This document shows, piece by piece, positions 1 through 64,000 of a stretch of DNA of 64,000 nt; within the stretch, counting starts at the first letter, position 1; every line of letters begins with the position of its first letter. The translations under genes were made by a program, and so were the position numbers. The stretch covers positions 62,261,504 to 62,325,503 of the forward strand of contig NC_090280.1 of the NCBI RefSeq assembly GCF_037392515.1. The letters run 5' to 3'. A model generated the notes under the pieces. The model made no database searches, was not told where the DNA came from, and saw only the letters and a list, made by a program, of their open reading frames with translations. This DNA comes from Haliotis asinina (taxonomy: Eukaryota > Mollusca > Gastropoda > Lepetellida > Haliotidae).

Positions 1-189
1 TCTGCTCCCCTGTGTTGTCTTAAAGTTATCTGGCTTCTTGTGCTGTTTTCAGTATCAAACATACCAACAGCAACACAATGTCCTGTATTCCATATTCACT
101 AGCATCGCCCAGTAACTTCGATACCTTCTTGGGGTTCTTTTCTAGTTAGCAGGAAATGCTTGAATTTGGTGGTTAGAGATCATAAGTGA

Positions 190-345
190 TTGAGTGAGTA
201 GTTTTACGCCGCTTTTATCAATACTCCACCGATACTACAGAGACACTAGAAATTGGCTTCACTCATTGTGTCCGTATTGGGAATCGAACCCGGGACTTCT
301 GCGTGATGAGTTAACGCTTTTACCACTAGGCTACCCCACCTCCCC
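190..345 (-). repeat. tRNA-derived SINE (family 1)
   Basis: Read on the minus strand it has an A-box-like TAGCCTAGTGGTAAAAGCG and a B-box-like GGTTCGATTCC, followed by the tail shared by this window's SINEs (GCGGCGTAAAACTA then repeated ACTC). These are the internal RNA polymerase III promoter boxes of a tRNA-derived head. The reading frame here is an artefact of the SINE. Confidence 0.8.
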
Positions 346-631
346 ACAACGCTTTATGCGCGTGTTGGCATGCTGCTGAAATTCATTGTGAGTTGGTGAA
401 CATGGAGACTTAATCAATATGGTATCTGAACATACAACGCTACCACAAGCATTGTACATTGTCTCTGTGCGGCACCCTGTAATCCTACAAAGTAGGATAT
501 CTGCTTGATTATGCCTGTACTGTTTCTGTTGTTATGGAATAAAATTGGAACTTGTGGAGTTTCCTCGAATATCGATGCACTCTGATATAACTGAAAGACG
601 CTACAGAGGTTGTAAAATAGTTAGTGGGTGA

Positions 632-705
632 GTGAGTGAAACGAGTCTCAGCAATATTCCAGCAACATCACTGCCCGAGACTAGCGAGAAGAGCGAACGC
701 TTTAA
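632..705 (-). repeat. SINE family 1 fragment
   Basis: Starts with GTGAGTGAGTG, then the CAGCAATATTCCAGCAACAT tail and part of the tRNA-like head (GAGCGAACGCTTTAA). The flanks, about 350-630 and 705-1260, show nothing I recognise. Confidence 0.6.
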
Positions 706-1313
706 GCATGATTGTTTTCTTCAGAGAGTATCTCTTTCAATACCGTTTAATAATTCTTAAATTTTGGTATTGAGTTGGTTTTTTTTTGCAGAGATAGAGA
801 TTTGATTTTTTAATAAATTATCATGTAATGAACCAAACCAAATCAAATATTTAATAATGTTATTTTTTATGGAAAATAGTCGTTAATCCATATTTCTAGA
901 TTATTCCAAATGGCCATGACAAATGCTCTCAGAAACGGCGTCTTCCCAAAGTGCCTGCAGTCCCAATCTGACTACAGTTTAAAAGAACATGATATGGTCC
1001 TGTGGTCAGGACGTGTGGTTAATGGGCTGACCTGTTCTACCCCTGTTAAAAAGGAGTTGACTACTTAGTTGCTGAATGAACCTACCCGTGTAACTTCTTG
1101 GGCATACTCCAACTCTGCCTACAAAGGTCCAACAAATGACAAAGTTTTTTTAGTGTTCAGAGAATTTCATGTGTTTACAGACATGGAAACAGTGATAATA
1201 CATATTAAAAATGATATAAATAATAATGATGTAGTATAGCAATTTTCACTCTTTCATTTTTAACACTGGTCAATAGCTGTTACACTGGTTTCAGAGTTCA
1301 CTAGGATAGTACT

Positions 1314-2510
1314 TCAAATAGCCAACTTCATAAGACGTCCTGCAGCATCCAGATATTGCAGAGGTGATTTTCTGCCGCTCTGGGGGTATTCCTTAAGTCG
1401 CAGGAGTCCAGCATTGAGTTCTCTATAAACACGCTTCCGAGACTTAGGAAGGGCATCACAGTCAAGTTGGGCATGCTTGGCTTTGTATTCTGCTTCTATC
1501 CTCTTTATGTTTGTGATAAAGAGGTAGATGTGTGGGCGGGCTTTGGTGATGAGGTTCTTCAGTTTCAGGTGCCATCCTTCTAAGTGGTTGTTTGTCCTTT
1601 GTCCTATGTTTTCACACTGCGTCCAGATCCGTACGGGAAAGCGCACTTGGTAGTCAGCTCATGTACTCGTGACACAGTCATTGAAGTTCCTGACCTTGTC
1701 TGACTCTGGGTGTTCTTCCATGGCAGCAATCCAAGTGTCCTGCACCATGTCTCGAGGAAGTAATGGAAGGGTGGCTGCTCTCCTTGTGGGTTGTCCTTGT
1801 AGTCTTTTGCCAGTCCCTTCTCAGCCTTGTTTCTCCCCTGGTCAATAACTGTTACACTGGTTTCTGAGTTCACTTTAATGACAACTTGATAAGATGTCCT
1901 GCAACATCTAGATATTGAAGAGGTGATTTTCTGCCTCTCTGGAGGTGTTTCGAAGGTCGCAGGAGTCTAACATCGAGGGTGGCTGCACTCCAGACATGAG
2001 TTTCAACTTGTGGGTTGCCCTTGTAGTTTTTCGCCAGTCCATTCTCAGCTTTGTTTCTCCACTGGTCAATAGCTGTTACACTTATTTCAGAGTTCACTGC
2101 AGCATCTAGATATTGAAGATGTGATTTTCTGCCACTCTGGAGGTGTTCCTAAAGTCGGAGGAATCCAACATCGAGGGTGGCTGCTCTCCTGACATGTGAG
2201 TTTGAACTTGTGGATTGTCCTTGTAGTCTTTCGCCAGTCCCTTCTCAGCGACGTTTCTCCACATGGCCACGTATAATGAAAGAAGCATCCACGTACTTCA
2301 CAACCCCCATACACTTCTTCCACTGCCCTAATGGGTGATGCCTGTCTGGATTTCACTTGGGGCAACTTCTCCTACTCTGTCCATAGCTACAGCATTCAGC
2401 AATGTGAAGAGTCTGACATAAGTATCCTTAGTACGACTAGGCAGTAGTGCATGTACACATGGATACAGTTTGATACTTTGTGATGGATGCAGTTGGGTCA
2501 CTTCCTTATT
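1314..2510 (-). pseudogene. MULE (Mutator-like) transposase relic
   Basis: Minus-strand fragments in several frames match the MULE transposase core in order. Near 2510-2390 there is LLPSRTKDTYVRLFTLL. Near 2360-2270 there is EIQTG then VRGCFFHYTWPCGE, the region around the second catalytic Asp. Near 1640-1590 there is the signature RTNNHLEGWHLKLKNLI. The longest piece (1314-1646, 110 residues) is the C-terminal end with the conserved Asn-Asn-x-x-Glu-Gly-Trp-His motif. Frames shift repeatedly, and part of the 3' region is tandemly duplicated between about 1745 and 2270, so no intact protein exists. Family assignment is from recognised motifs; terminal inverted repeats were not found. Confidence 0.65.
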
Positions 2511-4133
2511 TATAAAGCGGTAAATTAATTGTGAAGATAGGATGTTCTCAACAATGTTTTCCCTACTATATTCTCAGATATGACCTCACCTTTAACACAA
2601 TGATGTGAAAGGTGCCTTTTAAAAACATACTTAATTGAAGCCTACTCAACGATTAGGATTAATATAATCTTGTTTTGAATATTACAATACAAACAAATTA
2701 GTTACAACATTGAAAAAGAGATCCTTACTCCAATCGACACACCCTTCATACATTGATAACTGGGCTGTTCCATTACTTCACAGGGCAAAAGAAAATTCCC
2801 AGAGTGCCTACAATGTAGGTAGATTGGGGTGTAGGCAGACTGAGAATGTAGGCACTATGGGTGGTAACCCTCACAAACATCATTGTAAACCAAAATCCAC
2901 AGCTCATTTGCAAACAGGTACATTTTCAATAATTGTTTTTTTAGTAGAAATAATTCTTTGCAAAATCTTTTTCGTGAAAATCATAACATTTAACACCTTT
3001 TAATCCATGTGTATAGACATTGAACACAAAAATGAGCCAGTCAAATTACGTGTATTTAGTGCAAACCTCAAGTTTATCATTTCCAGACATCAGCTTGTCA
3101 ATGCAGAGGTTTTTTTTGTAAATACTGTTGTAGGACGGAATGATCTTGGTGCTCTAAGCAACATTTATTCAAATATCAGCTAAGATATGGAGTAGATAGC
3201 CGTAGTCTAACAGTGTGGCTCTTATTTTGAATTTTAACATCAACTTCTCAAGAGAGATAAGTCCATGTTTATCACTTTCAATAAACCCTTATCAGCCCAG
3301 TGTCTGGAGGCAAGTGTTTTATAATTATGAATGAGTCATAATGGTTCTGCACGAATGTGATCAATATTGTCGGAACCAACACGAACCCTTTTGCAATAAT
3401 TGTTCCATTGGTTAAAACATCTTTCTGATAATGTTTTCAGTGTTGTGTTTTTTGACAATATCTGCTCCATACTTGAAGATATCATTATACGGAATATTGC
3501 CAGGCTATTGCATTGTGTTTTTTACAGGAGGGTCTAAGAGTGGATAATTTTAGAGCTTCAATAAATGTTATTGTTTCAACTATACCCAATCCCTCTTCAG
3601 GCTTTAATATTTTCATTGTGATTCTTTTTCATTTTATCATTTTTACCATTCCAAATGAATTTGAACATATCTTTTCAAAGGGTAGAATAAAGTCATCAGG
3701 AGGATTGACAAATGAGCTAAAAATATATACTAATTTGAGAGGGCTAATGTTAAAACGACAGCAATGTTTCCCGTCAGTGTCAAATGGCTTTTTCTCCATA
3801 CTGTTAATATTAATAGTCCTCATCTGCTTTTAATCACCCATAGATCAGCTAGGTTTGGGATAAATTTGATTTCCAGTACTCCCAACTCCCCATTATGTCA
3901 TTCAGCATTAAAATTTTACATAATATTACTTCTCTGCCTGCCCTTGAGCCAATCCAGATTGCTTTAGTCGTATTTGTATTCATTTTCAGACCTGGATTGT
4001 TATAAAATGTATTGATTGTTTCAATAGCTGCATAAAGTCTCTCATCTGTACCATCAAGAAATATTTCGGTGTTATCAGCATATTGGCCTAACTTGTATTC
4101 TTTATCATGTGTAACAATGCCTTTAATTTTATC

Positions 4134-4295
4134 GGTGGGGTAGCCTAGTGATTCAGACGTTCTCTAATTTAGCCGAGGACTCGGGTTCGATTCCCTACAT
4201 GGGTACAATGTGTGAGGTCCATTTCTGGTGTCCCCGCCGTGGTATTTCTGGAATATTGCTAAAGGCGATGTGAAAAAAAACCTCATTCACTCATT
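4134..4295 (+). repeat. SINE family 1 inserted in the LINE
   Basis: GGGGTAGCCTAGTGATTCAGACG (A box) and GGGTTCGATTCCC (B box) head, a body with CATGGGTACAATGTGTGAGG, and the tail ATTGCTAAAGGCGATGTG with CTCATTCACTCATT. It lies in the opposite orientation to the host LINE, splitting the RT core just before the QYADN motif, so it is younger than the LINE. Confidence 0.85.
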
Positions 4296-5374
4296 AAATC
4301 CCATGACTTCAGCTACACAGAGAAATAAATGTGGTGATGAGGAATCACCCTGTCTACAACCTGCCATTTTCAAAGACGTCAGGTGAGTGGCCATTTTGTA
4401 TCACGCAAGAAATTGTGTGACATGCAATTAGAATAAATAATTCTGGCATATTTTTCTTTCTTTTTATCCTTTTCTCTTCAAATATGATGTGATATAATAA
4501 TCTGGCATTTTCGTTAATATTTCTACCTGGAATAGAACCTCTTTGGGTTTTATGTATAAGTGAATTCCTCCCTTTTCATGCATAAATAAGTCATTTGTAA
4601 AATCCACGCATGGGTATTTTAATAAAGAGCATTCAAGAAGAACATTTCTCAATATTTCATCTTAGTTCTATCTATGTTTGCTTTGGATATGAATGTTATA
4701 ACCCCTTTCTTCATTGGCAATGATAATTCAGTCTTAATAGAAGCATAATTAATCGGAAATCCAAATTTTAAGGTCATTCTAGAAAAGAATTAAAGAAATC
4801 AAAAGGGAATTCATCAGTATTAGGACTTTTACTGCTTTTATATCAAACTGAATTCATTTATAATCAGTATCTTTTTGCTCTCTGAATTCATCATTCAATG
4901 TAGGGGTTTCAACATTATGAAAATCAACATTTTCTTCCAAGTTGCTATTGCAGGAATAGAGCATCTAATAAAATGGTCTCAGTCATGATCAGCTCCTTCA
5001 AGATATACATGCTACCTAAATTCTCCTAAGTTTTGTCAGTAATAATTCTTTTTTCAAGATTACATAAGCATTTGGTTGGTTTTTCCCCTTCTTCGTGCTA
5101 TAAAATTCTATTTCTGATCTGAATACCTTTTAATACCTCTTCCTTTTTCTGTTGTAATTCCATTTTATTTTGTAGGTTCTGAAAGCAAGGCCTAATCTAC
5201 ATTTAAAACCTGTCCTTATGTTGTCTCACAGTCTCTTATCTATATTTCTTTAGCTTGATATAGAAGTTAGGATCATCATTGATAGGTTTATTCAAGTTTC
5301 TCAATGTAATTTCTTTTCTTCAAGAATAATGTCTACGGAAATTAAATTGCAATTTTCATCTTCAGTGGTCCTGT

Positions 5375-6806
5375 GGATAGTAAGATCTACGTCATTACTG
5401 AAGCGTAATGTCACTCCCATAGTTAGATCTACAACATTACTGAAGAGTAATGCCACTCCCATAGTTAGATCTACATCATTACTGAAGAGTATTGCCGCTC
5501 CCGTAGTTAGATATACATCAACACTGAAGAGTAATGCCTCTCCCATAGTTAGATCTACATCATTACTGAAGAGTAATGCCTCTCCCATAGTTAGATCTAC
5601 ATCATTACTGAAGAGTAATGCCGCTCCCGTAGTTAGATCTACATCATTACTGAAGCGTAATGCCGCTCCCGTAGTTAGATCTACATCATTACTGAAGAGT
5701 AATGCCGCTCCCGTAGTTAGATCTACATCATTACTGAAGAGTAATGCTGCTCCCATAGTTAGATCTACATCATTACTGAAGAGTAATGCTGCTCCCATAG
5801 TTAGATCTACAACATTACTGAAGAGTAATGTCACTCCCATAGTTAGATCTACATCATTACTGAAGAGTAATGCTGCGCCCATAGTTAGATCTACATCATT
5901 ACTGAAGAGTAATGCCGCTCCCGTAGTTAGGTCCACATCATTACTGAAGAGTAATGCCGCTCCCGTAGTTAGATCTACATCATTACTGAAGAGTAATGCC
6001 ACTCCCATAGTTAGATCTACAACATTACTGAAGCGTAATGCCGTTCCCATAGTTAGATCTACATCATTACTGAAGAGTAATACTGCTCCCATAGTTAGAT
6101 CTACATCATTACTGAAGAGTAATGTCACTCCCATAGTTAGATCTACATCATTACCGAAGAGTAATGCTGCTCCCATAGTTAGATCTACATCAATACTGAA
6201 GCGTAATGTCACTCCCATAGTTAGATCTACATCATTACTGAAGAGTAATGGTGCTCCCATAGTTAGATCTACATCTTTACTGAAGAGTAATGCCGTTCCC
6301 ATAGTTAGATCTACATCATTACTGAAGAGTAATGCCGCTCCTGTAGTTAGGTCCACATGATTACTGAAGAGTAATGCTGCTCCCATAGTTAGATCTACAA
6401 CATTACTGAAGCGTAATGTCACTCCCATAGTTAGATCTACATCATTACCGAAGAGTAATGCTGCTCCCATAGTTAGATCTACATCATTACTGAAGAGTAA
6501 TGCCGCTCCCGTAGTTAGGTCCACATCATTACTGAAGAGTAATGCCGTTCCCATAGTTAGATCTACATCATTACTGAAGAGTAATGCCTCTCCCATAGTT
6601 AGATCTACAACATTACTGAAGAGTAATGCCGTTCCCATAGTTAGATCTACATCATTACTGAAGAGTAATGCCGCTCCCATAGTTAGATCTACATCGTTAC
6701 TGAAGAGTAATGCGACTCCCATTGTTAGATCTACATAATTGCTGAAGCGTAATGCCGCTCCCATTGTTAGATTTACATGATTACTGAAGAGTAATGCCTC
6801 TCCCAC
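5375..6806 (-). repeat. 42-bp in-frame minisatellite derived from LINE endonuclease
   Basis: About 34 tandem copies of a 42-bp unit containing TAGTTAGATCTACATCATTA and CTGAAGAGTAATGCC. Because 42 is a multiple of three, both strands stay open: 501 codons on the minus strand (5301-6806; 14-residue unit DVDLTMGAALLFSN) and 343 on the plus strand. On the minus strand the array is flanked by LINE endonuclease sequence in the same frame, upstream near 6810-7000 and downstream as HRTTEDENCNLISVDIIL. The repeat therefore looks like an expansion of a RGVAILFNN-type endonuclease segment. Each unit carries ATTACT-GAAG-AGTAAT, a 6-bp stem with a 4-base loop, and a BglII palindrome AGATCT. Unit variants mostly change amino acids, which argues against purifying selection as a protein. 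Confidence 0.9.
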
Positions 6807-7034
6807 GGCATAAGATATGATTCTTTGAAGTCTCTATTCATTTCTCATAATATTGATGCTGTCTTCAGTTAATTGGATATCTTGTAAACAGATAACCGAG
6901 TAACACTTTTCTAAACACATAAATACACGCATTCCTAACTTCCCCTTCTTTTGTTTTTATTCCCTAGTCCTCTACAGTTTGCTTAAATCATATCTTTCGA
7001 CATTTATTGTCTTAGGAAACTACTAGTAGCCTGC

Positions 7035-7620
7035 GACCTTCTTGTTTCGCGGTACTTGACATATCCTAAATCGGAAATAAAATTCTGAACTTATGCGGCC
7101 TATTTTAGTGGGAAATCCGATTAACATGACATTTGATCAACACATTTGTGAAAAAAACTATTATTCTAATGTTGATATTATTTCAGCGAAAGCCATTAGA
7201 CGAACGGAGCCTATTAATATTTACCAAACTCCATCGTATCGCGGTAAACAAACAACTTCATTCCGCAGGAGATAAATATAGCTCATGACATCACTTCCGC
7301 TATATTTTTGGCAACATGGATATGCAGACGACTTAGTTCAGATGGAGTGGGAAGGGTCATATATGAAACGTAAATGTTACAGCAGGTATTTCATGGATGG
7401 GACGAGACAGATTCCAGATTATAATGTTAATAATTCTGCTGGAAAAAGCTTACGGAGATTTGATGAATGCCGTCGGTTTAAAAAAAGTAAACAAACCACT
7501 GACGCTAGGCTGTCGATTTACATACAAAATCACCTCTAAGGGCCATGTCTAGCGCGCAAAACCGGAATTACCGATTTGCCGTGATACCATGAATGCCGAG
7601 ATACAACGAGGTCCGATTAT
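7035..7620. other. Stretch without a recognised gene
   Basis: Two short plus-strand ORFs (7093-7275, 60 residues; 7285-7539, 84 residues) lie here. Neither shows a motif, signal peptide or splice context that I recognise, and I do not call them genes. Sequence near 7270-7310 (CTCATGACATCACTTCCGC) weakly resembles 10625-10645. Confidence 0.5.
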
Positions 7621-7623
7621 ATA

Positions 7624-9235
7624 CATATGGAAATTAATTAAGCAACACCAAATTCAAAGACACATAAAAACTTAACAAAGTTTAACGAAGTAATTTTGAT
7701 GATTGATTATTCAATTTTGATGTATTGACATACAGCATGAGCTTTTCATGGGTTGATATGACGCGCGTGAAGCTTGCACAGCGCACGTGCATTGCTTTAA
7801 CCTCAACTTTCGAAAAATGCACTTTTTCCCTGGGGTGTTTACAAGCGCAGGTTGTCGATTGCATTCGGTTTTTCATTCATTTCAATGTCATGGCACGTAG
7901 GAAATTATCAGAGGCCACTCGTTGGCAAATAATCGGCATGAGGAATGCTGGTATGTCTCTAAGACAAATCGGGACTCAAATCGGACGACATCATTCCATA
8001 ATTTCAAAACTTTTGAAAAAATACCGGGCCACTAATGAAGTTAAAGACCTGCCTAGACCAGGAAGACCCAGGAAGACCACAGTCCGGGAGGACAGAGCTT
8101 TACTGAGACTTGTACGGCGCAGGTCCTTCGACTCGAGCTCTCGGTTGAGACAGGAGTGGCTTCCAGGGAGACCCATCTCGAACAGGACTGTTCGGAATCG
8201 TCTGAAAGCTGCAGGATACCGGGCAAGGAGGCCAATCAAGCGACCCAGACTGTCTCCAGCCCATAAGGCAGCCCGACTGGCCTGGTGTAATGACCGTTTG
8301 CACTGGAACATTGCCTCTTGGAGGAAGGTCCATTTCTCAGATGAGAGCCGGTTCTTGCTGCACATGGTGGACGGTCGTACTCGGGTCTGGAGGCAGAGGA
8401 ACACAGCAATGGCTCCACGGAACATCCAGGAGACTGTGGCCTTTGGGGGAGGTTCCGTTATGGTATGGGGGTGCATTTCCATGAACTGCAAGTTGGATAT
8501 CATTACCATCCGTGGCAACCTTAACGGTGTTCGTTACCAACAGGAGGTTCTTGACAGGGCTGTGGTACCTCATTTTGAGAACCATCCTCTGGCAACGAGA
8601 CCCATATTTATGGACGACAATGCTAGACCTCACAGGGCGCATGCTGTAAATGATTTTTTGCGGCAAAATGCAATTGACAGAATTCCATGGCCTGCCATGA
8701 GCCCTGACCTCAACCCCATTGAACATTTGTGGGACTTTATTGGCCGTCGTGTGAGGCAGAGAGACCCACCAGTCCATAATCTCAACGAATTGACGGCTGC
8801 CCTGCATGAGGAGTGGAACAGGATCCCCCAGAATCAGATCCGGAGACTCATCCAAGGAATGAGGAGGCGTCTGGAATCGGTGGTGCGTGCGCAGGGAGGA
8901 CACACTAGATATTGATGAAAGTCGGTGTGCAGACTCTCAGATGACTGTTCTTTCTTTCCATGTGACATTTGTGTTAATACACCTGACAACAACGTCTGTG
9001 GATGAATAGTAAATTGTGTCCATTTTTTCATGAATTTAAGACAGTTTTAAGAATTTGGATTTCGTTGCAATAAAGCAAAGTCTTGATACTTTTTCCCTTT
9101 AAGTTGTTTGTCAGAGATCGTCTGTTGAATAAAAAAGTGTCAAACTATATCAACCCGGCATATTTTGATTGTCAGAACACTTCAAAGTTGCTCCAATAGA
9201 AAAAATTGGGGTGTTGCTTGATTAATTTCCAGGTG
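7624..9235 (+). mobile_element. Tc1-like DNA transposon, complete with TIRs
   Basis: Terminal inverted repeats of about 27 bp: the left end starts CATATGGAAATTAATTAAGC, and the right end reads CACCTGGAAATTAATCAAGC on the minus strand; both continue AACACC. A TA dinucleotide flanks each end (7622-7623 and 9236-9237), the expected target-site duplication of Tc1/mariner elements. The 1612-bp element holds one transposase ORF with no internal stop. The two TIRs differ at only a few positions, so the copy is fairly young. Confidence 0.9.
7890..8915 (+). CDS. Tc1-like transposase (DD34E)
   Basis: 341 residues from the ATG at 7890 (MARRKLSEATRWQII); an in-frame ATG at 7725 would add 55 residues with no family resemblance, so the downstream start is preferred. 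It cuts and pastes its own element in the nucleus. Residues about 1-60 form the first helix-turn-helix (MSLRQIGTQIGRHHSIISKL). The GRPR hinge (PRPGRPRKT) follows, then a second HTH with NRTVRNRLKAAGY. The catalytic domain has the first Asp in HFSDES, the second in MDDNARPH and Glu in SPDLNPIEH. There are 34 residues between the second Asp and the Glu, i.e. DD34E. Length and C-terminus (GGHTRY) are typical of Tc1 proteins. No frameshift or missing catalytic residue is visible, so the protein could be functional. Confidence 0.93.
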   Translation: MARRKLSEATRWQIIGMRNAGMSLRQIGTQIGRHHSIISKLLKKYRATNEVKDLPRPGRPRKTTVREDRALLRLVRRRSFDSSSRLRQEWLPGRPISNRTVRNRLKAAGYRARRPIKRPRLSPAHKAARLAWCNDRLHWNIASWRKVHFSDESRFLLHMVDGRTRVWRQRNTAMAPRNIQETVAFGGGSVMVWGCISMNCKLDIITIRGNLNGVRYQQEVLDRAVVPHFENHPLATRPIFMDDNARPHRAHAVNDFLRQNAIDRIPWPAMSPDLNPIEHLWDFIGRRVRQRDPPVHNLNELTAALHEEWNRIPQNQIRRLIQGMRRRLESVVRAQGGHTRY

Positions 9236-9239
9236 TATA

Positions 9240-11600
9240 TATAATTTAAATTGACTCTCGATTCCTATTGGCTGAGGGTTCATCAAAACCGTACTTAAAC
9301 GACAGGGCCGCTAATTAAAGTGACCGATTGAAGTGAATGCAACGCACTCGTTGAACCCATCTTTTGTTAAAAAAAATTATCCACCGTCAGCACCTTTGGT
9401 GTTTTTTAAGAAAACAGCGAGGGGCTACTTCGTAGCAGGAAAATACGTCAGCATCCCAAACAAACAGCATCCCTTCAAACGAGGGTTCAAAGAAAAAAAA
9501 AAGAAAAAATGAAAAAAAAAGTGTAATAAAGCTTGCGCATCCTCATAATTTTACACTGTCCACTGAGCATTTAAATCTCAGCATTTTATTCAATTTAGGA
9601 TAAAAGTTCTTAAACAAAAGATCATAGTTTCAAATCGCTTTTATTGGTTGGTACTAAAACGCTTATCAGTCGTACTGAATGAAAGCTACTCTGCATTCAA
9701 TTTTGCGTTAATTTACGATTGCTAAGTGTAATTTAAAAAAAATGAACAAATCAGCGTTTAGAGGTCAAGGATAAAGGACCGCAAAAGTGAAAACAGAGTA
9801 GCTTTATCTTCTAAGAAGGAACAACACAGTATTCGGTAGAACTACAAGGCTTTGAGGAATAAAATTCACTCTTTGCAAAGCTAGTATACGTCTGGGAAAT
9901 AGAACACTAATGTTCTCAAAACGTACGTGTTTATATCTATTTCAATATAATCAGAAGAACATCAACACTGCATATGTCGCTCACGCTGGTTGACGACCTC
10001 ATACTAGCGGGTTAATAGTCTCGAGCGAATGTGTTCTTGAAATAGCAAAACTCGTGTCAGTGTTATGCATACAGTCTGCTGTGAATACATCATGATCACT
10101 GCTATAAACATACTTTCTGATTGTTCAAAATGGTTGCACATTTGGAGCACATCAAATGCATGTCCGTCATTATCATGGTCAAACCTACACACTAAATGAA
10201 ACTGAGTGAACTAGGGTGGCTCATCAATGTCTGCCGTCCTCAGTTTCCATTTCGAGGATCCTAGCTTGTACACTATATTTCTTTCGCAGCTGGAAGACGC
10301 GATTAGCAAGTCCACCTCTTTGTTCTTTAGGAAGCACTCGGTCCCTTTAGATGGTAAATTTCTTAATTTTTCGTGAAGTAAAGTTTCCCAGAGCAGCTTA
10401 AAACAGTTTGCCTGTCCTCCACTCTTACAAACTTTACAAGATACGGGTTGGGTATCGATGCTCTGAAATGATCAGGATCCGTGCTCTTACGAGGTAACCC
10501 GCGCACGTTGCCAAGCAACATCTCCTCTGCATCTTTAATTTAATTCTTTTAGAGCCGATGTTTGTTTCTACTTGGCAAGTCGGAATCATTATCGCCGGGA
10601 GAGCGTATATAAATAAATTGTTCTTGCGGAAATATAGTTCATGACTTAATAGCTTCTTTTCGAAGTCTGGCTTCTTTTCTTTCATATCTGACTACAGCTG
10701 GTTATATTGCTTGTGTTCTGTTCTATTTGTTCCGTGATGAACTGAACTGAGGCCAAAATATCCTATTCTTATCAGCGTTCAGTTCTTTGATTTCGTTTCC
10801 CATATTGTTGTTACGGTTATAAATTTGCCGTGATAAAAGGCGTGAGATATCCCCTCAGAACCGGCAAAACATAACACTGACAGGTTTGATATTTTCAATG
10901 ACACTTTATATTGAGCAAACGAAGGCAAAAATATAGAGAATCACAACAGAGGTTTCATGTACAATGCAACTAAGTCAAGTCTAAACTAATGGGTCACAAA
11001 TATAATGTAAACCCACCTGTGCAGAATGTAACACAGCGAGCGGTCAGGCAGCGGTTATGTAGGTCAAGCGTTTACGGAGATCGGCCGATATATACTCCAG
11101 TAAATCTGTGGGTATCCGTGTCTACAACACGGCAACTAGCCTCTATACACACAGTCGTTTCCTTAAAGGTCGAGCACATAGGACCATCTCCATCAACGTA
11201 GAATGCTCTAAAACAGTAGCCGGAAGTAAACAGTTAATCAATGGAGGCAACTCTAGAGCACTTCCTTAAAGCCTGCTGCCAAAATACGAAAAGTACTGAC
11301 ATTTCTGATACGGAATGTGACCCATAATAAGTATCATTCAAAACACTACACGTTGTGACCCAATAATAATTATTACTTGATTAATAATACAATTTACAGA
11401 ATACACACTCTCGTAACAGTGTCCATCTTACTTATTATTTCAGTAGTTTGTTCTTTCAAGGCGAGGGCGACTCACTGCTTGAGGTCTGATCTCTTGGGAT
11501 CGCCCTGAGCAATGCCCATCTGCCTTCCGTGTGTTCACCAGGTTGAGTGAAGTATTTGGGTCCAGTCTAGGCTTTTGCTGAAATACGGCGTCTTGTCTGT
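9240..11600. other. Stretch without a convincing gene
   Basis: AT-rich noncoding-looking DNA. Only short ORFs are present (10004-10192, 10434-10685 minus; 10989-11201 plus), without recognisable motifs. One possible terminal exon at 10228-10349 is listed separately. No SINE or transposon end was identified with confidence. Confidence 0.5.
10228..10349 (-). CDS. Possible terminal exon, unknown protein
   Basis: Minus-strand reading of about 40 codons (RDRVLPKEQRGGLANRVF then QLRKKYSVQARILEMETEDG) ends in TGA at 10228 and is preceded by ...CATCTAAAG, a possible AG acceptor. Composition (charged, Lys/Arg/Glu-rich) looks coding, but there is no homologue I recognise, no partner exon found nearby and no clear polyadenylation signal. 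It could equally be chance or an old transposon piece. Confidence 0.25.
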
Positions 11601-11605
11601 CCGGT

Positions 11606-11645
<40 letters not shown>
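11606..11645 (+). repeat. Poly-G run of 40 bases
   Basis: An uninterrupted tract of about 40 G. It can form G-quadruplexes, and its length in an assembly is unreliable. 11650-12650 beyond it shows no recognised feature. Confidence 0.9.
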
Positions 11646-11646
<1 letters not shown>

Positions 11647-12654
11647 ATACCTACAGAGAGATTCTTACCCCTATTCTCTCTCCTTGAGTTCGACATATCT
11701 CCTTAATTTCTGGATGTATCGAGAGCCGAGTAAAATAGCGTGCAATCAAGAACACAGCGCCACCGGAAGCCTGATCACTCATACAGCTGTAGTTGTTGTT
11801 GCCTTTCGGCTTCACTGACATGTCCATGTAACTTGTAGAAAACACTCCTTGCCATTGAGTTTGTTTAAAGCCACATGCGTATATTAAACAATCACCTAAT
11901 TGTCATAGTGCGTATCCCAACGCCAACGTTGTTCCTTAGTTTAAATACGTCTTTGTAGGTATTTTATAACATTAAAATATTGTCGATACGTTTGTTCCGG
12001 CACTGAATTTAATCACGAATACTCCTTGTGTATCTTTTCGGATAATTCAGTAGAGCCCAAACCAAAAGATTCTATTTCTACAATTGCTGAAAATACATTG
12101 CACATACGTACCCTTTCAACGGCCTTAATAAGCCTTAATTAATATATAATCAATAGTCATACTAAAACACGTATAAAGCCAAGGCGATAGAATTTCTTTG
12201 GCATTTCGAGTTGAGACGCATGAAACTCCATTGATGGATGCTAACTCAAGCAACACGAGGAACAGGAGTTTTTTTAATACATGATCTTGTTGCTATGGTG
12301 ATGGTCGTGTTGCTCATATTTCAGAGGTTGTGATGTATATATTGTCCCTTTATTAGCGAGCAAGGAAGGTATTATCCCTTTCAAACGCTTCGTGTCTTCA
12401 TTTTCGTTTATTATTTATAAACTTATCTTAAAGTTATCTTGATCTTTACACGTAACGGAATTTATTTCCGAGGAGAATCAGGACTTTGCAGTGACATTTA
12501 TGTACACGTGTATGGATTTGTAAGATTTGAAGTTGCACATATGGTTGCAGCACACGTCTCCGTGCCCCAAGAAGGTTCTGTGACGTGTTTGGAACTTGTC
12601 CTGCTCAAAGAGAGTATTCTGAAAGACAAAACAAATCACGTCAATATATGTCTC

Positions 12655-12800
12655 AGTACATACATAACCTCCACTTGAATATTCCTTACTAACCTCCACT
12701 TGAATATTCCTTACTAACCTCCATTTGAATACACCTCACCAACCTTCACTGGGATACAAATTACCAATCTCCACAAGAATGTACCTTACCAACCTCCTCC
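12655..12800 (-). repeat. Minisatellite, about 27-bp unit
   Basis: Five or so diverged copies of AACCTCCACTTGAATATTCC-type units; on the minus strand the unit reads GGAGGTTGGTAAGGTATATTC. It is the same family as the array at 63480-64000. It lies 3' of lectin gene A. 12810-13740 next to it shows nothing I recognise. Confidence 0.75.
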
Positions 12801-13751
12801 TTTCATTCTAAGGCTGTTTTGAAGTGTCACAAACGACGGATAAATGATTGTTTGCCATTAAAACAATAACGTCGAGGCCCTTTATCACATTAAAAGGTCT
12901 TTTCATAAGACTATTAAAATGCTTTCAAGAAAATAGCGAAAAAAATGATATTTTCTTTCACTTTCCAACAGATCTATCTTGCGGATGTATGCGTTACTGT
13001 AGTAACTAGACATAGTGAATACTACATGAGGTCTCATTACATACGAATTGTAGGAAACGAGTGTCCTAGCTGTGATATCTGACTTATCGAAAGCCATACC
13101 ATGGGATGGTCACGATATAATTTGTATGCAATAAGACCCAGTGTGGTATTTTATTTGTTACAAACGTTTTACATGCATTAAACTAACAAAATAGCGTATT
13201 TTGTTATTTTCATGGTTTCAAACCGAAACCGGATTTACAAAGGCGTTGCGGAAGAATGTTGTACTGATGTACTCTTTTGCATGACGTCACACTGAAATGA
13301 CGCCACAACGTCTGCCCCCTTGGTAACCGGCGTCACGATGCATGTCAGTTGTTTGCACTTGGATTGCACTTGTTTTACTCAGCTAACATCAATGGTGGAA
13401 ACATTGCCTTTATGTTTTTCGACGGATATTATATTATAGTTCCACTCATAATTAAACAGTTACTCGGCAACGTCAGTAATGTTTACATTTCCACGGTGCA
13501 TATAATTTGAAGCTATAAGAATGAATGCATTCACGTGTTTGTTATGAATGAAAAGGCACTTCCGTAAATGAGAGGTCATCGGTTAACCAACCAAATCGTT
13601 AGGATCTCAGGTCAAAAGTCGTTACGACACAGGTCAGCACGATACGACATTGGTGTGACGTACGAGCTTAGTATGCAACTACCGATACGTTGACCACGTG
13701 GGTAACATACAGTATATATCTGTACATCTGTATTAAGTGATTCGTCAATGT

Positions 13752-14025
13752 CTGTAAGAGGCGACTAACTTGATCGTATGGGGGTCAGCTATGGTTGACA
13801 CATTATACACATTTAACCATATGTCCCAAATGGTTAGACAGATGTTCATGATATCAATCACTTTATTGCCCGCGCACTGGCTTGGTTGACTCATGTCATC
13901 TTCATTGCGTAGATTGATGTTCATACTGCTGACCATTGGATTATCACCCCCGACTTGATTATTCACAGACCGCCGCTATATAGCTGGAATCTTGCCGAGT
14001 GCAGCGTTAAGCAACAAGTTTCAAC
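13752..14025 (+). repeat. SINE family 2
   Basis: Diverged copy with GTAAGAGGCGACTAAC, GGCTTGGTTGACTCATGTCAT, GATTGATGTTCATACTGCTG, GATTATTCACAGACCGCCGC and the tail TAGCTGGAATCTTGCCGAGTG. Family 2 differs from family 1 in its head but shares the 3' tail. Confidence 0.75.
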
Positions 14026-14249
14026 ACCCCAAATTTAACTACAAAAATAAAATTTAACTTGCATACCAGTCGGAGTTCAAAATTAAACACCAACAACAAT
14101 CCTGGATCCTAATGTCATCATAAATATGTAATTTAAATACCAAACATGTATTCCACGCATTAAAGAGAAATATGTTCCTGTTGTGTTTTCATCAAATAAT
14201 CTTTGTTCGCGCCATTTGAACATACCAAGAAAATCTGGCTTAGAACTGA

Positions 14250-14455
14250 TCTCCAGCATCCCATGATTGTCACAGAGGCACTAACGGAGATAGGATCCTC
14301 ATATGGTTGGCACGTGTCATACTATCGTAACTCCGGAGATTGGTGTTGTGTTGATCCCTGTATTGTATGGCATGAGTCGATTATATACAGACCACGCCAT
14401 ACAGTTGGAATATTACTAAGTGTGGCGTCAAGCAATAAACAATAAACAATAAACA
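14250..14455 (+). repeat. SINE family 2 in the intron after lectin A exon 4
   Basis: Contains GTTGGCACGTGTCATACTAT, GAGTCGATTATATACAGACC and the tail GTTGGAATATTACTAAGTGTG. It begins about 26 bases past the exon 4 donor of gene A. A copy with the same private changes lies at the matching place after exon 4 of gene B (63110-63290). Confidence 0.75.
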
Positions 14456-14480
14456 ATTCAAGGTAACAAACTGTACATAC

Positions 14481-16252
14481 CAGTATATAATCTTATAGCC
14501 AAACACCTGCACCTCACAAAACTGCAGAACATCAGTTCGACGGTTTTTTTTCTTTCCGCTAACTCTCAGATAACGACCAGCCACAAGTGAAACACAGTGT
14601 ATGGTAACTGTCTTGCCGGGTTCTTTGACTGCACCATTGTACATGTAACACAACTGTCTTGTGACCTTTGGATGGTAGCGAGGGTCGGCTTCTAACACAT
14701 CCAGTGCAAAATCGTGAAGACGGTCGGCTGAAAACAATATTAAAATGTTTTTAATATATAATAACCTAATTTTATACACACACCCCCACACACCCACACC
14801 ACACCCCACACCCCAACACACACACACATCGATCCGGAGAGTCTACCAGTAGGGATTGGGATCGGAGGCAAATCTTCCAAATGTGTCGAATTTTGAATAC
14901 GTGCATTTGGTAACGACCCTTTTAAGAATGAATGTTAATATTACGACAACAGTCTTTTCTGCTTGTGACATCAACTTCCACGATGATGTAGACGTCTGCT
15001 AGGTCCACGAGCCACCAAGGTGACATATCACCACTGGCAACGGCAAAACAGGATCCGCTAGACCAAATGGCTGTGCCTTTCCCGTCGACTGCCGCGTCGG
15101 CCCGAACACGTCGGGTATACGTACTGCTTGCATACGCTGTCTTATTCTCGGCAATGTTAGACAGTTCGTCGTCTGTAAGAAATAAAAGCGAGAAAAACTC
15201 TTTTCTTTTCGACAAGAGATCTCTGTCAGAGCCGATCTTACGATTACAGCTATATTATGAGCATGTGAACATACCTACATACACACACACACAGACACAC
15301 AGACACACAGACACACACACACAGACAGAACACAGACAGACAGACAGACAGACACACACAGAGACAGACACACACACACAGACACAGACACAGACCCAGA
15401 CACACACAGACATACATTAAATCTGAATAAATCACATATATACGGTTGTATGGATGCACAAATTCTGTTGAACTTAAAGTTGAATTTGTAAGGTTTTCAG
15501 AAATGACAAGATCGCCTTAAATTAACAGATCATGTTGTAGACGGATTCATGACACACATTCCTTTTACGCTTGCAGTATTCTACCAATGCAAATTTGAAC
15601 CTTCATGAAATTAATGTACAATCTGAAGCACTTAACTCACAAATACAGGCTTACCACAGCGTATGGCACCATGCCTCTGTATGTTGCATCTCTGCCTAAA
15701 TGTACATGGCTTGTCCTGACAACGCCCAAGTGCGGTCTGGAACATGGACTATATAACAGTGAGTGAGTGAGGGAGTTGGCTTTTACCCCACTTTTAAATA
15801 ATTTTTGGCATTGTCATGGTGACTATAAATGAAATATCAAGTCGTGTTGCATAAGCATTGTATTAAACCGTATATGTAAATCAGTCATAATTTTACTCAA
15901 CGGTTGTTACAAATTCCATTACCTTGTTCCAGTTGATGATGGAACTGTATATGAAGTCGGTCTCTTTCTTTGACCCTTCCACACACTGTAGGTCATCACA
16001 ACCATTCAGGTGACACATCCTTCGTGCCACATCCAAATTGAAGGATTTGCATCCTCTATATGAAACACATTCAGCCGCACAGGAGAACAGAGATGACGAC
16101 GTGGAAATTTTAAAGGTTGATCCTGTTTGGCGTTTGGCATATTGCAGATCCAGCTCACAAGCATTTGTTAACCGCGCAAAGTATGTCAGTATCAGACAAC
16201 GAATACCAATTACTTCAAACTGCATAAAGCTGCTCAACGTTATGGAACTCAT
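14481..16252 (-). CDS. Lectin gene A: secreted PAN/apple plus FTP (F-type lectin) protein
   Basis: Four minus-strand exons: 16252-15923, 15736-15655, 15172-14945 and 14727-14481. Junctions are GT-AG with phases 0, 1 and 1; exon 4 leaves through TACTG|GTATGT, so a 3' exon is probably missing. Exon 1 encodes a hydrophobic leader (about residues 15-31) and a PAN/apple-like domain with [16 protein letters not shown] and [11 protein letters not shown]. Exon 2 is a short Cys-rich, partly EGF-like piece ([14 protein letters not shown]). Exons 3 and 4 make an FTP domain: [49 protein letters not shown], then DCCPDRLHDF across the junction, and [18 protein letters not shown] domains usually bind fucose and often act in innate recognition; the ligand here is unknown. 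No disruption is seen in these exons. Inverted paralogue of gene B. Confidence 0.8.
14774..14830 (+). repeat. CA-rich microsatellite in lectin A intron 3
   Basis: Imperfect (CA)n with C-rich interruptions, immediately upstream of the exon 4 acceptor on the minus strand. Confidence 0.85.
15279..15413 (+). repeat. CA/CAGA microsatellite in lectin A intron 2
   Basis: Imperfect ACACAC and ACAGACAC tract of about 135 bases. It accounts for the low-complexity ORFs on both strands here, which are not genes. Confidence 0.9.
15755..15805 (-). repeat. SINE family 1 tail fragment in lectin A intron 1
   Basis: GTGAGTGAGTGAGGGAGTTGG followed by a degenerate CTTTTACCCCACTTTTAAATA tail. Intron 1 of gene A is only about 186 bases. 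Confidence 0.45.
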
Positions 16253-16800
16253 GCTTCCAGTATGAACGTTTGTGTTGCACAGAACCTTTCAAATGAAATG
16301 AAAAGCCTAATCTCTTCTTGTTCCAGTGTGTTCCGGGTATGTACCTAAGTCAAGCTCATAAATGTATTATATATTCCTAGATAAGCTTATGAAGTGCTAT
16401 GGGTTGCGTAATGTCTTTTCGACGAAGATTCCAAAGATAACACCAGTTTGTGTTATGGATGATGAGTTCCTTTTCCACGAGGATTAGAAAGATAGCATCA
16501 GTCTGTTTCATTGGTGATGAGTTCCACAAGGAAATGTGACGAATTTGTCTGTCAGTCAAATACCATTAAGAACAAGGAATCGATATTGCCTTTCCCATCC
16601 TAAAATACCTAGACGAATGGTTAAGCACCATTACTTATTCTGACATCAGTTTGCTCTCTATACCAGACTTTGTGATACGCTGCCATTTCCTAAAAAATCA
16701 ATAGTAGGACCGACGATGAGCGTTTGTAAAGTGTGTTACCATAAAGTGTTAATACATCAGCAATAGGAGGTTCTTGCAACAGTGCTCACACCGCAACAAA
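16253..16800 (-). promoter_or_regulatory. Upstream region of lectin A, conserved in gene B
   Basis: This upstream sequence aligns by eye with 49370-49819 upstream of gene B in inverted orientation. Shared pieces include AACACACTTT, ATGGCAG(C/T)GTATCACAAAGT, TAATGGTGCTTAAC, ATGGGTTGC and the leader GGTTCTGTGCAACACAAACG just before the ATG. It is the likely promoter and 5' UTR region. No single TATA box is compelling, although an AT-rich TATATTCC-type stretch lies about 115-120 bases upstream of the ATG. Confidence 0.5.
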
Positions 16801-17066
16801 ACGCAAGTGGAAGTGCATTTCTTTATGAGTTCGCGATTGACATAGAAAAACCAGTTGAGACAGTTTCTTAATTGTTTACTGCATGTGTATTGTCTAATTA
16901 TCACCATTGGTTGATTATCTTGATCAGCATTATTTTGAGGGCTTCTTCTTTAATGGACTCTTTCACTGTTGGTGATGAAATAAATGTCTGTTATTCTATC
17001 ATCCTGGAAACTGGAACGCACTAGTGACGAAATTCAGTGTCTGTTTCTTCACTGTTCGGAAACGTG

Positions 17067-17230
17067 TGAGTGAGTGAGTTCTGTTTAAAAGCACATTCGT
17101 CCAATATTCGAGCACTATCACGGACAGGGACAACAGACATGTGCTTCATGCACTGTACCCATGTGGGAAATCGAACTCGTGTTATCTGTAACAAGCAGAC
17201 GCTTGTCCCACTAGGCTACACCACCGTCGT
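17067..17230 (-). repeat. SINE family 1
   Basis: Minus strand shows TAGCCTAGTGGGACAAGCG (A box), a degenerate B box (GAGTTCGATTTCC), CATGGGTACAGTGCATGAAG, and a tail ending in repeated CACTC. Confidence 0.75.
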
Positions 17231-17462
17231 TTATATGAAAGAAAACCACTGATGTCATCAGGTGTTCGCGAGATTGACAGAAGTCATTCATCATGCCTAA
17301 ACTACCAACCAAAATACGTCATTGCCACGGAAACCAGATACACGGCGAACTCAAGCCATTTTAAATAAGGTTTTCGCCTTTATCTCACTTTATATCATCC
17401 CATTGTATATTTGTGTATATCGATTTGAGTTTTTTTTAGCTTACAGAGGCTTGGGTGATTAA

Positions 17463-18206
17463 AGGTTACTCGCAACCAAAAACCAAACATAATTATAACA
17501 CAGTTATCACCTATTCATGATATTTAAAATGCACTGCTGATTAAGAAAAAAAAATTATAAGCGTATAATCGCTTATATTTGCAATATTTTACCTCCCTTG
17601 AAACGAAGCAACCGCGATACCGAACCTAGTCAGAGCCGTGGGATGTGCGCTCAAGTGTAACGAAGCCGTTTCCTTGGCCACTGGTTCATTTGCCGATACG
17701 CTTAGCCGGCCCTTTGTTTATGGCGTATACGACCGATTAATTTCGAAAGTGGCTGTGGTCAATGATTGAAGTTGTGCACTGCATATTGTCATTAGAAGAC
17801 AGGTGTGAATAAACCAGATACTGAGTTTTCTCTATGACAGAGTCTGCTTATCACAATGAACATGTTTTTTGTACCTAGTGGATTATTTGTTTGCTTACAC
17901 AACCAAGATTCGACTACCGCTCATGACCTCATACTCCAGGCAGGCATACTGTTTGAAGCTCCGCGATTCTCTTCACTGCGCGTGCGTTATGGGCGCAATG
18001 CAGCATTGCTGTTCAAACCACTTTTTGTCCCCAACGCTGGGGGGAAATTATTGAATGGGTTGAACTCCGATCTCGTTGACTTTTTTCATCGCGTTATTTC
18101 AACTTATATGCCAAACTGGCATTTTTGATGATTTGTTTCTGTAAGTACATATCGAAAGGCATCAGTATCTTCAAAGATGTGTTTTATGTTACATGTGGGT
18201 GGACCT
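17463..18206 (+). mobile_element. TTAA-flanked non-autonomous DNA transposon (744 bp)
   Basis: TTAA at 17459-17462 and 18207-18210 flanks related inverted ends (left AAAGGTTACTCGCAACC; right, minus strand, AGGTCCACCCACATG). The interior matches both ends of the larger element at 45857-49058 but lacks its middle. The pattern is that of a deletion derivative mobilised in trans. The TTAA duplication fits Kolobok or piggyBac types. The ORFs at 17856-18128 are not recognisable proteins. Confidence 0.6.
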
Positions 18207-18546
18207 TTAATGATTCCATCGGAGACACGTATATTTTTCACTCTCTCACATTGTTGAATTAATAAGAATACTATAATGTCACGGCTGTTCTAAAACTGGT
18301 GTAATGATTTTAAAGAGCAGTTGTTTAATGTCTACCTAGCAACGACTGTTAATGTTTAATGTCGTGATGAATGTGTTTGCTCCATCTGTGCTGCTGTCTT
18401 CCACCGGTTGCCTGTTTAAGCTGTTGTCATCATGCGCTTCGTTGTGCCTGACTACTGCACTATAGTCTTACTCAGAGACTGAAAATCCTGCTGGTTTATG
18501 ATGATGCACTGTTGCATGTATTCCGTCCGTCCTTAGCAACAGTCCA

Positions 18547-18696
18547 GGGCCCCGTTTCACAAAACTCTCGTAAGCCTAAGATCTCGTAACTTTCCTCGTA
18601 GCATTTGCACCTCCTATGTTACAGTATGCCAGGTACAAATGCTACGAGAAAAGTTACGAGATCTTAGGCTTACGAGAGTTTTGTGAAACGGGGCCC
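18547..18696. mobile_element. Hairpin MITE, 150 bp
   Basis: Nearly perfect inverted repeat with arms of about 60 bases starting GGGCCCCGTTTCACAAAACT on both strands. The loop is about 25 bases (around 18609-18635). This is a foldback, MITE-like element; arms this similar imply recent insertion or gene-conversion-like repair of the arms. Confidence 0.85.
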
Positions 18697-19502
18697 AGAA
18701 GTACTTGTGAGGTCAATAGCCATATCATTTGTAGTAATGAACCTTGTAAACCATGGATTCTGTCTCACTCCTTGTAAACCGGTTTTCTTCATTATCCGGA
18801 CCACACATTGAGTCATGGTAAAATTGTTCTTATTTTACCGTTACAGCTTGCTTTATAATCCGGACTCTCTCATTTTTCAGATTGCAAACTAAAATAACAG
18901 ACCGGGCCAACAATTTGCTATGTCAACAATGCTTTGTAATCCGGACGTAACAAACAAGAGAAAACGGTTTGCATTAAAACATCACTAAACAAGATTATTC
19001 GGCTATTCAGTTCTAGTTTGCCTTTGCTAGGCAAAATGTATGCTGCATTCGTTCTTAATTGGATTTTGTTTTTCAGCTACTTCAAATGTGTTTAAACGTG
19101 TAAAGACATAAAAACAGCTTTGATTTTACCTCCCATATAGCTAATTATATTCACATCATAATGATGTTTGTTTGCATAAAATTTTGGGTGTAAACATACA
19201 CCAATTTTAGACACGCTACGATGAAAAGATGTAAACTGTTCTTGAAATAAATTTATTGATTACACTGACGTATGCTCAAAGATGATACGTATTGGTGTTT
19301 TTGAACGCTGGCATGTCTTTGAGGGCTATTGCAAGAGATGATGGTTGTCATCCATCAGCCGATTATCGAGAAAATTAACATTCTAATGACGTCAAGGATC
19401 CTCAGCGTTCAGGTCGACCATGAGTTACAACTCCTAAGGAGCATACAGCTCTTGTTATATTTGGGATTACACTTTCGTTATTAAAGTAGAGATTCTGATA
19501 CT
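18697..19502. other. No gene seen; weak pogo/Tigger-like traces
   Basis: Between about 18745 and 18955 short motifs recur (AAACCGG, ATTATCCGGAC, TATAATCCGGAC, TGTAATCCGGAC) that resemble pogo/Tigger terminal sequences. No ORF supports this. The rest is AT-rich and unassigned. Confidence 0.3.
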
Positions 19503-19615
19503 TTTGTTGGGTTGGGTCACATGCGGGATTCGAACCCACACCCTCAGAGTCAGGCACCTAATTACCAGAACAATACGTCAGCCGTCTAACCCACTCAGTC
19601 ACCGCGACTTCCACA
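19503..19615 (-). repeat. tRNA-like SINE head, distinct type
   Basis: On the minus strand: AGTCGCGGTGACTGAGTGGG (A-box region) and GGTTCGAATCCCGCATGTG (a good B box). It lacks the shared GCGGCGTAAAAC tail. It is not a complete tRNA gene, because no cloverleaf acceptor pairing is evident. Confidence 0.55.
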
Positions 19616-20069
19616 TTTACTTTTGACCACTTTCTAAATGGCATTGTGTATTCATATGAAACAGCCCGGTTCAGACTCATAGGGCTTTGTATGCCATCAG
19701 CGTCATTATTAATTGCTGCTTCAAGCCACCGGCCCATAACAACAAGTGACATAAGGACGATTTGTGTAAACAACAGTGCGCAGGCGGTACCAGTCATTGT
19801 ACAAGATGTTCTAAGCATAAATGCATGACAAATATACTGAGCTATGTTCTGAAGTATATCATCCATGTTTGATGCCATTAACATAATGAAATAATGAAGC
19901 ATTGGAGTTTTAAGAACGTTTAGAGGACATACGTGTCTCAAATCGATAAATGCACTCATTACACGAGAACATGAAATGAAATTCATCCTAAACCCTTTCA
20001 TTTTGACAAAGCTCACATCCTTTTTCTCATCCTTCTTCGTTGGTGTCAAGTGGAGAGTTAAAAACAGCG

Positions 20070-20470
20070 ATGCCTCCAAATCGTCGTGTGTCCAACACAG
20101 CGGCCCTAAAATCGGGCATGTGAAGATGCATATGTGTTTGTTTCTGTTGTGGTAAACAATTGTGTGGCTGTGTAAACAACAGCGACAAAGCTATTTCCAC
20201 ATCAACAAGAAATGTCAAGTGAATTGTATAATTTCGATTACATATTAACCACTGTCAAACAGTGAACACCGGGTGTTCGTGAAAAGTCCTGCGTGCCCTG
20301 CCCAACATTTTTTCACCTATCCCTCCATAAAAATTCACAGTGACAAAACGCCATCTACATGACTGTTTGACAAGTGGTTATGAATTATATATTTAATTCC
20401 TTCTCGTTCACCTCCACTAACAATCAAGAGTCAAATGACTAAATAGCTGAATAATCAACGATTGTATATA
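20070..20470 (+). repeat. Interspersed repeat, copy 1 (inverted copy at 45 kb)
   Basis: Three collinear blocks (AATCGTCGTGTGTCCAACA..., GTGAACACCGGGTGTTCGTG, and ATTCCTTCTCGTTCACCTCC) match the minus strand of 45120-45520 in the same order. No coding capacity or ends identified. Confidence 0.55.
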
Positions 20471-20571
20471 TCACCTCTTGAAAATATTCATTACCTTTCA
20501 AGGATCGTTCTGAAATCAGGGATTTTTATATGCACAAAATTTTTAAAAAAAGAAAGATTAGAACTGATTTT

Positions 20572-20695
20572 CAGTAACCCATGCTTGTCGTAAGAGGCGA
20601 CTAGCGGGATCTGGTGGTCAGACTCATTGACTTGGTTGACATATGTTACCGTATCCCAATTACATAGATCGATGCTGTCTATCACGAGACATAGA
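20572..20695 (+). repeat. SINE family 2 fragment
   Basis: CAGTAACCCATGCTTGTCGT, AAGAGGCGACTAGCGGGATC, GACTTGGTTGACATATGTTA; truncated before the shared tail. Identical in layout to 21953-22076. Confidence 0.8.
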
Positions 20696-21952
20696 TGTCA
20701 ATAGATCACTGGTTGGAGCTTTAGCTTTCTTGAGAATTTCAATGTCTTCGGTTTCAACTTAATGGAAAAAAGTCAACAAAAACTTTTAAACTGTTTTCAA
20801 AAGCTAACCAGTAAACAGATCCCATCAAGGCGAAGGCCGCTTGTTTTTCATACTTACGTTGAGTTGCCACCTGCAAATCACCGCGAAGTGTGGGAGCCTG
20901 AGCGGACAGTTTGTGGTAATTATGCTAAAGATGTCTGGTTAAAAGTTGTATTTTGAAATTTTCGGCATTTAGTATCTGGCGTCAAAAAACTTTGTTTTCC
21001 ATTTTCAGATCGTAGTTTACAAAATATGAAATCGCCTTACGTGTCAGTCATGATCAATGAGTATTCAGTCAAGTTCAGCAAACTTAAATTTCCTATTTTC
21101 TGACAGTATCGCCCGTTTCCTCGGTAGAGCACTCACTTATCTCAGTTGTATCTATAGAAGTTAATGTTTTTTTTGGGGGGAACTTCACAGCTTTACCATC
21201 TTTCTGGGCGGCATGCCGACTGCCATATTTAAAATGATAACACGACAAAGTCCCATCATCTGTGGCGTTTGGAAGAAAAGGGATTTCTTTAGACACGTAT
21301 TGTCATATCTTCCTATGTAACCTCTGTTCTAATATGGCCATATTTCCCGTTTCTCGTAAAATCACCTAGCGGCCAACAATTGCAACATGAATTATCTCCC
21401 GTATCAGGTCACGTGTTACATGGACTTTGATCCATTTTGGCGGCCGCCAGGGAGCGATCAATTAACGTGCGGAGGATAGATTCGGTATTTCATGTTTAAC
21501 TGAAAAGCAGAAACTAGCTGAATATAGAGTGCAGGAAGCAATTGACAAGATATTTATTGTTGGAGTGACAGTTAAGGCATTTAATGACGTTCTTGTCCGT
21601 TGTCGACGATGGGGTGTGGAGGCGCCATTGGTCCGCGATTACATGACTGCGTTTTGTGTAAACGAAACGTTTGCGCATCGCGCTGAGGAAGAAGTTCTAG
21701 CATATGGAGATAACCAAGGCTTTGCGAATGAACATCTACATGACTGTTTGACAAGTGGTTATGAATTATATATTTAATTCCTTCTCGTTCACCTCCACTA
21801 ACAATCAAGAGTCAAATGACTAAATAGCTGAATAATCAATGATTGTATATATCACCTCTTGAAAATATTCATTACCTTTCAAGGATCGTTCTGAAATCAG
21901 GGATTTTTGTATGCACAAAATTTAAAAAAAAAGAAAGATTAGAATTGATTTT

Positions 21953-22076
21953 CAGTAACCCATGCTTGTCGTAAGAGGCGACTAGCGGGATCTGGTGGTC
22001 AGACTCATTGACTTGGTTGACATATGTTACCGTATCCCAATTACATAGATCGATGCTGTCTATCACGAGACATAGA
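21953..22076 (+). repeat. SINE family 2 fragment (second duplicated copy)
   Basis: Same truncated copy as 20572-20695, carried by the second unit of the tandem duplication. Confidence 0.8.
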
Positions 22077-23119
22077 TGTCAATAGATCACTGGCTGGAGC
22101 TTTAGCTTTCTTGAGAATTTCAGTGTCTTCGGTTTCAACATAATGGAAAAAAGTCAACAAAAACTTTTAAACTGTTTTCAAAAGCTAACCAGTAAACAGA
22201 TCTCATCAAGGCGAAGGCCGCTTGTTTTTCATACTTACGTTGAGTTGCCACCTGCAGATCATCGCGAAGTTTTGGAGCCTGAGCGGACAGTTTGTGGTAA
22301 TTATGCTAAAGATGTCTGGTTAAAAGTTGTATTTTGAAATTTTCGGCATTTAGTATCTGGCGTCAAAAAACTTTGTTTACCATTTTCAGATCGTAGTTTA
22401 CAAAATATGAAATCGCCTTACCTGTCAGTCATGATCAATGAGTATTCAGTCAAGTTCAGCAAACTTAAATTTCCTATTTTCTGACAGTATCGCCCGTTTC
22501 CTCGGTAGAGCACTCACTTATCTCAGTTGTATCTATAGAAGTTAATGTTTTTTTGGGGGGGGAACTTCACAGCTTTACCATCTTTCTGGGCGGCATGCCG
22601 ACTGCCATATTTAAAATGATAACACGACAAAGTCCAATCATCTGTGGCGTTTGGAAGAAAAGGGATTTCTTTAGACACGTATTGTCATATCTTCCTATGT
22701 AACCTCTGTTCTAATATGGCCATATTTCCCGTTTCTCGTAAAATCACCTAGCGGCCAACAATTGCAACATGAATTATCTCCCGTATCAGGTCACGTGTTA
22801 CATGGACTTTGATCCATTTTGGCGGCCGCCAGGGAGCGATCAATTAACGTGCGGAGGATAGATTCGGTATTTCATGTTTAACTGAAAAGCAGAAACTAGC
22901 TGAATATAGAGTGCAGGAAGCAATTGACAAGATATTTATTGTTGGAGTGACAGTTAAGGCATTTAATGACGTTCTTGTCCGTTGTCGACGATGGGGTGTG
23001 GAGGCGCCATTGGTCCGCGATTACATGACTGCGTTTTGTGTAAACGAAACGTTTGCGCATCGCGCTGAGGAAGAAGTTCTAGCATATGGAGATAACCAAG
23101 GCTTTGCGAATGAACACTT

Positions 23120-23629
23120 TTGAAACAACATCGTTGATTGCACAACTAAATCTGCTTGCAATCAATCCAGAACACTCACACCATGAAAGGACGCCGTATT
23201 AGAACAGAGTTTACGTAGGAAAAGATGACAAAAGAAACTTCTGTGGGAAGAGAATGGGAGTAGGTAGATCGACCGAAGAGACTTAGATAATGCACATATT
23301 ACAATCCATTTATACTTCGTAGATACTGGTGATAGTGTGTCTCCACAAGAAATAACATTAGTGTTTCATTACAGGCTAGCGTCCACGAACACTCGCCCAA
23401 CTAGAATCATTTGCGTCTGAGACGCAGGACACGGGGGTAGAGGTGTGGCAGGTGCTTGTAGGGTCACTGGTGGGTGGCCGTAAGGTGTGCCACAGATCCG
23501 TTACCGATGGGAGTGTGGACCATCTGTCATCGTAAGAACATTGAGGTTTACTCTTTCCGATTTATCAACGATGTGTCACCGTGTTATTTGAGATGTACGA
23601 AAGTATGGTAAAAGTAGATATATATCAGG

Positions 23630-23630
<1 letters not shown>
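23120..23630. other. Stretch without a recognised feature
   Basis: Unique-looking sequence between the tandem duplication and a tetranucleotide microsatellite. GC-richer patch at 23410-23520 with no open frame that I recognise. Confidence 0.5.

Positions 23631-23693
<63 letters not shown>
23631..23693 (+). repeat. (AACT)n microsatellite
   Basis: About 15 tandem copies of AACT, essentially perfect. Confidence 0.97.
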
Positions 23694-23702
23694 AAGAGGA
23701 CG

Positions 23703-23787
23703 TTCTAGCAAAGAAAGGCCTTTGCCCTAGGCCTTTCCTAATGCGCCCTCGGGTGTTCCTTAGCAAGAATGCCTTTTTTACTAGAAC
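23703..23787. repeat. Small inverted repeat
   Basis: GTTCTAGCAAAGAAAGGC pairs with GCCTTTTTTACTAGAAC about 50 bases on; an internal CCTTTGCCCTAGGCCTTTCC adds a second palindrome. It lies just upstream of the recombinase relic and could be one of its ends. Confidence 0.5.
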
Positions 23788-23999
23788 GCCCGAGTATGAG
23801 GGTGTTATCCAACTTATATACCGAAAAAAATCACCTAATACTCATTTTCGAAGATTGGTTTCACGTTCTAAGTTTCCATACTGACGCCTCGTTAAATTCG
23901 GAAGTTTTCGGAAGTATTCGGCGAAATACGAATCGTTACAACTTTTGGCGCGCGTGCTGAGATCGCACGTGCTGCACGTGCCAGTTTCATTGGCAATCA

Positions 24000-25573
24000 A
24001 AATGACTGTGAAGAGTTGTTTTTGACACAGGCGAAACATTGTGAAAAATCTCAAACTGACGACGACGATTTCTTATTCCGCTTCGGTGAGCCTTTGTCAG
24101 AAGAAATAGTACAAGCTAAATTGGATGACAATCTGCCAAAAAGTACGAAAAGGGAAAAACGAATGGGCCTTGTCGTTATTTAGGGGAGAGAATGCAGCGT
24201 TCAGTGAGTGACAAAATTTATCTTACTTCAGGCTGTTTAACAAAGAGAATTGAACACATGTTTGAAATACTTCTTGTGTGAAGTCAGGAAGAATGATGGA
24301 AGCCATTACCCCTCAACTTCGCTGTATGCAATATTCTCTTCTTTCTCATCTGCCTTAAAAGCTTCATGTTCGAAGTTCATTTTTTTAGGATGATAGTTTC
24401 AGCGACGCTAGAAAATGTCTTGACTGCGTGATGAAGGAAAGGTCAGCTGCTGGAATGGGGGCTTCGTCAAGAAAGCAGAGGGAAGCAATAAGTTTCGCCG
24501 AAGAAGAGACATTGTGGGAAACACAAGTCTTGGGAGACGATTCCCCTCAAAAACTTCTATGTTTAACCGGTAAAATTACAATTCATTTTAGTGCTACAAA
24601 ATTATCACAATAAAAACCCTTCTTTTCGTCAGTGGGGACGACAAAACTGCATTTACAATATCTTGTGACTTCTCATGCGTAAAGCACAGGTTTAATATTA
24701 AGAATAGATGTTAGAGGCAACAGGTACTGCATACTTTCGCTTTCGTTCTTTCAGGACTAAACATTGCACTACGTGGCAGGAGAGAGCATCGTAACCTCCG
24801 GACGCACAACAATCCGCAAATTCCTGGGACACACACTGATGACTTTAGGCGAAGGTACCTAAGATACGTTGAAGACGCCTCAAAAACGAACCCTGGAGGT
24901 TTGAAAAACCGCAAAGCTGTTCCAAAAGACCTAAGGGCGTATGAAAACCTGGCTAGACCAGAAATATCCAGAAATTTTGTTTTCGTCAAGAAAACAAAGA
25001 TGTTGATATCCAATATTCCTGTTTCTTTTAATTTCCAACAGCACTCCTAGTTGATAATGATATTCAATTTGTATTCACAGTCCGGAACTTTGTCCGGATA
25101 TCACCAAGGACGCATTTTATTTGACATCACTGAAGATCCAGAAACCGTGCAACGGGTTCACCAGTATCCCAGTTGGACACAACACCCTGCAAGAAACTGT
25201 CAAAAGTATCTGCACTTCCGCTAGTATACGTGGCAAGAAGACCAACCATTCGCTACGGGCGACTGCGGCCACATGGCTGTATCAAGCCAACGTTGATGAA
25301 CAAACAATCTGCGAACACACAGGTCACAGGAGCGAAGCGGTTCGGATCTACAAGAGAACGAGTGACGACAAGAAAGCTGCAGTTTCAGAAATACTCGCCA
25401 AATCCCGTAAACAAGAAACCTCTGCAAACACAGACGTGCACAAGATGTCCAAAACGGCAGTAAATCCGATAAAGAAGGATGTCTCCAAAATCACCAGAGA
25501 GAGTTCAGCAGAAACCGATGTTACCAACATCGGCATGAAATCACGTCTTGTAATCGTCTTTAATTTCAATTAG
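24000..25573 (+). pseudogene. Crypton-like (DUF3504) tyrosine recombinase sequence, decayed
   Basis: Plus-strand pieces follow the order of the DUF3504 family (as in QRICH1 and ZMYM-type proteins). They are KSTKR (about 24140), FLCEVRKNDGSHYPSTSLYA (about 24275), DDSFSDARKCLDCVMKERSA with WETQVLGDDSPQKLL (24389-24569), LNIALRGRREHRNLRT (24755 on), then SIPVGHNTLQETVKS and the catalytic part. That part has TNHSLRATAATWLY (His and Arg), ICEHTGHRSEAVRIYKR (His and Tyr) at 25121-25573. A GT-AG intron at about 24570-24754 joins in frame (LLCLTG). Several other frame breaks suggest decay. It derives from Crypton-type DNA transposons, so it may be a host-gene relic or an element copy. Only the 150-residue last ORF is intact. 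Confidence 0.65.
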
Positions 25574-25584
25574 AAATACATAAG

Positions 25585-25835
25585 GTGAGTGAGTTTAGTT
25601 TTACACCGCATTCAGCAATATTCCAGCTATATGGCGGCGGTCTGTAAATAATCGAGTCTGGACCAGACAATCCATTGATCAACAAAATGAGCATCGATCT
25701 GCGCAATTGGGAACCAAGTCAGCGAGTCTGACCACCCGATCCTGTTAGTCGCCTCTTACGACAAGCATAGTCGCCTTTTCTGGCAAGCATGGGTTGCTGA
25801 AGGCCTATTCTACCCCGGGACCTTCACGGGTCAGA
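25585..25835 (-). repeat. SINE family 2, near full length
   Basis: Reverse copy: GTGAGTGAGTTTAGTTTTAC, AGCAATATTCCAGCTATATG, ATCGATCTGCGCAATTGGGA, GTCGCCTCTTACGACAAGCA and the head end CCGGGACCTTCACGGGTC. One of the best-preserved copies here. Confidence 0.9.
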
Positions 25836-25889
25836 AATAACTAAAATGAAAATAATATTTGCTTTCATTCAGTTTTATTTGGCCGAAGC

Positions 25890-26025
25890 GATAACAGGGC
25901 CTCATAGACAACATATCATTCTATCAGGGCATTATTCTTGATAACATCTTCTTAGGAGGGTGCTATGTAGAATAATGTCCTGATAGGAGGGTGTTATCTG
26001 GGTCTGCAAGGCCCTGCTACCTCTT
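25890..26025. repeat. Foldback-like inverted repeats
   Basis: Outer arms CAGGGCCT/AGGCCCTG and inner arms AGGGCATTATTC/GAATAATGTCCT with GGAGGGTG repeated between. It could be the far end of the recombinase-type element or an unrelated MITE. Confidence 0.45.
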
Positions 26026-26202
26026 TCCGGGATATTCTTGAGAGAAAACAACTCTTGAAATAACGTTACATGAAGATTGAGGTATATAATACATTATAAC
26101 GCCCTAGGTTCAGTAATTCAAGTACGTTTGAATGGAAGATCACAAATCATCCTTTCTTTCGGCGAAACATCTAAAGCGTCCAAAACACATTCCCATTTGA
26201 AG

Positions 26203-26415
26203 TGATTGAGTGAGTTCAGTTTTACGCCGCACTCAGCAATATTCCAGCTTCATGTCGGCCGTCTGTAAATAATCGAGCATCGAAATGCGCAATTGGGAAC
26301 CGATGACATGTGTCAACCAAGTCAGCAAGCTTGACCCGCCGATCCCGTTAGTCGCCTCTAACGACCAGCATGGGTTACTGAAGACTTACATTCTAATCCG
26401 AACCTTCTCGCGTTC
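26203..26415 (-). repeat. SINE family 2
   Basis: GTGATTGAGTGAGTTCAGTT, CACTCAGCAATATTCCAGC, ATGACATGTGTCAACCAAGT, GATCCCGTTAGTCGCCTC; ends just before a mariner-like transposon. Confidence 0.85.
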
Positions 26416-26429
26416 CCATTTGGAATGTA

Positions 26430-27725
26430 CAGTATGGTTCAAAATTATTGAGAATAGCTAAAGCATTTCATATTATTAAACGAGAACAAATCAGATAAAA
26501 TTGAATGTATTGTGAAAGTGAACTGACCTTTTCATGTTGTGTAGGTAACAATTTAATATTTTATCAAGTCTCCTTGAGCTTCACGGCACAGTCTAAGACG
26601 GGTAGGCATACTTCCTATCAGAGAGGTTAGTGTTTCGTGAGTTATGCTGTCACAGTATCGGACCACTTCTCTCTTCATGTCTTCAATTTCTGTCAACCCC
26701 TTTTGATTCACACATTCCTTCATCATCCCCCAAATGTTCTCAATGGGATTAAGTCAGGACTATATGCAGGAAATGGTAATGCAGTCACATTTTTCTCCTG
26801 AAAGCACTGCTTGGCATGTTTTGCGATGTGTTTAGGATCATTATCTTGCTGCAAAATCCAGTCATTTCCATAAAACACATGTGCACTTGGAAGGAGAAAA
26901 TTATCTAATATGTTAGTGTAGCGTTGACTTGTCAGATTTCCCTCAAACACACACAGCGGGGTCGTTCCTAATAAGGATATCCCTCCCCATACATGAAACT
27001 TTGGGCTGTATTTAGGTCGTTGATACAACGGTGCTGATGCAGACTTTGTCCATATTTTCACATTATTGGGATATACCCATATTGAGCTTTCATCAGTAAA
27101 AATCACATTTTCCCAGTCAAAGTTTTCATGTGCCAAACACCACTCAACACGCCTGTCTTTATGTTCTTGTTTCATGAGAGGAGAAGGAATTCCAGTCTTT
27201 TTCTCCCATCCAAGATCAATCAAATTTCTTCTAACTGTAGATTTTGATACAACTGTTGATCCCCTTTCTATCATTTCATACCTGATGTTGGAGATGCTTG
27301 CCCTTTGCTTTTTAGACGCTAAAATTCCCAGCCGGACGCGATCTGAGAAGTCCAATTTTCTGGGTCTCCCTGCTCCTTTCTGGTGCCCCAAATCCTTTCC
27401 CTCTTTAAAATTTTTCCTAATCCTATACACAGTAGAAAGAGGAGTTCCTGTTCTCTCTGCCAACGTATTTACATCATCAATTCCTTGATTACACAACTCA
27501 AAAATCAACCTTCTTTTATCTTCAGCAGACATTGTTGACAGTGCTGAGGAAAATGACGTCTGCTACAAATTCAGGGGAGGTAACTCTAATTGTACTATAC
27601 TCAGTAGGCCAAGATGAGTTACCTCCCTTATACCATTACTTAGTTTTAAGTATCAGTGAATCAGTTGAGGTGTTAGGATAGCTCAAAGTAAGAAGAAAAA
27701 TTCTCAATAATTATGAACCAGACTA
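26430..27725 (-). mobile_element. mariner/Tc1-like transposon, nearly intact
   Basis: TIRs: the left end reads CAGTATGGTTCAAAATTATT and the right, on the minus strand, TAGTCTGGTTCATAATTATT, both continuing GAGAAT. TA flanks both sides (26428-26429 and 27726-27727). The 1296-bp element contains one transposase gene on the minus strand with a single frame break. Confidence 0.88.
26553..27532 (-). pseudogene. mariner/Tc1-like transposase with one frameshift
   Basis: From ATG at 27532: MSAEDKRRLIFELCNQG starts an N-terminal HTH, then the hinge GAGRPRKL and a second HTH (SKSTVRRNLIDLGW). First catalytic Asp is in IFTDESSIWV, second in LQQDNDPKH. After YSPDL one base is missing at about 26752 (expected Leu-Asn-Pro, read Leu-Ile-Pro), so the open frame stops at 26723. 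The other frame continues with ENIWGMMKECVNQKG and ends at TAA 26553 (REAQGDLIKY). The third acidic residue would be the Glu of PIEN, 34 residues after the second Asp. It differs clearly in sequence from the Tc1 copy at 7890. Confidence 0.9.
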
Positions 27726-27891
27726 TAGTAGCATGATGAAGGTTAAATTAAAAAAAGTATTGTATAAATATGTATTTCCTGCAGAAATGCTAATGGTTGG
27801 TAATGCAAAGAAAAGACGTGATTTTGGTCACTACAAGCTTGTTCCAAGTCAAGACTGATTTTATCTTAGACTCCAAGATATTTACTGGTAT

Positions 27892-28206
27892 TCAGATCGT
27901 TCTTCGCCTCCATTACCCCTGCCAGCTTCCAGTTGAACGGAGTGACGGAACATGAATGAGCAGAAATTAAAAAGAAATACCATATTACTTAATTTTGTCG
28001 TGAACCTGTTGGGGTTTATTTGTCTTATCTGTCGTTCTTAGAATTTTCGTCACATATATTCTACATAAAAACACTTCTGGCGTAATGGGTGAATAATGCA
28101 GGGGAGGTAACTGTAACTTTTCCATACAGAATGAGACCCTAATGTTCCTTCACTCCGTTGACCCGGAAGATGGAAGGGGGAATGGAGGCGAAGAACGGTC
28201 TGATCT
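27892..28206. mobile_element. MITE with long TIRs
   Basis: Left arm (from about 27893) CGTTCTTCGCCTCCATTACC and right arm on the minus strand CGTTCTTCGCCTCCATTCCC, continuing through CTTCC and AACGGAGTGA(C/A)GGAACAT for about 60 bases. Central part about 190 bases, no ORF. Superfamily unclear. Confidence 0.75.
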
Positions 28207-28209
28207 ACC

Positions 28210-28900
28210 ACGAGTTGCGCTTAAAATGTGGAATAAAAATATTTCACATGAGTAATTGTTCAACATGGGATTGGAAAAGTGAGAGCACAACCCAGTGAAG
28301 TAATGGGTGTATACCTTTGATGGTAGCGAGATTTTTTGACATGAAGACTATTCATTTTCTCTATGCTGCGCAGCCCATTTGCACTACAGTTTGCCTGTGA
28401 ATCAAGTAACAAGGTACCCAACTGCTTCAGGAAATAAGACAGGAAGCTAAGCAGTGTACATGTCACAACTGTAACAGGATACAGTTGTGATGTTTGTATG
28501 TTTGTGATAATGATTTTCTGTGCAGCTGTCAAGTGTCATCAGTTGAGTCGTGTTTCAGGGATGAAGATTCATAATGAAAACTTTGTCTCTCCTGTAGGGG
28601 ATATATGCCAGTATGACACAAAGTTTCACTTAAGCGCAGTGCAGGTTCATTATCTGCTATTATGCTACTCAAAGGTAGTTAAGGAAACCCACAGTGCCCT
28701 TGGCCGATTTAGTACCTCTATGACTCTACACTCTGTGGCCTGTGAGATTTTAATTGACCTGGATAAAATTTCCCGCTGTGACCTATGGTGGTTGTCTCCC
28801 ATTTGTTACGCGTACCAGTTGTTACACAGTCAGGTTGCGTATGAAAAGGCAATAAAATGATATGTGGTGCTACTCAGTTATGTTACGCTCTCTTTCACCT
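28210..28900. other. Stretch without a convincing gene
   Basis: A 120-residue plus ORF at 28498-28860 begins with a hydrophobic MFVIMIFCAA. It shows no domain, and its end runs into CCCATTTGTTAC..CCAGTTGTTAC, which recurs inverted at about 29155-29190. I do not call it a gene. Confidence 0.4.
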
Positions 28901-28902
28901 TC

Positions 28903-29062
28903 AGCAACCCATGCTTGCCACAAAAGGCGACTATGCTTGTCGTAAGAGGCGACTAACGGGATCGATTGGTCAGACTCAACATGTCAACCGGTTCCCAATT
29001 GCACAGATCGATGCTCATGTTGTTGATCACTGGATTGTCTTGTAAAACTAAACTCACTCACT
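28903..29062 (+). repeat. SINE family 2, internally deleted
   Basis: CAGCAACCCATGCTTGCCAC, AAGAGGCGACTAACGGGATC, CAGATCGATGCTCATGTTGT, then directly TAAAACTAAACTCACTCACT. Confidence 0.85.
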
Positions 29063-29325
29063 ACGCTCTCTTTCTGTTTCTGCTAGGAGTATAGGCTGTC
29101 GACGTCTTCACTAATAGTGTGTGTAGTGGTCTGTGACCTTATGTGCATTGGGGTATGTAACAACTGGCATGTGTAACAAATGGGAGGATGCCCATATGGT
29201 CGGTCGTTTTGTGTGTCCCCGAGGGACACTCGTATTTGTCTGATAAAGTGTTATTTCATTAACACGGTATTCAATTTGATCCTGTGGCATATGTGACAGA
29301 GCCAAGTGCCATAGAGGGAAGTTAC

Positions 29326-29930
29326 CTTTCATTCATCCACAACCTCAAAAACATTACAAACCATGTATTTTGAGCTAGATTAAATATTCGTGTCAAAATA
29401 ACGCTCTGAATTAGTCATATTAAGTCCAAATGGCTTTTTATTTGTCATGATAGTTTACCCGTGAAGGTCCCGGGGTAGAATATGCCTTCAGCAAACCCAT
29501 GCTTGCCACGAAAGGCTACTATGCTTGTCGTAAGAGGCGACTAACGGAATCGGGTGGTCAGACTGGCTGACTTGGTTGACATATGTCATCGGTTCGCAGT
29601 TGCGCAGATCGATGCTCATGTTGTTGGTCACTGGGTTGTTTACAGACCGCCGCCATATTGCTGGAATATTGCTGAGTGCGGCGTAAAACTAAACTCACTC
29701 ACTGTAAACATAGTTTCATTTATTTACAACCTCAAAAAAATCATTAAAATAAACCACGTATAATGAGTTATTTTTCGATATATATCGATTTAAATCATCC
29801 GAATTAAATTAAATTTAGTCCTTTTGTGTGTCGTGATAGTTTTAGTAAACATTTATTCATTAAAAACATGAACCATCATATTTTAATATAGGTGTAAATC
29901 AGGCAATTTAAGTCAAAATGAGCTTTTCAT
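29326..29930 (+). repeat. Diverged tandem repeat split by a SINE
   Basis: Units of roughly 130-145 bases beginning CATT(C/T)ATT(T/C)ACAACCTCAAAAA and ending near GTC(A/G)TGATAGTTT occur at 29326-29455 and 29703-29845, with a partial third copy to 29930. A SINE sits between the first two. Confidence 0.5.
29458..29702 (+). repeat. SINE family 2, near full length
   Basis: CCCGTGAAGGTCCCGGGGTA head, GCGACTAACGGAATCGGGTG, GACATATGTCATCGGTTCGC, ACAGACCGCCGCCATATTGC, tail GCGGCGTAAAACTAAACTCA. Good reference copy. Confidence 0.92.
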
Positions 29931-30177
29931 TCTTTCGTCCTTGTCGTTTCTTCATGAGTACTGAAATTTTGTCAAATCCTTTCTCAGAAAGTGGCCAGTG
30001 AGAAATAAATTGTGACGTGTGATTCACACAGGGTGGACGCTGCCAATGTAGATTTGCCACCAAAGGCAACTCTATTTCCTAGCTGGGCAGCGACAGAAGA
30101 ACACGTCGCCCAAAAGTAAATATACGTTTTTCTCACATTTTCTTTAGTTTGCAACTATATCAGTTTTGTCCATGTGG

Positions 30178-31071
30178 TAGAGATGCTATAGTAGTTACCA
30201 TTACCTAATCCTGGACATGATCATACGGATCTGTCAAATTATCGACCTATTTCTCTAACTAGCTGTGTTTGCAAAACCATGGAACGCATGATAAATAACA
30301 GACTTGTCTGGTACTTGGAAACAAATAACCTTATTACAGATATCCAATGTGGTTTCCGTAAGAACAGGAGTACTGTCGATCACTTAGTGCGTATGGAATC
30401 ATTTGTTAAAAACAATAATCTAATCAATAAAAACACGCAGTAGCCTGCGCCACTGTCATTGGATCCAGAGCAATATCTTCTAGATTACCGGATAGCAGTT
30501 CTGTTTTTACAGCTGAATCAAAAGCCATATTATCGGCTCTCAAATACATTCAAAGACATTCTAAACATAAAGAATATATAATCTATTCAGACTCTTTCTT
30601 GTCTTCAGGCAGTTAAAAAATTATCGTGTAAACATCCACTTTTAATAGAAATTATTGAACTGTATAATGTATACTGGCCAGTACGACATCGTTTTTTGTT
30701 GGTTACCGTTGGTTTACGTTGACATTTCTGGGAATGCAATGGCCGATCTTTCTGCCATGGCAGCACAACAAATCTGTGGCATCACTTCTTATTCTTTATT
30801 CTGACTACAAAGCTAGCATTAGAACTTACACTCGCGATCTGATGCAGAAGAAGTGGGACACCCAAATTCAGCCGATGAGAATTTTCTCGTGTGAATGTGA
30901 AATGAGACACTGCAAACAACTATGGTTACATGAAATTCCAATTTCTTGTTTCTCAAGAAAATCGTATTTACAAATAAATTTTCATTTTAAACTATCTGTA
31001 TTTTATAGGTTACGTAGCATGACGTTAACTGAAACACAGGTCTCCCCTGTTTGTAAGGTCGTAAAATGAGG
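30178..31071 (+). pseudogene. LINE relic with RT start and RNase H
   Basis: Plus strand: NYRPISLTSCVCKTMERMIN and QCGFRKNRSTVDHLVRMESF (30215-30420) are the first RT motifs of a non-LTR retrotransposon. The middle of the RT is deleted at about 30430. Next come RNase H pieces: SSVFTAESKAILSALKYIQ, IYSDSLSCLQAVKKLSC (30500-30650) and DIVFCWLPLVYVDISGNAMA (about 30690-30750), then a C-terminal stretch with DYKASIRTYTRDLMQKKWDT to TGA at 31069. RT plus RNase H suggests a Jockey/I-group LINE. Frame changes and the deletion make it non-functional. Confidence 0.75.
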
Positions 31072-32281
31072 TGTACTTGCACATTGACATCTCCGCTCAG
31101 AAACAGCTGGATAGAGGCGAGAGAGAGTGTCCTTCATCTCCCTATCCGGGTTGGAGAGGTCTACATTTACAGACCTGGAGTATATTTTTTGTCACAGACT
31201 GACCTTGTTGATGAGGTCGTAAAATGACTACTAGTACTTGCACACTAACATCTCCGCTCAGAAACAGCTGTGTTGCGGCGACAATGTCCTTCATCTCCCT
31301 ATCCGGGTTGGAGAGGCCCACATTGACAGACCTGGAGTATATTTTTTGTCACAGACTGACCTTGTTGATGAGGTCGTAAAATGACTACTAGTACTTGCAC
31401 ACTAACATCTCCGCTCAGAAACAGCTGTGTTGCGGCGACAATGTCCTTCATCTCCCTATCCGGGTTGGAGAGGTCTACATTTACAGACCTGGAGTATATT
31501 TTTTGTCACAGACTGACCTTGTTGATGAGGTCGTAAAATGACTACTAGTACTTGCACACTAACATCTCCGCTCAGAAACAGCTGTGTTGCGGCGACAATG
31601 TCCTTCATCTCCCTATCCGGGTTGGAGAAGTCTACATTGACAGACCTGGAGTATATTTTTTGTCACAGACTGACCTTGTTGATGAGGTCGTAAAATGACT
31701 ACTAGTACTTGCACACTAACATCTCCGCTCAGAAACAGCTGTGTTGCGGCGACAATGTCCTTCATCTCCCTATCCGGGTTGGAGAGGCCCACATTGACAG
31801 ACCTGGAGTATATTTTTTGTCACAGACTGACCTTGTTGATGAGGTCGTAAAATGACTACTAGTACTTGCACACTAACATCTCCGCTCAGAAACAGCTGTG
31901 TTGCGGCGACAATGTCCTTCATCTCCCTATCCGGGTTGGAGAGGCCCACATTGACAGACCTGGAGTATATTTTGTGTCACAGACTGACCTTGTTGATGAG
32001 GTCGTAAAATGACTACTAGTACTTGCACACTAACATCTCCGCTCAGAAACAGCTGTGTTGCGGCGACAATGTCCTTCATCTCCCTATCCGGGTTGGAGAG
32101 GCCCACATTGACAGACCTGGAGTATATTTTTTGTCACAGACTGACCTTGTTGATGAGGTCGTAAAATGACTACTAGTACTTGCACACTAACATCTCCGCT
32201 CAGAAACAGCTGTGTTGCGGCGACAATGTCCTTCATCTCCCTATCCGGGTTGGAGAGGCCCACATTTACAGACCTGGAATA
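31057..32281 (+). repeat. 157-bp satellite array, about 8 copies
   Basis: GGTCGTAAAATGACTACTAG marks unit starts at 31215, 31372, 31529, 31686, 31843, 32000 and 32157, an exact 157-base period. A diverged first copy starts at 31057. Units are nearly identical except the first; the last is truncated. The array begins inside the last codons of the LINE relic upstream. No ORF. Confidence 0.95.
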
Positions 32282-32403
32282 TGTTTTGAAATGATTATTA
32301 TGCGTTTTCGCATATACTGGTGATCTTGTGGCAACAATGCCATCGAACTCAGATCAAAGATCTCGCAAGCTTTAAACGGGAGATGTGATAGCACTACCAT
32401 TCC

Positions 32404-32820
32404 AATATTCGTCGCCACTCGCCTCTTTCCGTAACCTCCACGGTTTTCGGCTTGTCCCGGATTAGTGGGTGAGTGAGTTTAGTTTTATGCCGCTTTTAGC
32501 AATATTCCAGCAACATTACAGCCGGGCAAAAGGAAATGGTCTTCACACACTGAAGCTCTTCACACATCCGACTTGACGAGCGAACGCTTTAACCACTAGT
32601 CTACCCCACCGCCACTGAATAACACGAGCGGGCACGAATGTCCACGTTCGTCACCACTCCTATTTTTACCGTAACATCCAATGTATTCGGCTTGCCCCTT
32701 AATAACACGAGTTGATCACGAACGGAATTTAACGGGTCACGAAGTACCACCTTCGTCACTACTCACCTCTTCCCACAACCTCCATGGAATTCGGCTTGTC
32801 TCGGAATAACGAGTAGGCCA
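32404..32820 (+). repeat. Diverged tandem repeat interrupted by a SINE
   Basis: Three copies of a segment with CGTCGCCACTCGCCTCTTTCC and TTCGGCTTGTCCCGGATTA start near 32410, 32648 and 32752. A SINE (32463-32616) splits the first from the others. Confidence 0.55.
32463..32616 (-). repeat. SINE family 1
   Basis: Minus strand: GGGGTAGACTAGTGGTTAAAGCG (A box). The B-box region is degenerate. Tail GCTAAAAGCGGCATAAAACTA ends in CACTCACCCAC. Confidence 0.75.
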
Positions 32821-32844
32821 TCAATGTCCGTATAAGGTTACCTC

Positions 32845-33072
32845 AGAATTACGCTACAATAACATCCAGCCATATCGAAATTATATGGCGACTTTCTGTA
32901 AATAGTCGAATCTGTACCAGACAATCTAATGAATGATATCATGAGCATAGATCCACACAACTGGGTCACGATGACATATCAGTGGGTCTGACCACTGACC
33001 ACCCGATTCCTAAAGTCGCCTATTCTGTCAAGGATTGGCTGCTGAAGACCAATTGTAATCCAAAAGTCACTG
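32845..33072 (-). repeat. SINE family 2, diverged
   Basis: ACATCCAGCCATATCGAAAT, CTGTAAATAGTCGAATCTG, ATCATGAGCATAGATCCACA, TGACCACCCGATTCCTAAAG; an old copy. Confidence 0.65.
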
Positions 33073-33074
33073 TG

Positions 33075-33720
33075 TTCTTTAATCTGATTGGTTGAAAAAT
33101 ATGATCGAATGGTATTCCATTACCTGAAAGTGCAAGACTAGTCGCTGCGTATTAATACGTCCAAATAATCGATACTTTTTTCGCTTCCACCATTTTCATG
33201 ATGCCATAGATGGACATTTTGGTTTACTTTTGTGTTTACTATGTTTACTAACGTCGTCAGTTCCAAATAAATTCCCGTTCTTCAAATATTCAATGCATTG
33301 GTCGTCATTTGATGTTTATCTCCTAACTGTAACCTGGATCTCGGTCTTCCGGATTTCCTCCCGTCTTTGTTTTGCGGGAGCGAGAGCAGGATTTTAATGA
33401 CAGTTAACGATCGGACATTGGCAATATGACGGAAGCTGAATGCGGAAGAAGAATCTGAAGCAGATTTATTTATTTGCTAAAAGCCATCAAACATTAAATA
33501 TTACAAAACTATAGAACAGTTAGAGGCGGCCTATAAATCCATTACGAGTACATATCAACATCACGATGAAGGGTTTCAGACACATATTACTCAAACACTG
33601 TATTGAAATGTACAAATATATTATTGCGGAACCAAAATTAACTTTCAGGGTTGCATACAGATCTATGGACAGGAAAGAATTGACATGTAGCATACTTTGT
33701 GGGTGCATGGCAAACAACCA
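33075..33720. other. Stretch without a recognised feature
   Basis: AT-rich sequence between a SINE and the 36-bp minisatellite; no open frame or repeat I can name. Confidence 0.5.
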
Positions 33721-33724
33721 ATCA

Positions 33725-35150
33725 CTTGTAAGGTGACGTGAGGGGTGGAGTCAGTATCTGTATGCTTGGTGACGTGAGGGGGTGTAGTCAATATTTGTAT
33801 GTTTGGGGACGTGAAGAGTGGTGTCACTATCTGTATGCTTGGTGACGTGAGTGATGGTACTCTCGGTATGCTTAGTGACGTTAGGAGGTGGAGGCAATAG
33901 CTGTATGCTTGGTGACGCGAAGAGTGGTGTCACTATCTGTATGTTTGGTGACGTGAGGAGTTCTGTCACTATGTGTTTGCAAGGTGACCTTAGGCGTGGA
34001 GTGAGTATTTGTATGCAAGGTAACTTGAGGGGTGGGGTCATGGTGACGTATGCTTTATGACTTGAGTAGTGGTGTCACTATCTATATGTTTGGTGACGTG
34101 AGGGGATGGTGACAGTATGCATGCAAGGTGACTTGAGGAATGTTGTTACTATCTGTATGCTTGGTGACGTAAGGGTTGGATTCACCATCTGTATGCTTGG
34201 TGACGTGAGGGGTGGAGTCATCATCTGTATGCTTGGTGACGTGAGGGGTGGAGTCATCATCTGTATGCTTGGTGACGTAAGGGGTGGAGTCATCATCTGT
34301 ATGCTTGGTGACGTAAGGGGTGGAGTCACCATCTGTATGCTTGGTGACGTAAGGGGTGGAGTCATCATCTGTATGCTTGGTGACGTAAGAGGTGGAGTCA
34401 CCATCTGTATACTAGGTGACGTGAAGAGTGGTGTCATCATCTGTATGCTTGGTGACGTAAGGGGTGGAGTCATCATCTGTATGCTTGGTGACGTGAGGGG
34501 TGGAGTCATCATCTGTATACTAGGTGACGTAAGGGGTGGAGTCATCATCTGTATGCTTGGTGACGTAAGGGGTGGAGTCACCATCTGTATGCTTGGTGAC
34601 GTGAGGGGTGGAGTCATCATCTGTATGCTTGGTGACGTGAGGGGTGGAGTCATCATCTGTATACTAGGTGACGTAAGGGGTGGAGTCACCATCTGTATAC
34701 TATGTGACGTGAAGAGTGGTGTCATCATCTGTATGCTTGGTGACGTGAGGGTGGAGTCATCATCTGTATGCTTGGTGACGTGAGGGGTGGAGTCATCATC
34801 TGTATGCTTGGTGACGTGAGGGGTGGAGTCATCATCTGTATACTAGGTGACGTGAAGAGTGGTGTCATCATCTGTATGCTTGTGACGTAAGGGTTGGAGT
34901 CACCATCTGTATGCTTGGTGACGTGAGGGGTGGAGTCATCATCTGTATGCTTGGTGACGTGAGGGGGGGAGTCACCATCTGTATGCTTGGTGACGTAAGG
35001 GGTGGAGTCACCATCTGTATGCTTGGTGACGTGAGGGTGGAGTCATCATCTGTATACTAGGTGACGTGAAGAGTGGTGTCATCATCTGTATGCTTGGTAA
35101 CGTGAAGAGCAGTGTCATCATCTGTATGCTTGGTGACTTGAGTGGTACCA
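33725..35150 (+). repeat. 36-bp minisatellite overlapping the GPCR 3' end
   Basis: About 39 copies of TCTGTATGCTTGGTGACGT plus GAGGGGTGGAGTCATCA, diverged below about 34130 and regular above. The period is a multiple of three, so long ORFs are open on both strands (34106-34783 plus, 34078-34728 minus); these are repeat artefacts. Each unit holds TGACGT(G/A)A, a CRE-like half site. A recurring variant, GTATACTAGGTGACG instead of GTATGCTTGGTGACG, creates TAG in one minus-strand frame. The upper end encodes the last 26 residues of the GPCR. Confidence 0.93.
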
Positions 35151-36346
35151 TGAGCTTGGTCAGTGACGGGATAGCCTGGAGTGATTGTGTTTGGTTTGGG
35201 CCGTGTGTGCTGCGAGGACTGTGACGAACCACACTGTATGCGCTTCTGTTCGCTGCTGTCTTGAGAGCTCGCCGTTTTACTCTCACGTCTGGAGAACGAC
35301 TTCTTCACAGCACGCCGGAAATTGAGTCCGCAGATGCTGTAGATGATGGGATTGGAGGCACTGTTGATGAAGTAGCATCTAAGCAGTATGTTGTTTAAGG
35401 CAATCTGGGCTGTTGGAAGGTTGTCGAATAAGTTGGAATACTTGCTGGCAATCATGATTCCAAAATGAGGCACAAAACTAAGAAGGTAAACGAGGCTGAT
35501 GAGGAACATCGTGACCGTTCTCTGTCGAACTGCATTCCGTTTGTGTGATGTCATGGACTTCCGTCTTGAAAACACGTCGGATTCAGAAGCTGTCCTCTTC
35601 CGCTTCAATTTCCCTACTTTCTCGCACCCAGTATGATCCTTCTCAAGGGTGGCCTCATTAGGAATATATCCACTGGTGGATGCCGCCCTGAATCTTGTTT
35701 GTTTGGACAGTTGATACCATATAAGGGAATACACTACAACCACCGTGATAAACACGACAACAAAAATCACAAGAATGACACCGTTAAAGTAAAGGGGAGC
35801 CAGTTCCCCAGCCTTATCGGATATACTGCACAGTGAAACGTTCACGCTTCCGTAGTCTATGGTCCTTGGTCCATAAATAAACACGCATGGGATAGACAGG
35901 ATGCACGAGGCAACACAACATATCCCTATGGACAGTTTGGCTCCATATGCTGTCATTTGTCTATGTAAAGGTCGACACACCCGTCTGTATCTGTCTAAAG
36001 TCATTGGAAACAGAATCATTGCTGACGACAGCGAAATCAAATTGTTTGTCACTGCCTTGACGTAGCACACTTTGTACGTGCCTATGGTGTAGCGGTGCGA
36101 CAAATGAAACATGTCAAAAGGGATGTTTGTAATGCAGTTGACTAAATCAAAGACCCCAAGAGCCAGGATAAAGTTGGCGAAGGCGTTGGTTCGTCCGATC
36201 TTGAACAGATACACGTAGCAGACCAGTAAGTTGCCCACGCATCCTACCAGCATTATAATTCCGAGGAAGAAGATGGCAGGCAGAGCTTTGATTGCATAGT
36301 CATAGTTACGGTTGGTTAAATACTCAGGAAAGATATCTGGAGACAT
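35057..36346 (-). CDS. Class A (rhodopsin-like) GPCR, orphan
   Basis: 429 residues on one coding exon. Seven hydrophobic segments: TM1 about 20-48 with GNLLV, TM2 about 56-78 with LGVFDLVN, TM3 about 94-120 ending in DRY (118-120), TM4 about 137-158, TM5 about 184-212, TM6 about 277-300 and TM7 about 315-340 with NPIIY (332-336). Cys94 and Cys173 can form the usual extracellular disulfide. TM4 lacks the usual Trp, TM5 the usual Pro, and TM6 has SFVP instead of CWxP. A long basic third loop (about 213-275) and a Ser-rich tail suggest phosphorylation. Ligand unknown; a peptide receptor is plausible. The ATG is 9 bases after TTTTAACAG, an acceptor, so a 5' UTR or coding exon lies upstream. Residues 404-429 (VTKHTDDDTALH twice, then VT) are minisatellite-encoded. 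Confidence 0.88.
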   Translation of the reverse strand: MSPDIFPEYLTNRNYDYAIKALPAIFFLGIIMLVGCVGNLLVCYVYLFKIGRTNAFANFILALGVFDLVNCITNIPFDMFHLSHRYTIGTYKVCYVKAVTNNLISLSSAMILFPMTLDRYRRVCRPLHRQMTAYGAKLSIGICCVASCILSIPCVFIYGPRTIDYGSVNVSLCSISDKAGELAPLYFNGVILVIFVVVFITVVVVYSLIWYQLSKQTRFRAASTSGYIPNEATLEKDHTGCEKVGKLKRKRTASESDVFSRRKSMTSHKRNAVRQRTVTMFLISLVYLLSFVPHFGIMIASKYSNLFDNLPTAQIALNNILLRCYFINSASNPIIYSICGLNFRRAVKKSFSRRESKTASSQDSSEQKRIQCGSSQSSQHTRPKPNTITPGYPVTDQAHGTTQVTKHTDDDTALHVTKHTDDDTTLHVT

Positions 36347-36360
36347 TTCTGGAGTCTGTT

Positions 36361-36687
36361 AAAAGAAAAGAAATATTTTCATAATATTGCATTAACTGTA
36401 AATATTTTTAGAACAAACCCAAGAAATGTGAAAAATAAAATTAATATTACATTAGTTATAAACGTTTATAGAACAATACGAGGAAAAAATGAAAAAGCCA
36501 ATGCATCAACTGTAAACAATTATAGAACAAAGGAATTAAGGGAAATGAAATAAAGTATAATATCATATTAGCTATGAAACATTATATTCTACAGGAATAG
36601 AGCAACTGTGCATTTTTGATGTTATGCAATTTTGTAATGCAAAAAGATACTTTAATGATTTGTGGTGCTTTCCTTAATCACTGTAAT
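36361..36687. other. 5' intron of the GPCR, AT-rich
   Basis: Ends (minus strand) in a pyrimidine-rich tract and AACAG next to the coding exon. Contains three loosely repeated segments with ATTA(A/G)CT(G/A)TAAA and ATAGAACAA spaced about 60 bases apart. Confidence 0.5.
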
Positions 36688-36848
36688 GGGATCGGGTGGT
36701 CAGGCTCGCTGACTTGGTTGACACATGTCATCGGTTTCCAATTGTGCATTGTTGATCACTGGATTGTCCGGTCCAGACTCGATTATTTACGACCACCGCC
36801 GTATTGCTGATATGTTGCTGAGTGCGGCGTAAAACTAAACTTAATCAC
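36688..36848 (+). repeat. SINE family 2
   Basis: GGGATCGGGTGGTCAGGCTC, GACACATGTCATCGGTTTCC, GATTATTTACGACCACCGCC, tail GAGTGCGGCGTAAAACTAAA; 5' truncated. Confidence 0.88.
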
Positions 36849-36865
36849 TGTTTAACTGTTGACAG

Positions 36866-37870
36866 GATGGTATAGGAAGTCACAAATTCAATATCGTGTG
36901 TGTCCCCCTGCGTTGATGCAGGCTTGACAACGACGACACACAGACGACACCGAGCAATTGAAGAAAGCTTTACGTGTCTGAACCAATGTTTCTCCCAATT
37001 CAGCAAATGTCAATTGCTCATTCTGTCCCTGATGTAAACGTCGCTCCATTTCATCCCAAGCCTGCTCGGTAGTTGATAGGTCTGGTGAAATAGCTCACCA
37101 GCGGCTGACCGGAATGTTCTGCTGTCTCAGGAAATTTGTCACAACACAAGCGACATGTGGACTGGCATTATCTTGCAGAAACGTGAACTTACTTCTCTGT
37201 CCTTGAAGGAACGGTTGCAGACGAGGCACGATGGTTTCATCCTTGTATTGCTGACCTGTGAAACTGCCACTGACAATAACAACTTATCCGACCACGAAAT
37301 GTGATCTCCCCCACATCATAACACTCCCACCACCAAAGTAGTTGATGTTGAACAACGTATGCGTCAACATACCGCTCACCTCGTCGTCTGTACGCCCTTG
37401 TGCACCTGCCATCTGACCTATCCCGATGGAATTTCGACTCGTCAGTGAACAAAATACCATCCTAGTGTTGTCTCCAGTACCCCTGATGCTGTCTGCTCAA
37501 GGCAAGACGTGCCTGTCGGTGACGTTGTAGCAAAAGTGGACGGACTGCAGACCGTCGGGACCGGATATTGTGCTCCCTCAGTCAGTTACGCACAGTCCTT
37601 GACCTGACTGGACGTAAGCAAGGAATGGTCCAGACAGTCAAACTGGCAGTCTGGAGTCGTGTCCTTGCTCACGTGACGTCACGCGTGGACGACCGATCCG
37701 AGGCAAGTCCCTCGTGTTCCCATCATGTTGAAAACGTCTCCATGAACATAAGATAATTTTTCCATACCAAACTGTCTGGCCACTTCATTTTGGGTCATTC
37801 CAGTCTCCAGCATACCGACTGCGACGAGACGCTGATTTTATGTAATCCGTTACATGACGTACGAGCAGTT
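36866..37870 (-). pseudogene. Tc1-like transposase relic
   Basis: Minus strand, from RLVAVGMLETGMTQNEVARQ (about 37840) through FTDESKFHRDRSDGRC with YRRRGERYVDA (37450-37330), a GGGSVMMWG-like block, FLQDNASPHVACVVTNFLRQ (about 37170-37110) and a C-terminus ending INAGGHTRY near 36885. Several frame changes and stops; the third-acid region is eroded. The C-terminus resembles the intact Tc1 at 7890, so both belong to the DD34E Tc1 group. Confidence 0.75.
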
Positions 37871-38465
37871 CTGATTGAAATTAACGTATTTTCCACAAAC
37901 CCTTCTTCAAATTTCAATATCAGGTGAGTACTTCAGGTGTCAAAAACGATGCAAAGAGCTCACTGTGCATAAAGTGCACTTGCCACGAGCGATACGTGAC
38001 ATCATATTTTATGCCAAGTGCTTTGCTGCATGCTTACTTAGAGCTTACTTACTTACTTTTTCCCGTAAGTATAGATCAAAGCAATCTGCATCCATTCGGT
38101 TGAGCAACCGATGTCCTTGAAATATACTCTCCCCCGAAAGAAACGCATAGATCTTAAATTACGCATCTATCACAGCACTGAAGCAGAAAACGTCACTGAA
38201 CTATATAAGTCGCCAGTTTTGTAGATTCCATGATTACTCGCCCGTTGAAGATACAGCAGTGTAATATTTTCACTTCAATATTACACTAGTGCATTACCGC
38301 TTGACGTATGACGTCAAAATGGTTCAAAGTTGTGACGTCAAAATGCTAATGTTGATGTCGCGATTTTACTAGACCCTGCTTGACTTGAAAAAGGTTTAGT
38401 ATCACCAAATCATTAACTCGTTTAATAAAAATGGTATTACACGGAAGGTCGTTTAGTATCCTCTA

Positions 38466-38830
38466 TGAATCGAACGCTTTTGCACGACTGGACCTGTTGA
38501 CGTCGCTGTTACTACCAGCATAGGGTTTTCTAGCTCGATGTTCAGCTCCTCGTAAACGATTAGGAATGGTTTGCGCTGGCCCTCTCCTCAAACCAGGCAT
38601 TGCAGTTGTAGTTTCTGGGACAGGTCGATACCGGAATTAAGTTTCCGAATGTATAGATCCAGCGCTGCGGTAGTAATCCGAGGCCTACGACTTAGAGATC
38701 GATCCTGCGTAGAACTGGTTTGTTGATTGCGATCCCATAAACGTGATTCTCTTGTGAAGGTTGAGAGGACGGGAAACTGCAGATCGAGACTCCACATCAT
38801 CCAGATGCCGACCGCTCATTCTTCATGATA
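38466..38830 (-). pseudogene. Tc1-like transposase N-terminal fragment
   Basis: Minus strand: FTRESRLWDRNQQTSSTQDR, then SRRPRITTAALDLYIRKL (hinge and start of the second HTH), then in another frame QTIPNRLRGAEHRARKPYAG. The catalytic domain is absent. Probably a separate truncated copy from 36866-37870. Confidence 0.65.
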
Positions 38831-38834
38831 TCTT

Positions 38835-39510
38835 CATGCATGTTGACAATCTCGAACGCAAAACTGCATTAAAGTTTCCAAAGGTGTGTTTTTGCGCTGC
38901 CCTTTCGTCCAGTTTACATAAACAGCATTATAATAATGAATTTGTAACAATCAAACACTAATTTAATATATCAGTACGCGTTTCGTTTTTGGGAGACTAT
39001 ATCTTTGAAGGCGAGTCAACTCGTAAACCATTCTTAAAAATGTCCCATGTGCATTTCAGGATATTTGTTGGTTGTTTGTTGTTTAACGTCGCACTGAGCA
39101 ATAGCTTCTGGGTCCTACCTAAGTCGTAATTATTTGAGATTTCCTCCCACGTGCAGCACAATGACGGAACTGAAGTACAGTTTAGTGAATACTGTGGAGT
39201 CTGCTCGTTTGGGACTATTGTAAAGAATCAAGCTCTGGTTAGACCGGGGAGTGGTTCGTCCTCAATGAGCAGGTGTTGCGTCCCTCCCTGTCACGTCATG
39301 GCGACGAAAAATCGTATTCGCAAGTTCGAATCAAGCAAACTGCAACTTAACAAACTCCAAGGAGCCGCTAAGTTTAGTTCGTCATAACCGTAAGGCGACT
39401 AGAGCATACAAGTGTCCAGGACCACAAACAGTTCTTAACATCCGTCATTTCGTCAAAAGCGTACTGATATTGTACTCGTGTATGTTAGAATGATTTCGTG
39501 TGCAAATTTC
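38835..39510. other. Stretch without a convincing gene
   Basis: Contains a SINE-tail fragment (39072-39130: GTTTAACGTCGCACTGAGCA) and short ORFs with no recognised motif. Confidence 0.45.
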
Positions 39511-39513
39511 TCA

Positions 39514-39640
39514 CCTGTTTATCGCTTCGACTTGTAGCTGGACGACGACAGGTCTGGAGCATACGACAGTGAGCATTCCACGATGTCGTCTGCTTAGTTG
39601 TGAGTCAGCGAGTCATGGACTAAAGGAAGCACACACCCCA
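39514..39640 (-). other. Candidate 5' exon of the GPCR gene
   Basis: On the minus strand the segment ends in AAGCGATAAACAG|GTGAGAAA, a near-consensus splice donor. No ATG-initiated frame joins naturally, so it would be 5' UTR. The GPCR coding exon starts with an acceptor about 3.1 kb downstream. Upstream limit not determined; this is inference from splice signals only. Confidence 0.3.
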
Positions 39641-41035
39641 TTCCAGTAGATCTGGTATTGGATACGGTCTTTCCCTGTACAACTAAAGATGTCAGGTTCG
39701 GAGAAATTGTTATCAAAATCAAAACATGAGGACTGTTTTCCTTGACAGATGCTTATGGGCGGCAGATAACATGACGCTGTTCCATTCTGCAGTTACACTG
39801 CACACAACTCCGGAACCTGGCAGTATCTTAAATCTCCCACATTAGACGGTGAAGGAAGTATATAAGTAATATTTATTTCAGTACCAGGCAACTGGCCAAA
39901 CTAGAATCATGTACTGTTTATAAAGTAGATACATATACTTCTTAAAAAGTGGCAGATTATGAGAAGGTGGAAAGTGCAGTTAAAGCGCACTTAAAACTAA
40001 ATGTTTGAAAAAAGTAATTATAGTTAACAGGAAAAGAAACGCAAGTTTCGGGAAAATGAAATCTCATAAAAGTAAGCGTTTATGTTTATGTCTTGTATTT
40101 AAAAAACTTGACAAGCGAGAGTTGCGCTTCTTTTGCTCCTCGGTATAAATATTATTTTTGTTTCAATTTCTTATACAGGGTAGTAAGAATATGTTCCACA
40201 AGTTACAAAGAAAGATACTGCAAACAAGTTACAATATTTCGAAGTAAATACGTTCTGGCATAATGACTAAAATGTATAAAATGGCTGAATATTTGGTAAG
40301 AAGATATCATCTGTTCAAGTTGCCCAAGCTGTAAAATGCATTGTAATAATGAAGACGGTAAATCATTGCTTAGCTTTAAAATTGGAGATGAATTAGATTA
40401 AATTAGTGCTTAGCTTAAAATTAGTAGGCTTAAAGTTGGAGCTCAACTTTAAATTCATACAAAAAATAGATTAAATTCTTAGAAAAATAGATTAAATTCT
40501 TAGAAAAATAGATTAAATTCTTAGACAAACAGATTAAATTTGTGCTGAACTTTAGAGTTGTATAAAAATAGACTAAATACGTGCTGAGCTTAAATTAGTA
40601 GACAAATAGATTAAATGGGGTGCCTAGCTTTAAATTAATAGAAAAATAGATTAAATAGTGCTTATCTTGAAATCAGTAAACACATAGCTTAAATTAGTGT
40701 CAATCTTTAAATGGGTATAAAGGATTAGTGCTTAGCTTTGAAGTACGTAGATAGAATAGATTAAGTTGAAAAAAGTACAATAAATTGGGCATACATATAT
40801 CACATGTAACGAATCTTCAAAAATATATACACGAAAAGAACAGATTTTTAACTCGTTGAAAACACCACCCCGTAGTACTATATTCGATAGTAACACCACT
40901 CTTAAAGTAATCCAATTTGAAGACCTAATTTTAATTTCATAAGTAAACTAAGAAAGAATACAAATCTTATTTACTCTGAAAAGAACTGCATTCTACAAAT
41001 GTGAATTTTTATATTCATGAAACGTTTAACATCAA
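39640..41035. other. AT-rich stretch with a simple tandem repeat
   Basis: No gene seen. At 40450-40545 there are about four copies of a 20-23 base unit, TAGAAAAATAGATTAAATTC, with degenerate copies to about 40760 (GATTAAAT..TGCTTAGCTT). Confidence 0.6.
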
Positions 41036-41039
41036 ATAC

Positions 41040-41200
41040 GTGTGAGTGTTAGTTTTATGATCTTACAGCGATATTCCAGCAATATCAAGACGGGGGACAC
41101 GGGAATTGGGCTTCACATATTGAACCCATGTGTGGAATCAAACCCGGGTCCTCGACCTGACGCTCCGTCGCTTTAACCACAAGGCAACCCCACCGCCCCA
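41040..41200 (-). repeat. SINE family 1
   Basis: Minus strand: GGGGTTGCCTTGTGGTTAAAGCG (A box), GACCCGGGTTTGATTCC (B box), CATGGGTTCAATATGTGAAG, tail with TTGCTGGAATATCGCTGTAA. Confidence 0.8.
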
Positions 41201-41427
41201 CCACCAGGAAGTTGATCAACCGATGTAATCATGAAATTGTGTTGCTTCAAACAGGAATATCTCAAGGCCTTTCACGCCACGGAGGGGGAATTAAAAGAAG
41301 AATGCACGTGAAAATTGTGACATTCCCAAACAGTTACAGAGGCTATGAAACGTAATATATTTGTCGAGTCGCGAGTTTGTCAAGAAAATGTGAGATTCCC
41401 ACAGCTGGTCTGTCAGCTTCAGATCCG

Positions 41428-41640
41428 GGGCGACTAACGGGATCGGGTGGTCAGACTGGCTGATGTTCATGCGACAGACCTCCGCCATATAGCTGGAATA
41501 TGTCTAGCGTGCGGCGTTGAACAACCAGCCAACCAAAGCAGATCGATGCTCATGTGGTTGATCATTGGATTGTCTGGTCGAGACTCGATTATTTACGGAC
41601 ATTATAGCAGGGATATAGCTGGAGTGCGGCGTTAAACAAC
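41428..41640 (+). repeat. SINE family 2, rearranged
   Basis: Head GGCGACTAACGGGATCGGGT, then a premature tail (CCGCCATATAGCTGGAATAT ... GTGCGGCGTTGAAC), followed by a second body from CAGATCGATGCTCATGTGGT to a second tail. Looks like one copy recombined with, or inserted into, another. Confidence 0.75.
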
Positions 41641-41742
41641 AATCGATCGGGAGATGTGGAAATCAGGATCCATGTTAGTCATGTATGCTGTCACTGATTC
41701 AAACATATCAATACACGGACAAAACAAGCCCGGTTTTCTATC

Positions 41743-41910
41743 TTTGTCCTACTCTCCCAACCCACTAATAACTGTTGCGCCACTTAACATCCAGTCAATG
41801 TCCTGTTGAGTCGGTGGAGGAAGCATGTCGATGACATTCATGAAATACCCGGATGTATCGATCTCGTGCTGGTCGTGTGCTGATTTTTGGTCTGCCTCTA
41901 TTCGGACGAT
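41743..41910 (-). CDS. Possible terminal coding exon, unknown protein
   Basis: Minus-strand reading of about 54 codons: EIVRIEADQKSAHDQHEIDT then SGYFMNVIDMLPPPTQQD and IDWMLSGATVISGLGE, stop TAG at 41743. It is acidic, low-repeat and coding-like; preceded by ...TTTTTATGAG, a possible acceptor. No family recognised. A further minus-strand exon-like ORF lies 1.7 kb upstream (43572-43712). Too short for a usual ORF call; could be the end of a host gene. Confidence 0.4.
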
Positions 41911-41911
41911 C

Positions 41912-41992
41912 TCATAAAAATATTTATGTCGATCTCATAAAAATATTTATGTCGATCTCATAAAAATATTTATGTCGATCTCATAAATATGT
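41912..41992 (+). repeat. 24-bp tandem repeat
   Basis: Three and a half copies of GATCTCATAAAAATATTTATGTC. A related CTCATAAATATGTCGG occurs at 45015. Confidence 0.95.
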
Positions 41993-42214
41993 TGCCGATG
42001 GATACGCTGGTTTCTAATATCAGTACAAACAATTAGTGACACTGTTAATTATTAATGTTTCTTTTTCAGAAATACAATGGTTTCTTGTCAAATTGATCCA
42101 AACATCTTGTTTCATGTATGTTATTGAATGGTTCTTGACTGAAAGTAAACTCACCTTACAGATACACCGTGATGTAACGATGAAGTGAGGTGAGATTGGG
42201 GTGAACGTTGTACT

Positions 42215-42425
42215 TGGGTGTATTTGCATCTTGAGTATACTTGGGTATACATGTATTTGCATCTTGAGTATACTTGGGTATACATGTATTTGCATCTTGA
42301 GTATACTTGGGTATATTTGCATCTTGAGTATACTTGGGTATATTTGCATCTTGAGTATACTTGGGTATATTTGCATCTTGAGTATACTTGGGTATATTTG
42401 CATCTTGAGTATACTTGGGTATATT
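42215..42425 (+). repeat. 27/33-bp minisatellite
   Basis: About 7-8 copies of TTTGCATCTTGAGTATACTT plus GGGTATA; the first two are 33 bases with an extra CATGTA. Open frames on both strands arise because the period is a multiple of three. Confidence 0.95.
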
Positions 42426-42429
42426 TGTG

Positions 42430-43240
42430 TGGCAGCTTGTACTAGCCCATTCTTAAGCTAGTTTCATAGTGCTAGCCCACTGAGATACCACGCCGCAGTG
42501 AAGCATGAATACCCTACTCAGTCACTCTATACAGACTCCGAGCAGACCAGTCCTTGTTGTACCCTTGTTGTCGAGCCCCAGCAAGGAACAACAAGTGCCA
42601 TATTTTAACGTCTGTGATACAACGGAAGCAGTGTTTGCAATACTTTAATTTACCAGCCGGCCATCAGGACCTGCGGCTATCTGCAGGCCTTAAAACCTAC
42701 AGGCCCTGAATGAAATCTGCAGGCCCATTTGGGTAAAGTCAAACCAATAAAACAAAATAGACTACACTGTGCACAGTTCCACACTGTTTGTACAAAATCA
42801 CGCGAAGCCTATGGCACACAGAGGAGGTGATATCTGACTGGTGTTGACATTCTAAGGCGCTGAAATACCGGGAAATGAAACTGTAAGTTATCGTAACATG
42901 ATGAATCGTAAACGATTCCCGATCGTTAGTAAAGGAGAAACGGGGAAACACTCCAGTTGAAAAATAATTGACAGATAATTTACTGAAGGGCTGAAGGAAT
43001 TTACATAAGGGCTTGCACATATCTGAAACTGCCTGCCCGATACAATAACAGCCGGGGTGGGTCTCCCGGTCGCCGGTTATTTCGAACGCTGTTTAAACAT
43101 TTGAACCAATTAAATCATTAAACTAAATTGACCCTACGTGAATCATAAATGGTGAACCTTTACTTCAAGCGGTCATATGGAGTGATGCCATATACTCCAA
43201 ACACACATGCAGCTGGAATCCTTAATGGAACCCATGTAAC
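42430..43240. other. Stretch without a recognised gene
   Basis: No motif-bearing ORF. A short imperfect repeat of GCAGGCC/ACAGGCC lies at 42660-42730. Confidence 0.45.
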
Positions 43241-43246
43241 TTTCAG

Positions 43247-43400
43247 AGGGTTATGGGGTAACTCAGTCGTTAAAGCGGTCGCTCGTCATGCCGAAGACCA
43301 AGGTTCGTTAGATACATACACATAGATACAATTTGTAGAGCCTGTTTAGGATGTCTCCAGCCGTGATATTGCTGCAAAATTGCTAAATGCGGCGTAAAGC
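43247..43400 (+). repeat. SINE family 1
   Basis: GGGGTAACTCAGTCGTTAAAGCG (A box), GCCGAAGACCAAGGTTCG, then GATATTGCTGCAAAATTGC and GCGGCGTAAAGCCC tail. Abuts a reverse family 2 SINE. Confidence 0.75.
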
Positions 43401-43404
43401 CCAC

Positions 43405-43575
43405 TTCAGTTGTTTGACGACTGTATGTAAATAATCTGGACCAGACGATCCAGTGAGTGATATCATGGACATCAATGGTATGCATCAAACTAGTCAGTGA
43501 CAACATCAGATCCCGTTAGTCGCCTCATTCGATAAACGTGAGTGGTTGAAAACCAATTCTGACCCGGATATTCTT
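43405..43575 (-). repeat. SINE family 2
   Basis: CTGTATGTAAATAATCTGGA, CATCAGATCCCGTTAGTCGC, GAAAACCAATTCTGACCCGG; diverged. Confidence 0.75.
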
Positions 43576-43712
43576 GAGTCGTTCATGGATGTGTAAGATC
43601 CTGTTGTACAATGTAGACAGACGCTTATCACAGAGTCTTTCTTCCTGCTGTTCAGCCATCCAGTTGTACATCCTCATGTGCTTCCCGCTTGGCTTGAGTA
43701 CTAACCCGATTT
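43572..43712 (-). CDS. Possible internal exon, unknown protein
   Basis: Minus strand, open from about 43712: LVLKPSGKHMRMYNWMAEQQ then EERLCDKRLSTLYNRILHIH, ERLKNIR. Highly charged, amphipathic, helix-like composition suggests a true coding piece; it then reads into the neighbouring SINE. No family recognised and the donor is not clear. It may belong with the candidate terminal exon at 41743-41910 on the same strand. Confidence 0.3.
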
Positions 43713-43756
43713 GGTAACAGGACTATTTGTTGTCCAACAGGGCAACTTGATATATG

Positions 43757-43977
43757 TGACCCGTGAAGATCCGGGTTAGAATATATCTACAGGAACCCAT
43801 GCTTGTCGTAAGAGGATGGGGATCGGGAGGTCAGGTGCTGAATGAAACATCTCGTCGTATTCATTAACTTAGATCGATGCTCATGCTGTTGATCACCGAA
43901 TTGTCTTGTCAAAACTCGATTATTTACAGACCACCGTCATATTGCTAAGGTCGGCGTAAAACTAAACTCACTCACTC
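43757..43977 (+). repeat. SINE family 2
   Basis: GACCCGTGAAGATCCGGGTT head, CCCATGCTTGTCGTAAGAGG, AGATCGATGCTCATGCTGTT, CAGACCACCGTCATATTGC, GGCGTAAAACTAAACTCACT. Confidence 0.88.
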
Positions 43978-43986
43978 ATGTGTGGA

Positions 43987-44105
43987 CGGTGGGGTAGCCT
44001 AGCCAGTGGTTAAAGCGTTCGTGATCACGCCTTAGGCGCAGGTTCGGTTCCCCACATGGGTACAATGTATGAAATTCATTTTTCGCTTCCCAGCTGTGAT
44101 ATATA
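43987..44105 (+). repeat. SINE family 1, 3' truncated
   Basis: GGTGGGGTAGCCTAGCCAGT, GGTTAAAGCGTTCG, CAGGTTCGGTTCCCCACATG (B box), GGGTACAATGTATGAAATTC. Confidence 0.85.
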
Positions 44106-44242
44106 TTTATGCACAATGTTGACATGTCAAAATTGGTGAAGTTACTGTAATGTACCATGAATTGAACAGTGTAGTGGCTAGACATGTATTAATGGGATTT
44201 TCTATTATTTTGAATAGATTCTATTTTCTTCAAACAAATTAC

Positions 44243-44508
44243 GACCCGTGGAGGTCCAGGGTAGAATAGACCTTCAGCAACCCTTGCTTGCCATAAAAGG
44301 CGACTATACTTGTCGTAAGAGGCGACTAACGGGACCGGGTGATCAGAGTCGCTGACTTGGTTGGCACATGTCATCGGTTCCCAGTTGCGCAGATCGATGC
44401 TCATGCTGTTGAGTACTGGATTGTCTGGTCCACACTCGATTATTTACAGACCACCGCCACATAGCTGGAATATTGCTGAATGCGGCGTAAAACTAGACTC
44501 ACTCATTC
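44243..44508 (+). repeat. SINE family 2, near full length
   Basis: ACGACCCGTGGAGGTCCAGG, CTTGTCGTAAGAGGCGACTA, TGGCACATGTCATCGGTTCC, CAGACCACCGCCACATAGCT, GCGGCGTAAAACTAGACTCA. Confidence 0.92.
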
Positions 44509-44626
44509 GCTACTTACATTATAACAACGGTTACGTCCGCTAAAGAGTTAAAACGATTCAAGTAAAGTCCAACTAGACACAGCATAGTCATTCGGTGAAC
44601 TGGTTTCGGGATGCTATCCCTATCAA

Positions 44627-44722
44627 GATGGCCCGTGAAGTTCCGGGTTAGACTGTACCTTCAGTAACCATGTTTGTCGTAAGAGGCGACTGACAGGATC
44701 AGGCTTGCTGACGTGGTGAGGC
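44627..44722 (+). repeat. SINE family 2 head fragment
   Basis: GGCCCGTGAAGTTCCGGGTT, GTTTGTCGTAAGAGGCGACT; ends after the GCTGACGTGGT block. Confidence 0.8.
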
Positions 44723-45119
44723 TGTTCAGTATGGTTGTCGAATCGGCCATATTGATATTAGACTAGAACACCATGAACATATTCAGCTGTCATCACTGAC
44801 TATGAGTTAGCGTGTTTTTCGTAACAATTGCCTTGCCTTTGTTTGTATTTGCGACGACGTCAGCAGTGGGTGGGGGATATCATCACATATTTGTGATTTA
44901 CAAACACATGTTCCTGACATAATTTGAACCGTATAACTGGCATTTAGCATTTAGCAGACAATTCTCGTAACAACGTTAACGGAACCCTTTTGAAACTTTA
45001 TGCACAAAAAATACTGGATCTCATAAATATGTCGGATAAATCAGAGAAGGCAAAAAGGGGAACGATCTTTGAAAGGTAATGTATATTTTAAAGAGGTGAT
45101 AAATACAACCGTTCATTAT

Positions 45120-45520
45120 TGAACTTATTTATTCATGTGATTCTTGACTGTAAGTGAAGGTGAACGAGAAGGAATATATAATTTATAACCACATTTTGAA
45201 GGCTTTGTCAAGGCCTGTTAGCTTGGTTGTACAACTCATATTTCATATATATTTGAAGTCATGGTCTAATGTCCCGCCTTTTCAGTGTGGTTTTCCAGGT
45301 GAACAGTTATGTAGCCTTTAGATCAATGATTGCGTAGGGAGCTGGTCTTTTCACGAACACCCAGTGTTCACTATTTGACAGTGGTTCATAAATGAGAGCC
45401 ACACAATGGTTTACCACAACAGAAACAATCACATATGCGCTTCACATACGCCCGATCTTAGACCCGTTCTGTTGGACAAACGACGATTTCGAAGCGAAAA
45501 CGTTGAGTAAAATGGCTGGA
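45120..45520 (-). repeat. Interspersed repeat, copy 2 (inverted relative to 20 kb)
   Basis: Minus strand carries the same three blocks in the same order as 20070-20470, including CTTCTCGTTCACCTTCACT and AACACTGGGTGTTCGTGAAA. The ORF at 45392-45646 reads through this repeat and is not a gene. Confidence 0.55.
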
Positions 45521-45629
45521 GTTTGTCATGTATCTGGTTTCCATGGCAATGACGTTTTTTTGGTTGCACTGGCATGGTGTTTGCTTTGTTGTCTATTTCG
45601 TGAACACCTGTTTTTTATTTACATAAATG

Positions 45630-45822
45630 ACGGTGGTCTGGCCTAATGGGTAAATCGTCGGCACGTCACACCGATGACTCGGGTTCGAATCTCACCATGG
45701 GTACAATGTGTGAAGTCCATGTCTGGTGCCCCCCCCCCCCCCCCCCCCCCCGCCGTGATAAGGCGGGAATATTACTAAATATGGCGTTAAACAGAACTCA
45801 CTCACTCACTCACTCACACGCA
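45630..45822 (+). repeat. SINE family 1 with a C run
   Basis: GTGGTCTGGCCTAATGGGTA (A-box region), CTCGGGTTCGAATCTCACC (B box), GGGTACAATGTGTGAAGTCC, then an uninterrupted run of about 23 C (45729-45751), and the tail GGCGTTAAACAGAACTCACT. The C run expands the CCCCCGCCGTGAT segment of the consensus. Confidence 0.88.
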
Positions 45823-46404
45823 TATCACTAGTAGCTGTCAGATTCAGAACAGTTAAAGATCACATGCAACCAAAAAATCAAACAAAATTAAAATACAATT
45901 TATCAATTATTCATGACATATAATATACACTGCTGCTTGCAAAAAAAATAAATAAACAAAATTATAAGCGTACAATCGCGATTCAAAAGTGCAATATTTT
46001 GTACTTGGCCTTACTTCCCTCGAAACGAAGCCCTCGGGAGACCGAACCCAGTCATAGCGGGTGGAGTACACTCAAGTGTAACGACGGCTCATTGTGTGTA
46101 TAGAAAGATGATCTGTTTGATGATCATTTTAGAAGTAGGGCAAGTCACAAGAAAGTAATTTTCTCTGGATAACAACTTCTTTCATTGTACTTGATGTGTC
46201 GTTTCAGTATGGATTCATATATCGTTGTCAAACAAATTCATATGCACTAGAAGAAGTTGTTATTCATAAAGAATGTATATAGAGATGTTCGGTTTTGTAG
46301 ATACATGTTCTCTGAATTTTGTGTTCGATCCAATCAAAAATCATCTCCGTAGAGATGGTGAACCACTGGAAACTGTCATTCGTCCAAGTACAAAGCGGGA
46401 CTTG

Positions 46405-46545
46405 AAACAGACAAGAGTTTGCACCAGTTTCCGTCTGATCCAGTCATCCGAGAAAAATGGATGCAGTTTGTTTGCAACCCACGGACATAAAAACATGTCA
46501 TATGTACAAGTTTCACACCTGCCTAATGACATAATGTGGCAGAGA
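46405..46545 (+). pseudogene. THAP-domain remnant
   Basis: Frame reading TDKSLHQFPSDPVIREKWMQFVC, then a stop, then HVICTSFTPACL, resembles the FHRFPKDPELRKKW and VCSxHFTPxCF blocks of THAP zinc-finger domains. The N-terminal Cys pair and the last His are not seen, and the middle is short. THAP domains bind DNA in P-element and Kolobok transposases. A 135-residue ORF in another frame (46273-46680) overlaps and is not a protein I recognise. Confidence 0.5.
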
Positions 46546-46613
46546 CAGGACTCGGGTGCACGAGTCATAAATCAATTTATTATGTTTATGACTTATAGCC
46601 TGATAGGTGTTAA

Positions 46614-48592
46614 AGGGGCACTGATGCGGAGTCATTTCCGTGGACTGGTTCAAACCTTTGTTATTGTTTTTCTCCTGTGAGTACTCGGATGACAGCCCAG
46701 AATTCGTGACTGGTTCGTGATCTCTGCTGCGAAATCCATATGCGCAATTGAGAGTTTAATTGTAGACAGATCAACTAAGGTGAAGTCATTTTTATTTCAT
46801 TACAAATGTAATATGAAAACAAATGAAAAACTTTGAAGGTTAATCATCTGCCAGTGGTAGAAATGGTGAAAAACTATTAGGACGGGGAAATAACGAAGCC
46901 AATGTACGTCTCTATATTTGGTCTCATGACCCTAATAAGTATATTGTCATATTTGTATGATCTTGAAAATAATATGCTTATGCTTACAGTAAATTCCTAA
47001 CAGGAACATTTATACATTGTATAGACTGCCAATAGAGATCCTATTTCACACACATAAGCGATCTAGTGTGTGTTTTCTGTCATATAGATTCTGCTGAATG
47101 CTACAACATTCTGCTGAATGCTACAAAAAATTAAAACAAAATGCAATATAATGAATGTAAAACAGACTAATCTTATGGCAACAATGTCAGGCTACTACCT
47201 TGTTCACGAATGTTTCCATCAGTATCCACAAAAAAGAACGATATTCTATTCATCTGCAGCTGGTAAATAATCCTGCTCTGTTTCTTACAACAGTCTAATT
47301 TGCGAAAAAGTGGTGAAAGCCTGATAAACCTCTCATTGGTCACCCGAGATAGCACACCTGGGAACTAATTGTATGACGTCAACCATTCTAAGTAATTTAG
47401 TTAACCAATAATGAGCAATCAATCAATCAACGCAATGGTGGTTAATTCTTTGAAGGGAGGATGTTGTTTTTGCACTCGCACTTTACGACAGGGTGTAGTC
47501 AGTATAGATCAGTCTACATACACTGCCTTTTGACAAATCCGTTGTAATCAATCAGTGTGTTATCGATTAATCCTTTGATCGATGTTTGCTTTTGTAACTC
47601 AGTTGATAAACCCTCTAGCATCACTTACATGCACATATTACATAACATACAATACATTTGCCACTACAGACCTTAATTTATAATGTTGAGTATTTACTCC
47701 AGACAGGAGAAATGCCAAATGGGAACCTTTGTTGAGTAACCTGAGTGCTGTTACTACTAATTATACCTGTTATAAATTCATTAACTGACAATCAAGTTAA
47801 TGATGACAAATAACACGTGTAGGTTTACACCATCAAACGCGAGTTACAGCAAGGAAGATGTAATCTCAGTGTCGCATGCAGCCTGGAAACACTTATGGGC
47901 CGAAACTGTTTTGAGGATACCAACGGAACTTCGTTACATAAGAAATACATACAGGCATTTGCCGTGTACTTGGGTAAATAGGTGTAATCAGTTTTTTTAA
48001 GTAAGAACATTTTCAGATTTCTCTACCAATGACAAAGTCATTGTTTTTAGTTTACGAATTCAAATAAATCAACTGTGTGTTTTTATTATCATAGACTATC
48101 ATAAATAATAAACCATTGTAGCTACCATAGCTACCAAAATTTACGTATGATATTTGCTATGACAGCCGGGCCAACACTCAAAAATATCTAAATATAAAGC
48201 TTTGCAATCTTTCAGACTGAAACAAATGGCTTGCTACGTGCCTGTAGACATAATATTTTCGCATAACATGATCAATGATGATTAAATATCGAGGTACAAA
48301 ACACGGAAATAGGATCAAATTGGATCAGTCACTATACCATCCAAGCATCCGAAAAAACTACACTGCTGGGTTATTTTGTTAGGATCAGACAAGGAATACC
48401 ATGGATATTTTTAAATAATGGCATATGATGGGCATCCAGCCTCCGGACTGTTTAGGTGAAGAAATTCTGCTAATGTGGACCGGAGCCCAGTCCCTTTGTC
48501 GGTCACGGTCGAGGGAGCGAGCGCTAACCAATTTGCAGTTTCGTAATCAGACCGTTGGCGAGAAACATTATTCGCTCCGCATCAGTGCCCCT
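46614..48592. mobile_element. Nested TTAA-flanked non-autonomous transposon (1979 bp)
   Basis: TTAA at 46610-46613 and 48593-48596. Perfect 18-base inverted ends, AGGGGCACTGATGCGGAG, on both sides. The interior has no transposase-like ORF; its short ORFs show no motif. Inserted inside the larger TTAA element, so it is younger. Confidence 0.8.
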
Positions 48593-49062
48593 TTAAGTTC
48601 AAATTGCATGTGGTCAATGATTGAAGCTGTGTATCGCATATTGTTTTTAGCAGACAGGCAGGTAGACATATAGGTGTCAATAAATCAGACACTGAGCTTT
48701 CTCTTGACAGAGGCTGCTTTCCACAATCAACAAGTTTTTTTTTATGTAACGAGTAGATTATTTACTTGTTTGTGTACACAACCAAGATTAGACTACTGCT
48801 GACGAACTCATACTCCGGGCAGGCATACCGTTTCAAGCTCCGCAAAAATTCACTGCGCATGCATTATGAGCGCAGTGCAGCACAGCCTTTGAAACCACTT
48901 TTTCCCCAGCGCTTTGAGAAATTTAGTGAATCGTTTTAACTCCGATTTCGCGATCACTTTTTTCATCGCGTTTTTTCAACTTTATAGATAGAATTGGCAT
49001 TTTTTATGATTGGTTTCGTAAGTGCATACCAAAAGGTATGTGACCTTGCATGTGACCTTTAA

Positions 49063-49369
49063 GTAACAGACACTGAATTCCGCCACTGTTCCTACTCAGG
49101 TTCCAGAATGGTAGAGTAAAAGACAAATATTTGATCACAGCAGTAACAATATACAAAATAACCCTTAAAATGATGCACAACAACTTATTTAGCTAACTGT
49201 GTTCAGTAATACACATCTCACATGCAATGAAAATTTAAGGAAACGCCTAAAATAATGATACAAAGTGCCCATGGGTGTTTGCAATTTTCTGTCAGTCGCT
49301 TAACACGCACAGAAACGCAGGCCCACTGGGGTATTTTTGAAGAGTGAGAACTGAGTCAAGATAAACGGT
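49063..49369. other. Stretch without a recognised feature
   Basis: Between the TTAA element and the start of detectable homology with the upstream region of lectin gene A. Confidence 0.5.
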
Positions 49370-49819
49370 CATCACCAATGTGTTAACGTTCTGTGGAAAC
49401 ACACTTTGAAAACGCTCATGGTCACGACTACTTTTGATTTTGAACAAATGGCAGTGTATCACAAAGTTGGTTCAGAGGGAGAAATGGTGTTAGAAGTAAT
49501 GGTGCTTAACTATTCGGTAGGCATTGCAGGATGGGAAAGGCAACATCGATTCCTTAGTCTTGACGTTATTTCTCTAAAAAGACAAATTCACCACATTTCC
49601 CTGTGGAACTCATCCATGACACAAACTGGTGTTATCTTTGGAGTAATCGTCGAAAAGACATTAAGCAACCCATAGCACTTCATAAGGTTATCTAGGAATA
49701 TATAATACATTTATGAACTTGATTTAGGTACATAGCTGAAACACATTTGAACAAGAAGAGATTCGGCTTTTCATTTCATTTGGAAGGTTCTGTGCAACAC
49801 AAACGTTCATACTGGAAGC
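49370..49819 (+). promoter_or_regulatory. Upstream region of lectin gene B
   Basis: Aligns in inverted orientation with 16253-16800. The last 120 bases (from ATATATAATACATTTATGAAC at about 49698) recur at the start of every array unit, so each unit brings its own copy of the proximal upstream sequence, including a TATA-like ATATATCATAC about 120 bases before the ATG. Confidence 0.5.
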
Positions 49820-50149
49820 ATGAGTTCCACAACGTTGAGCAGCTTTATGCAATTTGAAGCAATTGGTATTCGTTGTCTGATACTGACATACTTTGCGCAG
49901 TTAACAAGTGCTTGTGAGCTGGATCTGCAATATGGTAAACGCCAAACAGGATCAACCTTTAAAATTTCCACACCGTCATCTCTGTTCTCCTGTGCGGCTG
50001 AATGTGTTTCATATAGAGTATGCAAATCCTTCAATTTTGATGTGGCACGAAGGACGTGTCACCTGAATGGTTGTGATGACCTACAGTGTCTGGAAGGGTC
50101 AAAGAAAGAGACCGACTTCATATACAGTTCCATCATCAACTGGAACAAG
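49820..50149 (+). CDS. Lectin B exon 1, unit 1 (intact donor)
   Basis: 110 codons then AAG|GTAATG, phase 0. Hydrophobic leader [16 protein letters not shown], then Cys-rich PAN/apple-like domain. Most diverged copy: FAQLTSA, LQYGKRQ and TPSSLFSC where the others have IARLTSA, LQYAKRQ and TSLSLFSC; it is closer to gene A in keeping FKIST. If unspliced, the frame ends after 123 residues. Confidence 0.85.
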
Positions 50150-53100
50150 GTAATGGAATTTGTAATAACCGTTGAGTACAATTATGACTGATGTACGTTT
50201 ATATGTTTTAATACAATTCATATACAACACGAATTGATATCTGCTATATTCAATCAATCTGTTATTCCGTACACAAAGGCCACAGGCCTATCGTGCAATA
50301 CATAGTAGTAATATACAGAAGGATTGTATACATGTATACAGTATTATCTGATAATATGTTGTTCTACAACTGTGACGTTCAGACGATGCTCGATGGCGAT
50401 TAGATTCTTGAGAAGCATTCAGAAGTTGGTATTGAAGTAAAGACAAATAATGTGGATGACAACTTCTTGTTTATTATTTACAATCCACCTGACGACGGGG
50501 CAAGGAATATAGCCCAGAAAGGGTGTGACATACAAAACAAGAAGTTTTAATCCACATTAATTGTCTTCACTTCGATGGCGATTCTTCTTTTGTGAGTTTC
50601 ATAGGATGATATATAAACATAGCAACATTCTGAATCATATCATGGTTATTGCAGTTTAACAGGGAGTACAATATATCCATGAATGGGTGGGCATCATAAT
50701 ATTCTTGAAGTTACTATTTACCTAGTTTATCATACAATGAACATGCAAGCAGACAGATTTTCTAAGGCATTACTATTACATGATTTACATGACCTATCTT
50801 CTCTTCTTATCTTCATAAATCTACCTTTTCTAATCCACATATCATGTGGTGAGCAGCCAAAATGTGTTGAACGTACTTAACGTAATGTTTTTATCGTGAT
50901 ACATGCAGATATAAAAGTATGACTTAAAGGATGCGTAGTAATCACATTTCGAAGAAATGAAAAGGGACTTTTTTGAAGTCAGTTCTGTTGGCATATGTAA
51001 ATCTGAAATCTTTGTGTAAATAAACTAATTAACGTTGAGAGAAACACAACATACTGCTCATACCACATGTGATTAAGAATGTTGTAAATAAAGGATTTTT
51101 TCACATTCGTTACTCAATATCCATTTCTATCATATAAAGTCATCATATCGTCACTATTCTTTGGTAATGGATGAGAGGACATACGTAAAAGTCTTAGCCA
51201 ACATTCGGATATATCATACATTTATGAACTTGACTTAGGTACATACACGGAACACACTGGAACAAGAAGAGATTAGGCTTTTCATTTCATTTGGAAGGTT
51301 CTGTGCAACACAAACGTTCATACTGGAAGCATGAGTTCCACAACGTTGAGCAGCTTTATGCAATTTGAAGCAATTGGTATTCGTTGTCTGATACTGACAT
51401 ACATTGCGCGGTTAACAAGTGCTTGTGAGCTGGATCTGCAATATGCCAAACGCCAAACAGGATCAACCTTTAATATTTCCACGTCGTTATCTCTGTTCTC
51501 CTGTGCGGCTGAATGTGTTTCATATAGAGTATGCAAATCCTTCAATTTTGATGTGGCACGAAGGACGTGTCACCTGAACGGTTGTGATGACCTACAGTGT
51601 CTGGAAGGGTCAAAGAAAGAGACCGACTTCATATACAGTTCCATCATCAACTGGAACAAGATAATGGAATTTGTAATAACCGTTGAGTACAATTATGACT
51701 GATGTACGTTTATATGTTTTAATACAATTCATATACAACACGAATTGATATCTGCTATATTCAATCAATCTGTTATTCCGTACACAAAGGCCACAAGCCT
51801 ATCGTACAATACATAGTAGTAATATACAGAAGGATTGTATACAAGTATACAGTATTATTTGATAATATGTTGTTCTACAACTGTGACGTTCAGACGATGC
51901 TCGATGGCGATTAGATTCTTGAGAAGCATTCAGAAGTTGGTATTGAAGTAAAGACAAATAATGTGGATGACAACTTCTTGTTTATTATTTACAATCCACC
52001 TGACGACGGGGCAAGGAATATAGCCCAGAAAGGGTGTGACATACAAAACAAGAAGTTTTAATCCACATTAATTGTCTTCACTTCGATGGCGATTCTTCTT
52101 TTGTGAGTTTCATAGGATGATATATAAACATAGCAACATTCTGAATCATATCATGGTTATTGCAGTTTAACAGGGAGTACAATATATCCATGAATGGGTG
52201 GGCATCATAATATTCTTGAAGTTACTATTTACCTAGTTTATCATACAATGAACATGCAAGCAGACAGATTTTCTAAGGCATTACTATTACATGATTTACA
52301 TGACCTATCTTCTCTTCTTATCTTCATAAATCTACCTTTTCTAATCCACATATCATGTGGTGAGCAGCCAAAATGTGTTGAACGTACTTAACGTAATGTT
52401 TTTATCGTGATACATGCAGATATAAAAGTATGACTTAAAGGATGCGTAGTAATCACATTTCGAAGAAATGAAAAGGGACTTTTTTGAAGTCAGTTCTGTT
52501 GGCATATGTAAATCTGAAATCTTTGTGTAAATAAACTAATTAACGTTGAGAGAAACACAACATACTGCTCATACCACATGTGATTAAGAATGTTGTAAAT
52601 AAAGGATTTTTTCACATTCGTTACTCAATATCCATTTCTATCATATAAAGTCATCATATCGTCACTATTCTTTGGTAATGGATGAGAGGACATACGTAAA
52701 AGTCTTAGCCAACATTCGGATATATCATACATTTATGAACTTGACTTAGGTACATACGCGGAACACACTGGAACAAGAAGAGATTAGGCTTTTCATTTCA
52801 TTTGGAAGGTTCTGTGCAACACAAACGTTCATACTGGAAGCATGAGTTCCACAACGTTGAGCAGCTTTATGCAATTTGAAGCAATTGGTATTCGTTGTCT
52901 GATACTGACATACATTGCGCGGTTAACAAGTGCTTGTGAGCTGGATCTGCAATATGCCAAACGCCAAACAGGATCAACCTTTAATATTTCCACGTCGTTA
53001 TCTCTGTTCTCCTGTGCGGCTGAATGTGTTTCATATAGAGTATGCAAATCCTTCAATTTTGATGTGGCACGAAGGACGTGTCACCTGAATGGTTGTGATG

Positions 53101-56100
53101 ACCTACAGTGTCTGGAAGGGTCAAAGAAAGAGACCGACTTCATATACAGTTCCATCATCAACTGGAACAAGGTAATGGAATTTGTAATAACCGTTGAGTA
53201 AAATTATGACTGATGTACGTTTATATGTTTTAATACAATTCATATACAACACGAATTGATATCTGCTATATTCAATCAATCTGTTATTCCGTACACAAAG
53301 GCCACAGGCCTATCGTACAATACATAGTAGTAATATACAGAAGGATTGTATACATGTATACAGTATTATCTGATAATATGTTGTTCTACAACTGTGACGT
53401 TCAGACGATGCTCGATGGCGATTAGATTCTTGAGAAGCATTCAGAAGTTGGTATTGAAGTAAAGACAAATAATGTGGATGACAACTTCTTGTTTATTATT
53501 TACAATCCACCTGACGACGGGGCAAGGAATATAGCCCAGAAAGGGTGTGACATACAAAACAAGAAGTTTTAATCCACATTAATTGTCTTCACTTCGATGG
53601 CGATTCTTCTTTTGTGAGTTTCATAGGATGATATATAAACATAGCAACATTCTGAATCATATCATGGTTATTGCAGTTTAACAGGGAGTACAATATATCC
53701 ATGAATGGGTGGGCATCATAATATTCTTGAAGTTACTATTTACCTAGTTTATCATACAATGAACATGCAAGCAGACAGATTTTCTAAGGCATTACTATTA
53801 CATGATTTACATGACCTATCTTCTCTTCTTATCTTCATAAATCTACCTTTTCTAATCCACATATCATGTGGTGAGCAGCCAAAATGTGTTGAACGTACTT
53901 AACGTAATGTTTTTATCGTGATACATGCAGATATAAAAGTATGACTTAAAGGATGCGTAGTAATCACATTTCGAAGAAATGAAAAGGGACTTTTTTGAAG
54001 TCAGTTCTGTTGGCATATGTAAATCTGAAATCTTTGTGTAAATAAACTAATTAACGTTGAGAGAAACACAACATACTGCTCATACCACATGTGATTAAGA
54101 ATGTTGTAAATAAAGGATTTTTTCACATTCGTTACTCAATATCCATTTCTATCATATAAAGTCATCATATCGTCACTATTCTTTGGTAATGGATGAGAGG
54201 ACATACGTAAAAGTCTTAGCCAACATTCGGATATATCATACATTTATGAACTTGACTTAGGTACATACGCGGAACACACTGGAACAAGAAGAGATTAGGC
54301 TTTTCATTTCATTTGGAAGGTTCTGTGCAACACAAACGTTCATACTGGAAGCATGAGTTCCACAACGTTGAGCAGCTTTATGCAATTTGAAGCAATTGGT
54401 ATTCGTTGTCTGATACTGACATACATTGCGCGGTTAACAAGTGCTTGTGAGCTGGATCTGCAATATGCCAAACGCCAAACAGGATCAACCTTTAATATTT
54501 CCACGTCGTTATCTCTGTTCTCCTGTGCGGCTGAATGTGTTTCATATAGAGTATGCAAATCCTTCAATTTTGATGTGGCACGAAGGACGTGTCACCTGAA
54601 TGGTTGTGATGACCTACAGTGTCTGGAAGGGTCAAAGAAAGAGACCGACTTCATATACAGTTCCATCATCAACTGGAACAAGGTAATGGAATTTGTAATA
54701 ACCGTTGAGTAAAATTATGACTGATGTACGTTTATATGTTTTAATACAATTCATATACAACACGAATTGATATCTGCTATATTCAATCAATCTGTTATTC
54801 CGTACACAAAGGCCACAGGCCTATCGTACAATACATAGTAGTAATATACAGAAGGATTGTATACATGTATACAGTATTATCTGATAATATGTTGTTCTAC
54901 AACTGTGACGTTCAGACGATGCTCGATGGCGATTAGATTCTTGAGAAGCATTCAGAAGTTGGTATTGAAGTAAAGACAAATAATGTGGATGACAACTTCT
55001 TGTTTATTATTTACAATCCACCTGACGACGGGGCAAGGAATATAGCCCAGAAAGGGTGTGACATACAAAACAAGAAGTTTTAATCCACATTAATTGTCTT
55101 CACTTCGATGGCGATTCTTCTTTTGTGAGTTTCATAGGATGATATATAAACATAGCAACATTCTGAATCATATCATGGTTATTGCAGTTTAACAGGGAGT
55201 ACAATATATCCATGAATGGGTGGGCATCATAATATTCTTGAAGTTACTATTTACCTAGTTTATCATACAATGAACATGCAAGCAGACAGATTTTCTAAGG
55301 CATTACTATTACATGATTTACATGACCTATCTTCTCTTCTTATCTTCATAAATCTACCTTTTCTAATCCACATATCATGTGGTGAGCAGCCAAAATGTGT
55401 TGAACGTACTTAACGTAATGTTTTTATCGTGATACATGCAGATATAAAAGTATGACTTAAAGGATGCGTAGTAATCACATTTCGAAGAAATGAAAAGGGA
55501 CTTTTTTGAAGTCAGTTCTGTTGGCATATGTAAATCTGAAATCTTTGTGTAAATAAACTAATTAACGTTGAGAGAAACACAACATACTGCTCATACCACA
55601 TGTGATTAAGAATGTTGTAAATAAAGGATTTTTTCACATTCGTTACTCAATATCCATTTCTATCATATAAAGTCATCATATCGTCACTATTCTTTGGTAA
55701 TGGATGAGAGGACATACGTAAAAGTCTTAGCCAACATTCGGATATATCATACATTTATGAACTTGACTTAGGTACATACGCGGAACACACTGGAACAAGA
55801 AGAGATTAGGCTTTTCATTTCATTTGGAAGGTTCTGTGCAACACAAACGTTCATACTGGAAGCATGAGTTCCACAACGTTGAGCAGCTTTATGCAATTTG
55901 AAGCAATTGGTATTCGTTGTCTGATACTGACATACATTGCGCGGTTAACAAGTGCTTGTGAGCTGGATCTGCAATATGCCAAACGCCAAACAGGATCAAC
56001 CTTTAATATTTCCACGTCGTTATCTCTGTTCTCCTGTGCGGCTGAATGTGTTTCATATAGAGTATGCAAATCCTTCAATTTTGATGTGGCACGAAGGACG

Positions 56101-59100
56101 TGTCACCTGAATGGTTGTGATGACCTACAGTGTCTGGAAGGGTCAAAGAAAGAGACCGACTTCATATACAGTTCCATCATCAACTGGAACAAGGTAATGG
56201 AATTTGTAATAACCGTTGAGTAAAATTATGACTGATGTACGTTTATATGTTTTAATACAATTCATATACAACACGAATTGATATCTGCTATATTCAATCA
56301 ATCTGTTATTCCGTACACAAAGGCCACAGGCCTATCGTGCAATACATAGTAGTAATATACAGAAGGATTGTATACATGTATACAGTATTATCTGATAATA
56401 TGTTGTTCTACAACTGTGACGTTCAGACGATGCTCGATGGCGATTAGATTCTTGAGAAGCATTCAGAAGTTGGTATTGAAGTAAAGACAAATAATGTGGA
56501 TGACAACTTCTTGTTTATTATTTACAATCCACCTGACGACGGGGCAAGGAATATAGCCCAGAAAGGGTGTGACATACAAAACAAGAAGTTTTAATCCACA
56601 TTAATTGTCTTCACTTCGATGGCGATTCTTCTTTTGTGAGTTTCATAGGATGATATATAAACATAGCAACATTCTGAATCATATCATGGTTATTGCAGTT
56701 TAACAGGGAGTACAATATATCCATGAATGGGTGGGCATCATAATATTCTTGAAGTTACTATTTACCTAGTTTATCATACAATGAACATGCAAGCAGACAG
56801 ATTTTCTAAGGCATTACTATTACATGATTTACATGACCTATCTTCTCTTCTTATCTTCATAAATCTACCTTTTCTAATCCACATATCATGTGGTGAGCAG
56901 CCAAAATGTGTTGAACGTACTTAACGTAATGTTTTTATCGTGATACATGCAGATATAAAAGTATGACTTAAAGGATGCGTAGTAATCACATTTCGAAGAA
57001 ATGAAAAGGGACTTTTTTGAAGTCAGTTCTGTTGGCATATGTAAATCTGAAATCTTTGTGTAAATAAACTAATTAACGTTGAGAGAAACACAACATACTG
57101 CTCATACCACATGTGATTAAGAATGTTGTAAATAAAGGATTTTTTCACATTCGTTACTCAATATCCATTTCTATCATATAAAGTCATCATATCGTCACTA
57201 TTCTTTGGTAATGGATGAGAGGACATACGTAAAAGTCTTAGCCAACATTCGGATATATCATACATTTATGAACTTGACTTAGGTACATACGCGGAACACA
57301 CTGGAACAAGAAGAGATTAGGCTTTTCATTTCATTTGGAAGGTTCTGTGCAACACAAACGTTCATACTGGAAGCATGAGTTCCACAACGTTGAGCAGCTT
57401 TATGCAATTTGAAGCAATTGGTATTCGTTGTCTGATACTGACATACATTGCGCGGTTAACAAGTGCTTGTGAGCTGGATCTGCAATATGCCAAACGCCAA
57501 ACAGGATCAACCTTTAATATTTCCACGTCGTTATCTCTGTTCTCCTGTGCGGCTGAATGTGTTTCATATAGAGTATGCAAATCCTTCAATTTTGATGTGG
57601 CACGAAGGACGTGTCACCTGAACGGTTGTGATGACCTACAGTGTCTGGAAGGGTCAAAGAAAGAGACCGACTTCATATACAGTTCCATCATCAACTGGAA
57701 CAAGATAATGGAATTTGTAATAACCGTTGAGTACAATTATGACTGATGTACGTTTATATGTTTTAATACAATTCATATACAACACGAATTGATATCTGCT
57801 ATATTCAATCAATCTGTTATTCCGTACACAAAGGCCACAAGCCTATCGTACAATACATAGTAGTAATATACAGAAGGATTGTATACAAGTATACAGTATT
57901 ATTTGATAATATGTTGTTCTACAACTGTGACGTTCAGACGATGCTCGATGGCGATTAGATTCTTGAGAAGCATTCAGAAGTTGGTATTGAAGTAAAGACA
58001 AATAATGTGGATGACAACTTCTTGTTTATTATTTACAATCCACCTGACGACGGGGCAAGGAATATAGCCCAGAAAGGGTGTGACATACAAAACAAGAAGT
58101 TTTAATCCACATTAATTGTCTTCACTTCGATGGCGATTCTTCTTTTGTGAGTTTCATAGGATGATATATAAACATAGCAACATTCTGAATCATATCATGG
58201 TTATTGCAGTTTAACAGGGAGTACAATATATCCATGAATGGGTGGGCATCATAATATTCTTGAAGTTACTATTTACCTAGTTTATCATACAATGAACATG
58301 CAAGCAGACAGATTTTCTAAGGCATTACTATTACATGATTTACATGACCTATCTTCTCTTCTTATCTTCATATGTAAATCTGAAATCTTTGTGTAAATAA
58401 ACTAATTAACGTTGAGAGAAACACAACATACTGCTCATACCACATGTGATTAAGAATGTTGTAAATAAAGGATTTTTTCACATTCGTTACTCAATATCCA
58501 TTTCTATCATATAAAGTCATCATATCGTCACTATTCTTTGGTAATGGATGAGAGGACATACGTAAAAGTCTTAGCCAACATTCGGATATATCATACATTT
58601 ATGAACTTGACTTAGGTACATACGCGGAACACACTGGAACAAGAAGAGATTAGGCTTTTCATTTCATTTGGAAGGTTCTGTGCAACACAAACGTTCATAC
58701 TGGAAGCATGAGTTCCACAACGTTGAGCAGCTTTATGCAATTTGAAGCAATTGGTATTCGTTGTCTGATACTGACATACATTGCGCGGTTAACAAGTGCT
58801 TGTGAGCTGGATCTGCAATATGCCAAACGCCAAACAGGATCAACCTTTAATATTTCCACGTCGTTATCTCTGTTCTCCTGTGCGGCTGAATGTGTTTCAT
58901 ATAGAGTATGCAAATCCTTCAATTTTGATGTGGCACGAAGGACGTGTCACCTGAACGGTTGTGATGACCTACAGTGTCTGGAAGGGTCAAAGAAAGAGAC
59001 CGACTTCATATACAGTTCCATCATCAACTGGAACAAGATAATGGAATTTGTAATAACCGTTGAGTACAATTATGACTGATGTACGTTTATATGTTTTAAT

Positions 59101-62100
59101 ACAATTCATATACAACACGAATTGATATCTGCTATATTCAATCAATCTGTTATTCCGTACACAAAGGCCACAAGCCTATCGTACAATACATAGTAGTAAT
59201 ATACAGAAGGATTGTATACAAGTATACAGTATTATTTGATAATATGTTGTTCTACAACTGTGACGTTCAGACGATGCTCGATGGCGATTAGATTCTTGAG
59301 AAGCATTCAGAAGTTGGTATTGAAGTAAAGACAAATAATGTGGATGACAACTTCTTGTTTATTATTTACAATCCACCTGACGACGGGGCAAGGAATATAG
59401 CCCAGAAAGGGTGTGACATACAAAACAAGAAGTTTTAATCCACATTAATTGTCTTCACTTCGATGGCGATTCTTCTTTTGTGAGTTTCATAGGATGATAT
59501 ATAAACATAGCAACATTCTGAATCATATCATGGTTATTGCAGTTTAACAGGGAGTACAATATATCCATGAATGGGTGGGCATCATAATATTCTTGAAGTT
59601 ACTATTTACCTAGTTTATCATACAATGAACATGCAAGCAGACAGATTTTCTAAGGCATTACTATTACATGATTTACATGACCTATCTTCTCTTCTTATCT
59701 TCATAAATCTACCTTTTCTAATCCACATATCATGTGGTGAGCAGCCAAAATGTGTTGAACGTACTTAACGTAATGTTTTTATCGTGATACATGCAGATAT
59801 AAAAGTATGACTTAAAGGATGCGTAGTAATCACATTTCGAAGAAATGAAAAGGGACTTTTTTGAAGTCAGTTCTGTTGGCATATGTAAATCTGAAATCTT
59901 TGTGTAAATAAACTAATTAACGTTGAGAGAAACACAACATACTGCTCATACCACATGTGATTAAGAATGTTGTAAATAAAGGATTTTTTCACATTCGTTA
60001 CTCAATATCCATTTCTATCATATAAAGTCATCATATCGTCACTATTCTTTGGTAATGGATGAGAGGACATACGTAAAAGTCTTAGCCAACATTCGGTTAC
60101 TTTATTTTGCATATGTATAGTAAGAGGAATCGTAACGTATTCACCATTAATCATTACACTAGGCGCGCTCATCTTTAACTCTTTCTATTAGGTCAAAGTA
60201 TCGAAATCCCCAAATTTCAGCCCCGTATAACAGAACTGGACTACTTTTAACATCAAATGTTCTGAAGAGGGGTCGTAAGTTTAAATCTCCACGTACTTTT
60301 TTAAAAATTGTTTCAGTATACCTATCAACGCTTTTTGAGTTTGAATACTTTGCATGGTTTGACCAGGAAAGATGATTAGTAAAATATATTCCTAGGTATT
60401 TAAATGAGGTTGTTTGATTCAGCCTGAATGCCTTTATAATACCATTTTAAGTGTCGAGACAAGTTACCTCCTTTCTTGAAAGTAATTACTTTTGTTTTAT
60501 TCATGTTAACATTCGGCTTAGACTGTTCGCAATAGCGTTCTAATTCATTGATTTGCTCCTGAAGACTTATTTGTAATAAGGACAATGTCACCTCCAAACA
60601 GTGAAAAAAACCTTCTGGATGTAACCGAACACCGTTTCTACAATTATTTTCAGTTTGCATCACTAGTTATATTAGAAGTTATCTAAGAGCGGCGTAAAAG
60701 TAATCTCCCTGCTATAAAATCCATGTTACAGACCGCTCTTGGACGTTGCCAGGACAACCCATGTGCATTTAAGCACAGATGCAGCGTACAGAGGAATGGT
60801 GCCTTACGTTGTGGTAAGCCTGTATTTGTGAGTTAAGTGCAAACCAGCTTTTTCAAATTCCCGCAAGAATTCGCCCTTTTCCATTACCAGCTTTCAGCTA
60901 GCAGGAGAACAGCGAGAAGAAGCAAAACAGGATACAAACTCATCCACCACAATATTAATGCTCAATAATAACAAGAAAATGCCTACATGGCATCTGGACG
61001 GAATTGCAGTAAGGTATTAAAGTCACTATCATGCCACAAAGGGCTCCACCTGTCAGGTTGTCCAGACATCCAGGGACCCACAGAACCCTGGGCTCCAACC
61101 CTTGCTAGGTCCTATTTGCAACAAAGGCAAAATAGTTTAGTTCCCAAGGCAAGCAAACGGGATGGCTGGGTGGGAACACTTTCAAACCTTGCCTTCGGTT
61201 ACTCATAAAATTATGATTTCATGGCGCTCACTACATGAGCTGATGAAATCTACAATTTCATTTCGCAACCTTCGGCAAGATGTTAGTTTTAAGCTTACCT
61301 GCTCAAAACTGCCTGCTGGAACGTGTTGACCTCTGCAATACGACTTTCTGAAAGTTGATTGCTTTGACCAATTCGCCTTTTTCAGGATATCGCCAACTGA
61401 GATACTCTGACCCTGATTTAAGTGTTTCAGATTGTACATCAATGTCCTGAAGGTTAAAAATTGCATTGGTAGAATACTGCAAGCGCAATCATAACGTCGT
61501 CTCTGACACAGATTCTTTGTCAAAATGAAAGGAGTTTTCTCGCTTCTATTTCTTACAGACGAGGAACTGTCTAACATTGCCAAGAATAAGCCAGCGTATG
61601 CAAGCAGTACGTATAACCGACGTGTTCGGGCCGACGCGGCAGTCGACGGGAAAGTCACAGCCATTTGGTCTAGCCGATCCTGTTTTACCGTTGCCATTGG
61701 TGATATGTCACCTTGGTGGCTCGTGGACCTAGCAGACGTCTACATCATCGTGGAAGTTGATGTCACAAGCAGAAAAGACTGTTGTCGTAATATTAATATT
61801 CATTCTTAAAAGGGTCGTTACCAAATGCACGTGTTCAAAATTCGACACAATGGATGATTGCCATATAGCAATGGTCTGTTCGTTAACCATTAACGTTTAC
61901 TTTATGTTTATGAAACCATGGTGCTTCTTATATAGCGATGAAATGTAACATGTTATATACCGATGTGCAGAAGAAACCTGACATCTATAAAGTGGTAACA
62001 TTTTGTAGCAAACAATAAACACATGCTACGTTTTCATAGCAAAGAAAGATTGTAGGAAAACATCAGATATAGATAACAGTGAGTGAGTGATGACATATGT

Positions 62101-63093
62101 CAACCAAGTCAGCGACCCTGACCACCCGGTCCCGTCGATCGCGTCTTACATGCATAGTCACCTTTTATGGCAAGCTTGGGTTGCTGAAGGGCTATTCCAC
62201 CCGGGACCTTCACGGGTCGATATAGATAACAGTCAAGCGTACTTAATGCTGAGCCAGCGAAAGTCCGGGTTCGAATTGATCTTTTGCAACCAATGAGTAA
62301 GAGGTGACTAACGGGATCGGGTGGTCAGACATGCTGACACATGTCATTGTATCCCATTGTGAACATCGATGCTCATGCTGTTGATAACTGAACTGTCTGG
62401 TCCAGACTCGATTATTTACAAAACGCCACCATAGAGCTGGATTATTGCTGACTGGCGTTATACAAATCAGAAACAATTTTATGCCGCATCTTTCGATTTT
62501 GCGATAAAAATGTGAAAAATACCAAAACACCTGTTTGTCGTTACGTGCCATTTATGTGTGATTAATTGCAAAGACTAGTAATCCCACAAATTACCAAATT
62601 ACCGACTTTCTAAAAGACATTGTGTATTTATTGATCTTAACGATCCAAATAGTTGAGTGAGTGGGTGGGTGAGTGAGTGAATGAGTGAGTGAATGGGTAT
62701 GGTATTGCGCCGCTTTCACGGCCGTTTCACGGCGGGGTGCACTAGAAATGTATTTCTTGTATAATGTAGCCTTTACAGAATGTGGTTCGTTATTCAAGTG
62801 TACTAAAACCCTATCTACCACAAAAAAGGCTATATTTTGTTTTCAGCTGACCGTCTTCACGATTTTGCGCTGGAGGGTTTTGAAGCCGACCCTCGCTATC
62901 ATCCAAATATCACAAGACAGTTGTGTTACATGTACAATGATACAGTCACAGAACCCGGCAAGACAGTTACCATACACTGTGTTTCACCTGTGTCTGGTCG
63001 TTATCTGAGACTTAGCGGAAAGAAAAGAAGAGATGCACTTGATGTTCTGCAGTTTTGTGAGGTGCAGGTGTTTGGCTTCAAGATTAAATACTG
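49820..63093 (+). CDS. Lectin gene B: PAN/apple exon array plus FTP (F-type lectin) domain
   Basis: Secreted lectin gene. Seven alternative copies of exon 1 (listed separately) precede exon 2 (60732-60813), exon 3 (61559-61786) and exon 4 (62847-63093). Exon lengths 82, 228 and 247 and phases 0/1/1 equal those of gene A. One exon 1 copy gives about 295 residues before the exon 4 donor TACTG|GTATGT: signal peptide, PAN/apple domain (Cys-rich, about 32-96), Cys-rich linker GRCQDNPCAFKHRCSVQRNG, then FTP domain. FTP motifs: [63 protein letters not shown] spanning the exon 3/4 junction, RYLRLSG and FCEVQVFG. Fucose binding is usual for the family; the exact ligand residues were not assigned. The 3' end probably lies beyond the window. 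Confidence 0.78.
50428..50580 (+). repeat. Structured inverted repeat, present in every array unit
   Basis: Left arm GAAGTAAAGACAAATAATGT, GGATGACAACTTCTTGTTT pairs with the right arm AACAAGAAGTTTTAATCCAC, ATTAATTGTCTTCACTTC. An inner CCACCTGACGACGGGGC ... GCCCAGAAAGGGTG makes a second stem. It recurs at the same offset in units 2-7 and is not found in gene A. Possibly a small MITE or retroelement end captured before amplification. Confidence 0.75.
51331..51660 (+). CDS. Lectin B exon 1, unit 2 (donor GT changed to AT)
   Basis: Coding sequence as in other units but AACAAG|ATAATGG replaces AACAAG|GTAATGG, removing the normal donor. Reads on as IMEFVITVEYNYD to a stop at 123 residues. A GTAATA 12 bases downstream could act as an in-frame substitute donor. 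Confidence 0.85.
52842..53171 (+). CDS. Lectin B exon 1, unit 3 (intact donor)
   Basis: Signal peptide plus PAN/apple exon with AAG|GTAATGG donor; unspliced frame stops at 119 residues (GTTGAGTAA). Confidence 0.88.
54353..54682 (+). CDS. Lectin B exon 1, unit 4 (intact donor)
   Basis: Same translated exon as unit 3, with the same donor and 119-residue unspliced frame. Confidence 0.88.
55864..56193 (+). CDS. Lectin B exon 1, unit 5 (intact donor; last splice-competent copy)
   Basis: Same translated exon as units 3 and 4. Its intronic CCTATCGTGCAATAC matches unit 1 rather than units 3 and 4 (CGTACAAT). It is the copy nearest to exon 2 that keeps a GT donor, about 4.5 kb away. Confidence 0.88.
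57375..57704 (+). CDS. Lectin B exon 1, unit 6 (donor AT; unit carries 178-bp deletion)
   Basis: Same type as unit 2: AAG|ATAATGG, AACGG for AATGG, and 123-residue unspliced frame. The deletion lies downstream at about 58372, outside the exon. Confidence 0.85.
58708..59037 (+). CDS. Lectin B exon 1, unit 7 (donor AT; nearest to exon 2)
   Basis: Same type as units 2 and 6. Although physically closest to exons 2-4 it has ATAATGG at the donor, so canonical splicing from this copy should fail unless the GTAATA 12 bases on is used. Confidence 0.85.
60130..60663 (-). pseudogene. LINE relic, RT C-terminal part
   Basis: Minus strand: LQEQINELERYCEQSKPNVN then MNKTKVITFKKGGNLSRHLK (60650-60450), then in another frame YLGIYFTNHLSWSNHAKY, FKKVRGDLNLRPLFRTFDVK and LLYGAEIWGFRYFDLIERVK down to about 60180. 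This is the RT palm/thumb end of a non-LTR retrotransposon. At least one frame change; 5' part absent. It lies in intron 1 of gene B right after the exon array. Confidence 0.75.
60843..61420 (-). mobile_element. Insertion in lectin B intron 2 with a tyrosine-recombinase tail (fossil)
   Basis: Gene A and gene B introns match on both sides, and gene B has about 580 extra bases between TTAAGTGC and TTAAGTGT. On the minus strand the right part encodes SISVGDILKKANWSKQSTF, typical of the C-terminal end of a tyrosine recombinase of DIRS- or Crypton-type elements. It is a short, broken fragment. Confidence 0.45.
62077..62220 (-). repeat. SINE family 2, in lectin B intron 3
   Basis: GTGAGTGAGTGATGACATATGT (tail deleted), TCAACCAAGTCAGCGACCC, CAAGCTTGGGTTGCTGAAGG, CCGGGACCTTCACGGGTCG. 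Confidence 0.85.
62290..62470 (+). repeat. SINE family 2, in lectin B intron 3
   Basis: GTAAGAGGTGACTAACGGGA, CATCGATGCTCATGCTGTTG, AGACTCGATTATTTACAAAA, tail AGAGCTGGATTATTGCTGAC. Confidence 0.85.
62652..62750 (-). repeat. SINE family 1 fragment, in lectin B intron 3
   Basis: Repeated GTGAGTGAGTGAATGAGTG followed by TTGCGCCGCTTTCACGGC and CGGCGGGGTGCACTAGAAATG; head missing. Confidence 0.6.
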
Positions 63094-63109
63094 GTATGTA
63101 CAGTTTGTT

Positions 63110-63290
63110 TGTTAGTCGTTGTTTAACGTCGCATTCAGTAATATTCCAGCTGTATGGGCGTGGTCTGTATATAATCGACTCGTACCATACAATACGGTGA
63201 TCAACAGAACATCGATCTACGGAGTTACGATAGGATGACATGTGCCAACCATATCAACGTGCTTGACAACTCGATTCGGTTAGACGAGTT
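63110..63290 (-). repeat. SINE family 2 after lectin B exon 4
   Basis: GTTGTTTAACGTCGCATTCA, GTCTGTATATAATCGACTCG, CGGAGTTACGATAGGATGAC, ATGTGCCAACCATATCAACG. It shares private changes with the copy at 14250-14455 after gene A exon 4 (ATATAATCGACTC, CGGAGTTACGATAG, GTGCCAACCATAT). Confidence 0.8.
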
Positions 63291-63479
63291 TTTGTCAGAT
63301 GACGCGACGAACGATTATTTGATTAAAACACAGAAGGAGAATATTTCCTTTCAATGTATGGGATGAATGTTTGGTAATTAAACTGCATATTTTATGATTG
63401 CGTTTAGCATTCAAGATTGTTCTTGGAGTTTTGGAATTTCCTTTTTAACGCTGTAAAGAAGTACAGGAGATTCATGTGC

Positions 63480-64000
63480 AGGCTGGTAAGGTGTATCCAA
63501 GTTGAGGTTAGTAAGGTGTATTCAAGTGGAGTTTGGTAGATTGTTTTCAGGTGGGAAGGTAAATTCAAGTGGAGTTTGGCAAGGTGTATTCAAGTGGTAA
63601 GGTGTATTCAACTGGATGTTGATAAGGTGTATTCAAGTGGTAAGGTGTATTCAAGTGGAGGTTGGTAAGGTATATTCAAGTAGAGGTTGGAAAGGTGTCT
63701 TCAAGTGGGAAGGTATTTTGAAGTGGAGGTTGGCAAGGTGTATTCAAGTGGCAAGGTATATTCAAGTTGAGGCTCGCAAAGTTTATTCAAGTGATAAGGT
63801 GTATTCAAATGGAGGTTGATAAGGTGTATTCAAGTGGGAAGGTATATTCTAGTGGAGGTTGGCAAGGTGTATTCACGTGGTAAGGAGGTTGGTAAGGTGT
63901 CTTCAGATGGGAAGGTATATTGAAGTGGAATTTGGCAAGGTGTTTTGAATTGGAGGTTGGTAAGGTGTATTCATGTAGGAAGGTATATCCAAGTGGAGGT
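63480..64000 (+). repeat. Minisatellite, about 27-bp unit, runs off the window
   Basis: Many variable units of GGAGGTTGGTAAGGTGTATT plus CAAGT, with shortened forms lacking GGAGGTT. Same family as 12655-12800, in the same orientation relative to the neighbouring lectin gene. ORFs here are artefacts. Confidence 0.93.

Follow-up and report, generated by a model that had tools for sequence, protein, structure and literature searches.

Seven tandem copies of a first exon upstream of single-copy lectin exons in a PAN–F-type-lectin gene of Haliotis asinina

In PEP1 of Arabis alpina, two copies lie about 6.3 kb apart, and both start transcripts that are spliced to a shared exon 2 (PMC3527215). At the UGT1 locus, every first exon has a separate promoter, and the first exons diverge by birth-and-death evolution (PMC1885805). 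A literature search found no report joining an F-type lectin with a PAN domain, none treating the intragenic tandem duplication of a first exon and promoter together with copy number, and nothing on the locus described here. Whether repeated first exons begin as useful additions or as passengers is hard to tell once the copies have aged. The locus analysed here, contained in a window of 64,000 nucleotides from the abalone Haliotis asinina, could bear on that question through its two splice classes of first exon, an edge that seemingly records an older duplication, and downstream exons that occur only once.

The abalone locus, gene B, resembles PEP1 (PMC3527215) in carrying tandem copies of exon 1, with portions of the promoter region and of intron 1, ahead of a single series of downstream exons, and in that the copies can encode identical proteins. 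It differs in having seven homogenised copies, three of them without the ancestral splice donor. With UGT1 and the protocadherins it shares an array of first exons followed by single constant exons, and UGT1 first exons likewise encode a signal peptide plus an N-terminal domain; unlike those of UGT1, however, units 2–7 of gene B are identical in protein and appear to evolve in concert, and three units are without the ancestral donor (PMC1885805 for UGT1). The preliminary description had likened the locus to a protocadherin- or UGT1-like diversity cluster. This could not be upheld: the ancestral donor was lost in three of the seven units, units 2–7 encode one peptide, and unit 1 alone retains an unaltered TATA-like motif together with the flank beyond −122.

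Gene B, a PAN–F-type-lectin gene, is intact and has five exons (Table 1); its stop codon TGA is created across the exon 4/5 junction. The predicted product, which is probably secreted, comprises in order a signal-peptide-like stretch (judged by eye), a PAN_1 domain, a Cys-rich linker and an F-type lectin domain. PAN_1 scored 26.2 bits on exon 1 alone (cut-off 21.4) and 20.4 bits, slightly below the cut-off, on the spliced protein, and it matched 16 of 16 family exons at E <= 0.001. The lectin domain matched PF22633 with 55.8 bits (cut-off 27.8) and the solved F-type lectins 3cqo (E 7.7e-21) and 1k12 (E 3.5e-13). A structure model of exon 1, built from three window sequences, had a mean pLDDT of 42.5, which is too low to use. 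We take the fucose site of F-type lectins to be a His together with the motif R-x-D-C-C...R. The sequence RKDCCPDR is present, but the His is replaced by Thr in the third exon of gene B and by Ala in that of the inverted paralogue, gene A. Among nine fetched relatives the His was kept in five and lost in four, pointing to possible alteration or loss of the sugar site on more than one occasion. Gene A has a single exon 1 and a short intron 1 without the dispersed repeat found in gene B, and otherwise has the structure of gene B. The two genes differ by dN 0.073 and dS 0.063; positive selection between them was considered but is not shown, the dN/dS of 1.15 (48 and 12 changes, Fisher P 0.75) being indistinguishable from neutral change.

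Table 1 Positions of the first-exon array, gene B, gene A and associated repeats in the window
Feature	Position	Strand	Remarks
Tandem array, seven units	49698..60096	+
Conserved proximal flank	49610..49697	+	Before unit 1 only; conserved with gene A
Unit 1	49698..51208	+	TATATAATA retained; donor GT; exon 1 CDS 49820-50149
Unit 2	51209..52719	+	Donor AT; exon copy 51331-51660
Unit 3	52720..54230	+	Donor GT; exon copy 52842-53171
Unit 4	54231..55741	+	Donor GT; no difference from unit 3 in 1511 bp; exon copy 54353-54682
Unit 5	55742..57252	+	Donor GT; exon copy 55864-56193
Unit 6	57253..58585	+	1333 bp, 178-bp intronic deletion; donor AT; exon copy 57375-57704
Unit 7	58586..60096	+	Donor AT; exon copy 58708-59037; closest unit to exon 2
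Dispersed LINE-like repeat, unit 1 copy (part)	50250..51208	.	Likeness to copies elsewhere in the genome
Hairpin element nested in the unit 1 repeat	about 50431-50576
Ancestral continuation of the repeat, right of unit 7	60097 to at least about 60345
Gene B exon 1 (unit 1)	49820-50149	+	330 nt; signal-peptide-like stretch and PAN_1; phase 0 out
Gene B exon 2	60732..60813	+	82 nt; Cys-rich; phase 0 in, phase 1 out
Gene B exon 3	61559..61786	+	228 nt; F-type lectin domain, first half; phase 1 out
Gene B exon 4	62847..63093	+	247 nt; F-type lectin domain, second half; phase 2 out
Gene B exon 5	64208 (window numbering), just past the window	+	3′-UTR exon, completes TGA; placed by likeness to gene A
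Gene A, inverted paralogue	14481..16252	-	Exons 16252-15923, 15736-15655, 15172-14945, 14727-14481

The coordinates bear out the anatomy given in the preliminary description, seven tandem units upstream of single-copy lectin exons, and the array exceeds chance by far. The exact 1511-bp period claimed there was found in five of the six intervals between unit starts, but the interval from unit 6 to unit 7 is 1333 bp, unit 6 having a 178-bp deletion in its intronic part with a 4-bp overlap at the break. In a full unit, a 330-bp signal-peptide-like/PAN exon is preceded by 122 bp of 5′ flank and followed by 1059 bp of intron 1; the proximal upstream sequence ascribed to each unit is thus present, but amounts to only those 122 bp before the ATG. 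A signal-peptide-like/PAN exon is indeed carried by every unit, PAN_1 having been scored on units 1 and 2 and the peptide of units 3–7 being that of unit 2. The near-identity reported for units 2–7 was likewise found (0–8 substitutions in pairwise comparison), and their expansion was rightly called recent.

Units 2–7 encode one identical 110-residue PAN peptide, and the peptide of unit 1 departs from it at 6 positions; the array offers two protein versions, no repertoire. Units 3 and 4 are the same throughout, units 6 and 7 are identical over their shared 1333 bp, and unit 2 is one change away from units 6 and 7. Units 2–7 form two classes, with units 2, 6 and 7 (0–1 differences over shared bases) interleaved with units 3, 4 and 5, an arrangement that needs exchange rather than simple stepwise copying. 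The exon base at 50068 (unit 1 numbering) distinguishes the two classes. The differences private to unit 1 are confined to its 5′ part: all 17, of which 8 fall in the exon, occur within the first 280 bp, and the following 1231 bp are free of them (Fisher P 2e-13, post hoc). Over those 280 bp, units 1 and 2 differ at 17 positions, gene A and unit 1 at 18, and gene A and unit 2 at 11; when polarised by gene A, 12 changes fall on unit 1 and 5 on units 2–7, a difference that is not significant (P 0.14). The 5′ divergence of unit 1 from units 2–7 is close to that of gene A from gene B, and therefore at least two versions may have persisted for a long time. The simplest account would be an old first duplication, whose left edge unequal crossing-over could not replace, followed by repeated turnover of the rest. 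Counter to this account, the right end of unit 7 carries no matching old divergence, there being no variable column beyond position 651 of 1511, and conversion involving gene A is possible as an alternative contributor.

The right break of the array was located by comparison with copies of the dispersed repeat elsewhere in the genome. Of 15 fetched copies, 13 extend over the 60096/60097 boundary by a minimum of 10 bases, and the junction of units 1 and 2 is crossed by none. The right break therefore falls within the repeat, the right edge of unit 7 is followed by the ancestral continuation, and the junctions between units are new joints. Most of the fetched copies begin with an ATCA-type run. 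The continuation looks reverse-transcriptase-like, from which we infer a LINE-like element; a Pfam search of peptides from the continuation gave no match. Transposon-borne amplification of the units was considered, as the repeat matches had seemed to stop near the unit edge (most at 51205), and was rejected in view of the 13 copies that continue. As regards other mobile elements in the window, an open Tc1/Tc3-type transposase frame of 402 aa (HTH_Tnp_Tc3_2, DDE_3) lies at 7707–8915 on the plus strand and a second Tc1/Tc3-type frame at 26723–27562 on the minus strand, and a tyrosine-recombinase C-terminal piece (Phage_integrase) at 25061–25573 on the plus strand is perhaps a Crypton- or DIRS-like remnant.

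The preliminary description had called the exons all phase-compatible, which is true of the reading frame but not of the splice site. Judged from sequence rather than RNA, the ancestral donor, as a route to the constant exons, is present in only four of the seven first exons: GT follows exon 1 in units 1, 3, 4 and 5, and AT in units 2, 6 and 7, including the unit nearest to exon 2. The same phase-0 GT donor was kept in gene A and in 13 of 13 paralogous PAN exons, fetched as the top-ranking of 49 matches that lay neither in the array nor in gene A. These exons belong to PAN-lectin genes of C7, C2 and C16; in one of them the GT sits one codon beyond the end of the match. The order of exons was observed in gene A and, for the genes of C7, C2 and C16, is inferred from neighbouring PAN and lectin matches. 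Further GT dinucleotides were scored with a splice-site frequency table. A weak fallback GT 12 nt downstream of the exon-1 donor is in frame (four extra residues) in all seven units and scored −0.95, compared with −0.4 for the genes' own exon-3 donor. Another GT, at +43, scored 5.2 versus 7.5 for the lost donor; it lies beyond the read-through stop after exon 1 (intron bases 40–42, or 28–30 in unit 3) and therefore cannot restore the lectin frame. As predicted splice sites, the donors of units 2, 6 and 7 are certainly weakened and probably dead, the latter being not proven because the fallback GT is in frame and scores near the exon-3 donor.

Upstream of the array, the 88-bp flank of unit 1, when aligned with gene A, has 5 differences in 79 bases (9 gap columns), compared with 128 in 514 (117 gap columns) in the stretch farther upstream. 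This suggests constraint on the 88-bp flank, although the pattern would also arise if the two stretches had unequal histories. The left break, at −122, falls at a TATA-like motif, which reads TATATAATA in unit 1 and gene A and TATATCATA in units 2–7. Each of units 2–7 thus has 122 bp of copied flank with an altered TATA-like motif, and another TATAAA at −198 that is missing from unit 1. A TATA-like hexamer within 350 bp is absent from 11 of the 13 paralogues, and loss of the motif at −121 therefore may not matter.

Taken together, we give a little better than an even chance to the reading that unit 1 serves as the functional first exon and that units 2–7 are passengers, lying in an enlarged intron 1 and held alike through unequal exchange. 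The anatomy, the breakpoints, the near-identity and the changes in splice sites and TATA-like motifs were observed directly; the course of events would be as follows. The dispersed repeat would have sat in intron 1 of gene B before the array formed, and a segment beginning shortly before the 5′ UTR, spanning exon 1 and ending within the repeat would have been duplicated in tandem and spread to seven units by unequal exchange. Transcription would start at unit 1, the sole bearer of the conserved flank. Because first exons carry a donor but lack an acceptor, the unit 1 transcript would splice past units 2–7, across about 10.6 kb, to exon 2 at 60732; units 2–7, inside intron 1 and without a conserved acceptor, would be skipped and would be homogenised by unequal exchange or conversion. 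The passenger reading is favoured because of the donor losses, set against retention of GT in gene A and all fetched paralogues, the conserved flank confined to unit 1, and polyadenylation motifs at chance level; the changed TATA-like motif, the single peptide of units 2–7, the right break within the dispersed repeat and the signs of concerted evolution also support it. Against it, the start codon and open frame are kept in all seven units, although the units are too young for open frames to be a test of selection, and the 5′ divergence of unit 1 may mean long persistence of at least two versions. If only unit 1 is used, the locus is a warning to annotators against calling an alternative-first-exon cluster or counting seven genes.

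The retained GT of units 3, 4 and 5, the fallback GT of units 2, 6 and 7 and the TATAAA at −198 also speak against passengers, and they would fit a somewhat unlikely reading in which units 3, 4 and 5, and perhaps 2, 6 and 7 through the fallback GT, act as extra alternative starts, each bearing a core promoter and spliced to exon 2, raising dosage or shifting the expression pattern with the protein nearly unchanged. Units 3–5 keep phase 0 and the 122-bp flank for such a role, and PEP1 (PMC3527215) is a duplicate of this kind working as an alternative start. However, the TATA-like motif is altered, the conserved upstream 88 bp are missing, three of the seven units are without the ancestral donor, and identical copies would give no added protein diversity. 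Some units, chiefly 2, 6 and 7, might instead read into the intron, stop after 119–123 residues and be polyadenylated at an AATAAA 0.7–0.9 kb past the exon, yielding short secreted PAN-only proteins; this seems very unlikely. The read-through frames are open and end 9 or 13 codons beyond exon 1, and exon 1 alone passes the PAN_1 cut-off. The AATAAA motifs noted in the preliminary description are there, two in each unit, but they are supplied by the dispersed repeat and show no excess (0.9 expected, P 0.25); in addition, the changes among units 2–7 are too few to show selection, and the promoter doubts just raised apply here as well.

The copy number of seven rests on one genome assembly, and the identity of unit 3 with unit 4 and of unit 6 with unit 7 would suit an assembly artefact with a true array shorter or longer. 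This is improbable, given that unit-specific marks (the 178-bp deletion, the two interleaved classes and the divergent unit 1) speak against copying by the assembler, and that a list of 80 matches, for which 40 of 490 first-look candidates were scored, contained no further copy of the exon part besides gene A. Least credible, and hardly to be expected, is the use of the units as cassette exons, in which an acceptor-like site located 33 bp upstream of every ATG would create 363-nt frame-keeping internal exons and multi-PAN proteins. The site, CTTTTCATTTCATTTGGAAG at −33, scored 2.2, inside the range of the genes' own acceptors (−1.1 to 8.1), and the 33 + 330 nt are open with phase 0-0. Nevertheless, such a score is at chance level within 250 bp (P 0.37), the site has no common position in the 13 paralogues, and every inserted exon would bring a signal-peptide-like stretch. 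On the same two grounds of chance-level score and inconstant position, the PAN exon as an internal exon after a 5′-UTR intron was rejected. A combined view, a variable-first-exon locus caught at birth, is quite unlikely: units 3–5 would be extra starts or frame-keeping cassettes (giving dosage or multi-PAN lectins), units 2, 6 and 7 would give short PAN-only secreted proteins, and unequal exchange would shuffle both classes between individuals.

Egg_lysin (PF01303), a family of abalone-type egg lysins, matched above its cut-off in this genome and in 0 of 14 control genomes, and contig sizes fall from 49.7 Mb (C16) to 3.7 Mb (C17), which we read as an abalone genome of 16 chromosomes. Outside the window, the lectin family seems to expand through duplication of whole genes. 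In a list of 57 matches, for which 150 of 166 candidates were scored, no second tandem array of PAN exons was found. The region C7:12.18-12.26 Mb contains seven PAN exons; the lectin exon matches there comprise six of the first half and seven of the second, some with internal stops. Three near-identical PAN exons there, at C7:12228798, 12240020 and 12251245, are spaced by 11,222 and 11,225 bp with lectin exons nearby, and are probably recent whole-gene tandem copies.

Several minisatellites were also noted in the window. One lies in intron 4 of gene B, from 63484 to 64000 and onward past the window end, and a shorter relative occupies the equivalent place in gene A, near 12800–12670. Another, at 5254–6833, can be read in long open frames in either direction, of 368 aa on the plus and 510 aa on the minus strand, likely due to the unit length. 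A rhodopsin-type receptor frame (35057–36358) on the minus strand, within 34078–36358, has a tail that resembles an adjoining minisatellite, which has units of about 36 bp by eye and is open on both strands.
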